In this document: positions 1-64,000 of the stretch, in pieces | Layout of the letters: each line of letters begins with the position of its first letter | Numbering within the stretch: position 1 is the stretch's first letter | Origin: Rhododendron vialii | Taxonomy: Eukaryota > Streptophyta > Magnoliopsida > Ericales > Ericaceae | Reading direction: 5' to 3' | DNA length: 64,000 nucleotides | NCBI RefSeq assembly: GCF_030253575.1 | Contig: NC_080569.1 | Coordinates: 5,519,501-5,583,500, forward strand | The notes under the pieces: generated by a model | What the model was told of the DNA's origin: nothing | What the model saw: only the letters and a program-made list of their open reading frames with translations | Databases searched by the model: none | Program-made: the position numbers and the translations under genes

Positions 1-298
1 TTTTAACCGGGGAAAAAAAGACCTCAAAGTGGGGTTTGGGTGATAATGTTCGAATTTGTGCATTGAAGAAATAGGTTCTGTTTGTGAATGTGTGATTGAA
101 ATAATTCTCTTTTAGTGTGTGTAAGTTCTAAAAAAGATTATGAACTGCAGTAATGAGTTTTTTTTTTTTTTTTTAAGAAAGTAAATTTAAAGAAAAGATA
201 AAAAAAAAGTAAATTTAAAAGCTTATCAAAGAAAAAAAATAAAGGTAAAACAGACGAAACTAAATAGTATAAATATTTTTATTACTGAAAAGTAAACC

Positions 299-478
299 AA
301 GTACAGCAGTGGTCGAGTGGTCAAGTGCGCGTGTGATGAAGGCGGAGGTCTCAGGTTCGAGACCTGGAAGTGCCATATTCCCATCAAATGAATTGGGTGG
401 GAAAGGCAAATATATCTCAAAAATGGAAATGAAATTTTTTCACTTTGGTCCCCTGATTTTTTCGTAATGACATTTGAT
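299..478 (+). mobile_element. tRNA-derived SINE-like copy
   Basis: A box-like TGGTCGAGTGG (about 310-320) is followed by a perfect B box GGTTCGAGACC (354-364), the internal RNA polymerase III promoter layout of a tRNA-derived SINE. The downstream body has no gene. No clean target-site duplication was found and the family is not recognised. A functional tRNA is unlikely because no acceptor-stem pairing is visible. Confidence 0.5.
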
Positions 479-483
479 GCCAC

Positions 484-787
484 AATAATTATTATTGCCG
501 ACTAAATATTTAGTCGGCAAAAGTTAATTATAATTGCCGACTAAATATTTAGTCGGCAAAAAGTTAATTTTTGCCGACTAAAATAGAAACCCCGACCAAG
601 TTTTTTAGTCGCTAAAACCATACATTAGCCGACTAAACCTTATTTAGTCGGCAATTACATTTGCCGACTGTCATTCTCCGACTAATTTGCCGACTAAATT
701 ATTTAGTCGGGAAAACCCTTTGGCGACTAAAAAGTGGACATTTGGCGACTAAAACGTTAGTCGGGAATGGTGTAATTTGTTGTAGTG
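484..787 (-). mobile_element. CACTA (En/Spm) transposon terminus
   Basis: Read on the minus strand the block begins at 787 with CACTACAACAAATTACAC, the classical CACTA terminal inverted repeat. It is followed by about 300 bp of subterminal repeats built on GCCGACTAAA / TTTAGTCGGC, several arranged as perfect palindromes (for example around 500-524 and 538-561). Dense subterminal motifs of this kind are the known transposase-binding regions of CACTA elements. The opposite end was not found; the sequence left of 484 is the SINE-like copy, so this is a truncated element or one whose other end lies outside the window. Confidence 0.65.
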
Positions 788-1928
788 AATTGAGATCTAT
801 CAAATAAGATCCATATTACATATAAAAAATATTATAAATTGAAACATATAGACAATTTTGTAAGAGGTCCCAAATAGTGAAAAGAGACAAACAAATCGGG
901 ACGAAGAGAGTATACTATTAGCACATGTGGGCCTGCCCAACTTCTACTGTGGTCGCAAAACATCGTGGCGGGCACCAACTTCCTATCCTTCGCGGGCCGC
1001 CTTCCTCCTCTGCTCATCAACCACCACGCCCTTCGCGTAAATGGACGAAAACCACGGGTCAAGTAATCAAGAACTTATTAGTTTGCTGTCTCGAAGGTTT
1101 CAAATTTGAAATCTCGTGGATGCTATAAACTCTTATAAGGTTTATCGATAAAAGTTTATCGGTATGAAAACTATGGCAATCTCGTAGGTTTAAGATTTGA
1201 AATCTTGTGGATGCTACATAATAATTTTATGAGGTTAATCTATATGGAGTTGTATTCTGACTTTAGCATCGATTAATCTCAACAAAAAAGAAAAAGAAAA
1301 AAAGAAGCAATGTAAATTGGCGGGACAATTTTGTTATAAAAATACTTAAAATAAATAAATAAATAAAATACTTAAAATAAATAAATAAATAAAATACTTA
1401 AAACAAACAAATCTAGATAGCGATGAATGTTATAAACTCTTATGAGGTTAATTCACATGGAGCTGTACGACTTGAATATAGAGTAATTTTCAAAGAACTT
1501 AGATGAGTTACACATGAGGGCTTTTCTAGCAAAAAATTCTAATCTATACTATCCTAAGATGAAAGGGAGCACGTGATGAAGTTTGAACCTTTACCAAATA
1601 AAAAGTCTCTAGCAATTGAGCTAAGAGGTTCCCTCAAATTCATTTGAGTTAGCCAAACAACTGAGATATAAAAACGAAAAAAAGTTTAGTGGTTTTCACA
1701 CTTTTTATATAACCATTTTTTTTTTTTAAAATCTTCTTGTTGTGTAAACTTACTTTAAGTGCAGAAGAGTATACAACTAAAAAAATTAATTTTATGAATT
1801 TACGTCATGACAAAAATAGAGTGTAAGATGTGTGAAAAAGAGAATAATTTTTTTACGGAGGCTAAGTTTACGGAGGCCCAACCTCACGGGTCCAAAAGTA
1901 TTTCGGACGATTCGAATTAAAAATAAAC
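788..1928. other. intergenic, no gene seen
   Basis: AT-rich DNA without a credible ORF. The only structure noted is a short tandem duplication of an AATAAATAAATA / TACTTAAA unit at about 1345-1402. Confidence 0.5.
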
Positions 1929-1930
1929 TA

Positions 1931-2169
1931 CTCCCTCCGTTCCATTTTCGTCACCCTTTTTTAAAATTCGTGTCAATTTTTAATCACTTATATCTTCTAA
2001 TATGAATTTCTAAAAATATACAATATGAATTTTGTTTGATAATTCTCGATTAGGTCTATAATACAAAGTTTTGAAAATTATGAAAAACGTTACTATAAAT
2101 TAGGACATATAAGCGTTTAAAGAACGATACGGGTAACGAAAAATAACAGAGATAATGGGGCAGAGGGAG
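1931..2169. mobile_element. Stowaway-type MITE
   Basis: The 239 bp element starts CTCCCTCCGTTCC and ends with the imperfect inverted repeat GGGGCAGAGGGAG. It is flanked by TA dinucleotides (1929-1930 and 2170-2171). The CTCCCTCCGT terminus and TA target site are diagnostic of Stowaway (Tc1/mariner) MITEs. It lies about 780 bp upstream of the GTP cyclohydrolase start codon. Confidence 0.8.
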
Positions 2170-2171
2170 TA

Positions 2172-2945
2172 TTATCAGTGAAAGATATTTATTACCGATA
2201 ATAGTTTAAAAACACATCTCAACCATTAATTACCAATACAAATTATTGAAATTGCATGATTCCATATATAACTTTCATGACTCTTCCATGAATAAATTAT
2301 TCCGGGGAAAATGATATTGGAGTGCTAATAAATGGAATAAAGTACTTGGAATCAAATCCAGAGGACCAGAAAGACTGACCTTGATCTTCAGAGTCCAGAG
2401 TCCAGAGTCCAGACCACCACCCGTACAAAAGCACACATCCCCCAAGTAGTTGGGCCCCACTTGGGCAAACAAAAGTACAAAACCACCCTCGTGTTCCAAG
2501 ATAAACTTTAACCCCTCATTTATAATCTACGGAGTAATAGTACAATTATTACAAAACACGTACAGTTTTGATTTCTTACACAATTCGATATCGACATTCC
2601 TAGCCTCCCTCCCTCGCTCGCTCTTGCCCTTCCATCCCTTCGTCCTTTCTTCTCTCGATATCAGCCCTATAACTCCCTCCCACTCTCATCCTTTAAAATT
2701 ACATCATTTTGTCTCTGCTGTTTCCTCTATGCAGTCTCTTTTCTTTCTCATTGCTTTAGAACTGGGTTAACCCATTTCGCTTTATCTTTCCAACTGATTC
2801 GTTTGGTTTTTAGGCCTCTGCAGGAAAAATTGAAATTTTTTTTTTTATGTGGGTTATGAGAAAGATTTGATTTGTATTTGTAGGGTTTGTTGCGGTAGAT
2901 CGTGGATTGTGATTTCGGGTTTTTTTGGGGTGTGGGTTTTTGTCA
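2172..2945 (+). promoter_or_regulatory. Promoter and leader region of GTP cyclohydrolase I
   Basis: Non-coding DNA between the MITE and the first ATG. A pyrimidine-rich stretch (about 2600-2665, CCTCCCTCCCTCGCTCGCTC type) looks like a plant 5' leader or Y-patch. No convincing TATA box was identified, so the transcription start is not fixed. Confidence 0.4.
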
Positions 2946-5832
2946 ATGGGCGCTTTGGATGAGGGGCACTTCAATGTGGAGCTAAAAGGGAATGGAGTGG
3001 AGCTAAAGGGTGGTTGTATAGAGCTGGGATTTGAGGAAGAGAGAGAGACGACCGTGGCCATTGAAGATGCTGTAAAGTTGCTGTTGCAAGGTTTGGGTGA
3101 AGATATCAATCGAGAAGGTCTAAGAAAGACCCCACTTCGTGTTGCCAAGGCCCTCAGAGAAGGAACCAGAGGTATGCCCCCCCTCTCTCTCTCTCATCCA
3201 CATTTTCTCACTCCTCTTGTGGGTTTTCTTTTCCATCATTTGATTACATGTTTCCTGTGTCTTGATCTAAAGTTGTGTTGGTAGTTATGGGTTTGAAATG
3301 AAATGGTTTGGCACCAATATTCAATGAAAATAGCCCAAATTTAGAACTGAGAACTTAAACATGGTAATGTGCACATAAATTGATTTGGGTCTCTAGGTCT
3401 GCCCTAATGTCTTTCGGTTTTGATTTGGGGCATGGTTCCATAGCAAAACAACCATTAGCTCCTCGGTTCTTGGAACTATAAAATTTTCAATGGTATTTTA
3501 AGAGCAGCCATTTTGTACATATATTGCCAAATGTTAAGTATATCTTCAATCCTTCCTCGTCATACCCCCAATGATTAGGGACTAGATGGGTTCTGTGATT
3601 TGTTGGTGTTGTATTCAGCAGCTTTGCCATGATGACATATTGACATTTCAAATGATTATTTCGTAGTAGGGCTTGGAGATCCTTCATGTTATGGAACCGT
3701 ACTAAAGTACATGTTTTCTACTGTTAATCTATCATCCACTGCAGTTCCACATGTGATCTATAAGTTAACTTCGTATAGTCTTTGTGGAATTGAATTAAAC
3801 CCCTTCACTGAAATCTATGTGTTTCCTAAGGAGCTCAATGGTTCACCTGCGAATCTTTTTATCCGCTCAGTCGTTTGATTTGTATGTACTTGTTTTTGTA
3901 GCAATCGGGTTGTCTCACTTTTGATGGTTTGATCTTACTGGGTAATGGTGAAGGGTTAATGCAATAGTGATGTGAAGTACCCTCTTATTGCCATTTGACG
4001 CCCATGGTACTTTGTTTGGTCAGCTCTTTGGCGTATTAGCTTCGCTGTTAGCTATGCTTTTGTAGTAGTGACTCCTTAGTGAGATACTCTGTGCTATATC
4101 TGAGCACAAATATTTGACTTCTATGCGTACCTAGAATGAGCTTCAAGTTGCTCCTTGCAGAAGTAGTGTTTCCATGACGGATTCTTTTAACCTTGATAGT
4201 AGTACTCGAGATGAAGATTATGATGTTAATGTTAGAGAAAAATCGCCATGACATCGGATAGACACTATTTCTTTCATTCATTTTTATGATTTTCATTTTT
4301 TGTTGTTGCTCTTCTACCTTCCAGTTAAGCTTTCTAAGCCTTTTAGTGTTTTCGAACAAATAACTATGCTTTTTGTGTACCTTTGCTTACAATCTTCAGT
4401 AAATTGATTGCTTAGGCTCAGTTCTCTTTTCTTAACATGCTTGGAACGTTGTAACCTAGGTTTGTTTCAAGTACCTCAACCATATAGGCTTGTTACTTGT
4501 TAGCATAATCTCTATGTTTGACTTTTTCTGTTTTGAACTTGCATAGTTGCCCGAAAACTAAAGCTAAAAGAAGGAGAAAAATGGGATGTGGAATAGTACC
4601 TTTTACATGCCACTATTGAGTATTGACTTGGAGTTTGAGGTATCAGTTAGTTCAGTTTCCTCTTTGTACTTTCAGGCTACCGACAAAAGGTGACAGATAT
4701 TGTTCAAGGGGCTTTATTCCCTGAATCCGGGTTGGAAAGTGGAATCGGGCATGCTGGAGGAGCTGGTGGGCTTGTTGTTGTTCGGGATCTTGATCTTTTC
4801 TCGTACTGTGAGTCATGTTTGCTTCCATTCCAAGTCAAGTGTCATATTGGGTATGTCCCATCCGGGCAGCGTGTTGTAGGCCTAAGCAAACTTTCTCGCG
4901 TTGCTGATGTCTTTTCAAAACGACTGCAAGACCCACAACGTCTAGCAGATGAAGTATCTTCAGCTTTGCAAGATGGAATCAAGCCGACAGGTGTTGCCGT
5001 CATTCTCCAGTGTTCACACATTCACTTCCCGAATTTTGAGTCAGCCTTTCTTGACTCAAATCACAGAGGATGGGTAAAGGTGATCGTTTGTTCTGGTTCA
5101 GGAGTTTTTGAAAATGACAAGGCAGATATTTGGGGTGATTTTCTGAATCTCTTGAGATTCAGAGGCATAAATGTTGAGAAAATCCATCCCAGAGACTCAG
5201 ATGACAAATCTTGGTGCCCATCTCAGGCTATATCTAAGATGGGAGCAGCCAATTCAGGAATGATTGCTGCGGTAGCTTCAATTCTTCGTTCCTTGGGTGA
5301 AGACCCATTAAGGAACGAGCTTCTAGGAACTCCTACCCGTTTTGTGAAATGGCTTATGAATTTCAAAAACTGTAACTTGGAGATGAAGTTAAATGGGTTT
5401 GGTCTTTGTCGACTAGATGCCGTTAGATCCAATGGGAACGAAGACATCCATTCTGAGCTAAACTTGCCATTCTGGTCCCAATGCGAACACCATCTACTTC
5501 CATTTCAGGGATTTGTGCACATTGGATACATCTCTACTGAAGGAGTCAACCCCATTGGGAAAACTCTCCTGCAGTCAATAGTGCATTTCCATGGTTTCAA
5601 GCTCCAAGTACAGGAGAGGCTCACCAGACAAATAGCTGAGACAGCTTCATCACTGCTTGGTGGAGATGTAATGGTGGTGGTTGAGGCTAACCACACTTGC
5701 ATGATCTCTAGAGGGATTGAGAAGTTTGGAAGTAATACAGCTACGCTTGCTGTCTTGGGTCGCTTTTCAACTGACCCTGTTGCAAGAGCAAAATTTTTGG
5801 AGAGCATCCCAAACTCTGCCACTGCTGGATGA
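2946..5832 (+). CDS. GCH1: GTP cyclohydrolase I (tandem-domain plant type)
   Basis: It converts GTP to 7,8-dihydroneopterin triphosphate, the first committed step of pterin and folate synthesis; in plants the enzyme is cytosolic. Exons are 2946-3171 and 4676-5832, joined through a split Gly codon with GT-AG borders, giving 460 aa, the usual size for plant GCHI. The protein is two GCHI domains in one chain. The first (about 35-225) has CESC at 120-123 where the canonical enzyme has CEHH, but keeps GLSKL (144-148). The second (about 260-460) keeps CEHH (345-348) and HTCM (415-418) but has lost GLSKL. Active-site residues are therefore divided between the halves, as known for plant GCHI, where neither half works alone. 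The ATG at 2946 was chosen because it begins the conserved MGALDEG N-terminus; an earlier TTG in the same frame is not a plausible start. Confidence 0.97.
3172..4675 (+). other. GCHI intron with RTE-LINE tail fragment
   Basis: A 1504 bp intron bounded by GT (3172) and a TTTCAG acceptor (4675). At about 3563-3612 it contains a short sequence, CCCCCAATGATTAGGGACTA followed by TTGTTGGTGTTGT, resembling the 3' tail of plant RTE-type LINEs. A second tail-like copy is at 6567-6620. Confidence 0.5.
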
Positions 5833-8304
5833 AGATTTTTATTTGTTCATGACAGACCTCTAAATACGATTTTTTTCACAACAAAGATGCCCTGCGTTTT
5901 TCAAATCTTGTTTTCAGATAGCTGGGCAACCCAGAAGGAGATCCGACAATGATTTGGAGAAATGTCGGTCTCCCTCAGAGTTTTGTTTGGTGGATTAGGG
6001 CTTTCAGACTGGAGTCCGAAAGGGTAGGGAAGTTGACGGATTTCATTTCCTTTTTCTTTTATTTTTTTTCCTCCTCTACTTATTGTTTGTAGCATAAAGG
6101 TCTGCTTTGCCAACAAATGGGCAAGGATAATTCTTGACAACACCTTACTTTTGAGGTTTCTCGTTACCATTACTCACATGATTACTTGGATCAATTATAT
6201 TGCTACCAAAGTTTCACACTTGTCATTTGACTTGGAAGTGATCTTCATTTAAATTCTGCAGTGAGCACCATTTTTTGTTAACATTTGGATCTCATGTTCA
6301 GACTTATGGCGGTGAATTCTTTTTGGGAGTGTCTCACTGTCTCTGTACTTTTGATTTTCTGCACTAGATCAAATGAGGCCTTTTATTTCTCTACTTATGA
6401 ATTTGCTTGTGTTGTGATTTGATCGGCGTGGGATCTGCCTCCAGCCACGAATAGATCTGTGTTTTGGATCTATGATGCCCCTCATCGACATTTGAATCTG
6501 GAGAGGAGTTTTGATTTCTCCAATTTTGTTTCATAGTTTTTCATTTTTGATCTCCATGATTAGTTTGCCCATACCCCCAATGATTGGAGACTACCTGAGT
6601 TCTGTTGTTGTTGTGTTGTTAATCTCCATGATTAGTTTGGCGCTTTAACTACTGCATTCATGTCTCTGATAAAAGGAGCAATTCATGTACCCTTGGATGT
6701 GAGTCAAAAAGAGCTTATGGACATGCCTGGAAAAGAAAGAGGTTAATTAAAAAAAAAATTAGAAATGATTTTCACACTTTTTTTTTTATTATAAATGCAC
6801 TTATTTTCTTGTCTTTTTGTGAAAAAAATTCACACAAAAGTTTCACTAAAAGACAAGAAAATGAGTGCACCTATCTAAAAAGGAAGTGCGAAAATCATTA
6901 CCCAAAAAAGAATTCAAAACAGTCACCCTATTTGAGAAAGCATCAGAAAAATGTCCGAAGACGGAGACACTGGTCCAGGTCTTAGTCATGAAGAAGGGGG
7001 AAGGTTGAAGGGCTCTAATGTTCAACGACAACAAAGATGATAATAGCCTTCAACACCAACAAAGGTTCCACTTGAATCAGAATAGGATTAACTATGTTTT
7101 CTTCATCAAGAATCAGAGTTAGTCGTGGAATCGGAAATAAGATTTTTAGTTTTTGAACTTCTATCTCCCATATTTTACAGCACCAACTCATTGCATTAAC
7201 AACAAAAAGTCATTAACTGGTTAGTTCGTTGTGAAAAAGAATCACAATCCAGTAAGAGAGGGAGAAGAGTGAAAAGAAGATTGTAAAACTGAATCAATTC
7301 ATTAGGTTCTACCAACCTGTGCAGCATATAAATGTTCAGTCTTTAAGCAGACGACACTTATTCCATATTTGAAAAGAGAGGAGAAGGAAGCTTGGATCAG
7401 TAAGGATCTGAGTGAACTGGGTATCAGTGATGCAAGAAAAGATGGCAAGGGTGGCGATGAAGGAGGCGGCAACCAAAAAAATGCAAGTGGAGGAAGGAAG
7501 AGTCATGGCGGTGGCTGCAAGGGAAGAAATGTGGGGTTGAACAGTGCTCCATGGCATGAAAGTGGAGGCATTGGTGATTGATCAATGGAAAAGGAGGATG
7601 TGTTTAGTAGTCATCAAATGAAAACGATTCCAAGCTCTTTGTAAGTTCTTGAAGAAGGTAGGAAGAAAGGAAAGTTCAAGTATTAGACGTGTAGTCTACA
7701 TTTGTATTATGAACAGTGAGCAATGACATTTTTCTACAGGTTACAACAGTTCATTCCCAGAGCAGCTGAACTCGGAAATAATGTCTCATTTTCACCGAGT
7801 TTTCTTGCGACGAACAAGTTACCCATTAAGCCAGCAAAAGGTAAGGTTGCTAATATTTTGCCAAACAAAAAAGTCCCTCAAATAAGAGTGATTCCTCAAA
7901 TATACACTCACCCTATATGAAACCATAAGTTACAATGTTAAAAAATTTGTAGTGGTGCAATAATGACCGCATCAATTCTGTCATTACCGAAAACCAAAGT
8001 AGGAAATTCCCACCACATTTGTCTCCCCCATCCAATAGGAGAGACCATACAAAATCCTGCAAAAACCCCAGCATGTTTCTTCAAATGATCCCTAAACGTG
8101 TTTGCATGGATTAATATCATTAAAAGAAGAAACCCTCAATGACTCAAGTAATGCAGTGGTGCCCAGCCTGGAGGAGCACGAGCAGAAAAATGTCCGCAAA
8201 GGTTGCAAGAAAATTTGGATCCACATGGAAATGCTTTCATAACGAGCGTGGTTCCAGCTCAGAGAGGATCGAAGGGGAAGCTGAAGAATCCATTCAGTAC
8301 CAAC
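5833..8304. other. Intergenic between GCHI and the myb-like X gene
   Basis: Contains the GCHI 3' flank, an RTE-like tail at 6567-6620 and a small palindromic element at 6763-6900 listed separately. A plus-strand Gly/Lys-rich ORF near 7369-7581 has no ATG and no recognised family, so it is not called. The part near 8120-8304 is probably 3' UTR of the minus-strand gene. Confidence 0.45.
6763..6900. mobile_element. Small palindromic MITE-like element
   Basis: Two arms of about 58 nt pair with each other: AATGATTTTCACACTT at the left matches the reverse complement of AAGTGCGAAAATCATT at the right, and TTATTTTCTTGTCTTTT pairs with AAAAGACAAGAAAATGA. There is no coding capacity. The superfamily is not assigned because no clear target-site duplication is visible. 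Confidence 0.5.
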
Positions 8305-11300
8305 TCAGAAAGGTATGACATATGGCAGAGCAGCAACATCCATGGATTCTGTCCGTAAAGCTTGTACCCATACCTGAGGGGAACAATCAACCTCTAACGG
8401 ACCTGCATTGGGCTTCTTCACGTGAAGCTTATAGTTGCTAATCAACCACTCCTGGTCATCAAAATCACACCACTCTGCCACTTTGGGAACATGAAAAACT
8501 TGACTCAGATACTTAGAGTCGGGATGTGGAAGCTTCACAGATGCTTCAACTTTCTCTTTAGATCGAGCAGTAGACAAAGGTTTACCAGAGGAAGCATTGA
8601 GTTGTCGAGCCTCTAAAAAACCATTAGTCCTGGCGTCCTTATCTGTCTTGTTGCTAATGGAAGTTGGTTTTGATTCTAATTTACTTCTATTTGGCAGGAT
8701 TTGGTGAGAGGAAGAAATGATAGCCTCCACCTTATGGTTAGTAGAGGCTGCCACCTGCCTCTCGCATGCAAGCTGGAGAGCAGACTGGCATAGTTCCAAT
8801 TTCCTTGCATTTTCCACGAGCTGGTGAGAGGAAGAGATGAGTCTCGGCAATTTATTGGGCCGATCTGTAACACGTTGAAAGAGCGAAGTACACACCAAAT
8901 ATTAGCCAATAAAAAGATCAATGTCTAGAGCCACAATTTTATCCCGGACAACGGAGACAGAAATGAAGTGTGACCACTGTACAATACAGGAAAGAACTCA
9001 CCATGTGAAAATCCATTCATTTCAAGCTCTTTTCGTTTGCCAAGACTTATGTTGTAGGTGGAACTCTTGTTTCCATCATTCAAAAGGGGAGATGGCTTAA
9101 GAATCGGACTATCTACGCCATCTTTGTCGCTTCCTTGCAATATGGGTTGCTTTTTGTCTGGCTCTTTTTCTTTCGCTTTCGCCTCCTTTTCCTTCTCTTT
9201 TGCCCTGTCTTCATAATCTGGCTTATCTGTACTTTTTTGTCTTTCACCATCCTTGTGTTTATGCTTCTTTTCCCCCTCCCTCTGCTTTTTGACTTCCTTT
9301 TCCACTGGTCCAGAAACTCCCCCAACTCTATTCTGATCCGCCCTATTGAAACCTTGAACAAAGCCATCTTCCACACAGAAACCTTGAACAAAACCATTTT
9401 CCACGCCTCTTACCTCAACTTGGTTCCATTCTCCATTAATATTTCTATCACCATCTTTCTTATTTTTGTAAGTTTCTTTCACTTCAGCGGAATTCACAAT
9501 GTTGATTTCCACAACCCTACCAGCCAGTTCACCGCTCGTCCGATATGTAACAGTAATACTCTTCAACATTTGGTTTTCTCTAGCTCCACCTTCTTCTTTG
9601 ATTCTCTTGTGCAACTCCAGAAAAAACTTAGAGTCAACGGTAGCACCACTCTCTGGGCATTTTGAACCAAGTTTCTCACCATTTTGACCCTCCGATGGTC
9701 GTACAATATCTTTCTCGACAGTATCATTTTTCTTCTCCCTTTCCCTATTATTCCGGTCTTTATGCTTCTTCTTTCGTTCTTTCTTTTCTTTAGGTTGTCT
9801 GTCACTTCTCTCTTTGTCCTTTTCCCTTTCTTTTCCTTCACTCTTTTCCTTGTTCTTCTTGTGCTTCTTATGCTTTTTCTCCTTGTGTTTCTCCTAAACA
9901 TTCCAATTGATCAAATACAAACCAGCTTAGCCAAATGACAACTGCTTAATGAGTGACAAATTGGAAATAAGCAGATCTACGAAAATGTTCAAGCATGAGC
10001 AAGTTAACAAGTTACAAAATGAACCCCCAAAATATGAGCACAGAAAAGTCAAATCCATCAAGATTTGCAAAAAAAGTTACCCAGAAAGGCTATACCAACT
10101 ATATGGACTTGATGGACCATCTAAAGTTCAAAGAGGATGATTCCCGCAGAAATGATATTAACGGACATATTGTACGCGGATGCTATAAACCCAGTAATAA
10201 GTTAGGACACAAGATGCTAGGTATTGAAGTATGACAAATCAAGTAAGTCTGTTCAACTAGAATCATATTCCAATTACATAACAAAGGTAGATGAGACCGA
10301 AATAGGTGTTTCATGTATTTAAAATTCGAGACAAAAGATAGTGCTGATCAAGAAAATATGCAAGGAACTTGCAGTGGCATATGAAATGGAAATAGTCAAA
10401 GGCATATCAGCATCAAAATATTTAATGCCTATGCCAGATAATTATGTACCTAAAAGGGACTTACCCACTTTCACAGAGCTACATTCAACGTAAGAGAGGC
10501 AAACAAAAAGAAGTCTTGAAATATTACTTCTTCACGATACCGGACGAGACATGAATGAAGGTGTACATAATTGACAAAAGACATAATGCCTTACACTAAA
10601 CAGGGAAAAATCTAGCATACGTTTTAGGAAAGGAGGAGTGGAAAGAAATGCTGGATTATGCAATATTCTGATAAATACTTGAACAACGATGTTGAAGTTT
10701 TTTCCTTGTCAGCTAAGCCACTTTTACATAACAAGAAGCTAAAAATGAAAACAGTGCGTAGGTGAATTTTAGTGAAACTTCAATAAAGTTCTACTCTTAT
10801 GAACAACGATGTTGAAGTTTTTCCCTTGTCTGCTAAGCCACTTTTACATAACAAGAAGCTAAAAATGAAAACAGTGTGTAGGTGAATTTTAGTGAAACTT
10901 CAATAAAGTTCTACTCTTATGTAAATTCCATGTCTCTAAACCAAAAATACCCCAGAGTCATATACAGAAAGGAACAAAACAGAAAACAGAAACAGTTACA
11001 CAATCCATCTTTTATGCTTCACCAATTAATTATTGGATGCATACCCTCCAAAGGTATCTTCCTAAAATGCTTTCACGATCCCTTAATTCGAAAACACTCA
11101 GTACTGTCGATAAGTGTTTCCTCTTATCTTGGTTAAAAGCCCCTTAATGAACTTCAAAATTATGGCACAAGAAGCACAACTTTTCAAGAAGATCAACAGA
11201 AGTATGCTATTGCAACCATGATTCCGAATGAAAGAGAACATCCATAACATTTAAGACTACTGGGGAGGTAGATAAGGCAACCGATTAAAGAAGTGTATTC

Positions 11301-11387
11301 CATATGAACCTTGGTTAGCAAGTCCGTATCAGCAAGTGTAGTCTTCTTCTCATATCCTGGAGGTGGAAAAGGAAAGCAGCGAGACAT
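8305..11387 (-). CDS. Lys/Glu-rich nuclear-type protein, 'myb-like protein X' family
   Basis: Exons in transcript order are 11387-11310, 9893-9002 and 8864-8305 (1530 nt, 509 aa), with every junction GT-AG and in frame. The protein starts MSRCFPFPPPGYEKK, then has a strongly basic Lys/His/Glu region (about 27-75), a mixed region with 'ENQMLKSITVTYRT', a second K/E-rich block, and a conserved C-terminus with HPDSKYLSQV (437-446), FDDQEWL (458-464) and ALPYVIPF at the end. This architecture is shared by plant proteins annotated as 'myb-like protein X' or 'DNA ligase-like'. I see no Myb repeat and no ligase domain, so those names are inherited labels and the function is unknown. The lysine-rich composition suggests a nuclear location by inference. 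A duplicated GFVQGF motif comes from a 27-nt tandem repeat near 9350-9405. Confidence 0.85.
10681..10920. repeat. Tandem duplication, two 120-bp units
   Basis: Bases 10681-10800 and 10801-10920 are almost identical, with about four differences. Each unit runs from GAACAACGATGTTGAAG to TTCTACTCTTAT. It lies within intron 1 of the myb-like X gene and encodes nothing recognisable. Confidence 0.95.
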
Positions 11388-12640
11388 TGCACGAAATATT
11401 TGAGGCAGAAAAATGAATCACAGACCGAAATGGTTCACCTATTTCCAGCAAAGGAACAGGCCAGAAACATCTGTCCTTTCCATGCACCATGTCCCAGGAC
11501 TCATTTCCAGCTGATCATCTCCCAATTAGTCCAAACCAAAATCCAAAAGAAATATTTTTTACTTCAAGTGGAACTGGGTATGTGCAACAGAAAGCACCCA
11601 CAAGGCCACAATACCAACCAAACTCCACACTATTAAGAGATGTGTTTCTCAAATGTGAACGGTTTAATCACGAGATCAATGGCTGCCAGTAATCTGAAGG
11701 CAAGTAGAGTGCAATCACCTGCCCATTACGAAAACGGATGTCAGGACAATTTTCTGACCAAAAAGATGAACACTTGCAGGGAGAACAAGAACAACCATCA
11801 TAACCTTGAAAGGTAAACACTTGCATATCTTTTCTAGACCACCAAACAGATTCAAAAACCCATTTAATTGCACCATTCAAAACCAAGTTTTTTCATCAAC
11901 CCATTTCATGAATCAATGCTTAGACACTCATAAGAGAGCTACTGAATCCACAAAATCTAGTCCCAGAAAATTCAATACTTGCTAAATAGAAATTGCGTAA
12001 TAAAGCTTATACTACGGAATTTCTTTCTCTAAGTTCTGATCATTTATACTTTAATCGAAAAATAGAGTTAATTCCATTTAAGAACTGATTAAACCATACC
12101 ACCCCTCAAACAACATATGAAAAGACAAACCCTAACTTCAATTCACCAAAACCCAGGAAATAAGTATGTAATCTTGTACATATGAACTTCCTGACACCAA
12201 AACTAACATAAAAATAATAATAAAAAATGAAGAAAAACCCGCAGATAAGGAAAAAAAAAAAGTTTTGGAAAAGCATGAAGGCCTTGGCCCTGGAAATCAG
12301 ACAATTTAGGAAATTAGAAAATTCAAATTCTCAATAACTGCTCTGATTATCAGTAGACATTGTGCGATGGAGGAGATCAAAGAGAAGGGAAAGGAAGCAA
12401 AAAAATAATGGATCACAAAGTCACTCTCTCTTTCTGTGTCTACCTCTGTTTCATCTGCACGCACATATTAGCGAGTATACATAATAGATCATCGAAATAT
12501 CAGTTTATGTGATATGGGTTTCTTTAGAGAGCCGCCCTATCTCTGTCTCTCTCCTTGAAACCCCCCAAATGGGAAGAGAGACTTGATGCGAGAGGCCGGG
12601 CCGTATATATAACGGGTGAGAGAAAGAGAGAGGTGGTCCC
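11388..12640 (-). promoter_or_regulatory. Leader and promoter region of the myb-like X gene
   Basis: Upstream of the ATG at 11387 on the minus strand. A TATA-like GTTATATATACGG lies at 12601-12613 (minus sense), followed by a CT-rich leader (about 12420-12575). The distance from TATA box to ATG implies a leader intron, whose borders were not resolved. Confidence 0.5.
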
Positions 12641-15173
12641 ATGTTGAAAAGCAAAAAAACAAATCAGGAGAATATTTTTTTAGACTATTTTGTTCACTCA
12701 TTTAAAAAAAAGCAGTAAAAAAATCACTCAAGAAAAAATTGTTTCTAAAACTCAAGAGAACATAGATTGAATTTCCTTTTGATTACGAGTTTTTTTATTA
12801 TCCAAAATTTAATTTGTAATATAACTGCAAAAATTAGATCAATTGATATTTGTAAGTGTGAGCAAACCATTCAATTCTTGGTTTATAACTTTTGAACAAA
12901 TTTTTTAAAGAAAACAAGTGTTATTCATCTGACATGGGATTGAACATGAATTATTTGAAAATTAAGACTCATAAATCATACTTATCAAATTAATTATCAA
13001 AGTTTGAGTCTCCTGGAACAGGTCTCTAATCATTTTTTGCGTGAGTAAATAAAATAGCATTTTTTGATTTTAGAAACAAAATAGCCTTATCTTTGGCCCA
13101 TCAAGATACAAGTACACAACTCGATCCATACTATATTTACTAGGGAATTCTTTTTTAACTAATTGCCATGGATATTTTTTGGAAAATTACTGTAGGAAAT
13201 ATTCAAAACTCTAAAAAATGAAAAAGCTTATCATGATCTCTTGAAACAGTTGTTCATAAAAAACAATGCCTAGGGACTTACCCACAAAATGTGTGTGCAA
13301 AGTTTGTGTCCCTGAGAGTTATCCATATGGTACGTCTCATAATTGTTCTTTCTTTCTTTTTTCTTTTTTTGTGTGGGGAGGAAATCTCATAATTGTTGGT
13401 AGTTTCTTCATTCTCACCTGTCCTATATTTCTAGGAAGTCACAAAATTCGGTTTAGTGATTATACTTTGATTCATTGTTGAATGCATTCAACTAATTAAT
13501 CCGTACTGAGGTTTCATATTTAAGTGGGTTTATAAACTTTAGCGTATTTATTTGTGATATCGATTTTCGTTTTCATTTTCACATTTTCAACTATTCACTA
13601 GACCTCAGAATCACAGTAATATGTCGTATAACTGTCTTTTTCTAATAATTGAGGTGTTCGAATCAGCTTACGCACACCTCGATTTATCTGGGAGGACCAA
13701 TCTCATCGCTCACTTGTGAAAGTCTTAATTAAAATTAGAGCAAAACTCTGAATGAACTACGGTCTTACATCACACTTCACTATACAAAGGGTAAAAGGTT
13801 GCTTTCATATTGTTTTACCTGCCAAGACGAAGGCGGAGGATATGTGGATCACAATTTAGCTAATGGAAGCTCCACCTTTTTTCATTATGCATTTTTTTTT
13901 TTGGCTAAAATTACGGCCTTCATAAAAATAAAAATAAAAACTATTAAACCACATGTATTAATTAGATTTTAGGCTGGAAGAAGCCATGACCCTTTCCTTC
14001 TAGTAGTGATTTCTCTTGTTTTCGTTTAACCCTTTAGTCCTGGAAGATTACTTTGAGTTAGTTGTTCATATACTTGAAAAAACAGCTGATCTAATTTTTT
14101 TCAGACATAAGTCTTAATTAATAAGCTCTACTATAATCGTATCGTAGTTAACATGTTTTAGAGGATTTTTGATCACCCTCCTCTCACAAAAACCCTGCAA
14201 TATTCCACTCAACTTATTCAATGCAAATGTGAATACACAAGTCAATTTTTGCGAGCAAGTTTGTCTCTGTCAACGTGATACACGTAGGGGACATTAGACA
14301 GTAATTCATCAAATCGAAATATGCGACGCAATATAGAAATACTGGAAAAGAAAAAGCCCAAAATCATCCTGTCATTTTGATCCGGTTTGGGTAAGTTTAA
14401 TAAAATTGTTGGTTAGCACAAGGAATCAAGCACAGAGAAAAAGACAACATGGACATAAATCTGTGGAATACCAGGTAGTTGAATGCCAAACAACAGTCAC
14501 TTTCTCCACCTTTTTTTTGTCGTACGAATGCATTTATTTCAATACAGTCGAGGCAAACGGATCAAGAAAGAGGAAAAACTATTGGGTGGTGTTAGGGCAC
14601 AACGTGCTATCCCAACACCACATATTTCTGTGGAATTTATCGCTAAGTTATGGACCATATACGAATGTGCGATGTTGAGAGCTGTTGGAGCATTATGTGC
14701 CGGTAGTGCTGTAAGACCACTGAATAATTAATATAGACGAATGCAGCACAAAGACAATTACATTTCGTATGGGGAAAGCGGGCGTCCGGAGGGAGAAATT
14801 TTGCTAATTCTTGTGATAAAATACAAATTTACATGGGGATATTAGTAAATTACTCAAAACTTGGGGGTTTTCTACAAAGAACTAATCTTCAACTAGATAC
14901 ACACGCAAACAGTTGGCATATTTGTTTCGTTTATCTGCTGTCCATTTCTCATGTCATTATTTCCTGTTTGCTACCCTAAAAAATCTTTGTTTGATCGATA
15001 ATGTCAACCACACAGGATTGTTCCGAGGTTAAACAAATCAGGATCACCACACGGGACCTAGAAGCCGCTCGCATGGACACGAAGGATTCGCGGACTTTAT
15101 CACGATAAAATCGCCATACCAGAGCAAACAGGTCAATAATAAGACCACTCACTCTTAAAAGAAACCTACCAAT

Positions 15174-15244
<71 letters not shown>

Positions 15245-15674
15245 TTGTAATGGGAACTGGGAAATGGAAAAATCTCACTTGTAGCCTGTGTCCACTTGTT
15301 CCATATTCTCATGAAGCATCTGTTTCTCTTTACCTCAACGGCCAAAATAAACTCAGATAAATTGAACAGAATACCCACACGCACGGTAAAAAGAATAAAT
15401 TCTAAGAAGCATCTTCTCACAAAATTCTATGATGCATTTCGAGGGAATTACATCACAGCCAACATATTTGACTCGACAACCCCTCCCCTCAAATGGGGCA
15501 CAAGATTAAAAAAAAGGGGGAAAAAACCCTCAATAAATAATCAGATACATTCATCTATATCCACAGCTACTTCAACGAAAAGAATTCTTGTGCAATCCTA
15601 GTAGGCATCTTGATAGGAACTAAATACGAGTAAAATTTGTACAATCCCTCCTTATTCGATCACTGTTAATCAAC
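12641..15674. other. Intergenic between the myb-like X and MHK genes
   Basis: About 3 kb of AT-rich sequence with only short ORFs and no recognised gene. A long (GA)n tract occupies about 15185-15240, preceded by (AC)n, just beyond the MHK 3' end. Peptides rich in alternating Ser and Leu are translations of that microsatellite. Confidence 0.5.
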
Positions 15675-15995
15675 TTAATAAAAATGACCCTGTTGGAATG
15701 GGGAGGACATGGCCAAAAATGGATTGTCTAAGATATTAGGCTGCATAGATGAAATGGTGAATCCAGCTGATTGAGGAACTTCAATTGATGAATGTGGGAG
15801 TGGACTGCCACGAAATGGTAAAACAGAATAGTAAGTGAACACAACCTCCAAAGAAATGAGGGTATGGCAGATATTCATCCTGGTCCCCAGAAGGTATGGC
15901 ATCTACAACTATAAAAGTACCAACTAAATCTGTAGGACAGAGAGTTGTGTGCGTGTGCCTTGCGTACATGCACGCTTGTACACGTGTCTGTGCCC

Positions 15996-16037
<42 letters not shown>

Positions 16038-19000
16038 CCTGAATGATAATGACAAGGATGATTCTACTGGTGGGGCAATTCCATTATGATCAGGAGAAAG
16101 CAGTGACCAAAATACTGGAAACCGAAGTACACAAATCATCAGAAACAAGCATAAAAAAATCATCATTGAACAGAAAAGAAGATAACAATTGTTTGTTGCC
16201 TCATCAAAGGTCCACACAGGATACCAGATCAAAGTTTGAAACTAATTTCTTCCTTCGACCATCCAACTACTAGACCCAATGAGATGACCCCTTCTGACAA
16301 TTAACATGTTAGCCAATTGTTGGTCTATAACACCCACATGAGCCACTCATTTCCCACATTCAGAAACACAACTAAAATTGCAGCGAAGTTGAAAGCTTGC
16401 GAGGGTGTCAAAACCTTTTTGTTTCCTTCATATCACCGAGGGTTCTTTTCATTGTTTGGCCCTTATAGTTTTGTGAGAATTGACACTGTTGAGCGAAGTT
16501 TACACAGACTAGCACATTTGTTCTGCTCCTTGTTTGGGTTTTTGAAATTTTACCAATTCAACATCGTATATCAATACCACGATTATAAAGCACCTCCAGT
16601 TTCCACAAATTACACACGGATCCTCAAGATGCCTCCTTGCCTCAGTTAATATTACCAGTGCATACTGAAAATAGCATTTGATTTTGAGTTCTAGCTTTCC
16701 AGAAGGTCATAAAGTCTCCAGTTTTCGGCCCTCAAATCTTAAAACTCTCTCCAATCAGCTAATTAAACACTCTACTAATTTATTAACACATTGATTACCT
16801 GACTGTTGTGGATGATCCCGGAAACCAGAGCAAAACATTATATCCTGCATGACGGAGTTCACAACCTTTATAAACATACTAAATCCATTTGCTTCGCAAG
16901 GAGAAATATAATGTAAAATTTCCATCATGGAATATCACACGATACAAAAGCATTTTTCTACATGCAGCCTCAGAAACTCACCTCTCCTGCACCATTAGAT
17001 ACCGTATTGGAAATGTCTGCAGGGATGAAATCATCTATTAGAAAAAATGAATTCCTTGGGAAAAGATTGTCTAAATACATCAAGGCAAGACGATTAACAA
17101 TGTAACATGGAGAACCCAAAGGTCCAACAAAGACACCATCATCCCATTTTATATTATATAGACAGCTACGCCATTCAGAAACAAGAAATTATTCAAAAAG
17201 CTGCGCAAAATCGTCACAAAAACAATATACTTTGCCAATGTAATCAAGCATGACACTAATGATAATTGAAGAAGACTGCTCATAAGGTAACAATGACAAA
17301 ACACAATTAGGTAAACCATGGGAAGCCATACACAGGAAAATAGTGACCCCATCACTAAACCAAGAAACTGCAGTCATTCTTTCCAATTGTCTTCCCTTCC
17401 CCATATAAAGAGCATAAACTGTTAAAAACATGACGCTGTGCCATAAATTTCATATTTCAGAACAAAGGCTTATGGGACTAAATATATCCCCTAAGAGCAA
17501 CCATACCGGTTGCTATTTTTTAGAAAATTTGTTGTCATTTCTCAAAAATGGCAAAAGAAATGGCAATTACCGCCCCACACCCACAAACTCAAATATGGCA
17601 AAGGCCATTTCATTTGCCAAATTTGAGAAACCATATGGCAAAATTTCCATTTTTGATTGAGAGAGGGAGAAAAATGAGAATGGCAAATGGCATACATGGG
17701 TGCTACACCCATGGCATAGTTTTGGCGAAATGACGCTATTCATTGGCCAAAAATGGAAATGACAAGGGTGAAATGGCAAACACCGGTGTGGATGCTCTAA
17801 GAGTGAATGCTAATCCTAACACCCATGTACCAAGTGAAAGACAAAACAATGTTTAGAGAGCATCCAGTCACATAAAACGTGTACACAAAAGCTTAAAAGC
17901 AGACCATACATGGGACAGAGGGATAGCTCATTGTAACTATTCAGTCCACAGGTTCTGTAGCAAAGTTATACACTAACCGGGATCTATCACCATTGACTCT
18001 ACCTACAGTAGTTAACAACATAAGACCTCCTAAAGACAGTCCTCCAAAGGAAATCCATTCAAAACTTAAGGATTCAACGATATATGATTTCTTTTTCGAC
18101 AATGTCCAACTGTTCAAACAAGGTCTTGGCATAAAGCCTTAACCCCAATCTAGAGCTTCTGTCAAACACAATACCACATTCAAAAATTGCCACCATCCGT
18201 GCTTAATAACGTTAAAATTTGAATCAAGTATGATGCAGTGAAGACAATTGAATGATTGATTACCCAATTTGGCCACACTGGGTTTCACTGCCAGGGTCAA
18301 ACCAAGAAAACAATCATCTGGTTGAGTGCCAAAGTCCCATAGTTTCAACTCGAGATTTGGTGTAGGTCCTGTATACCAATCAGAGAGAGTGTTTTACTAA
18401 GAAAAAGGTTTTTAATAATAAACTATGTAAGACTTGATATTCAGCAGAATGGTACTATCTCTCACCAATGCTATTTAGCTTCAGCGGAAGAGGATCCCAT
18501 ACTGGACGAGGAATCCGCATACCAACCTATTCATTGGAAGTTGTTAGAAATCAAACATTAAGTAACAAAGCAAGCTGTGGATCAGATCACACATTACCTG
18601 GAAAAATGGATGTAGCAAACATTGGTCTGCAGTTGGCCTCCTTAGTGCGTCCCAGGAACAAAGTTGCTGAGCAAAATCATGAAGGAAACGAAGTATAGAA
18701 ACATTCCAAAGTTTGCTTCCATCAACAAAAATAAGGGAACTCGGAATAAAAGTAAGGATCATACATAAAGCACCCACCTTTATCAGATCTATAGCTTCCA
18801 AGCTTGCATTTGGAATGATGTCTGAGAGATTGGTAGGCATAATCTACAAAGAACAAAGAGAGATAAAATCCTTAAAATTTTGTGGGTGGAGGGGCATAGG
18901 AATATAATAGAAAAGCAATCAGTTCGACTACAAAATTACCTCTGAATAACTAATACCAATAAGTAGAGCATTTGCTTCAGGAAAGGTTGTCCAATCCGGT

Positions 19001-22000
19001 GCACCAAGAACACAACATATCTTGTACAACTGATCTATTTCACTGGCCATAAGAAAAAGGAGAAAAATAAGATGTAGCAGGACGACCTTCCTCAAGTAGT
19101 TTTAGCTCAACACATTAAATGGGACTAATTAGATTTTGCAATTTAACTCCAACCTAGAATGGTAATTCAGCACAATGTATTTCAAACGTACAACAAAGTT
19201 AAGCATCTCATGAGTCATGAGTAAATAACAAGGGATGATTCCCACAGCATCACAGAAAACCAATCATTCTATCTATGAGGTCTTTCTACTAAAGATGTGC
19301 AATGACCATTCTAACGGCAGGCTTTTAAGCTTAATGGTTAACACTATCACAAGAACTATTTGTAGCTGTCGGTTGTAGAGTTAGATTACCTTTCACCAGG
19401 AAAAATGGGGCACATAGTGAAAAGCTCAGCCAGTACTGCGCCAACAGCCCACATGTCTGTATGCAAGTCAAAACTGTCAATCAGGAGCCAACTAGGAAAA
19501 CATAGCCAGAGTACCTCATACATTATGTTAAAATCCAATAAATTCCTATACAAGCAACTAGAGATCTACCGATCAAACTCCTTAAAGGAACTATTATTTC
19601 CCATCAACTGTTGTAAGACTAGAACAATTATTAAGAAAGATTCCATCTCAAGCTGTACATTTCCAATTCCAATGTGTTTTAGCCATTATTCCATGACTTT
19701 CAACAAAATCATTGTTCATCAAAAAAGGTATACAGATTTGCATCTTCATCGCTGTCTATTGAGCATAAAAAAATCATCTTGACCAATTGAATGAATCATC
19801 ATGCCATGGTAGTTCAAAGCACCAGACCCTCCAACAATTAAAAGCTAACTGGTCAAGAAAGCTAACAGTAATGGTTACCCAAACGCTACTACATAACGAG
19901 TATAATAATAACTATTACATGAAATTTGTGAAACCCCCCTGTAACTGGTCAATATGCTAGAATCTCTCAATGAACAAGACGATATTAGCCAGACTCTATG
20001 CTTATGAACAAATATCACTTCTCGGAACGCATGCAGTGATAAGATATTTTTTATGACTCCACAAAATAATATGCTAATCCATGTCATAACAAAAAACGGG
20101 CTCAGTAGACACAAGCCAGAAGTTCAGAAATCCATGCAAAAAGTAACGAGGTTAGGGATGACAGCAACAATCTCAGCATGAATGGATAGTGCTTAAACGA
20201 CCAACAACCGGAACCTAATTCCAGAAATGCAGCAGTTTCTTTAACATTTAACAAGAGTATATAACATACCAATAGCAGGAGTGTATTTTGAGTACTGCAA
20301 CAAGACTTCTGGAGCTCGATACCTTACACAAGGGTGTAAAATATTGATGATAAGTTACTAAAGAAAGCAGCTAAAGTGAATAATGCGAGAACAATCACAT
20401 GCATGCTCAAATGTGTAACAGGCAACAGCATTGTTTTGAGTTCTATAATAAGAAAGGTTCAACAGCATAACTTGAACTCACTTACCACCGAGTGGAAACA
20501 TAATCGGTAAACGGTGGTATTGATGACACTTCTCTAGCCAGCCCAAAGTCAGCAATTTTAATGACATCCTTCGTCACCAGCAGATTCTCTTGGAAGTCAA
20601 AGGATGAATGACTATTTAGGTTCAAAAGAATCTACCCCACATGAACAGTAGCAATAAAATACAGGAGAACACTACAGCACTGAACGAAATTTATACCAGG
20701 TTTTAAGTCTCGGTGAAAATATCCATTCCTGTGCATGTGAGAGAGTCCTTGCAGAACCTGAGACATAAAAGCTCTAATCTCCTCTTCTGAAAAGGGCTTC
20801 TGTTTTCTGCTCATTATTTGGTACAGATTATATTCCTGGGGAGGTAAAGCCCAGATTCAAGCAGAAGCAGATTAAAATTCATGGTGGAAACAGCAAATAA
20901 CTCTAATTTCTGCCATCAAATAAAGAGATCATAACAAAGAAACAGGGTGAGATCCTACCATGTAGTCAAATATGAAGAAAAGCTCATCATTTTCCCTGAC
21001 AATCTCCTTTAACTTTATGATGTTAGGATGATTCAACTTACGGAGGGACTGCCAACAAACAAGAAAGAAAACATGTCAAACTGCATGTTTCAGGTATGTA
21101 GTGCTTCAAAAACAAGCAGAACTTGCACGATTAACTGAGACTAGTAACAAAGTAAAATATATCCTTCCAGGGATTGAAAAATTGCATACCTTAACTTCTC
21201 GTAGATTCATGCACTCTTCCCAGGAATAAAATTTTCTCTTCATTTTCTTCACAGCGACCTGAGATAACACTAATGACTCCTCAAATACTTTCAGGCCAAA
21301 ATTCACACAAGATATAAGTTTATTCCCTACCAATAAATTCAAAAGACAAGTGAATATGCCATATGCAAGTACATGACATTGCTGATTGATCAGAATCTGG
21401 AAGAACAAGAAATTAGCCAAACACAAGGGGAAAAGGCACTTGAAATTTTGTAAAAGAGGCATAAATGCCATTTTCAGGTACACTGTTCCCAGTGACTTCC
21501 AATTGAGCCACCTATTTTGGAAATAGGAAATCAGAAAAATGCACCGCGTCAGTAATCTCGCACCCAGTCTTTTATCATAGAGTTGACTAAATTGTTCTTC
21601 AATGTGTCAGCTTGTAACCCGACATTGGCGGTAGTTTCCTTTGTTTTCATTTAGACAAAGATGAGACAGCCCTTTTGTTCTTTGTAGTTTTGGTAAACAC
21701 ATCATTGAGGTATTACAAGTGCATAGTGCATACAATTGGTAAACAAGATCTAAGATTAGGCAAATACGCGGTGTATAACACCTCAAAAAGCAACTGACAA
21801 CGAAAGTATGATAATATAAGTACTCATATGTGAATACATGAAGAGGGGCGAGAGAGATACAAGAGGGGCGGAAAGAGGGAGGGATAGAACATTATACCAT
21901 ATCTATACCAATCACTTCTCATCTTCTCTCACTTCACCTAGTTGCACCATGAATGGCTCTCTTCATAGCCATATATAAAACACAGATCTATAGCACAAAT

Positions 22001-22377
22001 TACAGTAAGATAACTGTGTTTTGCATAGATAAGATTATTTCCAAAAGCCCTTCACTATTTTAATACTTCCAAACAAAAAACCAGGCTCCAATACTTACAC
22101 GACAAAAGGTTGTGATGCTATTTCATATTCATATAAAGAAAATATAACAGCATTATAAACATAAAAGTAAGATTTGCTAGCGGACCATTACTTACAATTT
22201 CAGATGTTTCCATATTGATTGCTCTATATACACTGCCACAAGTACCATCTCCAAGCTCCTCCAAAACTCTATATCTGAAAGAATCATGGACCAGAATAAA
22301 CAAGCATAAGGATCAGGGAAACAAACAATAATAATATAAAGAAGTTCAAAGCAAGGATAAGAAACTCACTTTTCCAT
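15675..22377 (-). CDS. MHK: MHK-type Ser/Thr protein kinase (RCK/MAK family)
   Basis: Homologue of plant MHK, related to male-germ-cell-associated kinase; the plant role and substrates are poorly known. Seventeen coding exons, all GT-AG: 22377-22370, 22274-22196, 21258-21190, 21048-20959, 20835-20697, 20588-20486, 20322-20270, 19456-19390, 19042-18940, 18843-18778, 18666-18598, 18526-18466, 18368-18264, 17016-16982, 16844-16799, 16114-16039 and 15804-15675. They sum to 1299 nt, 432 aa, close to the family length. Kinase landmarks: Gly-rich loop GDGTCGSV (11-18), catalytic Lys33 in VAVKK, HRDLKPEN with Asp125, DFG 142-144, activation loop TDY (156-158) in the MAPK/RCK position, APE 166-168. 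The C-terminal tail keeps the family motifs [16 protein letters not shown] and [12 protein letters not shown]. The first coding exon holds only 8 nt. The acceptor of the last exon (15804) was chosen by frame and is the least certain. Confidence 0.93.
17495..17797. mobile_element. Tourist-like (PIF/Harbinger) MITE in an MHK intron
   Basis: Termini GAGCAACCATACCGG and the inverted CCGGTGTGGATGCTC are flanked by TAA on both sides (17492-17494, 17798-17800). The 303 bp element is rich in inverted TGGCAAA-type repeats and sits in the intron between coding exons 13 and 14. GAGCATCCAC-like ends with a TAA target are typical of Tourist MITEs. Confidence 0.7.
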
Positions 22378-23762
22378 TCTTAGAATTGCGGTTATGTCAA
22401 AACTCGTTCAATGGACTTCTAACCTCCAAACAGAAGTTTCTACACTGGCAACACAGTGTTTTTCATTTCCTTCTAGAAGTTCTTCAGTGCTAAAATACAA
22501 CAAAACATAGAAGATGTCACTAAACACCCACTGCTCATTGCTGAAGAGGTTAATCAGTAGCCAAACAGTTAGCAACATGCTTCAATGCAGCCTCTACAAG
22601 CTGCAATTATCTGGCATCATCTAGAATTGCCACCAATGATCTGTAAAACCTCCTGGGCAACTTCAACAAACAAGGAGTTCAGCTTAGTCCAAGGACAATG
22701 CACTTCTGCTACAACAATGGGACAAATCAGCTGTAACTAATACAATAAACAAATTGAACATCACAAAGCTAAAATCTTTCAATAAAACCAATTTCACCAA
22801 GGATTCTTTCCGCGAAACAAATCTACAAACATCAAAAATTCGAGGGAAAAAAAAAAAGAGAGGAAAAAAGTAGGAAAAGGGAGCCCTGCAACTCTGCAAA
22901 CAATCAAGGAGAGCTACATCTGATTTTCTGTATCTGCTTAATAACTAAAATGATACCATCTGTACACACAGTCAACACAATAAGGAGCAAAACTGAGGGA
23001 AAGTAAATATGTAAAAACTATCAAAGTTTTAAAAAGTGTTAATTGATAACCCTCGGGTTGGCCCGGTGGTCAAGACTTGGGCTTGGGGTTCCCTCCTCCC
23101 AAGGTCTCAGGTTCGAAACGTGCTAACAACTCTTACGGGGCCAGTCCATACGGGCTTTGCCCCAGCTTTAATCGGACTCCCGGCTAGAGGACGGTGGAAT
23201 TGGGTGCCTAGGCTTAGTCGAGGCGTGATTAGCAAAAAAAGTGTTCTTTGACATGAACATCACCACAATCAAAATTTATTGCAGACATGATTAAATCAGT
23301 TCGAGGGCCTTTAACCCCAAATTAAGGATTATAAGTCGAGAGTAGAGACACTAAGAATTAAAAAATCGTGAATTTGTAAACACCAATCATCCGCTTCTAC
23401 AGAGAGTGCAACCAAACAAAACATTGAATTTGTATCAATAATCATGGTTGAACTATAATCTAAAAGCGCACAGGCAACACCAAAACACAAACAAGTTATT
23501 AAAACCTAAGGGTGGTCCAAATGCAATTCAAATTCTAGAAGTATACTGACTAGGGGTCTATATACTCGAACCCTAAACTTACAAATCACATACGTAGAAA
23601 AGATCAGAAGAGGTTAAAACTCACCATCGATGGAATAGAGATGCTATCTGGTAACAAATAAGTAGGGTTAATAATAAAACAAATAAAGAAAGAGCTGTGG
23701 AGAGAGATGAATATTCGGATCAGCAGTGTTGGAGCGATGCTGGTGATAACAAGAAACCGTTT

Positions 23763-23803
<41 letters not shown>

Positions 23804-23935
23804 GTACCGGCGGGTGATTACTGGCGTAGGAAATAGGAATGTAATAACAGCGGAATCCGCAGACGACGTCGTTTTATTACGTGATGCACCTCAATCTCCC
23901 GTTCCGAAGATGGGCTGCGAGTTGATGTAATGGTC
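22378..23935 (-). promoter_or_regulatory. MHK leader intron, first exon and promoter
   Basis: A donor-like CCATCGATG|GTGAGT on the minus strand at about 23620-23635 and a CT-rich leader containing a (GA)n tract (23766-23801 on the plus strand) suggest a non-coding first exon near 23630-23810, spliced to a leader exon ending with the ATG at 22377. The intron carries an Au-type SINE at 23041-23235. Confidence 0.5.
23041..23235 (+). mobile_element. Au-type SINE
   Basis: tRNA-like head with A box GGCCCGGTGGTCAAGAC and B box GGTTCGAAACG (23110-23120). The body has the Au hallmarks GGGGCCAGTCCATACGGGC, CCGGCTAGAGGACGGTGG and TTAGTCGAGG. Flanking direct repeats AAAAAGTGTT (23031-23040 and 23236-23245) are a 10 bp target-site duplication. 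Confidence 0.85.
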
Positions 23936-23939
23936 CTGA

Positions 23940-25497
23940 GAGCCTGCTTGAATGGTGCTAAAAAATCGGGAATAAAAAATATATGAAAAGGTAATAGAAA
24001 AGTAAGGGGTATTAATTTTGATAGGTTGGTCCATATTAATTTGATATTTATGGAGGGGAATAAAATAGTACGTGGTTTGGATGAGGTATTAAATAGGGGA
24101 ATAAAATTTGATTTTGTTTGGATGGTTTACATAATGAGGAGATAAGAAGGGGTGGATGATGGGAAAAGCAATTAAATGACTATTTTGCCCATGTGCAGCG
24201 TTAAATTTAATTATGTATTAAAATAAGTATATAAATTCAAAAATCAATATATTTAATCAATTTTGGACAATTGGAAGTATAAAAAAAAGAAATTGATTAA
24301 AAAATGTCTATTCTAAAAATTTATATTAAAAAACGTTTTTTCAATTAATGGTTTGTATTTATCATTTTATTTGATAAAATCAATTCATTTAATCTATAAA
24401 ATGTTTAAGCCTTATAAATTCATTTAATCTAGAAAATGTTCATTGAAGGAGATGCAATTTTAATTGTTCGGAAAAATGAAAACATTTTTTTTGGAAAGTG
24501 ATTTTTTAGGAATTTGATTTTGATGATTGTGTTAGAATGAATTTTCATTGTGTTGTTAAAGATGCTAATGTTAATCTAATTAGCTTTTGGAGATAAAGGC
24601 TGTTGATTTTGTCACTCTTTTTTTTGTTAACGTCACTCCCCTGCAAGTGTATTTTTTGGTGCAAAAATACACTTACAAAAAAATGACATTAAAAAAAATG
24701 AAGTGACAAAATCATTTCCCGAGATAAAATGTTAGTTTCAACTTGACTGTTATTAGGCATATTTATACGGATGGACTTGATATAGATATTGATTGGGCTT
24801 GCTTTTTGATTTTGCTAGTTTACAGGAAATTTACTTTAGTGAGCCTCTTTTGAATATTGGGCCTAATAATATTTAAGAATCTTGGGCCATTTTTTGGCAA
24901 GTTGCATTCTTTCTTTCTTTTTTCTATCAGCATGCATCCGGATGGCGTAGCGGTTGAAATATAGGTCAACCAGCCGGTTGACCGGCCCTTGATCCAGTGG
25001 CTGCCAAAAACCTTGAAAAACAGAGCACTCTGTTTTCGTCTCTCTCTCTCTCCCTCCTCTCTAAACATGGGTCCATCTTTCACCTCATCATTTTTCATAA
25101 CTCTTTTTACATGAATTTTATTCTCACACCTATATTGATTATTTGCCTCACTCAATTTGTAAGTTGCAAGCATGATTTGAAAGTTGCCCTCTCTGCCACA
25201 GACAAAAAATGGGCAGCAACAGTAAAACGAGGAGGCCTTACGATGGGGAAAGGGGATAACAATAGGTATTTTCGTTCACAAAATATCCCTCTACAACCGG
25301 ATTATTTTTGGGGACCTCAGGAGGAGCCCAAAACTAAGACCGGACAAACCCTAAAAAATGACGAAAACAAAGAGGGGGTAAGAAATAATAGGGGACGAAA
25401 CTGGGATATGCCAAACGGCAGAAAACGGGTGGGCCCCTCTCTATATACCCCCTCTCATTTTTCCCCTCTCTTTTCACTCCATCCAAGCAGGCCCTAA
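23940..25497. mobile_element. Candidate non-autonomous DNA transposon with similar inverted ends
   Basis: The left end GAGCCTGCTTGAATGG and the right end, whose reverse complement is GGGCCTGCTTGGATGG, form an imperfect terminal inverted repeat about 1.5 kb apart. Ends of this type (GGGCCTGTTTGGATGG) occur on several plant DNA elements. No convincing target-site duplication was found and the interior has no transposase, so the boundaries are tentative. A small hairpin lies inside at 24608-24712. Confidence 0.35.
24608..24712. repeat. Small inverted repeat (hairpin)
   Basis: TTTTGTCACTC at the left pairs with GAAGTGACAAAA at the right, and AAGTGTATTTTT pairs with AAAAATACACTT around a short loop. 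Probably a tiny MITE. Confidence 0.5.
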
Positions 25498-27009
25498 AGT
25501 CCTAAAACAAGTGTTATTTAGACGTCGAGTATGATTTCATCTCCCAAGATGGCTCGGATTAAAACACTCTTTCCTCTTCTTGTTCTTTTTTCTAAAATCT
25601 ATTTGGTACCTTTCAATCCAAACCGTCGATTGCATGTTTGGACGGTTTATATATGTTGCACGTGTACCACGTTAGTGGTACCCAATTTGCACCAAAAATT
25701 TGTTGGCATTACTTTGTTCAAGAAGATGTCTTGATTATATTGATCCTCCCCAGGAAGGTGTATGCCTTTTCTATGTTTGCGACAGTGTGGGGGTTTTCTT
25801 TTCAGATCAATTACTTACGCTCGGTTTAAATTGGGGTGTATATGTAAATTTTCTTTCCAATCAATCATTTGCATTTTCTTCTCTACCATTTCTCTTAGAC
25901 TCATTTCGTGACTATGTTTTTATAAATTGTCTACCCCGCTCCCTAACATTTGGTTTTGCTCTTTTGTATTAGCAAATTATACATGCCTACGGCACTTCAA
26001 ATTACGTCAAATAATTTAAACTTAATGATTACATGGTAAGTGTAATCGAAAATTTGAGAATGCATAAGAATTTTCTTTAAGTAATGTAATTTTTCGGAAA
26101 ACAAACGTGAATCAAATCTTTTTACCAGAAAAAGATTTGAATATTTCAAAGCACGGATTGCATAAAAATCTTTTTACCGAAAAAAGATTTGAATCGAGAA
26201 AAGATTTGAATAGATAAATTTAGATGAGTTAAAAATCGGTTTAACATGGACTGGGGCTGGAACTATGACCCGTGGTTGCTGAAACAAATTGGCCTCGATT
26301 ACATTTAACGTCGGTTCAGCACGGTCAGCACCTCTGACTTCCCCCTCTTAATAACTTTTCCGCTCTCTCCCCCCCACCCCCCCTCCTCTTCGACGTCTCT
26401 CGCCGATCGTTCCTTCCCCAAGTTTATCGACCGCAAATCCAGCTCACCTCTCTCCGATTCCGTAGTCTCCACTTTTCACAACTTTAATTCTCCTGTCTCT
26501 CTATTTCTCTGTGCGTTCTTCAATTTATCTAAGGAGAAGATAGAAAATGGGCCAATAATCGCTTCGTAGCGCGGGGAATGGTGGTGATGATTAATCGGGG
26601 CGTAGATTTGATTCTTATTCAATTCTTGTAACTCATGCATTTCCCCATGGAGATCTTCTTCGCCAGTTTTTTCTAAATCAATGAAAATGATCACACAATA
26701 AAAATCATGGTTCACAGCACGCTTGAAAAAAAAAAAATAGGAGCAATATAGCTCGACATAGAAAGAGCGAGAAACGGAGAAATCAGACACAAAAATCTCC
26801 GAGATACATAAATTCATCACTCTTCAAATCTAATCCGAACAAAACAGAAGATATATAGAAATAGGTGTCGATAATTTTGGATGAGAGTAGAAGGAAATAA
26901 GAGGGAAGAGATTGAGAGTGAGAGTTCGAAATAGTTTTTTTCGATGAGGGATATGCGTTTAGATAGACCAGCGCAAGAGTTAGTGCAATAATGAAGGCCA
27001 CTATGGAAA
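25498..27009. other. Intergenic, no gene seen
   Basis: AT-rich with a C/T-rich patch at about 26340-26470 that resembles a plant leader but leads into no ORF. Nothing recognisable was found on either strand. Confidence 0.45.
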
Positions 27010-27400
27010 AAGTTCTAGAGGAAACGAATTTATCGAGCTTGTGAGAGCGAAGGACTAAAGCCTCAAATACGACGAAATGAAACCTAACAGCCTCTAAAGT
27101 TGAGGTAAGACACAGTTGAGCTAGACAAAAGGAAGATTAGTATAAGAACATACAAGCTTGCAGAAGAATGCGACTCCACGTCACGAATAAGTTTACAGTA
27201 GGAGTCAAAGAACTTACCAGGAACCAAAAAATTTCTAGGAAAAAGAGGGCGCAGATGCGTTTCTGTATATTCCAATCAACTGGATTTAAACTTTCTGCTT
27301 CCAGTTTTAGCAAAATGCCAAAACCTCATCCTTTTTTGGACAGGAACAGGAACCTTGACATGCTGAAGATGCAGTAAATGAATGATTGGTAAAACCAATA
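27010..27400 (-). pseudogene. QORH relic: exon 2 plus flanking intron
   Basis: On the minus strand this matches exon 2 and adjoining intron of the two intact QORH genes (34185-34880 and 43110-43440). The acceptor CTTCAG|CATGTC and donor G|GTAAGTTC are preserved. The reading begins HVKVPVPVQK, parallel to HVEVPVPTPK, but is then broken by a frameshift and an in-frame stop before a recognisable PLFPRNFLVPGK tail. No other QORH exon is present nearby. It lies just downstream of the PPR stop codon on the same strand, so it may be transcribed as part of the PPR 3' UTR. Confidence 0.85.
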
Positions 27401-27474
27401 AGTCCCTCAACTACAGTGATTTGAATCTGGTTTACATCCTGCTTGCTTTTCAGGACAAACGGACAGATTAGGAA

Positions 27475-30186
27475 TTAGATAATTGGCCTCTCATTCTGAT
27501 ACATTTGCTCAACTTGTCTTAGAAGCTCACGGAACTCAAAGGGTTCATCTTCCTTAACTAAGAATTCAATATAAGGTGATACTGCAGCTTTCTCCTCAAT
27601 ATTAGCATATCTGAAGAGATCACAGACCAGTCTTTGTGCTTCTTGAACCTTTCCTTTGTGGCGAAGACCAAGTATCAAAGAACAGTAACACGAAATGGAT
27701 GGAATAAAACCATTGTCGAGAATTAGTTTCATGAACCCAAGGCAGTAATCAAAATTTTTCTCCTCACAGAAGTGCTTAATGATCAAAGAACAGACAGATT
27801 TGTCAGGAACAAGACCACGTATCACCATATCTTGGACAAGATGACCTGCTTCTGACATTCTTCCCACTTTGCATAAACCCATTGCTAAAGAATTATGCAA
27901 CTCCACCGTGGAGCCCACACATTCCTTGATCTTATCTAGAAGTTCAAAAGCATCGCCAATATCTATTTCTCTGAAAACATGCTCAGCAAAGTAATCACCA
28001 TCGTTCTTCATTATAAGGGAGTATTTAGCCGCTACATCATGGAAAGAGCTCAGAGCTCCTTCCTTGTTGGCTGACATAACAAACCCTGCAAGCAATGCAT
28101 GGTAGATACGATTGTTTGGTTGAATGCCATTTCTAACCATTGAACTCACAATCTTAATTGCACAATCCAACCTACCAGATTTAACATGTGCTTGTACCAG
28201 TATAGTGTATGTAATGTGGTTTGGAGATAGACCTAAAAGGGGCATCTTGAAGAGAAGAGCATGTGCTTCCTCTACTCCTCCTAGTTGGCAAAGGCCATGG
28301 ATGACAACTGTATATGTGTAAACATTTGGGAGACACCCACTTTGTTTCATAAGTTCTACCATGTTAAAGGAATCTTTAGTACAACCTACTCGACACAGCC
28401 CATCTATTAATATAGTGTAAGTCACTACAGAAGGAACTAACCCATACTTGAACATCTTCCCCACCATTGCATTTGTTTCATTCAACCTAGTTTGTTTGCT
28501 GAGAACATCGAGGAATAAGTTGAATATATGCGGGCTCGTCAAATATCTACGGTCAACCATTCTCTCAAAAAGCATAAATGCAGTTCCAACTTCACCAATC
28601 TTGCAATACCCATCAATAAGAGCAGTCAATGTTACAACATCAGGTGATAGTCCCTTCTTTGTCATCAAACCCAAGACCCCATTTGCTTCCTCCGGTCTCC
28701 CTTGTTTGCAAAGCCCGTCAATTATGGCAGTACAAGTCAAACCATCAGGTCCAAGGCCAAGTGCTTCCATTGATTTTAATATGTCAAATCCCATTCTAAG
28801 TTGCCCTTCCTTGCAAAAACCATCGATCAGAATGTTGTAGGAAACTCGATCAGGCAATAGTCCATTATCAATGACCCTTCTCAGTAGCAACATCGCTTTG
28901 TAAGGCTTATTTACAATGCAAAGGCCTTCCATTAGCTCATTGTAGGTGCGAATAAGAGGTCTGCAATTTCTCCTTTCCATCACACTAAGTAGCTCAAAAG
29001 CAGAGACAACCCTCCCTTCCTTGCAGTAACCATTGATTAACGCATTGTAGGTTACTATGCCAGGAAACAACCCGTCTTTTAACATCTTTCTGAACATCCC
29101 ATTTGCCTCCTGAATCTTTCCTTCTCCACACAACCTATCTATCAACACTGTATAAGTGTGATTATTCGGTTTACATCCCTTCACAACCATCTCATCAAGC
29201 AAGCCTAAAGCCTTGTCAGTCAATCCTATGTCGCAAAGAGCTTTGATGAGGACGGTATAAGTACGCACGCTCAGCGGGCAGCCCTTTTCACTCATTTCTT
29301 CCTTCAACTGAAACGCCTCTTCAATCTCACCGGCTTCACATATCCCATGAATCAGTACTGAGTACGTTACACCATTGGGCTTACATCCCTCCTGCTCAGA
29401 CATTATGTCAAACACTCGGAAGGCCTCTTTGAGATCACCTACCCTGCAACTACCCAACACCAAGGAGGAACAAATATGGACATCCAAACGAAACCCAACC
29501 CTCAAAATTCTTGATAAAACCATCTCAGCAGCTCGAACAAACGCATTCTTGCACAGGGCATTAACAATGGACCTATAATCAACAATGCCAACAACAAACC
29601 CATCATCTACCATTCTTCTATACACGAAAAAAGCCGATCGACCCATGCTCAACTTAGCTAAGCACATCAAAAGAGTGCTGTAACTAGGGTAATTAAGCCT
29701 AAACCCTACCTCTCGCATTTCATCAAGAGCACCCATCAACTTGACAATCTCAACCTCGCCATTACAACTACACTCTTTAATCAAGAAAACTACGGCCTTA
29801 TGTGCAACAACAAACAAGTTACGAAAAACCATTAACTTCAACAGATGAACTCTACAGTGGAAATCGTAGCAGTAAGTGGATTGCTTGCATACCCATGTGA
29901 AAAAACGCACACCCAGCTCAACGTTGGAGCTGTGGCGTGCAATTACGTTGGAAGCTACGTGGGGAGGCATGTGAGAAACGAGTGATTTCAAGCGGTTGCT
30001 TTGTTCCCAGTTGGGTTGGGTTATCAGAGAAGATATATGGTGAACGGTGTCGTTCAGAGGAGTTGGGACTGTTTGGTTGGGTGGAGAGGGAAGAGGAGTT
30101 GATGAGAACATGGAAAAGGGGTGGGGTTTGTGGACATGAGAAGGTTTGAAGCGTGACTTGAGAAGTCTGTTGGTGTGAATCAACAT
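27475..30186 (-). CDS. P-class pentatricopeptide repeat protein, probably mitochondrial
   Basis: A single intronless ORF of 903 aa. PPR proteins bind organellar RNA in a sequence-specific way and act in processing, stabilisation or translation of transcripts. The N-terminus (about 1-45) is rich in Arg, Lys, Ser and Pro with few acids, consistent with an organellar presequence. From about residue 190 the chain is a run of 35-residue helical repeats of the P type (units such as TYTVLIDRLCGEGK, TYNALINGYCKEGR and SYNILIDGFCKEGQ), becoming degenerate beyond about 690. No E, DYW or SMR extension is seen, and the protein ends NERPII. Overall it resembles the Arabidopsis At3g07290 type. A second in-frame Met at residue 26 (MFSSTPLP) is an alternative start. 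The leader upstream contains a CT tract (30241-30283). Confidence 0.93.
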   Translation of the reverse strand: MLIHTNRLLKSRFKPSHVHKPHPFSMFSSTPLPSPPNQTVPTPLNDTVHHISSLITQPNWEQSNRLKSLVSHMPPHVASNVIARHSSNVELGVRFFTWVCKQSTYCYDFHCRVHLLKLMVFRNLFVVAHKAVVFLIKECSCNGEVEIVKLMGALDEMREVGFRLNYPSYSTLLMCLAKLSMGRSAFFVYRRMVDDGFVVGIVDYRSIVNALCKNAFVRAAEMVLSRILRVGFRLDVHICSSLVLGSCRVGDLKEAFRVFDIMSEQEGCKPNGVTYSVLIHGICEAGEIEEAFQLKEEMSEKGCPLSVRTYTVLIKALCDIGLTDKALGLLDEMVVKGCKPNNHTYTVLIDRLCGEGKIQEANGMFRKMLKDGLFPGIVTYNALINGYCKEGRVVSAFELLSVMERRNCRPLIRTYNELMEGLCIVNKPYKAMLLLRRVIDNGLLPDRVSYNILIDGFCKEGQLRMGFDILKSMEALGLGPDGLTCTAIIDGLCKQGRPEEANGVLGLMTKKGLSPDVVTLTALIDGYCKIGEVGTAFMLFERMVDRRYLTSPHIFNLFLDVLSKQTRLNETNAMVGKMFKYGLVPSVVTYTILIDGLCRVGCTKDSFNMVELMKQSGCLPNVYTYTVVIHGLCQLGGVEEAHALLFKMPLLGLSPNHITYTILVQAHVKSGRLDCAIKIVSSMVRNGIQPNNRIYHALLAGFVMSANKEGALSSFHDVAAKYSLIMKNDGDYFAEHVFREIDIGDAFELLDKIKECVGSTVELHNSLAMGLCKVGRMSEAGHLVQDMVIRGLVPDKSVCSLIIKHFCEEKNFDYCLGFMKLILDNGFIPSISCYCSLILGLRHKGKVQEAQRLVCDLFRYANIEEKAAVSPYIEFLVKEDEPFEFRELLRQVEQMYQNERPII

Positions 30187-30237
30187 GCAGGTAAGTTTGC
30201 ACAGGCATGTTTGTAGGTGTACATGGAGGGGAGAGAC

Positions 30238-30286
<49 letters not shown>

Positions 30287-31869
30287 GAGTTTAGAGGTTG
30301 GAACAGGACGGTGAAAGAACTGATGAAATTGTGGAAATTTGAACGAGCAGAAGCGGCGACAGAAAATCAAATCCCTCGATGTGAACAAAAGAGTAGGGAA
30401 AAATAAAAATAAAAATTCCCCCTTTGGATCCCTGTACAAAGATGAGGAAAATAACAATTCAACTTCCTTCTTATTTTCTCTCCAACTTTCCTTCTATTTT
30501 GTCTCTCGTTTATTTTCTCTTCTTTTTTTTTCTTCCCTTAACGGAGTTTTGTCCATCTTCGGGAATTTAACAAACTTCTAGTGAGGTATGTGATGCTATA
30601 AAAAATGATAGGTCACTTTGATGACTGAACCCGCAGAGCCGGTCCTGATTTTTTTGGGTTTAAAGCAAAAATAAAAAATAGAATTTCTTTTTTTGAACTA
30701 TAACAAAGAATAAAAAAAGTAGGAGGGGTTACAACTAAGGAATTTTTTGTTGGCTTAAAACGATCACAATACTTGCTTTAGTTACCGGCTTTTAAGGAGT
30801 TGATCAAAACACGCGAGTCTATCGATATAGTTCTACACCCAAGAATTAGATTTTTGATCAAGTATTTGCATTTAACAAAATTATTCAACTAATTCAAAAA
30901 AGTACTTATTTTTTTAAATAAAGGTGTATTGTGAGAGAATAACTTATTTCGTAAAGCAAAATGAACCGAGACTAACGAGGCTCAGGTGCGGAGCCTTCCA
31001 CTGTGGACCGAGACTACGCAAAGGTAGAACACCAAAGAAACTTCGTTGACTTTATCAATAACCTTGATTTCGCCACGAAAAAAAGGAACCCGGAATAGCG
31101 CAAATCGGTGCGCGTTCTGCGTTGTGTACGTTTTGGTAAAATAATTGGATTTTGGACGTGTCTTGCAAAATTAACTTTTGGTGAGCCATATTCGAGTCCA
31201 CTTATTAATGACCGGAATTGCATTTTTTTCTTCTTCTTCTCAGAACTGATTTATTACGAGACATGCCAAAATTCTGTCCAATCGAACATGGGTAAGTAGT
31301 TAATCGAAAATTTTGATTTCTACTCCTCTTGTTCTACACTCAGGAATTGGATTTTTTAACCAGCCATTGGCGGACCATTATAGATATTCGATTAAACTGA
31401 GCTTAACGCCCATATGAGTGCGAGCTCATCAACAGCAAACTGGTAAGGTAACCATTTGGCTCTTCCTGATAATGCAATTTCTTTCTCTCCCGCGACAGAA
31501 AACACACCTTGATACCATAATCTTATCGGAAAAATAGACATCATTGCGCAAAAAAAAAAACCCTCAACAAGCTTTGCGATTATATGTGGGGAATCAAGCA
31601 CATTCAGTGCGTAGTTTCGTACAGAACAAACAAACAAACGATCCGCATTTGACTAACACAACCAAACCTACCTGATGACCAAGAACCACCAAATACTGTC
31701 ATGTACTTGAAAACACCATGTCTACTGTAATCCGAAACACAACAAAGCAGAAAAACACATCACCAAACACCTGAACTTTATGCAGCACCCAGCATCTATG
31801 TATAACCGATCACAAGCATACCCTCTTTAATTCCATAAGAGTAACCCGAAGGATTCCACAAACGAAATT
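30187..31869. other. PPR leader/promoter and QORH1 3' flank
   Basis: A (GA)n tract at about 30241-30283 lies about 55 bp upstream of the PPR ATG, in its presumed leader. The rest has no gene. From about 31590 to 31869 the sequence is the QORH1 3' UTR and flank and aligns with 40618-40900 downstream of QORH2. Confidence 0.55.
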
Positions 31870-34800
31870 TCAAGGCTCCACAATGATTTTCCCAGTGGCA
31901 TGACCATCCATGCTCTTCGCCCAAGCTTCTTCAGCCTTACTCAAAGGATACTTCGAGTCTATAACAGTCTTAAGCTTCCCTTCCTTCACCAACTGCATAA
32001 GATAATCCAGGTTCTCACCTTTCGGAGCTGCCAAAAGCAGCACCAACTGCTTCTTCGAGCATGTCAGTTTCTTCACGGCAGAAGTCATGAAAGAACCAAA
32101 ACTCGGAGTCAGATCTATCACCTTCCCATTTGGGCTCAGATTAGGCTCGAAAGCAGAGAAAGGAATGCCCATGGCACAGTGGATAACAGCATCGTATTTC
32201 TGGCCGGATGGGCTTTTCAGAGCAGCTCCATCAGGCGTTTTGTAGTCCAATACCTCATCAGCCCCCAAGCCCTTCACGAAATCCAAGTTGCGGGCCCCAC
32301 AAGTGGCCGTCACGTATGTGTTTCCTAGCTTCGCTAGTTGAACTGCATAGAGGCCTACTCCGCCGGAGGCAGCCGTGATCAGAAGATTTTTCCGTGGTCC
32401 ACTTCCTTCAAGCTTAACCCCAGCCGACTGGGTAAGTGCCTGGTGGGCCGTAAGGCCCGCGACAGGTAGTCCCGCCCCTTCAGCTGCTGATACCTCAGGA
32501 GGCCTTGGAACTGTCAGATTCTCCTTGGCCACAGCAAACTCAGCTAGCCCACCTCCACTCTGTGATTCAATCCAGGGAACATCCAAAAACAACAATAGAC
32601 AACATTGACCATGTCAAACAATACAAATGTTACTCTGCTGAGCAAAAATAAATAAGAATACAAATGTTATTGAATAATTAAGCGACTCTCTTCACCAATA
32701 TGCCTTTTTCCTTCTTCTTTTTTATAAATAAAGTTCACTCCAGCACACCGAAAATTACTTTTTTCTGCACGTTTGGTGATTACCTCCCTTAAAATCATGT
32801 AGTCTAATCTAACAGTAAACACTTGCAAGTTGCCACCCATCAAGCAAAATGACATTTTTTGGCCTTCTTTCCTTCATTTCTTTTTTGGTGTTTAAGTTTG
32901 TTTCATTTTAACACGACAAAAATCATGGCAAGACTTAACATCACAAGTTGACTGTGATCAAAGAACAAGAAAAAATTGAGTCAACCGGAGCCAACTTAGT
33001 TCATAGTTGAACTTGATGCACAGAAACAGTTAAAAGGAGGAAAATAACCTTACATAAGGCGGTTTAAGAAAAAGATCTGAGGTTGTTTCTTTTTCTTTTT
33101 CTCCCTTTCTGGTAAGTACCTTCTTTTTTCTTTTTCATTTTTTAAGAGCTGGTAAGTACCTTATGATGTTACAAGCTTCTCATCACCTAGAGGCTAGCCT
33201 CAAAAATGATTTCTATGCGATGGCGAGCCTCAACAATGAGTTTTATGAGATGACAATAGTATTTATCGGGGATGTTATCAACTACTCATGAAAACAAGTT
33301 TTGGATCATTCAAAGCTTTTTGACAAGAAGTCTGCCTATGCAGCTTAGCTATTGCTTATTGGTGAATAGACACATGCAAAAACCGGAGAGAAAGGGTAAC
33401 AAACCATGGAAATATGAGACTTACAAAAGGACTAAGATAGGCTACAACTTTGTCACCAGATTTAAATTTCTTGACTCCAAATCCAACCTCTACTACTTCT
33501 CCTGCTACATCAGTAACTGTTCCAACCATAAGAAGGAAACAATCAGCCCCAAAAGTAAGTTCTAATTCTTCCAACACATCAATATGAGACATACGTCATC
33601 AAGTTCATTAAATTGCTAGACAAGACCTTCAAATGTTAATTTCAAAGCTCATATTAGCAACAAAACATCATAAAGTCGGGGGGAAAGGGAGTTTCAGTTA
33701 CATGTAACCAACTTCACAAGAAGATAAACAATTAACATTCACCTGACATTGGTAAGTGGTAACACACAAAGGAGAAAACTTTCAGATAATCTTTTACCTT
33801 GTGAATTTGTGTCAATTCTAGAATTTTTTGCCTCCTCTTTTCCACACACCAACTTCATTGTTTGTTCGCATTCAACACATTCCAGAAATTTCCCATTATT
33901 GGGGTTATGTCTACAGGAGAGACAAGTTGTGAGTGGTAACCATTTCAAAGATAGGGAAGACCTTATGGAACACTTGAACGCTCTTATTGATAATGAAATT
34001 ATCTTCTATAATAGTTTAATATAGTTAAATATAGCTGATTTGAGCGTTAATTGCTGGATATGGTCAAAGACGCCCAACCAAATACCATCATGGCACAGTC
34101 ATGTTCAAGATATAACATTCCAAATGACAGATATACCTTTAGAAAGACCAACTCTTGCCATAATGGTCCCTTTGAGAAAAAGTTCACAATTTAGACGAAT
34201 AGACTTGAGTTTATAAGAGTGAAGGACTAAAGCCTCAAATACAACTAAATGAAGCATAACCAGTTCTAAAGTTAAGGCAAGACAGCTGAGCTAGAGAAAA
34301 AAAAAGAGATACGAATTAGAAAATAGAAGCTTGTAAAATGGAAATTCGCAACTTCATGTAATGAATACTGACCAATGGTCCCAAAAATTTAAGCTATTAG
34401 GAAATGGGCCCAACAATGCATATCAAGCTATCTAACACCGTCCCTCACCTGCAACCCCGTCTTGCACATGCAGATGCAAATTTTAATAGATAGAGTGAAC
34501 CAGAATACGAATGGGAGAAGTAGAATGCGAACTGAGAACAAATGGAAATAGAGAGACTTGAAACCAAGACCTCTCCCAACCTGAGTTTTGATACCATGTT
34601 AAGTTACCAGTGGTCCCACAAGCTTAAGCTGTTAGGAAATGGGTCCAACAAAGTATGTCAAGCAATCTAACAAATATACTCATAATACGCGTCAACAAAC
34701 TTACCGGGTATGTAAGGAAATTTGGAAGGTAAAATAGGACGGAGCATGCCTTTCTGCATTTTCCAATCAACTGGATTCAAACTAGCTGCTTCAACTTTTA

Positions 34801-37436
34801 GCAAAACCTCATACTTTTTTGGGGTAGGAACAGGAACCTCGACATGCTGCATGATGCATTATATGCAACTTTATACTGATTGTTAAAAGGATAAATTTAT
34901 TGACCACAATGAATCCTTTTGTCAAGCTTCAGCAATATACTCAATCAGATGCAAGGGTCAAACTATCAAAAAGAAATTCCAGGATCCATTGGAAAGTTTG
35001 AGGATCAAAATTCATCCTCTCTTCTATTTCTACTCCCAAAGAACTCGACAACAAAAGCATAATCAGATTAAGCAAGAAAAAATTAAAAGAGAGATCATTT
35101 TCAAACTTCAAAAACATGATCTCTACTTCTGTATTTAGAGGTCGTTGTATGCTTTCATATCCTCAACGAGGAAGGCTAAAGTTCATATTCGAATGAATAA
35201 ATTAAGACCAAGCAGTACATAAGCAACCAATGGGATAAGAGGGAAAATTGCCCATACGCCCCCCGCCCCTTTCAGAGATTAATAGTTACTTCAATGGTGT
35301 CAAGGCAAAACAACATCATAAGCCACCTCCCTCTCGGTTGGCAGAGATTTAATATGCTAAATAGCGGTTTCCAACTTCTGATTGCTGAAAGAGGGAAATA
35401 ATTTATGCAGCATGCCTGGAATTCCATAGTAACTTCTACTGAAAGGAGAAAAGGGTCTAAATTTGGAAAAATGACCTTACTATCTCCAATTCTTACCCTT
35501 TTTTCTACCCAAACTCAAAATTTGAGTAAAAACACTGAAAACTCATCCCCAATGGCATATCCTTTGTCTACCCTTTTTCTCACCCAAATGAGGGAAAACC
35601 CATATCCAACCCTTTTTTCTCATTACATATTCTCACTTTCTTATTAGTTTTTAGTAATGTGCCATTTCGACAGAAAATGTGGAGGGAAAACATACAAAAC
35701 TATTGATTTGGGTAGAAGAAATAAAAGTTTAGCATTGGAGAAGGCATACACCCAAATGGAGTTATGACTCAAATTTGGATTAAAAAAATGGGTCAGGGCT
35801 GGAGATACTCTTAGGTGATCACTAATTTTATTCAACAGAACTTTGCCTTTCTCATTCTCTTAACCGACTAAATGAAAAAGATCTAAATGAGAATTTTGAG
35901 ATGGATGTGTGATAAGACTTCGGGAGTCAGAATAAGAAAGAAGAACATTCTTGGAATGATAGGGAGAGCACCGATTGAACATAAGATGAGAGAATAAATT
36001 AACTTGGTTTGGACATGTCCATCGTAAATCGACCCATACTATACTTAGGAGGAGTGATATGGTTACGGTTGATGGTAAAACGAAGGGGATGGTAGACTAA
36101 AATTGTCATTAGAAGTGGTAGTTAGAAGGAATCTATGTTTTTTTTATATCATGAAACATGATGCCCTCGACAAAAGTAACGTCACAAAACTCTTTGGGAA
36201 TAACGAATTCATGTAGGTAACTGCCAACCAAATTGATTGAGACATAAGGCTTTGTTTGGTCTCATTTGGTTATTCTCTTAGACTGACTGCACTTTATAGA
36301 TAATCTACTAGTGGCTTAAGATATACTGTTGTGTATGCTTGTTTGAGTTGGAGATGAATTCTATTCTTGTGTAATCAAACAAATGAATCTCGCGTACTTT
36401 AGGAGCCAAAACTGAACAGATGGTTGATCCTTTCTTGCAGACACGCTTTTTTTTCTTTTCAGGTACTGCTTCGACCTCGGGCAGAGACACTCTTTTCTTC
36501 AGGCACAATTTTCTTATAACTCCCAATCAAAGATGCTTTCAGTTGTTTTTTTTTTGGTATGTAGGAAATTAAAGATGCTTTCAGTTCAGCCACTTTCCTA
36601 TTACATTGCTTTTTCAGGCTCATGAAAATCCCACATCAAAAGACAAATGGACATGACAATTTCTTGCTAAGGACAATTAAACACAATTTGAAGCACTTTC
36701 CCCTATCTTATCTTTCGCATCTATAATTAGCAACGAACATCTTCTTTTCACCATGTAACCATTTACCAGAAATTAAATGCCACATTCGAGTGGTCCAAAA
36801 TGACAGTGCCTCGCCGTGCTGTGCTGTGAAGATCTGGAAAACCTAAACCTTATTAGGGCAACATCCCTGCACTATAGAAAGGTACTCCGTTTTGCCTGGG
36901 CTATAAAAGCATATAGTTTTTCCTTTTCATAACTCGGGGGTCCGGGCCACTTTGCGCACAACGCACAACTCACAATCCAGGGACCACTGTCCCACTAGCG
37001 GGGCCCAATTAAAGCCAGGAAAAGCCCTGTATGAACTACCCCAGGAAATTTCAGACCTATAATAAGAGATTAAAAGCATATAGTTTGACTACACTAAATT
37101 CCTTTTCGGTCTTTAATTTCACCGACACTAAACCTCTAGGTCCTCAAGGGCTTGTTCGTTTGGGGTACTCAAAACTCTTGCGCACGGTCTCAGCAAATTT
37201 CCTCTATCTCTCCACTCATTACACTTTAAAACCTTCCTAAAAACCCAAACTGAACATACTCCACATGACCCAGAAAAAAGGGTCTTTGAAATTTGAATGA
37301 CAGAATTTCAGAAGAAATTGAAACACTCAGAGGACCAATTAGATAGGAAACAGGGCAGAAACGAAATTACCTTCAAACCAGCGGTTCCTCCTCCGTAGTG
37401 GTCGTACTGAACCGCATGCATCAGTTTTCCGGCCAT
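31870..37436 (-). CDS. QORH: Quinone oxidoreductase-like protein, chloroplast-envelope QORH homologue, copy 1
   Basis: Medium-chain dehydrogenase/reductase without the zinc ligands of alcohol dehydrogenases. The Arabidopsis homologue is targeted to the inner chloroplast envelope without a cleaved transit peptide, and related enzymes reduce reactive enones with NADPH. Exons are 37436-37371, 34846-34705, 33516-33425 and 32559-31870, giving 990 nt and 329 aa, the family length, with all borders GT-AG and in frame. The protein starts MAGKLMHAVQYDHYGGG. The GroES-like N-domain includes SLNPVDWKMQKG and DVAGEVVEVG; the Rossmann fold carries AASGGVG (163-169) for the nucleotide; it ends HATGKIIVEP. 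Intron 1 is 2.5 kb and holds an Au-like fragment, an RTE remnant and a Tourist MITE; intron 2 holds a TRIM. A tandem paralogue lies at 40901-45095. Confidence 0.95.
34369..34672 (-). mobile_element. TRIM-like miniature LTR element in QORH1 intron 2
   Basis: Two direct repeats of 69 bp (34369-34437 and 34604-34672) share GGTCCCA, AAGCT, TTAGGAAATGGG and ATCTAACA. On the minus strand the sequence after the first repeat contains TGGTATCAAAACTC, a primer-binding site for initiator Met-tRNA (34583-34596), and the second repeat is preceded by purine-rich GGTGAGGGACGG, a polypurine tract. Flanks AATAC (34364-34368) and AATAT (34673-34677) fit a 5 bp target-site duplication. QORH2 lacks this insert at the matching place (about 43240-43258). 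Confidence 0.8.
35480..35810. mobile_element. Tourist-like MITE in QORH1 intron 1
   Basis: Ends CTATCTCCAATTCTTACCC and the inverted GGGTCAGGGCTGGAGATACTC are flanked by TTA on both sides (35477-35479 and 35811-35813). The homologous element in QORH2 is at 44034-44830, so the insertion is older than the gene duplication. Confidence 0.7.
35885..36250 (+). mobile_element. Degraded RTE-type LINE 3' end
   Basis: Plus-strand translation in two frames gives VRIRKKNILGMIGRAPIEHK, then LTWFGHVHR after a frameshift. This matches the conserved C-terminus of plant RTE reverse transcriptases (RIRNEHI..GVAPIEDKMRE..LRWFGHVQRRP). A typical tail, CCAACCAAATTGATTGAGAC followed by AAGGCTTTGTTTGG, closes it. 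It is inactive. The first part is also present in QORH2 intron 1 (about 44880-44990). Confidence 0.7.
36929..37033 (-). mobile_element. Au-like SINE 3' fragment
   Basis: On the minus strand the fragment reads CAGGGC.TTTCCTGGCTTTAA, GGGCCCCGCTAGTGGGAC and GTGGCCCGGAC, the 3' half of Au SINEs. The tRNA-like head is missing, so it is 5' truncated. It lies in QORH1 intron 1. Confidence 0.6.
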
Positions 37437-37757
37437 TTTGCCTTTGATTGATTCTCCTCTCATAAATATTCTCTACAAAAAATTTACCTGTTTTGCCATC
37501 AGTGTTTTTTTTCGTCTTCAGTGATTTTTTTTTCGATTTTTTTACAGCTGCGACAAGGCAACAATGAAGTGTGCAAAAGCAGAGTAAAACTGTTTGGATT
37601 TCGCGAGTAGGAGTTTCTGAGAGAGAGAGAGAGAGAGAGGGGAGAGGGAAGAAAGTAAAATTTATAGCAGCGACAAGACAACAATGAAGTGTGCAAAACC
37701 GTTTGGACTTCTCTCCCAAGCAACCACAGATACGTGACGTGTCAGTTGTCACCATCG
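37437..37757 (-). promoter_or_regulatory. QORH1 leader and proximal promoter, partly duplicated
   Basis: A segment reading CAACAATGAAGTGTGCAAAA with neighbours occurs twice (about 37546-37605 and 37666-37712), separated by a (GA)n tract (37618-37639); QORH2 has it once. TACGTGACGTGTC (37731-37743), containing two overlapping ACGTG cores, is conserved at 45235-45247 upstream of QORH2 and is a candidate bZIP site. Homology between the two promoters ends at 37757, where a palindromic element begins. Confidence 0.6.
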
Positions 37758-38105
37758 TGTACTGTAGGGAAAATGCACCAACGGCCACCGGACGGCCGTC
37801 TCCGGCCACCGAAAGGCTGATCCGAGCCGTCCAAAAATTTTAAAAAATAAAACTGAGTGGGCTTTTGCAAAAATCAATGACATCCGAGGTATGTAGGATA
37901 CTTGATCCAAGCACCCCTTTTTCGTCTATATATGTATATATATGTATATACGTGTATATACACGAAAAAGGGGTGCTCGGATCAAGTACCCTACACACCT
38001 CGGATGCCATTGATTCTCGCTTAAGCCCACTCGGTTTTGTTTTTTAAAATTTTTGGACGGCTCGGATCGGCCGTCCAGTGGCCGTCGGTGCATTTTCTCT
38101 ACGGT
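37758..38105. mobile_element. Palindromic MITE upstream of QORH1
   Basis: The element is a near-complete inverted repeat with arms of about 170 nt and a small loop near 37935-37965. For example, GTAGGGAAAATGCACC pairs with GGTGCATTTTCTCTAC and CCGAGCCGTCCAAAAATTTT with AAAATTTTTGGACGGCTCGG. Flanking direct repeats ACCATCG (37751-37757 and 38106-38112) fit a target-site duplication, possibly the 9 bp type of MULEs with two mismatches. One arm of the same family occurs at 43733-43930. Confidence 0.75.
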
Positions 38106-38372
38106 ACCATCGGTACCAATAGCAGTACTCCCAAAATACTAGTCGAAATACCTAATTTTGAGTTATTTTTTCTTCATATGATAAGAAGTTAGGGTGTGAT
38201 CCATTAACTAAAATAAAATATTGATTTTTTTGAATTAAATATGATATAATATGAGAGAACAAGGGATTGCCCGTGCTTCAAAGCGTTTTGAACACAAAAA
38301 GTTTTTTATCGCAATTTTTGTTTTTGTTTTTGTTTTTGATCTCTCATCGCTATTTTAAATTTTCTAATCTAG

Positions 38373-38877
38373 AAACCCAACACCCTCTACAACTGTCGGA
38401 TCAAATTTTCAAGAGATTATATCTATCTGTTCGAGAATACACTTCCTAATATAAATCTCCTAACCTTATGACTGATAAATTCTTTCAATTGATTGCTTTT
38501 AAGTTTTTTTCTTAAAAGGCTTGATTATCTTTTTGAATTTAAATCAACTCAATAATTGATTTCCCTCTAAAGTTGATTTCTTTATATTCAATTCAATATT
38601 TGCTTTTAAATTGTTTCCTTTTAGGCTGATTTACACATGTAGCTAAAAAATATTGAATTGAATGTATGGAAATCAACTTTAGAGGGAAATCAATAATTGA
38701 TTTGATTTAAACTCAAAAAGAAAATCAAGCCTTTTAAGGAAAAAAACTTAAAAGCAATCAATTGAAAGAATTTACCAGTCATAAGGTTAGGAGGCTTATA
38801 TTATGAAGTATACTCTCGAATGGACAGATATAGACTATTCAAAATTTGATTTGACAGTTATAGATGGTGTTGGGTTT
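38373..38877. mobile_element. Palindromic MITE-like element
   Basis: Left arm about 38373-38610 pairs with right arm about 38650-38877 around a short loop. Paired blocks include CCTAACCTTATGACTG with CAGTCATAAGGTTAGG and AATTGATTTCCCTCTAAAGT with ACTTTAGAGGGAAATCAATT. No coding content. Confidence 0.7.
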
Positions 38878-38917
38878 ATATGAGTAGACAAAAATTGCTC
38901 TATTTTATAATATAGAT

Positions 38918-39131
38918 GATCTGTCTCGCAAAGTGAAAAATAAGACCTTAAAAAATAAAAATCTTAGCTGAATGAATATGATATATTGTGAGAAAATGAT
39001 CTGTCTCGCAAAGTGAAAAATAAGTACTTAAAAATAAAAATCTTAGCGGAATGAATATGATATATTGTGAGAAAATGATTTGTTTCGCAAAGTGAAAAAT
39101 AAGTACTTAAAAATAAAAATCTTAGCGGAAT
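38918..39131. repeat. Tandem repeat, about 2.7 copies of a 79-80 bp unit
   Basis: Units begin at 38918, 38998 and 39077 with GATCTGTCTCGCAAAGTG or a near copy and include AAAAATCTTAGC and GAATATGATATATTGTGAG. The third copy is partial. Confidence 0.9.
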
Positions 39132-39291
39132 AGGGCCTTATTGCTAGATTTTATTACAAGCATTACTACACACGCAACTTTAAAATAAAAATCCAAACAC
39201 AATTATCGAACGGTGAGTTGTGTTTAAATTTTGTTTCGACCAAATATAAATTGCATATAATTATGAAATGGTGAGTTGTGTTTAAAATTGT

Positions 39292-39656
39292 ACGGGACGA
39301 TTCAAGGGATACCCAAAAAAACACCTAAAAAAACACCCAAATCTCAATCTCATAGTTTCCAATCGAATTTTGATCATCCGAACCGTTTAATGTGTGCAAA
39401 ATGTGATTTTAAGGGTGTTAGCGAGAAATTAGCAAAAAAAAAAAAGACTGGGAAAGGCTTGATTTGAGCATTTTTTATTTGAACCGTTCAATTCAAAACT
39501 GTTTGGATTAAGCCCTTTCCGGTCATTTTTTTTTGTTGATTTCTCGCTAGTATCCTTAAAATCACTTTCTGATCACATTGAGCGACTCGGATCATCAAAA
39601 TTTGATCGGGAACTATGAGGTGTTTTTTTAGGTGTCCCCGGAATCGCCCCGAGAAT
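39292..39656. mobile_element. Palindromic MITE-like element
   Basis: Imperfect inverted repeat with a central loop near 39470. The left arm has AAAAAAACACC, AATTTTGATCATCCGA and GTGATTTTAAGG. The right arm has their complements GGTGTTTTTTT, TCGGATCATCAAAATT and CCTTAAAATCAC. Non-coding. Confidence 0.65.
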
Positions 39657-39920
39657 CGTATGTATAGACTTTCTGTTAAATTATATTTTCTCGTTTTCAT
39701 GAATTATATGTGTAATCAAAAAACAAAACAAAATTTCCTAAGTATAAAAAACAAAAACAAAACAAAGAGTGCAATATTTTTTTGCGACGGAGACTACAAA
39801 AAGAAAGACCAACTTGTCCCTCACGCATGGACGTGACGTGAGGCATGACGATTTTCAAGTTGCAAATGACTTCTTGGCCAATTGATCACTCCCAGAAAAT
39901 GGAAGAAAATCACCATATTA

Positions 39921-40301
39921 TGTTGAGGAAATGAATCCCAAATTGCTTGGGGGTAGAATGGGTGATTACTTAATAACATTTGGGAACTCTCCACTCATTG
40001 CCAATTGATTTTGAGATGAATATAAAGTTTCTACATGGTATCAGAGCGGGGCCCGTTCCACCCCACATTTTAAAAATTAACAATCCACACCCCACGATGA
40101 CAGACCAGCAAAAAGGCTGCATGATAATAGGACCCAAAAGTGGCCACACGTGACAGACCTCAAACGCGGCTGCACGTGAGGGGGGATGTTGAGGAAATGA
40201 ATCCCACATTGCTTGGGGGTAGAATGGGTGATCACTTAATAACATCTGGGAACTCTCCACTTATTGCCAATTGATTTTGAGATGGATATAAAGTTTCTAC
40301 A
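39921..40301 (+). mobile_element. TRIM (miniature LTR retrotransposon), complete
   Basis: Two 115 bp LTRs (39921-40035 and 40187-40301) begin TGTTGAGG and end TTTCTACA, differing at about five positions. The primer-binding site TGGTATCAGAGC (initiator Met-tRNA) starts immediately after the left LTR at 40036-40047. A purine run GTGAGGGGGGA (40177-40186) precedes the right LTR. The 151 bp interior has no ORF. This is the full layout of a TRIM, mobilised in trans by autonomous elements. The flanks show only an imperfect, offset ATATT/ATATC duplication. Confidence 0.92.
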
Positions 40302-40389
40302 ATATCGAGTTTTTTTAATCAGAAGGAAACTTTATTTTACTTTAATTGATAGAGAAGAAAGAAAAATAATTTTGAAAAAAAAGAGTACG

Positions 40390-40550
40390 TGTACTCGGCT
40401 AGCAGCCCTTTTCACTGATTTCTTCCTTCAATCGAAATGCTTCTTCAGTCTCCCAGGCTTCACATAGCCCATGAACCAGTAACGCGTACGTTACACCATT
40501 GGGGTTAATTACATCTATCCTGTTCAGACAATGTGTTAAGAACTCGGATC
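40390..40550 (-). pseudogene. PPR relic (internal fragment)
   Basis: About 160 bp matching positions 29261-29422 of the intact PPR gene, same strand. The minus-strand translation NGVTYALLVHGLCEAWE, then EEAFRLKEEISEKGC, corresponds to NGVTYSVLIHGICEAGE, then EEAFQLKEEMSEKGC. It is cut off on both sides. On its right, from about 40600, the sequence switches to homology with the QORH1 3' flank (31590 onward), so about 2 kb present in the first copy is missing here. Confidence 0.9.
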
Positions 40551-40900
40551 GAAATATGGAATAAAGATGAACATAGCCCATGAACAAGCCTAGTGATTAC
40601 TTTTGACTAAACAGGGAATCAACCACATTCACAGAATACATAGTTTCGTACAGAACAAACGATCGGCATTTGACTAACACAACCAAACCTAGCAACCTGA
40701 TGAGACCAAGAACACCATGTCTACTGTCATTTACATGAAAACACCATGTCTACTGTATCCGAAACATTACAATGCAGAAGAACGCATCACCAAACACCCG
40801 ACCTTTATGCAGCACCTAGTACCTGTCTAACAGATCACATGCATACCCTCTTTAATTAATTTACATAGAAGTAACCTGAATGATTCCACAAACGATATTT

Positions 40901-43900
40901 TCAAGGCTCCACAATGATTTTCCCGGTGGCATGACCGTCAATGCTCTTCGCCCAAGCTTCTTCAGCCTCACTCAAAGGATGCTTCGAGTCTATAACCGTC
41001 TTAAGCTTCCCTTCCTTCACCAACTGCACAAGATAATCAAGGTTCTCACCTTTCGGAACTACAAAAAACGGCACCAGCTGCTTCTTAGAGCATATCAGTT
41101 TCTTCATGGCGAAAGTCATGAAAGAACCAAAACTTGGAGTCAGATCTATCACCTTCCCAGTCGGGCTTAGATTAGGCTTGAAAGCAGAGAAAGGAGTGCC
41201 CGTGGCACAGTGGATAACAGCATCATATTTCTGGCCGGATGGGCTTTTCAGAGCTGCCCCATCAGGTGTTTTGTAGTCCAATACCTCATCAGCCCCCAAG
41301 CCCTTCACAAAATCCAAGTTGCGGGCCCCACAAGTGGCCGTCACATGCGTGTTTCCTAACTTTGCTAGTTGAACTGCATAGTGGCCTACTCCACCGGAGG
41401 CAGCCGTGATCAGAAGATTTTTCCGTGGTCCACTTCCATCAAGCTTGACCCCAGCCGACCGGGTAAGGGCCTGGTGGGCCGTTAGGCCAGCAACAGGTAG
41501 GCCCGCGGTTTCTGCTGCTGATACCTCGGGAGGCCTTGGAACTGTCAGATTCTCCTTGGCCACAGCAAACTCAGCAAGACCACCTCCCCTCTGTGATTCA
41601 ATCCAGGGAACATCCAAAAACAACGATAGAGAAAATTGACCATGTCAAACAATACAAATGTTGCTTTTGAATAGTTAAGCGACTCTCTACACCATAACGC
41701 TGTTTCCTTCTTTTTTTGCAACAAAGTTCAGTCCAGCACACCGAAATTGCTTTTTTCTACACATTCGGTGATTACCTCCCCTTCAAATCATCCAGTCTAA
41801 TGGTAAGCACTTGCCACCCATCAAGCAAAATGACATTTTTTTAGCCTTCTTTTCCTTCATTATTTTTGGTGGTGTTTAAGTTTGTTTCATTTTAACGCAA
41901 CAAAAATTGTGGCAACATTTAACATCAAAAGTTGACTATGATCAATTAACGAGAAAAAAATTGACTCAACCAGAAAAACTTTTTAACCAACTTAGTTCAA
42001 GGTTGATGCATAGAAACAGTGAAAGGAGGAAAATAACCTTCGGTTAGGCGCTTTAAGAAAAAGATCTGAGGTTGTTTTCATTTTTTTCCCTTTCTGGTAA
42101 GTACCATCTGATGTTACAAGCTTCTAGGGAAACCGCCTCATCTAGAGGCAAGCCTAAAAAATAATTTCTATGAGATGGCGAGCCTCAAAATTGAATTTTA
42201 TGAGATGACAATAGTATTTAAGTGGTCCTCGTGAAAACAAGTTTTGGATCATTCACAACTTTCTGACAAGAGGTCTGCCTCTGCAGCTTAGCTATTGCCT
42301 TTTGGTGATTACAGGCATATGCAAAAACCGGAGAGAGAGGGGAAATGAGACTTACAAAAGGACTAAGATAGGCTACAACTTTGTCACCAGGTTTAAATTT
42401 CTTGACTCCAAATCCAACCTCCACTACTTCTCCTGCCACATCAGTTACTGTTCCAACCACAAGAAGGAAACAATCAGACCAAAAGTAAGTTCTAATCCTT
42501 CCAACTCATCAATATGATCAAGTTCATTAAGTCCTTCAAACGTAAATTTCAAAGCTCATATTAGCAACAAAACATCATAAAGTCAGGGGGAAAGGGAGTT
42601 TCAATTACATGTAACCAAATTACCAAGCCAAAAAATCTTCCAGAATCGAACAATTCTTGGAACATTCACCCGACATTAGTAAGTGTTAACACAAAAAGAA
42701 GAAACTTTGAGATAATTTACGACTTTGTGAATATGTGTCAATTCTAGGATCTTTTGGTCCTCTTTTCCACACACAAACTTCATTGTTTGTTCCCATTCAA
42801 TGCATTCCAGAAATTTCCCATAATTGCGGTTATGTCGGGAGGAGAGGAGTGTCGTGAGTGGTAACCCTTTCAAAGATAGGGAAGACCATATGTAACACTC
42901 AAACGCTCTTATCGATCTTGAAATTATCTACTATAATAGTTTGATATAGCTGATTTGAGTGTTAATTGCTGGATCTTTATGTATAAAGACACTAACCAAA
43001 ATGTACCATCATGGCACAGTCATGTTCAAGATATCACATTCTCGAGATAGACCAATTCTTGCCATAATGAAGGTCCCTATGGGAAGAAGTTTACAATTTA
43101 GACGAATAGACTGTATTGAGTTTATAAAAGTGAAGGACTGAAGCCTCAAGTACAACTAAATGAAACATAACCAGCTCTAAAGTTAAGGTGAGACAGCTGA
43201 GCTGGAGAAAAAGAAAAGGAAATTCGCAACTTCAAGTAATGACTACATCTACAATACGCGTCAACGAACTTACGAGGTATGTAAGGAAATTTGGAAGGTA
43301 AAATCGGACTCAGCGCGCCTTTCTGCATTTTCCAATCAACCGGATTCAAACTAGCTGCTTCCACTTTTATCAACACCTCGTCCTTTTTTGGGTTACGAGC
43401 AGTAACCTCGACATGCTGCAGGATGCATTAAATGCAACTTTAAACTGATTGGCAAACGGATAAATTAATTAAACACAGTGAATCCTTTTGTACAACTTCA
43501 GCAATTTACAAGTGATGGATATTCTCGTACATATCAGATGTAAGTGTCAAACTACCAAAACAGGGTTAAACGTCATCCTCTCTTCTAATTCTCTACTCCC
43601 GAAGAACTCACAGAAGCATAATCAGATTAAGCGAGAAAAAAATTAATAGAGATCATTTTCAAACTTCAAGAACATGATCTGCACTCCTGCATTTACAGGT
43701 CTTTATAAATCCAACCTCCACTACTTCTCTGAGTGCTGCTAATGGTACCGACGAGATTCCCATAGAAATCATACCGACGGCCGCGCCGGGCCGTCTCCGG
43801 CTACCGGACTGTAGATCCGAGCCGTCTAAATTTTTTTTTAAAAAAAACCGAGGGGGCCCCTGCGCAGGAATCAACGGCATCCGATGTGTGTAGGGTGCTT

Positions 43901-45095
43901 GATCAAACACCTTTTTTTTCGTGTATACATATAGAGGGAAATAACTTATGCAGTATGCCTGGAATTGCACAGTGAGTCAGTGACAACTTTTACTCAAAGA
44001 AGGAAAGGGTATAAATTTGGAAAGATGACCTTGGCATCTCCGATCCTTGCCCCTTTTTTCTACCCTAACTCAAAATTTGGGTGAAAGCGCTAAAAACTCA
44101 TCTCCAAATGGCATATCCTTTAGCCTACCCATTTTTGTTTACTCTTTTTCTTACCTACTACATAAGGGGAAACCAGATCTAAACATTTTTCTCAACAACT
44201 CTTTTCACTTCCTTATTATTTACTAATGTGCCATTTTAGTAGAAAATATGATGGGAAAACATTAAAAACAATAGATTTGGGTAAAAGTGAAAGTTTAGCA
44301 TTGGAGAAGACGGAGGCGGGGGGCTGCTGCCCCATGGGGCAGCGTGCTGCTTCTCGGGTTTTCGGGCTCACTCCGGTCTCGCTCCGATGATCGAAAATGT
44401 TCACTTTGTAAAGCTCGTTGAGTAGAATAACTATGTAAAAAATCAGCTTAATTGGATATCATTAAGTGCCTAATCGGAGCCCATATAACTCTCGGTCCAT
44501 AGGTTACAGTGGATTTGATCCAGTGTTTCGGATCCATTCTTTTTAAGATAAAAAGGTTCCGATCAGGTACTTAATGATATCCAATTAAGCTGATTTTTTG
44601 CATAGTTATTTTATTCGATGAGCTCTACAAAATGAACGTTTTCGATCATCGGAATGAGACCGGAATGGGCCCGAAAACCCGAGACAGCAGCACGCTGCTG
44701 CCCCTTGGGCAGCACCCCCCTCCGGAGAAGACATACCCAAATGCGATTTTAAAAAAAAAAGGGCGCATACCCTGATGAAGTTTTGACCCAAGTTTGAATT
44801 TTATAAGGTGGGTCCGAGCTGGAGATGCTCTGAGATATCACTAAACTTCGTCTTTTCCATTCTCTTAACAAACTATATGAAAATGGTCTAAATGAAAATG
44901 TTGATATGGATGTATGTAAAGACTTTGGGAGCTAGAATTTGAAAAAAGAAAATTCATGGAATGATAGGGGTAGCGCCGAGAGTTACTGGGAAACAGGAAA
45001 AGAAGAAGAAGAAGAAATATATATATTACCGTGAGACCAGCGGGTCCTCCTCCGTAGCAGTTGTACTGAACCGCGTGCATCCGCTTCCCGGCCAT
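40901..45095 (-). CDS. QORH: Quinone oxidoreductase-like protein, QORH homologue, copy 2
   Basis: Exons are 45095-45030, 43415-43274, 42447-42356 and 41590-40901, giving 990 nt and 329 aa, the same four-exon structure and phases as copy 1. The protein starts MAGKRMHAVQYNCYGGG, has AASGGVGHYA in the nucleotide-binding loop (copy 1 has AASGGVGLYA) and ends HATGKIIVEP. About twenty substitutions separate the last exons, with no frameshift or stop. The exon 2 donor reads C|GTAAG instead of G|GTAAG; with the next exon this makes Leu and preserves frame. It appears functional. Intron 1 carries a Tourist MITE with a nested palindromic element and one arm of another palindrome; intron 2 lacks the TRIM of copy 1. 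Confidence 0.94.
43733..43930. mobile_element. Single arm of the palindromic element family
   Basis: Related to one arm of the 37758-38105 element: GACGGCC, GATCCGAGCCGTC, CAACGGCATCCGA, TGTGTAGGGTGCTTGATC and TTTTTTCGTGTATA occur in the same order. The second arm is absent. It is preceded at about 43709-43731 by a 23 bp copy of QORH exon 3 sequence. Confidence 0.65.
44034..44830. mobile_element. Tourist-like MITE in QORH2 intron 1, interrupted
   Basis: Orthologous insertion to 35480-35810, with ends GCATCTCCGATCCTTGCC and the inverted GGTCCGAGCTGGAGATGCTC. The flanking triplets are now TTG and TGA instead of TTA. It is enlarged by the nested 412 bp palindromic element at 44312-44723. Confidence 0.7.
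44312..44723. mobile_element. MULE-type palindromic MITE nested in QORH2 intron 1
   Basis: Begins GGAGGCGGGGGGCTGCTGCC and ends with the matching inverted GGGCAGCACCCCCCTCC. The arms pair over nearly the whole length (for example AATTGGATATCATTAAGT with ACTTAATGATATCCAATT). It is flanked by a perfect 9 bp duplication GGAGAAGAC (44303-44311 and 44724-44732), the length typical of Mutator-like elements. The homologous intron of QORH1 has the empty site GGAGAAGGC at 35737-35745. Confidence 0.9.
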
Positions 45096-45300
45096 CAATG
45101 GAAATTGCAAATGTTTAGAGACAACGTGCGAGAGTATATTTGAGAGAGAGAGAGAGAATTTAGCAGCGACAACAGTGGAGTGTGTACGAAGCATAGGAAA
45201 ACTGATTGCGACCTCTCTCGCAAGCAACTGCAGATACGTGACGTGTCAATTGGTATCATCGCCATAAAATGGACGGAAGAGAAAGTCTACAGCCACCACC
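45096..45300 (-). promoter_or_regulatory. QORH2 leader and proximal promoter
   Basis: Contains a short (GA)n tract (about 45141-45155), the block matching the QORH1 leader, and TACGTGACGTGTC (45235-45247). Beyond about 45262 it no longer resembles the QORH1 promoter. A palindromic element begins at about 45301. Confidence 0.55.
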
Positions 45301-45832
45301 GAACCCAAAATGCGGTGGCCGGCCATGCACACCATGTGGGTCCACTTCGGTCTCCGCACCGATGATTCGAGCTTTGTTCTCTTTGTAACTTAAAAAGAAT
45401 TTTTCAAAAAATTCTTCCTAAATTTTCTCTACTTTCAATATTTCTCCCTCTATCTCTCCCCACTTATTGCCCATACTATTTTTCAAAAAACTTTTCAAAT
45501 TTCAATCCAAACAAAACATTAATAATTTTTTAAAAAAAAGAGTGGATACGCGAAAAATTATCTCGATCCGATATGTGTAGGTGCTCGGATCAAGCTTAAA
45601 TCGGAAAACCAATTTTCCATTTTTTCCGATTTTCCAAAGATGAGAAGTTTGATCCGAGCACCTGCACATATCGGATCGAGATGATTTTTCGCGGTACCCA
45701 CTCATTTTTTCTTTATTATGTGGGCTGTCGTTTTTTTTTTTTTTTAATTATTGAATAGATCGAATCATCTTTGCGAGGTCCGGAGTGGGCTCCAAACAGC
45801 ATGTATTGGTCGGCGACCGCATTTTGGGTTCG
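45301..45832. mobile_element. Palindromic MITE upstream of QORH2
   Basis: Outer arms GAACCCAAAATGCGGT and the inverted ACCGCATTTTGGGTTC, with an inner perfect hairpin CTCGATCCGATATGTG / CACATATCGGATCGAG around 45545-45710. Total length about 530 bp, no coding potential. Its right arm (TCTTTGCGAGGTCCGGAGTG) resembles the right arm of the element at 46007-48451. Confidence 0.7.
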
Positions 45833-45845
45833 ATGACCGTAGTGC

Positions 45846-46011
45846 GGAAGCGGCCGCAATGACTAGGTGGCCAAGTCAGGCTCGGCTGAACTGTGCATGC
45901 CCTGAGCAGATATAAATGGAGGACAGATGGAAGCGGCCGCAATGACTAGGTGGCCAAGTCAGGCTCGGCTGAACTGTGCATGCCATGAGCAGATATAAAT
46001 GGAGGACAGAT
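45846..46011. repeat. Tandem duplication, two 83-bp units
   Basis: Bases 45846-45928 and 45929-46011 differ at one position. Each unit contains GCGGCCGC and GATATAAATGGAGG, the latter resembling a TATA box on the plus strand. No gene follows. Confidence 0.95.
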
Positions 46012-46405
46012 AATGCATAGATTTTATGAAGGCCCCATCCCATCCAGAGTTCTCAAGGATGGTTCGTACCGTTTAAATTTTTTAAATAATATTTTATGCA
46101 TTTTGAAAAAAATATCATCTCAATAGGATATCGGGCTTTTAAAAATTCATAAGGCGAATAAGTCAATTATGCAGTACGAATTTTAAAAAAGTCATTATTA
46201 TCTATATTCAATTGAGATGGATTTTTACAAGAATGCATAAAAAACATGAGCGGTTCAAATCGTCTTTGCGGAATCCGAAGTGTAAAGACCCAGTATTTTT
46301 AATAAATAATAATAATTTCTAAAACAAAAATAATATTTTGCTCGTTATTTTATTTAATGCAATATATATATATATATATGTATATATATCGTTATTTTAT
46401 TTAAT

Positions 46406-46436
<31 letters not shown>

Positions 46437-46762
46437 GTTGTCGTGCCAATTTTAATTACGTAATCGATTGTGCGCGCACGTATCCAGCAAATAGTTTTTC
46501 TAATATGTGCATGAGTTGCACTGAATCATTTTTCTAACCCAAACCAATACTCCACCCATCACCTCACATCTTCCGCTCCTTTCTTCTTTTCAGCCGAAAA
46601 TCCCACCTTCTTCCCCTGCAAAAAAAATTCAGAAACCCACTCTCCCACCATGCCTCCTATCCCATCCAACCACTCCAACACTCCAAAAATAAAAAATAAA
46701 AAATAAATTCCAAAACCCATCTTATAAACCCCCATTTTCTTCTCCTGTTTCCAGTTCCCTTC

Positions 46763-46805
<43 letters not shown>

Positions 46806-48451
46806 CAGCCTCCATTCTCCACCTCCCACCCGTAGTCTTCCAGCATCACCCGAACTTCACTTCTCCAAGCACCACCGGGCTCCGCCGTCGCTCCAAATCA
46901 CCACCGAAATCCCTCCGTAAATCGTTTCGTCGGACGAGAGGTAGTTCGAAACTCATCTCCCTACGTATATAACGTGTCCGTAATGATTTTTATGTTTCGG
47001 TATGATTATATTCGAACACCACTGCCACCGTTTTGTTCTTGTTTTAAAAAAAAAAGAGAGAGAAAGAAGAAGTGCAGCCGCTGGAAAGGCAGCATACCGC
47101 TGCCTCTGTTTTTGTTTTCTTTTTAAAAGAAAAGGAAGGAAAAGAAAGACAGCCCGGGAAAGATTAAAAAAAATTTAGAATAATTATTGTTTAACCCCTT
47201 GAGTTAGATTAGCTTGTAAATTCCACCATTGGGTTTGAATAGCTTTTAAAACCGCCCTAGAGAATATGAAATAATAATATAAGTCCCTAAGTTAAATATT
47301 TTCGGTTTGATGTTAGTTTAATCGCATGATTAATATATTCAAATGATAAATTCTATGGTATGATAAATTTTATCGCATGATTGGTTGTTATCGTAGAATT
47401 AATTACCGTAGCATGTTTACATGTTTTCTAGAAGTATTAAATTATGTGAAATGTTGTTGGATTGATAGATTGGACAAATAGGTTCCCGGGGTTGGTTGCG
47501 AGGTGTGGATTTAACTTATTAGACGTGAGAATAGGATTAATGGAAAAGATAATAAAGTGAGAGGCTGTGATTGTGATTCCGGACAAGGAATCCGGGGATT
47601 GAATTGTGATTCCGGACAAGGAATCCGGGGATTAAATTGTTGGGGGTTGATTGGTGGCGATTTGTTGAAAGTGTTGATTTACGAACCCTGGGTATGGCAT
47701 GGTGGTGATCGGCTCTCGCATGTTTGGGACGGGACATAAGGGTGGTATTGTGCTTGTGTCACAACCCGGGTATAAATGTGCTTGCGTGCGCATCCGGTGA
47801 AGTTTTATCCGAACTTATGGTCGCGGATGGGATACCGGGTATATAACTTAGATATTTTTCATCCAGATCTGGAAAAGGGGAGTCGGACCACACCAGTGCC
47901 TTACGCCGGAGGTTATGGGTAGGAACGGCTCTATGGATAAGATCCAAGATTTCACATAGGTTAAAGGATAGTAATGAAAGAAAAGTTGATTGTTCTCTTT
48001 TTATGTTATTTTTAATGCATGACAATTATATTCCTATGGCTTGTAAGTTATGGGTTCGGGTGGATTTTGGCTACTGAGCGTCATCTCTCACGGTACTATG
48101 TTGCCCTGGTAACTCGAACGCCAGGTACCGAAGATGGAATAGTAGTGTCATACGATTCGATCGAGTTAAATCCTAATGAGGAAGAAGCTGAAAACCTTGG
48201 TTTCCGTGCGCATAGTCGCTATGATTAATTTAAGTCGACTTTATTTTGAAAGCTTCTAAGTTTATTTAGAAATTGTAATATGTTGATTCATTCAAAACGA
48301 TTGTAATATAATGACATATGCTTTTGAACTAGTGACGTAGTAAATTTATAAATTTCTTTTGTGAAAATAATCTTTTAAATATTTTATTAATGTCTCCGAA
48401 TTTTCGGGGCGTTACACGAAGTGGGCCCGTGAAAATTCTGTGGATTATCTG
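46007..48451. mobile_element. Palindromic MITE interrupted by a solo LTR
   Basis: CAGATAATGCATAG at 46007 pairs with CTGTGGATTATCTG ending at 48451. The arms continue inwards (ATGAAGGCCCC against GGGCCCGTG; TATTTTATGCATT against AATGCATAAAA). Removing the solo LTR (46281-48416) and one CGAAG leaves an approximately 300 bp palindrome. Confidence 0.65.
46281..48416 (+). mobile_element. Solo LTR, probably Ty3/gypsy
   Basis: Begins TGTAAAGACCC and ends GGGGCGTTACA (TG...CA), 2136 bp. Perfect 5 bp target-site duplication CGAAG (46276-46280 and 48417-48421). The GGGGCGTTACA terminus is common in plant gypsy LTRs. There is no internal domain, primer-binding site or coding sequence, so it is a product of LTR-LTR recombination. 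Internal features are a duplicated ATTTAATGCAATATATAT block with (AT)n near 46360-46435, a (GA)n tract at 46763-46801 and a 33 bp tandem repeat at about 47572-47637. Confidence 0.9.
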
Positions 48452-49204
48452 TGCTTAATTATTATGTGGAAGTAGACTTTTCGGGCTCGGCCTAAATTTT
48501 TTGGTCTTTCTTTTATCGATTTTTTTATTATATTCGGATAAAAAATTAAATTAGCTGTTCATTTTAACAAGGAAAATCGTAAAATGGAAAAAAAAATCTA
48601 GAATAAAGTTGAAAAAACAACTCACTGAATACGAAAAAAGTTATACTATTAAAACTATGAGGGAAAACTAGAAAGAAAAAATAACTGAAGTTAAATAATA
48701 TGGTATGTCTTTACCAAAATAAATTAGTCCAAACGCGATTTCACTCCAAGAAATTCAATAACTTGAAGAAAAACACCGGCATTGGACATTGACGAAAAAA
48801 GTTTTCCCGATTTAACAGAAATAAGGTTTTTTTTTTTCAACAATTAATGAAAGGAATCTGTCGAAAAAACAAAAGGCTCGCCTGAAAATAAATCAATTTT
48901 TCGGGGTCTTGATTCCGGTTTTTTTGATTGGGTAACTTCTTTTTTTATTTCCTTTATGCGAATACAGGAGAGAGTTGATTAATTTCTTGTCTGGAAGAAA
49001 TAAGAAAAGAGAAATTATTGCCGATAGACAATTTGATAAATTTTTAGTGTAACTTAGTGCAATATTTGTAGAACAATGATGTATATACTTATTAATAAAA
49101 AAGGAAGAAAGTTCTCTCCTTGATTCTCTCAATACCAGGTCAAACGTAACTCCATCCACTTGAATTTGAGATGAAATCTCTAGTGACTTATCTCAATGGA
49201 CAAA
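48452..49204. other. Intergenic, no gene seen
   Basis: AT-rich; nothing recognisable on either strand. Confidence 0.45.
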
Positions 49205-49467
49205 CCACTACGATTGGATGTTGTATTGGAGGGGTGTATTAGCTCATACACCTGTATAAGGGCTTGACATGACGTTTTTTGCGCCGTTTGGATGCCATTT
49301 GTGTGGGTGTATTATCTAATCCCTCTTCTTCCCATATCCAGGCTAATTATAGACACCCCCAGGGGTAGCAATAAATTAGCCGGTTGAATACACCCGGAAT
49401 TTTGACCATTCTACCCTCCCTCATTCCCCTCTTCATCTGCCCCCTTCACACACAGAGACACACACAC

Positions 49468-49503
<36 letters not shown>

Positions 49504-50545
49504 GATTACAGTGAGAGAGAGCAGAGCGCCGGAAAGACAGCAGACCGTCGTCGGAGATTACATCACCGGAGAGAGTATGACGTCGTCTGGTTCTTCGCCG
49601 CCGTCGGACGGATGCAGCAGCAGAGGGATTTAATTGATCTGGGGAGAGTGGCATAGTCGTCAGTGATGGGCGAGTGAGAGGGAGAGAGACCGTGCGAGAG
49701 GGAGACTCCGGCGAGGAACTCTAAGATGGCGAGGGACTCTCAGATCTGAAGAAGAAAAAGAGATCGAGATGGATTGTTGTCGATAATAATAATGAGAAAA
49801 TTATCTGGTGCTTTGCACCTAGGAAATCAAGGCAATCCAACCATTCAATATTGATTGTGAAAAAATTATCCGGTGCTTTGCACCTAAAAAACGATTTTTT
49901 ATATTTTTTTGACTATCAAATTAATTAATATATTAGTTAAGGAATTTATTATTGGTTAATAATGAAAAAATATTTAATTGTATTGGATTTTGTAATTATA
50001 TATTTAATCTAATCAATAATCTAATTTAACACTACACAAGAGCAAAAGAAAATAATGTACTGTATAAAATAAACTTAACATTTTACATTTCATAATAAAC
50101 AAAATAACAAAAATACTCCTATAATAAAGCACTTAAAAAAACGATTTTTTTATATATTAAATAATATATTTAATTATTATATTACAGTAATTAACTAAAT
50201 TATTATTGATTATTTGTGAACAAAATTAATCAAAGTTGGAGGCCAAGTCATTATATGGTTAATCAAATGAATAATCTAACACTGCACAAGGGCAAATAAG
50301 TCATTTGATAGCTTTTTACATCATACACCCTCCCTTATACACCCAATTTATCCTTCATCCAAACCAAGTATTAATTTATCCCCTTTTTCTAATACATCAT
50401 CCAAATCATTTACTTTTTAATACACCTTCTATAAATATCACATCAATATGGGCCCTCCCTTCTTAACTAATACCTCTTACTATCTTATACCCCATTCATA
50501 AATAATACACCCAGAACTTATACGGCATCCAATCGGGCCCACAAA
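49205..50545. mobile_element. Candidate transposon with a leader-like GC-rich insert
   Basis: CGATTGGATG at 49211 is repeated in inverse orientation near 50524-50534 (CATCCAATCG), both followed inwards by GGTGTATTA-type sequence. The interior at about 49430-49760 is unusually GC-rich and contains a (GA)n tract (49470-49501) followed by sequence like a gene leader and first exon, but no confirmed ORF. A short duplicated AAAATTATCTGGTGCTTTGC occurs at 49797 and 49861. No target-site duplication was recognised, so the element call is tentative. Confidence 0.3.
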
Positions 50546-52041
50546 ATATAGGCTGACCTTATGCCTAGAATTGGCATGATAAAAATAATAATAATCAAAT
50601 CCTCTCCGGTCTAAGTTTTGAACAAAAGTAAACAGTTCAAATTCAGACCATTCATTGGAATAATTAACGATTTGGATTTGCTTAGAAACTCTTTTTTTTT
50701 TTTTTAATGGCGGAAAATTTGCCTAGAAACTCCAACCGGTTAGAATTAACAATAATCGGTAAGAGTATTTTTGAGCGAATCCAAACCATTTGTCTTAGGG
50801 ATGTGATTTTGGCACTTTAGCCAGTGACACTTTACATTTTGTTTTATAATCTAACATGATCAAGGCACAAAATAAAGTACCAATGACTAAACAGAAGTGC
50901 CAAAATCAATTTCTTTGATTTTAACAATTAAAAGTCCGAATTTGAAATGTCTCCTCTATTTCAAAACTTGGACCGAGGGGATCCAACTCCTCAAAAAAGG
51001 TCTAAAATTGGGTTGATGTTGGAGCTGTGGCTACAAATTAGGGATCCACTCATCCATCCCCGAATCGCTTTGACTAATTTAGCGTCAGGGGCAAGCAAGC
51101 CCAATAGAGCGGTATGGGCTACAAGTCATATTCACCACCAGTGGTCCTAGTGGGGTACTTCGCTGCCTTACATCTCTTCCAAGTTTCAACTTCCATCTGG
51201 TAACAGCAGAGTCCCCAAGAAATCAAAAAAACCAAAAAAGTCTACAAAATAACTCTCGATACAACTGTGTTGGGAGCGCCGTCCGTCGTCCGATGTATTC
51301 GAGTTCACGTGTATTGAACAGTTCTAACCATAGTTGCGTCCACACTCTATTGTTGCATTCTAAAATTGTGTACGTACATAGCATTGCTCAATCCACAATT
51401 AGTAGATATCTATCACGAATCAAATTTTTCTGATCATCATTTTACGTGGGGGAGAAGGATCAAACAAATTGCAATGTACGAACTTCGCACAACGATTCTG
51501 GACCTAACATTACCTTCCAGTAGAAAATGACAATAGCTCATGAACAACTATAGAGACATTTCAAAAATTACAAAACAAAAAAATAGAGACAAAACTCAAA
51601 ACGCCTAGAAAAATAGACATAATTTTTTAAATTTCTGAAATTTAAAAAATTTTGCACAGAAAACACTTTGGTTATTAGTTTTGAGAGATGAGAAAAGTTC
51701 TGTAAGTTTTTTTTTTTTTTTTTTTTTGTCTTTAGTAAATTTTTTTTAACTTTTGAACAAACTCTTTTACTTTTTGAAGCCATATAAATCCAAAAAGTAA
51801 AAAATTTGATAAAAAAATCAAAAAAGTAAAAAATTTGATAAAAAATCACTAAAGACGAAAAAATACAAATAACAAAACAGTCAAATTTTTTGAAAAGAAT
51901 ATTCTTGAGCGTAGAACCAACCATTCAAGACGGAGGGGAATGCTATTTGTACACAAGAACTAAGTTTTCTTGACAAAAGAATATACTACATATTTTACAT
52001 CCAACTCTACATTGACCAAAAGATAAAAAAAAAAAATTCGA
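50546..52041. other. Intergenic, no gene seen
   Basis: AT-rich, with a T-run at 51710-51727. No credible ORF or RNA gene was found. Confidence 0.45.
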
Positions 52042-52494
52042 TCAAGAATTTTCCGCTACGTATCCAACAGCATCTTTGTAATTGTTCCACAAATCTGCAA
52101 CTATTGTGGAAACCATCTCCGTAAACCCCCCCAAAACCTCCGAAACCAACTCTTTCACCAACCCGTCGATCGAATTCCTCGTTTGCTCCATGAGTCCTCC
52201 GATGGCCGATCCGGTCGCAGACACGGACCCTAAAACACCTTCCTTGACAAGATCAAAAACAGCAGAAACGACACTGCTCAGTACTTCGAATGCGAATTCC
52301 GCCAAGTACTCCACACAAGACTTGATCACCTCTGCGACTTGTTCTAACCCGCCTTTCGCGGCTTCACCGGGGACTTTGAGGCCTTGGATTACTAAACATA
52401 TGAAGGATGCTGCCGTGGTGAAGATTATACGGGAAACTATGTTTGATAGGGTGGTCACGGCCAGGAAAATGATCTTCAGGAGGAAAAGAACCAT
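52042..52494 (-). CDS. Small hydrophobic/amphipathic plant protein of unknown function
   Basis: Intronless ORF of 150 aa. Residues 1-39 are strongly hydrophobic (FLLKIIFLAV and FTTAASFICLVIQGL) and look like a signal anchor or one to two membrane spans. The remainder (about 45-145) is a series of amphipathic helices with small residues (VLSSVVSAVFDLVKEG, GSAIGGLMEQ) and a conserved-looking end, ADLWNNYKDAVGYVAEN. I recognise this as a plant-wide uncharacterised type but no function can be given. A TATA-like TCTATAAATATATAC lies on the minus strand at about 52643-52660, and the leader contains a 50 bp CT tract (52503-52552), which supports a real transcription unit. Confidence 0.7.
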   Translation of the reverse strand: MVLFLLKIIFLAVTTLSNIVSRIIFTTAASFICLVIQGLKVPGEAAKGGLEQVAEVIKSCVEYLAEFAFEVLSSVVSAVFDLVKEGVLGSVSATGSAIGGLMEQTRNSIDGLVKELVSEVLGGFTEMVSTIVADLWNNYKDAVGYVAENS

Positions 52495-52500
52495 GTTTTT

Positions 52501-52555
<55 letters not shown>

Positions 52556-52755
52556 CTTGAGGAGGAAGGAAAAGGTTTGTGATTTGCTGTGGAACCTTCA
52601 AAACAATATCGTTGAGTGTTTCTTGGGGTGGAACTTGGTTAGTAGTATATATTTATAGAATTATCTGTTTACCCGCGTGAAGTATGGGTAGTTGTTGCCT
52701 GCACATTTTAACAAGTCAATGGCGCGAAGATTTTACAAGGTTTAACATACCAATA

Positions 52756-52964
52756 GTTTTTTGTTTTTTGTTTTTTTTATAATCTGATGTCCGGGCCAGC
52801 TTGCGCGCACCTCAACTAATTCCGGGACCCTGAAAGTAACGACCGAGCATAACCCTTAGTGGCCCCAAGGTTTGAAATGTTTGGCTTTTTGTGGGGAATA
52901 GAACCTGTAACCTCACGAAGGAGCATTTATTGCTTTTTTACAACCACTTGGCCGACCCCTTAGG
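52756..52964 (-). mobile_element. Au-type SINE
   Basis: Minus-strand copy. The head has GGTCGGCCAAGTGGTTGT (A box region) and GGTTCTATTCC (degenerate B box); the tail has AGTTGAGGTGCGCGCAAGCT and GGCCCGGACATC, diagnostic of Au SINEs, followed by an A-rich tail. A perfect 14 bp target-site duplication TTAACATACCAATA flanks it (52742-52755 and 52965-52978). Confidence 0.92.
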
Positions 52965-52978
52965 TTAACATACCAATA

Positions 52979-54240
52979 TATAGTTGATGTTACATTTTAT
53001 CTAATTAGAGCAAATTTATAATTAAATTATAGGTAATCCTCCTTTCTGAATATAATAACTAGGGCTTGGTAATCTGGAGGGAGTCAAAAGAAGAAAGCTG
53101 GTCTTATCACACTCCTACGCCATTGAAGGTTTGAAATGGTTAATTAAGGTTGAATAAATTTGAAGTTCATTTACAATATACTACTCTCCCAAAAGCAAGC
53201 AAAAAGCTGTGTTTTAGGGGAAAAGTAGTGGGACTTGACTCTTAGTCAAGCGGTTTTGTTTATTTCAGGGTCTCAAAATTTCAGAACAGAGTCTTTAATA
53301 AGTTCTCTTTTTCTCTCCACTTTTTATTCTTAAAAAACTCCATCAAAACTCAAATCGAACAGGACCACGGGTGGGACTCACTTGCGATCTATGGATCACA
53401 TGCCGTGTGCGACAAGTTTTGTTCTACGTACTCTGACTTAGTGGGTCGATGTGGACCTAGGGTGGCTCATCGCTTCCTAGAAAGTTCCATTGGAGGTCTG
53501 AAATTCTCTGTTTCGCAGGAGAGATAGCCATGGCGATCACCCCCTCTTCCACCCTTCCACTCAGAAAACCTGCACACTGAATTTCAGCGCATTTTAAAAT
53601 TTGTAATCATTCTCTTGTATTCAATGTATATTTCATTTTAGAGAATAGACGGATTCTTCCATTTGAATGGATTCCAATTGGCCGAATAAAAAAAGGAAGA
53701 GTTAATCGCTAGGGGAGACGGCTCCAATTAAATATATTCCGTTGATGTTTCTACATGAGAGGTACTTAATCATATTTTTGTCTGGGATATACGCTCTAGT
53801 CATGATTACTATTTACAGGATCACATACGCTCTCTTTTTTATAACCAGGTGTTCGGACACTCAATTGATCCTGGGATCGATCGCTAACTGGAGTCATATA
53901 GACCGATCCTAAATTTTGAGAGGTTTCGAACCAAGAAGGAGCAAACCCTTAAATTTTAGGCTTTAACTTTTGAGTCAACCCAACCTGTTGGTCCAAAATA
54001 GACAAATCTATATATAACCTATTACAGCTTGAAATGACAATTTTCTCAATAGTCTGTGATCAACAAGATGGTCAATGACTAATCCTATTCATGCCTTTGC
54101 ATGAACAGAATCCAATACCATCAATATACCAAATTTCTCTCTCAACCATTCACAGATCGTTCTTATCAACACTTGCAGTTTTTCCGTGACAAAGGGCTTA
54201 TCAACTAGTGCTAGTTTAGGCCATGAATCTCCTTCTGAAA
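52979..54240. other. Intergenic with a SINE-like remnant
   Basis: A minus-strand SINE-like remnant lies at about 53846-53985: B box GGTTCGAAACC and tail GAGTGTCCGAACACCTGG. Otherwise no gene. A short ATG-led frame at 53530 ends after 16 codons and is not called. Confidence 0.45.
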
Positions 54241-54245
54241 AAATC

Positions 54246-54253
54246 TATATAAA
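54246..54253 (+). promoter_or_regulatory. TATA box of the RALF-like gene
   Basis: TATATAAA about 85 bp upstream of the ATG at 54336, a good plant TATA box. It implies a leader of about 55 nt. Confidence 0.7.
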
Positions 54254-54335
54254 GCTCACCAATTAATTCTGTTCAGAAAAGAAAAACATACCTGCGTCTG
54301 GATTCGAGAAACTTAAATTCTTGTCAAGTTGTAAC

Positions 54336-54575
54336 ATGATGAAGCCGTTGTTCTTGTGCCTGGTTCTCATCAGCACGGTGTTGGTGCTGAGCAGCGTCGA
54401 GGCCAATGCCCAGACGCAAAAGCCCAAATTCATAAGCTATGAGGTCTTTAACCCTTGCAACCGGCCTGGCGGTCCCCACCCAGGTTGCCCTGGCGCACCA
54501 CTGGTGAATCCCCGTAGAACTCCTGCCAATCCCTACACTCGTGGCTGCTCAAACATACAGCGCTGCCGCACCTAG
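54336..54575 (+). CDS. RALF-like secreted peptide precursor
   Basis: Intronless, 79 aa. Residues 1-25 form a signal peptide (LFLCLVLISTVLVLSS, then VEANA). The mature part has the RALF features KFISYE (31-36, the YISY-like receptor-contact motif), four cysteines (41, 51, 71, 77) and the C-terminal ANPYTRGC..IQRCR block (64-78). RALF peptides are apoplastic ligands of CrRLK1L receptor kinases that control growth and alkalinisation. This precursor lacks the dibasic subtilase (S1P) site and long propeptide of RALF1-type proteins, placing it with the short RALFs. The ATG at 54336 is preferred; the next codon is also Met. Confidence 0.9.
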   Translation: MMKPLFLCLVLISTVLVLSSVEANAQTQKPKFISYEVFNPCNRPGGPHPGCPGAPLVNPRRTPANPYTRGCSNIQRCRT

Positions 54576-56766
54576 ATACACAAAATGGCAGCAGAGAGGA
54601 GGAGCTTCAGAGGATGGAATCAGGCAATATTCAAGGGGAGGTGTTTCTTATAGTATATATTGTTGTGTCCTTGAATTGAACAAGGCATTTTGTGATGAAT
54701 GATACACAATTCTTGTATTTACGAGGCATTGCAATGAATAAGATCCTTCTATAGTTACGATATTTCGGCACGACCATGTAAAGGTGCAGTGCCACTGCTT
54801 TCTTTCACATGCATTATTTACGTAATCAAAATTCGCCATGCAAATGCAGCAAATCTCACACATAGAGACGTCAACCTTTGTTCTCATCAGCTTCTCAATC
54901 AGATTCTCTGCCTCCCTTTTTAAGTTTTCCACACATATGCAAAGTTTCAAGGTCGAATCCCATCGCGAAACATATTTCTCTGGATTCTTTTTTCTTTGGA
55001 TTTATGGTGTCAGGTCTAACGGAGACAAAATTCAACTGAAAATACGTTGTGCAGTCAATGAAATATGACCTGATTTGAAGGAAGATTTGCGATCTGTGTT
55101 TTCCTCCTTATTCAAGAAAATGTGCTAGAATCAGCAACCTACCTATACTTGCTTATAACATATCTCAACAACTAAACCAGCACTAACGAAAACTGAAATG
55201 ATTCAGCAAGTAACATAATCCAGAAATTACCTCTTTGGCTGCAAGCTAAAAGGTCCACTGCAACGGGAATCCTAATGTCCACAAATTTACCACCAAGAAT
55301 TTGCCTAACTGCCCTTTAAGAATATCATGGACGTAGTATCATGTCAAAAGCACTCACATGGCTATTCCTAAATGCCGCTATCAATTTTTCTATTGCATGA
55401 ATGAGATGGTCGCATTAAAGAAACAACAAAACGCGATTGAAAGCAAGAGGAAAATAGGAGGTCACATGAAAAGAAAACAATTTACATCCAATTTCGCTTG
55501 AAATGCTATCATCGGTAATAGAAATTGCAACAAAAAGTTGCCCTTCCCTGTTGCGTATCTGGACACAGTCATGAAGTAAACAAAACAATAGCGCGCTACA
55601 GAAAAGCGTGGTCCACACTCGCTTAGATACCAAAACAAACACCACACAAATCTTATAACTTCATTTAGGTGACAAAGGTGATCCAGCAAGTCAGAAACCT
55701 CTGGACATGTCTTACCAATGGGTGGTACTTGTAAAGATCAAAGAGTTCATCTTTAGAAAGGATTTGTGATGGTGTGGTCATAGGGCTTTTGGTTCATACT
55801 TCTCCAATCTCGAAGTTTCCTAACTTCAGTTTTGGAACCGTTTCAATGATATGAACGAAAACAGCATATTATCCTGCAACTCGTATCCTATACGTGATTT
55901 GATTATCGAAGAACGTGGTAGAGAACATGTGGGGGCAATGAATTAACTACGGTGCAGCAATGATCAAGATAAGCAATTCAGCTTTCATTACCTCTGTCTA
56001 TTCATCATGAAAATATGATTTTAAACACATGCAAAATTGGTCAACAAAATTACAACAGGCTGACATATTAAGCTAGCTCAATCAGAATCCCTGCACATCT
56101 GAAGAAAATTGTAGTTCTAAGGGGGTGTTTGCTGCAGCTTAAGTACCGTAGCTTATGACTACTATTTTTTTTAGGTCCCCAAAGCTGTGCCGAAAAGATA
56201 TGGCACAGATTCTACTTTTGGCCTATGCACCTGAAATCCTTAAAACACTGATTTTGAAAAAGCACATTTGTTCCCTTACAGACTAATATTTCCCCCCATG
56301 CACAAGTACCATACCAAACAGGGGTATCAGCATGGTGATGCACCTCTACACTAAGATCTTGAATTTTCCCGTGTTGCGCTTGATCAATAAATGGCCTCGA
56401 GTTAAGCAATGAACAAAACCTGCATATAATCACTGCATGGCTCTTGTCATACACAGTATATATATATATATGTTCATATCTCTATTACCACTTCTTTGTG
56501 ACCAAGTTCTTAAACAAGGGAATCAATAAACATCAAGGAATCCAGATAAGGGAAAGGGAACTCTTGTATTCCTTGATATATGAACAAATTTTGAAGAAGA
56601 GGAATCTATTCAACTATGAAAGAAAGAATTAGTAAAAATAAAGAAAAAAAAACTGAAAAAGATGATTTGTGTAGTAAAATAACTCAAGTATCAAAAAGCA
56701 AAATAACTCGAAGTATTCATTGATAAACATGGTGTAAACAGTGTACAAAGCTCTCTTGCTATTTAA
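54576..56766. other. Intergenic, no gene seen
   Basis: Contains the RALF-like 3' flank and the 3' side of the receptor kinase gene. Short ORFs on both strands show no family features. Confidence 0.45.
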
Positions 56767-59700
56767 CTATGGCAATTTGCTACTGTCCTTCAACTTGAAA
56801 GAGCTCGCGAAATCTGAATGTCCACTTGGGGTGGTTGTAGATGTGTAAACATTTTGAAAACTCCTGCTCATTGAGAAACTACCTTCACCAGATTTCCATT
56901 TTTGTAAGGCTTGAGGAAGGCTCATGTGGAGGTCAATGCCAAAGCTGTCGTCTTCAACACGGGCAGTTGGTTTCCACTGGTCAACAAGGGGAGCCAAGAC
57001 AGTAACCGCGTGACCCATATCTGGCCGCTGAAATGGCTCACGAGCAGTGCAGTGACCCGCTAGTTCAGCTACTTTGCATATGCTCTCGAACATTTCTTCA
57101 TCTGGATCAAGTGTGTGGTCCAGAGATTTCCTGATGCTATCTCTGTCGTTGAGTAGCCTTCGAAACCAACTGACTAAATGACTTTGTTCATCCGGTAAGG
57201 TATCATCTAGTGCTTTTCTGCCCGTGATTATCTCCAACAACACCACCCCAAATGCAAAAACATCAACCTTTGTGGTCACTTTTCCAGTGGCTGAGGAAAC
57301 AATAAGGCATGGTTCAACGAGCTTGAATACATGCTGAATTGAATAGTACTCCGAACTAACACTGAAATCAACTTAAAGACCAGGGAATATGTGCTAATGA
57401 GCTGAAAAAATTTCGAAGGCAGTTTACAGTCCACATACATAATGTGCTAAAACGTGCTTGATTGTAAAATGAACCAAGAAAAAGTATAAAAAAAAAAAAT
57501 TCTCTAAGGAAAATGTAAGGTTAGCATTGCTTATAAACAAAAAACATATCTCAGATTAAGTATTTTTCAAGTTTTCTGTAGTACATAGATGACTTTCAAT
57601 TGACTGCTAAGAAAAAAACTTGAATTGATTAATAGATTGATAGGTTCTGGATCAGTAGACTCAATACGAAATTGGCAATATTAACGCAACCAAATTAGCC
57701 CAAACAATTGATAGGTTCTGGATCAGTAAACTCAATACGAAATTGGCAATATTAACGCAGCCAAATTAGCCCAAACATTTCAAGACAGAACCAGCTGACC
57801 AATGCAATTAAACAAGTTCGGCAAATAATCATGAACTTGTGCTTACCAGCGTACTCTGGTGCTAAATATCCGAAAGTCCCAGCTAACTTTGTCTCCACCG
57901 ATTGCTTTCCATCAGGCGCATTCCTAACCAAGCCAAAATCCGACACCTTAGCTCTCATGTCGTCTCCAAGAAGAATATTAGAGGGTTTAAGATCTCTATG
58001 GATGAAACTCTGCTGGGCTAAGCTGTGTAAATACTCCACCCCTCTTGCAACGTCTAGCACTATTGCGACTCTTTGCTTCCAAGTAAGCGGGGAAGCCCCC
58101 ATTTCTTCGTAATCAAATAGATGTTGGGCCAATGTTCCTTGAGGCATATACTCATAGACCAAAAGCCTCTCATTTCCATTGACACAGAACCCATGAAGTG
58201 CGACTAAATGCCGGTGCCTAACCTTAGATAGAACGGCAATTTCAGCCTGGAACTCGTTCATCCCCTTTGAACTCACCATGGTTGCTTCCATCCTTTTCAC
58301 TGCTATCACCACCCCATCGTGGAATTGACCTTTATAAACAACCCCAAATCCACCCCGACCTAATATGTTCTCTTCACTGAAATTGTTTGTAACTTCTCGC
58401 AGCACGTCTATCGGAATCACAGCATTGCTACCATCATAAACTTGAATATCACTATTATCAGCACTGCCTTGACTTGGGAGTTCACTTCCAAAGCCACCGT
58501 ACTCAATAACAGCACTATCTTCACTCTTCTTCGACTTGTTGGTCCCATTTCTAGACCCTTTTTTAATCCATTCGTATTTGCTATTCCGATTCTTCACAAA
58601 CCTCCTATAAATCACCAACGACAAAACCACGATAACAATCACAGCAGCAACAATCGTAGCAACAATTACCCACCACGCTACAGTCGACTTATTCTTACTC
58701 GGTGTCGAACCAACAGTCGTTCCAGTTCCAGTTCCACCAGACGAACTACTTGAATTTCCATCTTCTGATAATGCCACTTCTTTTCCTAGAAACGGATTAC
58801 CGGATGTCTTCAATGTCACACCGGAGCCAAACTCCGGTACTTCCCCAGAAACATTGTTGTTTGATATATCCAGAAGCCGGAGTAGCGCTAGCTTTGTCAA
58901 TCCAGGAGGAATAGTTCCAGTAAGATTATTATCATTCAAAAGAAGACTAGTCAATCCTGTGAGGTTAGCAATGGCTGGAGATATCGTCCCAGCCCAGCCC
59001 TGTTTCCCAAAATTAAGCACGGTAACACTCCCATTGGCATCACAAGACACAGATTGCCAACCTTGGCAAGGGTCATTCCCAGTCCAAGACTCAGCCAAAG
59101 TCATGGGGTAACCCAATGCCCCTGCAACTTCAAGCAACACATTCACCTGCGAATCGCAAGGTACTGGACTCGGATTACAGAAACTGTTCGTCGTTCCGAG
59201 ACTCACCTGGACCCCATCAGCAAACCTAGGTTCCGGGCCCTGTAATCTATTGTTCTGTAACGACACATTAACTAGCTTAGGAAGAGTAGTCAGAGAAACC
59301 GGGACAGGACCGGTTAGCTCGTTATTCCTCAGTTGTAAATCGAACATCGAAGCACACTCGGATAAATCCGGAATGGGACCGGAAAACTGATTTAAATGAA
59401 GCCAAACCTGAGTCAATTCCGGCATTAAGCCCAACACATCAATCCGACCAGATAACCCCACAGCCTGATTGTTCAACCACAGGTTCTGAATCCCTGATTT
59501 CGCAAACGAAGTGGGTAAACCCCCGGTTAGATTGTTATACGAGAGCCTAAGATTTTGAAGGTTCGGGAACGAGCCGAATACGTCAGGTATTTCGCCGAAG
59601 AGGTTTGTGTTACCAGCGTAGAGGGAGGTGAGGGTGGTGGAATCGGAGAGGGTGGGAGGAATGGTCCAGGGGGGTAGATTGGGGTTTTCGGAAATGGACA

Positions 59701-60133
59701 GGGTTTGTAGGCTTGTGAGGTTGGAGAGGAAAGGGGAGGGGATGGAAGAGAAGTTGTTGTTGTCGAGGGAGATTTGTTCCAAGGAGGGGAGGTTGGAGAG
59801 GGAGGGGAAGGGGCCGGAGAGGCGGTTGCGTTGGAGAGAGAGGGATTTGAGGCGAGAGAGCTGGTTTAACTCGGGGGGTAATTGGCCGGCGAGGGATTTG
59901 GAGGGGAGGTTGATGGAGGTGACGCGGTCGGTGGAGTCGCAGGCGATGCCGGTCCAGTCGCAGGGGTTTGCGGCGGACCAGCCGGAGGGGGCTGGGGTGA
60001 GGGATTCGGCGAGTTTGGTTAGGATGGATGCGTCGGAGGAGGAGGAGGAGGAGGAGGAGGAGGAAGCAGCGGTGGCGATTCTTAGGAGGAGGAATAGGAG
60101 TTTGATTGGGTGTATTTTTCCGTGTTCCTCCAT
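56767..60133 (-). CDS. TMK-type LRR receptor-like protein kinase
   Basis: Plasma-membrane receptor kinase of the TMK family, whose members act in auxin and growth signalling. Exons are 60133-57847 and 57290-56767 (2811 nt, 936 aa), one GT-AG intron of 556 bp splitting an Ala codon in kinase subdomain VIII. Order: signal peptide (about 1-23), a poly-Ser run (24-33), N-cap with CDWTGIAC (58-65), a first LRR block (about 74-305), a non-LRR island with paired cysteines (about 315-366), a second short LRR block (about 370-435), a Ser/Gly-rich linker, a transmembrane segment (487-509) and the kinase. Kinase landmarks are GRGGFGVV (592-599), Lys613, HRDLKPSN (712-719) and DFG (732-734), so it is an RD kinase with intact catalytic residues. 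The two-block LRR ectodomain is typical of TMKs. Which TMK it is cannot be told. Confidence 0.93.
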
Positions 60134-60515
60134 TGTGGCGGTGGTGGTGATTGTTTAGTTTTGTTGGTTTGGCAATGACACAGAGAGAGAGTGAGACGGC
60201 GGAAGGGGGTGGTTTGTGGTGGAGGAGAGAAGTGGACGGGTGACCGTTATTGAGGTAGTTTGATCGCCGGTGAACTGCATGATTTGTTTGTGGTTTGAAC
60301 CATCTAAGGCTCTGTTTGGAACTTGAGAAAAGGAAAGGAAATGGAAGGAAAACTTAAAAAATTTCTCACATATTGTATGATTGAAAGAGAAAGAGAGAAG
60401 AAAATAACAATTTTAAATTTTAAGAATAGTGAATTTTCTCTTTCTTTTTCTTCTCATTTTCTTCCCACTTTCTTTTCTTTTCCACAAGTTTCAAATAGAG
60501 CCTAAATTTTTTTCC

Positions 60516-62200
60516 GGGAAAATTTCAAAAAAATCCCTGAACTTTCTGACAACTCGCAAAAAAACACCTGAACTTTCACTATTAACAAAAAACACCTAAA
60601 CTTAGCATTCCGTTAACAATTAGACCCCTACCGTCCAATTCCGTTAGTTTGTAACGGATGGAGCTAACGGAAGGCGTTAACTTCTTCTTCTTTTTTACTT
60701 TTTACATTCAAAAATTACTTTTAACTCTTTTTTTTTTTATTGGTAAATAAATATGTAATAAAGTTTTTTTTTCTTATTATTTATCGAAAATTACTTTAAC
60801 CCTATTTTTTATTTTCAAATTTTACCTTTCCCCCCTCTCTCTCTCCCCCTTTTTTTCTTATTAGAATCGACTCCACACCTCCAATTAACCCCACAACCAA
60901 CCGCCTAAGCCTTAGCCACAATTTCAGAAATTCAAAAATTCTTTTAACCTCCTCTGTGTAACCTTTTCTTTTTTTTACTACTTTTACTTCTAAAAATTAC
61001 TTTTAACTCATTCATTTTTTAGTCATAAATAAATATGCAATAAAGTTTTTTTTTCCTTTCTTTTTTCCAAAAATTATTCACCCCCATTTTTTAACTATTA
61101 CGACAATTATTTTAACACCCCCTGCTTCCCCGCACCCCTCCCCGTTTTTTTTTTTTTACTTTCAAATTTAACCCCACAACCAACTGATAGAGGAATTTTA
61201 GGTTTCTCCAAACTGATCGGTGGAGAGAAGAGGGGAGAGGATTTTCATCAGTGGAGAGAGAGAGAGAGAGAGAGTATTTGAAAGTAAAAATGTGTCTTAA
61301 AGTTATTATTATAAATAGTAAAGATTACAGTTAAAGTAATTCTTGATAAATAGTAAGAAAAAAAAACTTTATTTCATATTTATTTACTACTCCCTCCGTC
61401 CCTTTTTAAGTGTCCTGCTTCGTAATTCCAACTTATTAAAAAGACATAATCATTACACCTTTCACATTAACTTTTTCCTCCACTTTCTATACTTACCCAT
61501 CATCATTACACTTTTACTCACTAACTTTTCAAAATAAAATCTACTTTTAGGGACAAAATAGACAATACACCAACTTTTACCCCCCCTAACTTTACAAAAT
61601 GGACACTTATTAAGGGACAGCCCAAAATGAAATACTGGACACAAAAAAAGGGGACGGAGAGAGTACTAAAAATAAAGAGTTAAAAGTAATTTTGGAAGTA
61701 AAAAATATAAAAAATAAGAATGCTGAAAAAAAAGGAGGTTAAAAGCAATTTTGAATTTCTGAAATTAGAGCTAGAGCTTTGGCAGTTTGATTGGTGGAGT
61801 GGGGTTAAAGTTCTAAAAAAAAAGAGGGAGAGAGAGAGAGAGAGAAGGGGAAAGGTAGAAAGTAACAAAAAAGATGGTGGTTAAGGTTATTTTTGTAAAT
61901 AGTAAAAAAAAGAGTTAAAGTAATTTTTGATAAATAGTAAGAAAAAAAAAGAACTTTATTGCATATTTATTTACCAATAAAAAAAGAAAGAGTTAAAAGT
62001 AATTTTTGAATGTAAAAAGTAAAAAGAAAAAAAGTTAATGCCTTCCGTTAGCTCCATCCGTTACAAACTAACTGAATTGGACGGCAGGGGTCTAATTGTT
62101 AACAGAATGCTAAGTTTAGGTGTTTTTTTGTTAATAGTGAAAGTTCAGGTGTTTTTTTGCAAGTTGTCAGAAAGTTCAGGAGTTTTTTTGAAATTTTCCC
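60516..62200. mobile_element. MULE-like foldback element, 1.68 kb
   Basis: Long terminal inverted repeats begin GGGAAAATTTCAAAAAAA at 60516 and end with the inverse at 62200. The outer 180 nt are about 95% matched (CTGAACTTTCTGACAACT, AACGGATGGAGCTAACGG and others), and the arms continue with lower identity to a centre near 61160. Flanking TTTTTTTCC (60507-60515 and 62202-62210) fits a 9 bp Mutator-type target-site duplication, though it is low complexity. There is no transposase; the arms are AT-rich with TAATTTTTGATAAATAGTAA-type repeats. A Stowaway MITE is inserted in the right arm. Confidence 0.8.
61390..61663. mobile_element. Stowaway MITE nested in the foldback
   Basis: Starts CTCCCTCCGTCCCTTTTTAA and ends GGGGACGGAGAGAG, with TA on both sides (61388-61389 and 61664-61665). 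It is 274 bp. Its removal restores the pairing of ATATTTATTTAC / CTAAAAATAAAGAG in the right arm with the left arm. Confidence 0.88.
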
Positions 62201-62911
62201 TTTTTTTTCCCTACGTTACTGTGATGTCCACCTCGGGAGAAATTTTTGGGTGCCATAGGGTATATAGTATACATGGTACCGGAGCGCACATCCGAGCAAT
62301 CCAAACTTGTTTTGGATAGCTAGGATTTAGAAGCTGAGATAGAAGAGAGAGTGCTCGGATTTAGACCGTTCAAAACACATTTGAACAACTCAGATGCGGA
62401 CTGAATACCGCCACTGGTATCCAATTTGCACCAAAACACTTCTCCCACCTCCGAGTGTGTAATCCCCACACTAATGTGTAGCCAGATTCGTTCCTAGGGC
62501 ATTGAATAATTTCTACTCCTTAAAACCAAATTTTTTACCAAAAAATGTCCCCTTTTTTAAAAGGAAAGGCTACCGATATGGCCGTTCATTTATGTAATTG
62601 ACAGTTCAGATTTAAACCGAGCAATTGACGATTTAAATTTGTATGTGTTCAAATTTAATCCGAGCTATTTATGCCGAGATGAACGATTAGATCAGCTAGT
62701 CGACGTTGGTCTACCGGGAGATGGTCGGCATTATCCTCTTGTCTCCGTTTTTTACGCCCAAATTGTACCTTACGGCCACAATTCTAGTCTGGTAGACAAA
62801 ACGAAGCCGCCATGACTTGTTAAGTTCCGGCCACAAATTGTGAATTTCATTTGATAGCTTGAGGGCCTGTGAAATCTCGCCGCTCTCGTCGCCATCTTCT
62901 GATTACAATTT

Positions 62912-62951
<40 letters not shown>
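62201..62951 (+). promoter_or_regulatory. FKBP15 upstream region and leader
   Basis: Non-coding. A (GA)n tract occupies 62915-62951 and runs directly into the start codon at 62952. No TATA box was identified with confidence. Confidence 0.45.
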
Positions 62952-62954
<3 letters not shown>

Positions 62955-63367
62955 GCGAAGGTGAGATTCAGCTCTTCATCAAAGGTCGCTTCCATATTGC
63001 TTCTGTTGGCTCTTTCCTCACTACTAGGTGATTAATTTACCCTCCTATGTTTTTCCAATTGTATGATCTGGGGTGAGCATTCTCTACAAATGATCAATTT
63101 CAGAAAGAGATAGCTATTATGAGGGAAAGAAAATAATAATGCCGATTTCAATACTGACCTTACTATCCGATGAAATAACGAAAAAATACTCCTTTTGTCT
63201 TTCAGTTTCTGCGAAGAAGACGCGGGATGTAACTGAGTTGCAGATCGGCGTAAAGGTAATTGCTTTGAATGTTATGAGTGCCCGTACTAGCTGCGAAAAA
63301 ACATTTAGATGCAGATTTAGAAAATTTCTTCATTGTTGTGAGGATTTCATTTAAGCTGGAATCAGTG

Positions 63368-63403
<36 letters not shown>

Positions 63404-63550
63404 TATGTGAGCTAAATATATGGGAGACGTTATCTTTGTTTATGATTTTGCTTACTTGACTTCTGGATCTTCCTGATGTTCTTGCAGTTCAAGCCCGAGT
63501 CTTGTAACATTCAGGCGCACAAAGGTGATACAATCAAAGTGCACTATCGG
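62952..63550 (+). CDS. FKBP15: FKBP15-type peptidyl-prolyl isomerase, 5' part (runs off the window)
   Basis: Exons 62952-63027, 63206-63255 and 63488-63550 encode the first 63 aa, all joined in frame with GT-AG borders. An N-terminal signal peptide (MAKVRFSSSS, then a LLLLALSSLLVSA core, cleaved near residue 28) is followed by KKTRDVTELQIGVK, then CNIQAHKGDTIKVHYR, the start of the FKBP fold seen in plant FKBP15-1 and FKBP15-2. These proteins catalyse prolyl cis-trans isomerisation in the ER lumen; FKBP15 proteins normally end in an ER-retention signal, not visible here. The next exon (expected to start GKLTDGT) is not found before 64000, so the gene is partial. A (GT)n microsatellite (63370-63400) lies in intron 2. 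Confidence 0.92.
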
Positions 63551-64000
63551 GTGAGAGATGGCTATGTTCTGCTCTATTGTTGGATAATCATCTTACACTC
63601 TGACAATAGCATTTGTTTCACACATTAAGTTTGTTTTATATATGAAGCTAATAACCATATTGGGATATTGGATTGGATCCGCAAATTTGAACCTAGCAGG
63701 CATAAGTAGTTACACGCTTATGGAGGGGGGTTTGAAACGCAGCTACAGTAATGGGGTTTAGTTTGTTGGTGGATCTCCTGCCTTAGAATGACTTGTTTCA
63801 ATCGACAAGACATGGCTTGTTACCTTCTATTGTGATCAAATGATGATCGTATCAGGATGTATTGCCTATGATTTGAGCATCAGATATTAAATTTTGATGC
63901 TGCTGTGCATTTTGATTAGTAGATTTTGTAGGCACAGTTGAGACATTTATCAGTTAGAAGAAATTACACTCCTTTTCTGTAAAGTATTGCCTTTCGGCTT

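What the first reader, a model, noticed from the sequence alone, without database searches (positions are those of the whole stretch)
27010..45262. Alternating PPR-QORH array: tandem block duplication with relics on both sides
Order along the window is QORH exon-2 relic, intact PPR, intact QORH1, PPR fragment, intact QORH2, all on the minus strand. This alternation is best explained by a PPR-QORH block that duplicated at least twice; one PPR copy and one QORH copy then decayed to about 160 and 390 bp. Homology between units covers 3' flanks (31590-31869 and 40618-40900), all exons, introns and about 160 bp of promoter. A tandem pair of metabolic genes interleaved with a fertility-restorer-type gene family is an unusual unit.
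Basis: partly seen in the sequence, partly recalled or inferred. Interest (0 to 1): 0.75.

Follow-up and report, generated by a model that had tools for sequence, protein, structure and literature searches.

The report
Duplicated QORH–PPR gene pair in Rhododendron
In a rhododendron, an apparently old neighbouring pair of plant genes (a chloroplast detoxifying enzyme and a mitochondrial RNA-binding protein) was copied side by side; the enzyme kept both copies, the extra RNA-binding gene crumbled to a scrap, and an even older enzyme copy survives as a fossil: ordinary gene-cluster evolution, unusually easy to read.

Summary
Self-alignment finds two intact ceQORH-type genes (QORH1, QORH2; four exons each), one intact PPR gene, a PPR fragment (40394–40584) and a QORH exon-2/intron-2 relic (26944–27385), all on the minus strand. 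The source matches Rhododendron vialii. (1) QORH beside this PPR is not a new unit: a Sesamum gene model fuses QORH→PPR, and the two share a contig in 7 of 14 comparable species. (2) The PPR is the At3g07290 orthologue; its tree follows species, unlike fertility-restorer PPRs. (3) QORH1/QORH2 duplicated after the Vaccinium split, before R. simsii and R. griersonianum parted; a R. griersonianum gene model runs PPR-fragment–QORH–PPR. The QORH relic is an outgroup to both genes, about 2–3 times older. (4) QORH1/QORH2 divergence steps up in intron 1 (13% to 21–24%), so the pair is a mosaic. I favour one unequal crossover between QORH copies flanking the PPR, then loss of one PPR. Gene conversion is a close rival; the PPR fragment's age, which could decide, depends on the yardstick. 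Ordinary cluster evolution, well resolved.

The parts
26944..27385 (-). QORH relic: exon 2 (about 27218-27362, frameshifted) plus the 5' part of intron 2; starts within about 90 bp of the PPR stop codon
   Evidence: BLAST to QORH1/QORH2; three-way alignment; tblastn piece 27254-27316
27475..30186 (-). Intact PPR gene, 903 aa from the ATG that lines up with orthologues; At3g07290 orthologue, P-class, one open frame
   Evidence: ORF, Pfam PPR_2 E=1.5e-139, homologues named At3g07290 mitochondrial, tree
31589..31869 (-). QORH1 3' flank homologous to QORH2 3' flank
31870..32559 (-). QORH1 exon 4
33425..33516 (-). QORH1 exon 3
34371..34672 (-). Short element with 67-bp terminal direct repeats and a TGGTATCA primer-site-like motif in QORH1 intron 2; absent from QORH2 and from the relic
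   Evidence: TRIM label recalled
34705..34846 (-). QORH1 exon 2
35074..35595 (.). Interval in QORH1 intron 1 holding the change-point in QORH1/QORH2 divergence (3' side 0.12-0.13, 5' side 0.205-0.235)
   Evidence: three of four settings; the harshest trimming widens it to 34697-35595; aligned segments only
37371..37436 (-). QORH1 exon 1
37437..37757 (-). QORH1 5'UTR/promoter, partly homologous to QORH2
39920..40301 (+). TRIM-like retroelement: two 116-bp direct repeats (111 of 116 identical) and TGGTATCAGAGC primer site
   Evidence: TRIM label and primer-site motif recalled
40394..40584 (-). PPR fragment (relic of a second PPR copy), homologous to 29270-29484 with an internal deletion, frameshift and stop
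   Evidence: found again at the N-end of R. griersonianum P0121
40614..40900 (-). QORH2 3' flank
40901..41590 (-). QORH2 exon 4
42356..42447 (-). QORH2 exon 3
43274..43415 (-). QORH2 exon 2
44319..44720 (.). Palindromic insertion in QORH2 intron 1, between stretches homologous to QORH1 35390-35743 and 35750-35974
45030..45095 (-). QORH2 exon 1
45096..45261 (-). QORH2 5'UTR/promoter homologous to QORH1

Best explanation
[quoted passage not shown] simsii and R. griersonianum separated. One PPR copy decayed to about 190 bp, returning that gene to single copy at the locus; both QORH genes stayed open (average Ka/Ks 0.26). An older QORH copy downstream of the PPR survives as the exon-2 relic. The most likely mechanism (inferred) is one unequal crossover between the upstream QORH and the older downstream QORH, within intron 1, turning QORH-PPR-QORH into QORH-PPR-QORH-PPR-QORH. 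That makes QORH1 a chimera: its body is a recent copy of QORH2's lineage, while its first exon and promoter descend from the older copy. Shown: homology, order, the order of the two QORH splits, a second species with PPR fragment-QORH-PPR order, the divergence step. Inferred: the crossover itself, the older copy's former completeness and that it already stood there.
For: Homology map and intact gene models. QORH1-QORH2 Ks 0.216 (95% bootstrap 0.15-0.29), Ka 0.057, ratio 0.26; noncoding K2P 0.162 over 2616 sites. QORH tree of 28 proteins: the six Rhododendron array proteins group 100/99, Vaccinium as sister 99/96. R. simsii Rhsim13G0050200/0050300 are the two copies, with consecutive gene numbers. 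R. griersonianum P0121 begins with a stretch holding FMGYVHLYS, found in the window fragment at 40558-40584 (the intact PPR reads VHICSS there), and goes on with QORH and then PPR. QORH relic: of 386 columns 20 group it with QORH1, 19 with QORH2, 76 set it apart from both; intron K2P 0.333 and 0.293 against 0.110 between the genes, 0 of 2000 bootstraps reversed. Change-point in intron 1: 0.132 to 0.235, 0 of 300 block permutations, kept on trimming (0/300) and on trimming without the promoter (6/300, 9/300); exon 1 11/66 vs exons 2-4 75/924, Fisher p=0.037. The 5' divergence (0.235) is close to relic-gene intron divergence (0.24-0.27), as the crossover predicts.
Against: The older copy's 5' half is gone, so the chimera's donor cannot be checked; gene conversion or uneven mutation rate could also give the divergence step. 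The PPR fragment (25/151 differences) fits the younger QORH age if exon Ks is the yardstick (18.8-23.3 expected) but fits the older, 5' age if noncoding divergence is (24.6-30.2 expected against 13.4-16.7 at the younger age, P(X>=25) 0.002-0.027), which favours an older block copy plus conversion. In exon 2 the relic is nearer QORH1 (27/137) than QORH2 (35/137). Exon 2, on the young side of the step, also has a high Ks (0.269). The R. griersonianum gene between PPR fragment and PPR groups weakly with the QORH2 side (89/74). No relative's DNA was available; linkage rests on contig lengths, gene numbers and fused gene models and is missing in 7 of 14 species.
Confidence: 0.5

Rival explanations
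1. Block duplication of QORH-PPR with breakpoints outside QORH, older than it looks, followed by gene conversion that homogenised the 3' part of the two QORH genes (3' flank to intron 1). The QORH relic is then a third copy, perhaps of about the same age as the block.
For: The same divergence step. With noncoding divergence as yardstick the PPR fragment, which lies outside any QORH conversion tract, fits the older 5' age (24.6-30.2 expected, 25 seen) and not the younger. The R. griersonianum copy between PPR fragment and PPR groups weakly with the QORH2 side, as exchange between copies would give.
Against: With exon Ks as yardstick the fragment fits the younger age better (P(X>=25) 0.08-0.38 younger; P(X<=25) 0.007-0.12 older). 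It needs one more kind of event than the crossover.
Confidence: 0.33
2. One reading: two or more whole PPR-QORH block duplications, with one PPR and one QORH copy decaying.
For: Alternating order and shared strand; at least two duplication times are needed.
Against: No third PPR copy was seen next to the QORH relic (tblastn over the window; 22000-26943 against 26944-37757 gave one 67-bp match, E=0.001). A plain block copy predicts uniform divergence along QORH, which fails.
Confidence: 0.12
3. The two relics are unrelated fragments captured and dropped there by transposable elements.
For: The PPR fragment lies 92 bp from a TRIM-like element (39920-40301), and 37.8-39.6 kb holds three palindromes.
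Against: The PPR fragment starts about 30 bp from the end of the QORH 3'-flank homology, in block order and orientation, and a R. griersonianum gene model shows the same order. The QORH relic keeps intron sequence, on the same strand, beside the PPR stop. The TRIM repeats differ at 5 of 116 sites, much less than the duplicates.
Confidence: 0.03

Closest known systems
ceQORH / chloroplast envelope quinone oxidoreductase homologue (Arabidopsis; PDB 5a3j, 5a3v, 5a4d)
   Same: QORH1 aligns over 1-329 on 1-329 of 5a3j; 251 (QORH1) and 243 (QORH2) of 329 residues identical; Asn46, Arg190 and Thr251, named in passages of PMC5343027, are kept in both
   Different: Here two tandem genes that differ from each other at 37 of 329 residues
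At3g07290-type mitochondrial P-class PPR
   Same: Full-length orthologue; 97% identical to the R. griersonianum protein over 891 columns
   Different: A decayed second copy stands between the two QORH genes
Tandem and proximal duplicates in Rhododendron
   Same: The R. simsii paper counts 4746 tandem and 3732 proximal duplicates (PMC7572368, passages); the QORH1/QORH2 orthologues there have consecutive gene numbers
   Different: Here two neighbouring, unrelated genes were copied together and one extra copy decayed
RFL (restorer-of-fertility-like) PPR clusters
   Same: P-class PPR repeats; PPR copy number change at a locus
   Different: Nearest relatives are orthologues in other species, not paralogues in the same species

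Membership tests
ceQORH family | Full-length co-linearity with solved ceQORH | tested here: met
   QORH1 to 5a3j E=2.5e-163, residues 1-329 on 1-329; QORH2 compared position by position, 243/329 identical
ceQORH family | Ligand-site residues Asn46, Arg190, Thr251 | tested here: met
   Kept in QORH1 and QORH2; roles from passages of PMC5343027
ceQORH family | NADPH-dependent oxoene reductase activity and chloroplast envelope location | not testable with these tools
   Needs protein and cell work
At3g07290 PPR orthologue group | Gene tree follows the species tree | tested here: met
   30-row tree, window with R. griersonianum 100/100, inside Ericales 100/100; 29 of the 77 listed hits were used, chosen by me at one per species, so copy number per species was not tested by the tree
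RFL PPR clade | Nearest relatives are paralogues in the same species (species-specific clusters) | tested here: not met
   Among 77 hits the best are R. griersonianum and Camellia orthologues and only one is from Rhododendron (the R. vialii, R. simsii and Vaccinium PPRs are not in that list); tree; criterion from PMC5138203 passages
RFL PPR clade | Grouping with known Rf proteins in a tree | not tested
   No Rf sequence was fetched
Tandem segmental duplication | Same-strand copies with shared introns and flanks, same age along the block | tested here: inconclusive
   Same strand, introns and 3' flank shared, but divergence along QORH is not uniform and the PPR fragment's age depends on the yardstick
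TRIM retroelement (39920-40301) | Terminal direct repeats, tRNA-Met primer site, target-site duplication | tested here: inconclusive
   116-bp repeats 111/116 identical and TGGTATCAGAGC present; flanks ATATT/ATATC, one base off the repeat end on the left, match 4 of 5 only (read by eye)

The most novel reading that the evidence does not exclude
QORH1 is a chimera born by unequal crossover between two QORH copies that flanked a PPR gene: it carries the promoter and first exon of a now-dead older copy and the body of its neighbour. The crossover rescued an old promoter from a dying gene while the PPR caught inside the block fell back to single copy. The locus would be a datable natural case of promoter swapping in a plant detoxification enzyme, with the donor's fossil still in place.
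Probability: 0.35. Interest if true: 0.4.

Novelty: new member of a known kind. Interest (0 to 1): 0.3.

Why it matters
It shows how a puzzling 'alternating array' arises from old linkage plus one local duplication, and how relic age separates events that look alike on the map. If the chimera reading holds, the locus offers a direct test of whether promoter exchange by crossover keeps both duplicate enzymes alive, and of why the PPR partner returns to single copy.

Tried and rejected
Fertility-restorer reading: dropped. Transposon capture of the relics: see the rivals. A further array member upstream: 51826-51923 matches the QORH1 5'UTR region in inverted orientation (79% over 101 bp), but it is A/T-rich and tblastn shows no exon there; left unexplained. 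Placing the QORH relic by protein: over 32 residues read in pieces it is closest to Camellia (27), with Vaccinium 25, QORH1 24, QORH2 22 of 32; it keeps Leu in KLEA and Ile in IQK like many outgroups, which hints at a split before Vaccinium but is too short to decide. Of 25 sequences meant for that comparison 3 were not matched by my pattern (Sarracenia_b, Cornus_b, Bertholletia). Dating the PPR fragment: at first taken as support for the younger age; a check with the noncoding yardstick points the other way, so it is now given as undecided and I lowered the crossover's odds for that reason.

The linkage count was typed by hand from the listed hits (120 listed of 1622, 77 of 77, and 120 listed of 1280). 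Dropped before the count: Ulmus minor and Jatropha curcas (the PPR on a contig under 0.1 Mb; with both as misses it is 7 of 16, binomial p 6e-6 to 6e-3 for chance rates of 5-15%), Camellia sinensis and Perilla (entries from different assemblies or varieties), Vitis vinifera (QORH entry without contig), R. griersonianum and Sesamum radiatum (fused models, told apart). Hibiscus syriacus, although fragmented, was kept as a miss. As counted, 7 of 14 has p 2e-6 to 2e-3, and by genus 6 of 12 has p 1e-5 to 5e-3. Arabidopsis is a counter-example by its locus names (At3g07290; At4g13010 for ceQORH is recalled).

Papers: PMC7572368, PMC5138203 and PMC5343027 were seen as passages only, PMC10338486 as abstract and outline; others only in search listings. 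Searches of the held library with no paper found: At3g07290; quinone oxidoreductase with pentatricopeptide and tandem duplication in Rhododendron or with microsynteny. One search (At4g13010 with tandem) listed three proteomics or lipidomics papers.

Full report
What is there. The window is plant DNA. Its QORH1 protein is 100% identical over its 329 residues to a Rhododendron vialii protein annotated as chloroplast envelope quinone oxidoreductase homologue (P0002; taxonomy). I take the window as R. vialii or a very close relative; its genome paper is PMC10338486 (abstract and outline seen). The own-genome search did not complete, so all DNA evidence is from the window itself; other species enter as proteins only.

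Check of the observation. QORH1 (exons 37371-37436, 34705-34846, 33425-33516, 31870-32559) and QORH2 (45030-45095, 43274-43415, 42356-42447, 40901-41590) both splice to 990 nt and 329 aa without internal stop. They share 292 of 329 residues and keep Asn46, Arg190 and Thr251 of ceQORH (roles from passages of PMC5343027). The PPR reads 903 aa from the ATG at 30186 to the stop at 27475. The PPR fragment covers 40394-40548 by BLAST and reaches 40584 by a peptide match, with an internal deletion. The QORH relic covers exon 2 and part of intron 2, with frameshifts. tblastn over the window shows no further copy of either gene. Read along transcription the order is QORH2, PPR fragment, QORH1, PPR, QORH relic.

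The pair is older than the array. The closest PPR relatives that carry a family name are called At3g07290, mitochondrial. In a tree of 30 sequences, one per species by my choice, they follow the species: window with R. griersonianum 100/100, then Camellia and Bertholletia (100/100), then Cornus and Nyssa, asterids apart from Vitis and rosids. [quoted passage not shown] no Rf protein was put in the tree. QORH and this PPR are linked elsewhere: a Sesamum radiatum gene model fuses QORH and PPR in that order (P0187), a R. griersonianum model fuses PPR fragment, QORH and PPR (P0121), and Pterospermum gene numbers are close (Ptkin12aG0110200 PPR, 0110600 QORH). Contig lengths coincide in 7 of 14 species with both proteins listed from comparable assemblies, or 7 of 16 with two dropped species as misses: above chance, not universal. 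So a local copy of the QORH region would readily carry the PPR with it. Tandem QORH genes also recur elsewhere: consecutive or near-consecutive gene numbers are seen in Gossypium, Buddleja and Rubus.

Ages. QORH1/QORH2: Ks 0.216 (0.15-0.29), Ka 0.057, ratio 0.26, noncoding K2P 0.162 over 2616 sites. In the QORH protein tree of 28 rows the six Rhododendron array proteins form one clade (100/99) beside Vaccinium (99/96); R. vialii QORH1 pairs with R. simsii 13G0050200 (95/95) and QORH2 with 13G0050300 (95/89). With the dates in PMC7572368 (Rhododendron/Vaccinium 55.93 Mya; R. simsii against R. delavayi and R. williamsianum 14.54 Mya; passages), the duplication falls between these two, if R. griersonianum belongs with the latter pair (recalled). 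The QORH relic is different: in shared intron columns it stands at K2P 0.333 and 0.293 from QORH1 and QORH2, which are 0.110 apart there; over all 386 columns 20 group it with QORH1, 19 with QORH2 and 76 set it apart. In exon 2 alone it is somewhat nearer QORH1 (27 against 35 of 137). I read it as an outgroup, roughly 2-3 times older. The PPR fragment differs from the PPR at 25 of 151 sites. With exon 2-4 Ks (0.209) as yardstick 18.8-23.3 are expected at the QORH1/QORH2 age; with noncoding divergence 13.4-16.7 at the younger age and 24.6-30.2 at the age of the 5' side. Its date is therefore undecided between the two.

A step in divergence. Over the aligned segments, from the 3' flank to mid intron 1 the two genes differ at 12-13% of noncoding sites; from about 35.1-35.6 kb to the promoter at 21-24%. 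Block permutation reaches the observed likelihood in 0 of 300 trials on all columns, 0 of 300 on trimmed ungapped blocks, and 6 and 9 of 300 when the promoter is also left out under two trimming levels. Exon 1, aligned without gaps, agrees (11/66 against 75/924, p=0.037), though exon 2 also has a high Ks (0.269). The 5' value is close to the relic-gene intron values (0.24-0.27). This is what one unequal crossover within intron 1, between the upstream QORH and an older downstream QORH, would leave: QORH-PPR-QORH becomes QORH-PPR-QORH-PPR-QORH and the middle gene is mosaic. An older block copy followed by gene conversion over the 3' part is a close rival; the PPR fragment would decide if its age were firm, and it is not. 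The R. griersonianum gene at the QORH1 position groups weakly with QORH2 (89/74), a result against a simple two-clade history and for some exchange between copies.

Other events. A TRIM-like element (39920-40301; repeats 111/116 identical) sits 92 bp from the PPR fragment, and a second one lies in QORH1 intron 2 only; the first is much younger than the duplication by its repeats, the second is private to one copy. R. griersonianum P0009 joins the window's 52.0-52.6 kb gene to a QORH2-type gene, which suggests the same upstream neighbour there.

Verdict. The biology is ordinary: retention of a duplicated enzyme, loss of a duplicated PPR, on an old linked pair. The mosaic structure and the different relic ages are the part beyond routine.

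Noticed in passing
37803-38084, 38360-38891, 39321-39635, 44319-44720, 45533-45710: Five long palindromes (178-532 bp, arms 74-87% alike) crowd into 8 kb of the array; the others that this scan found in the window are shorter than 140 bp. They look like fold-back or MITE insertions.
   Followed up: partly
34371-34672: Short element with 67-bp terminal repeats in QORH1 intron 2, missing from QORH2 and the relic.
   Followed up: partly
51826-51923: Inverted 101-bp match (79%) to the QORH1 5'UTR region 37445-37545, close to the 3' end of the 52.0-52.6 kb gene; A/T-rich, origin unknown.
   Followed up: partly
37541-37698: QORH1 5'UTR holds a partial repeat (37541-37578 vs 37661-37698, 92%); by eye the shorter QORH2 5'UTR has it once.
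   Followed up: no
38916-39131: Direct tandem repeat of about 80 bp, 95.6% alike, between the PPR fragment and QORH1.
   Followed up: no
60516-62200: Inverted and nested repeats (up to 552 bp, 80%) upstream of the LRR receptor kinase gene.
   Followed up: no
4651-5832: GTP cyclohydrolase I gene with two matched Pfam stretches in one open frame.
   Followed up: no
52042-52638: Minus-strand gene without Pfam match, the neighbour upstream of QORH2; fused to a QORH gene in the R. griersonianum model P0009.
   Followed up: partly
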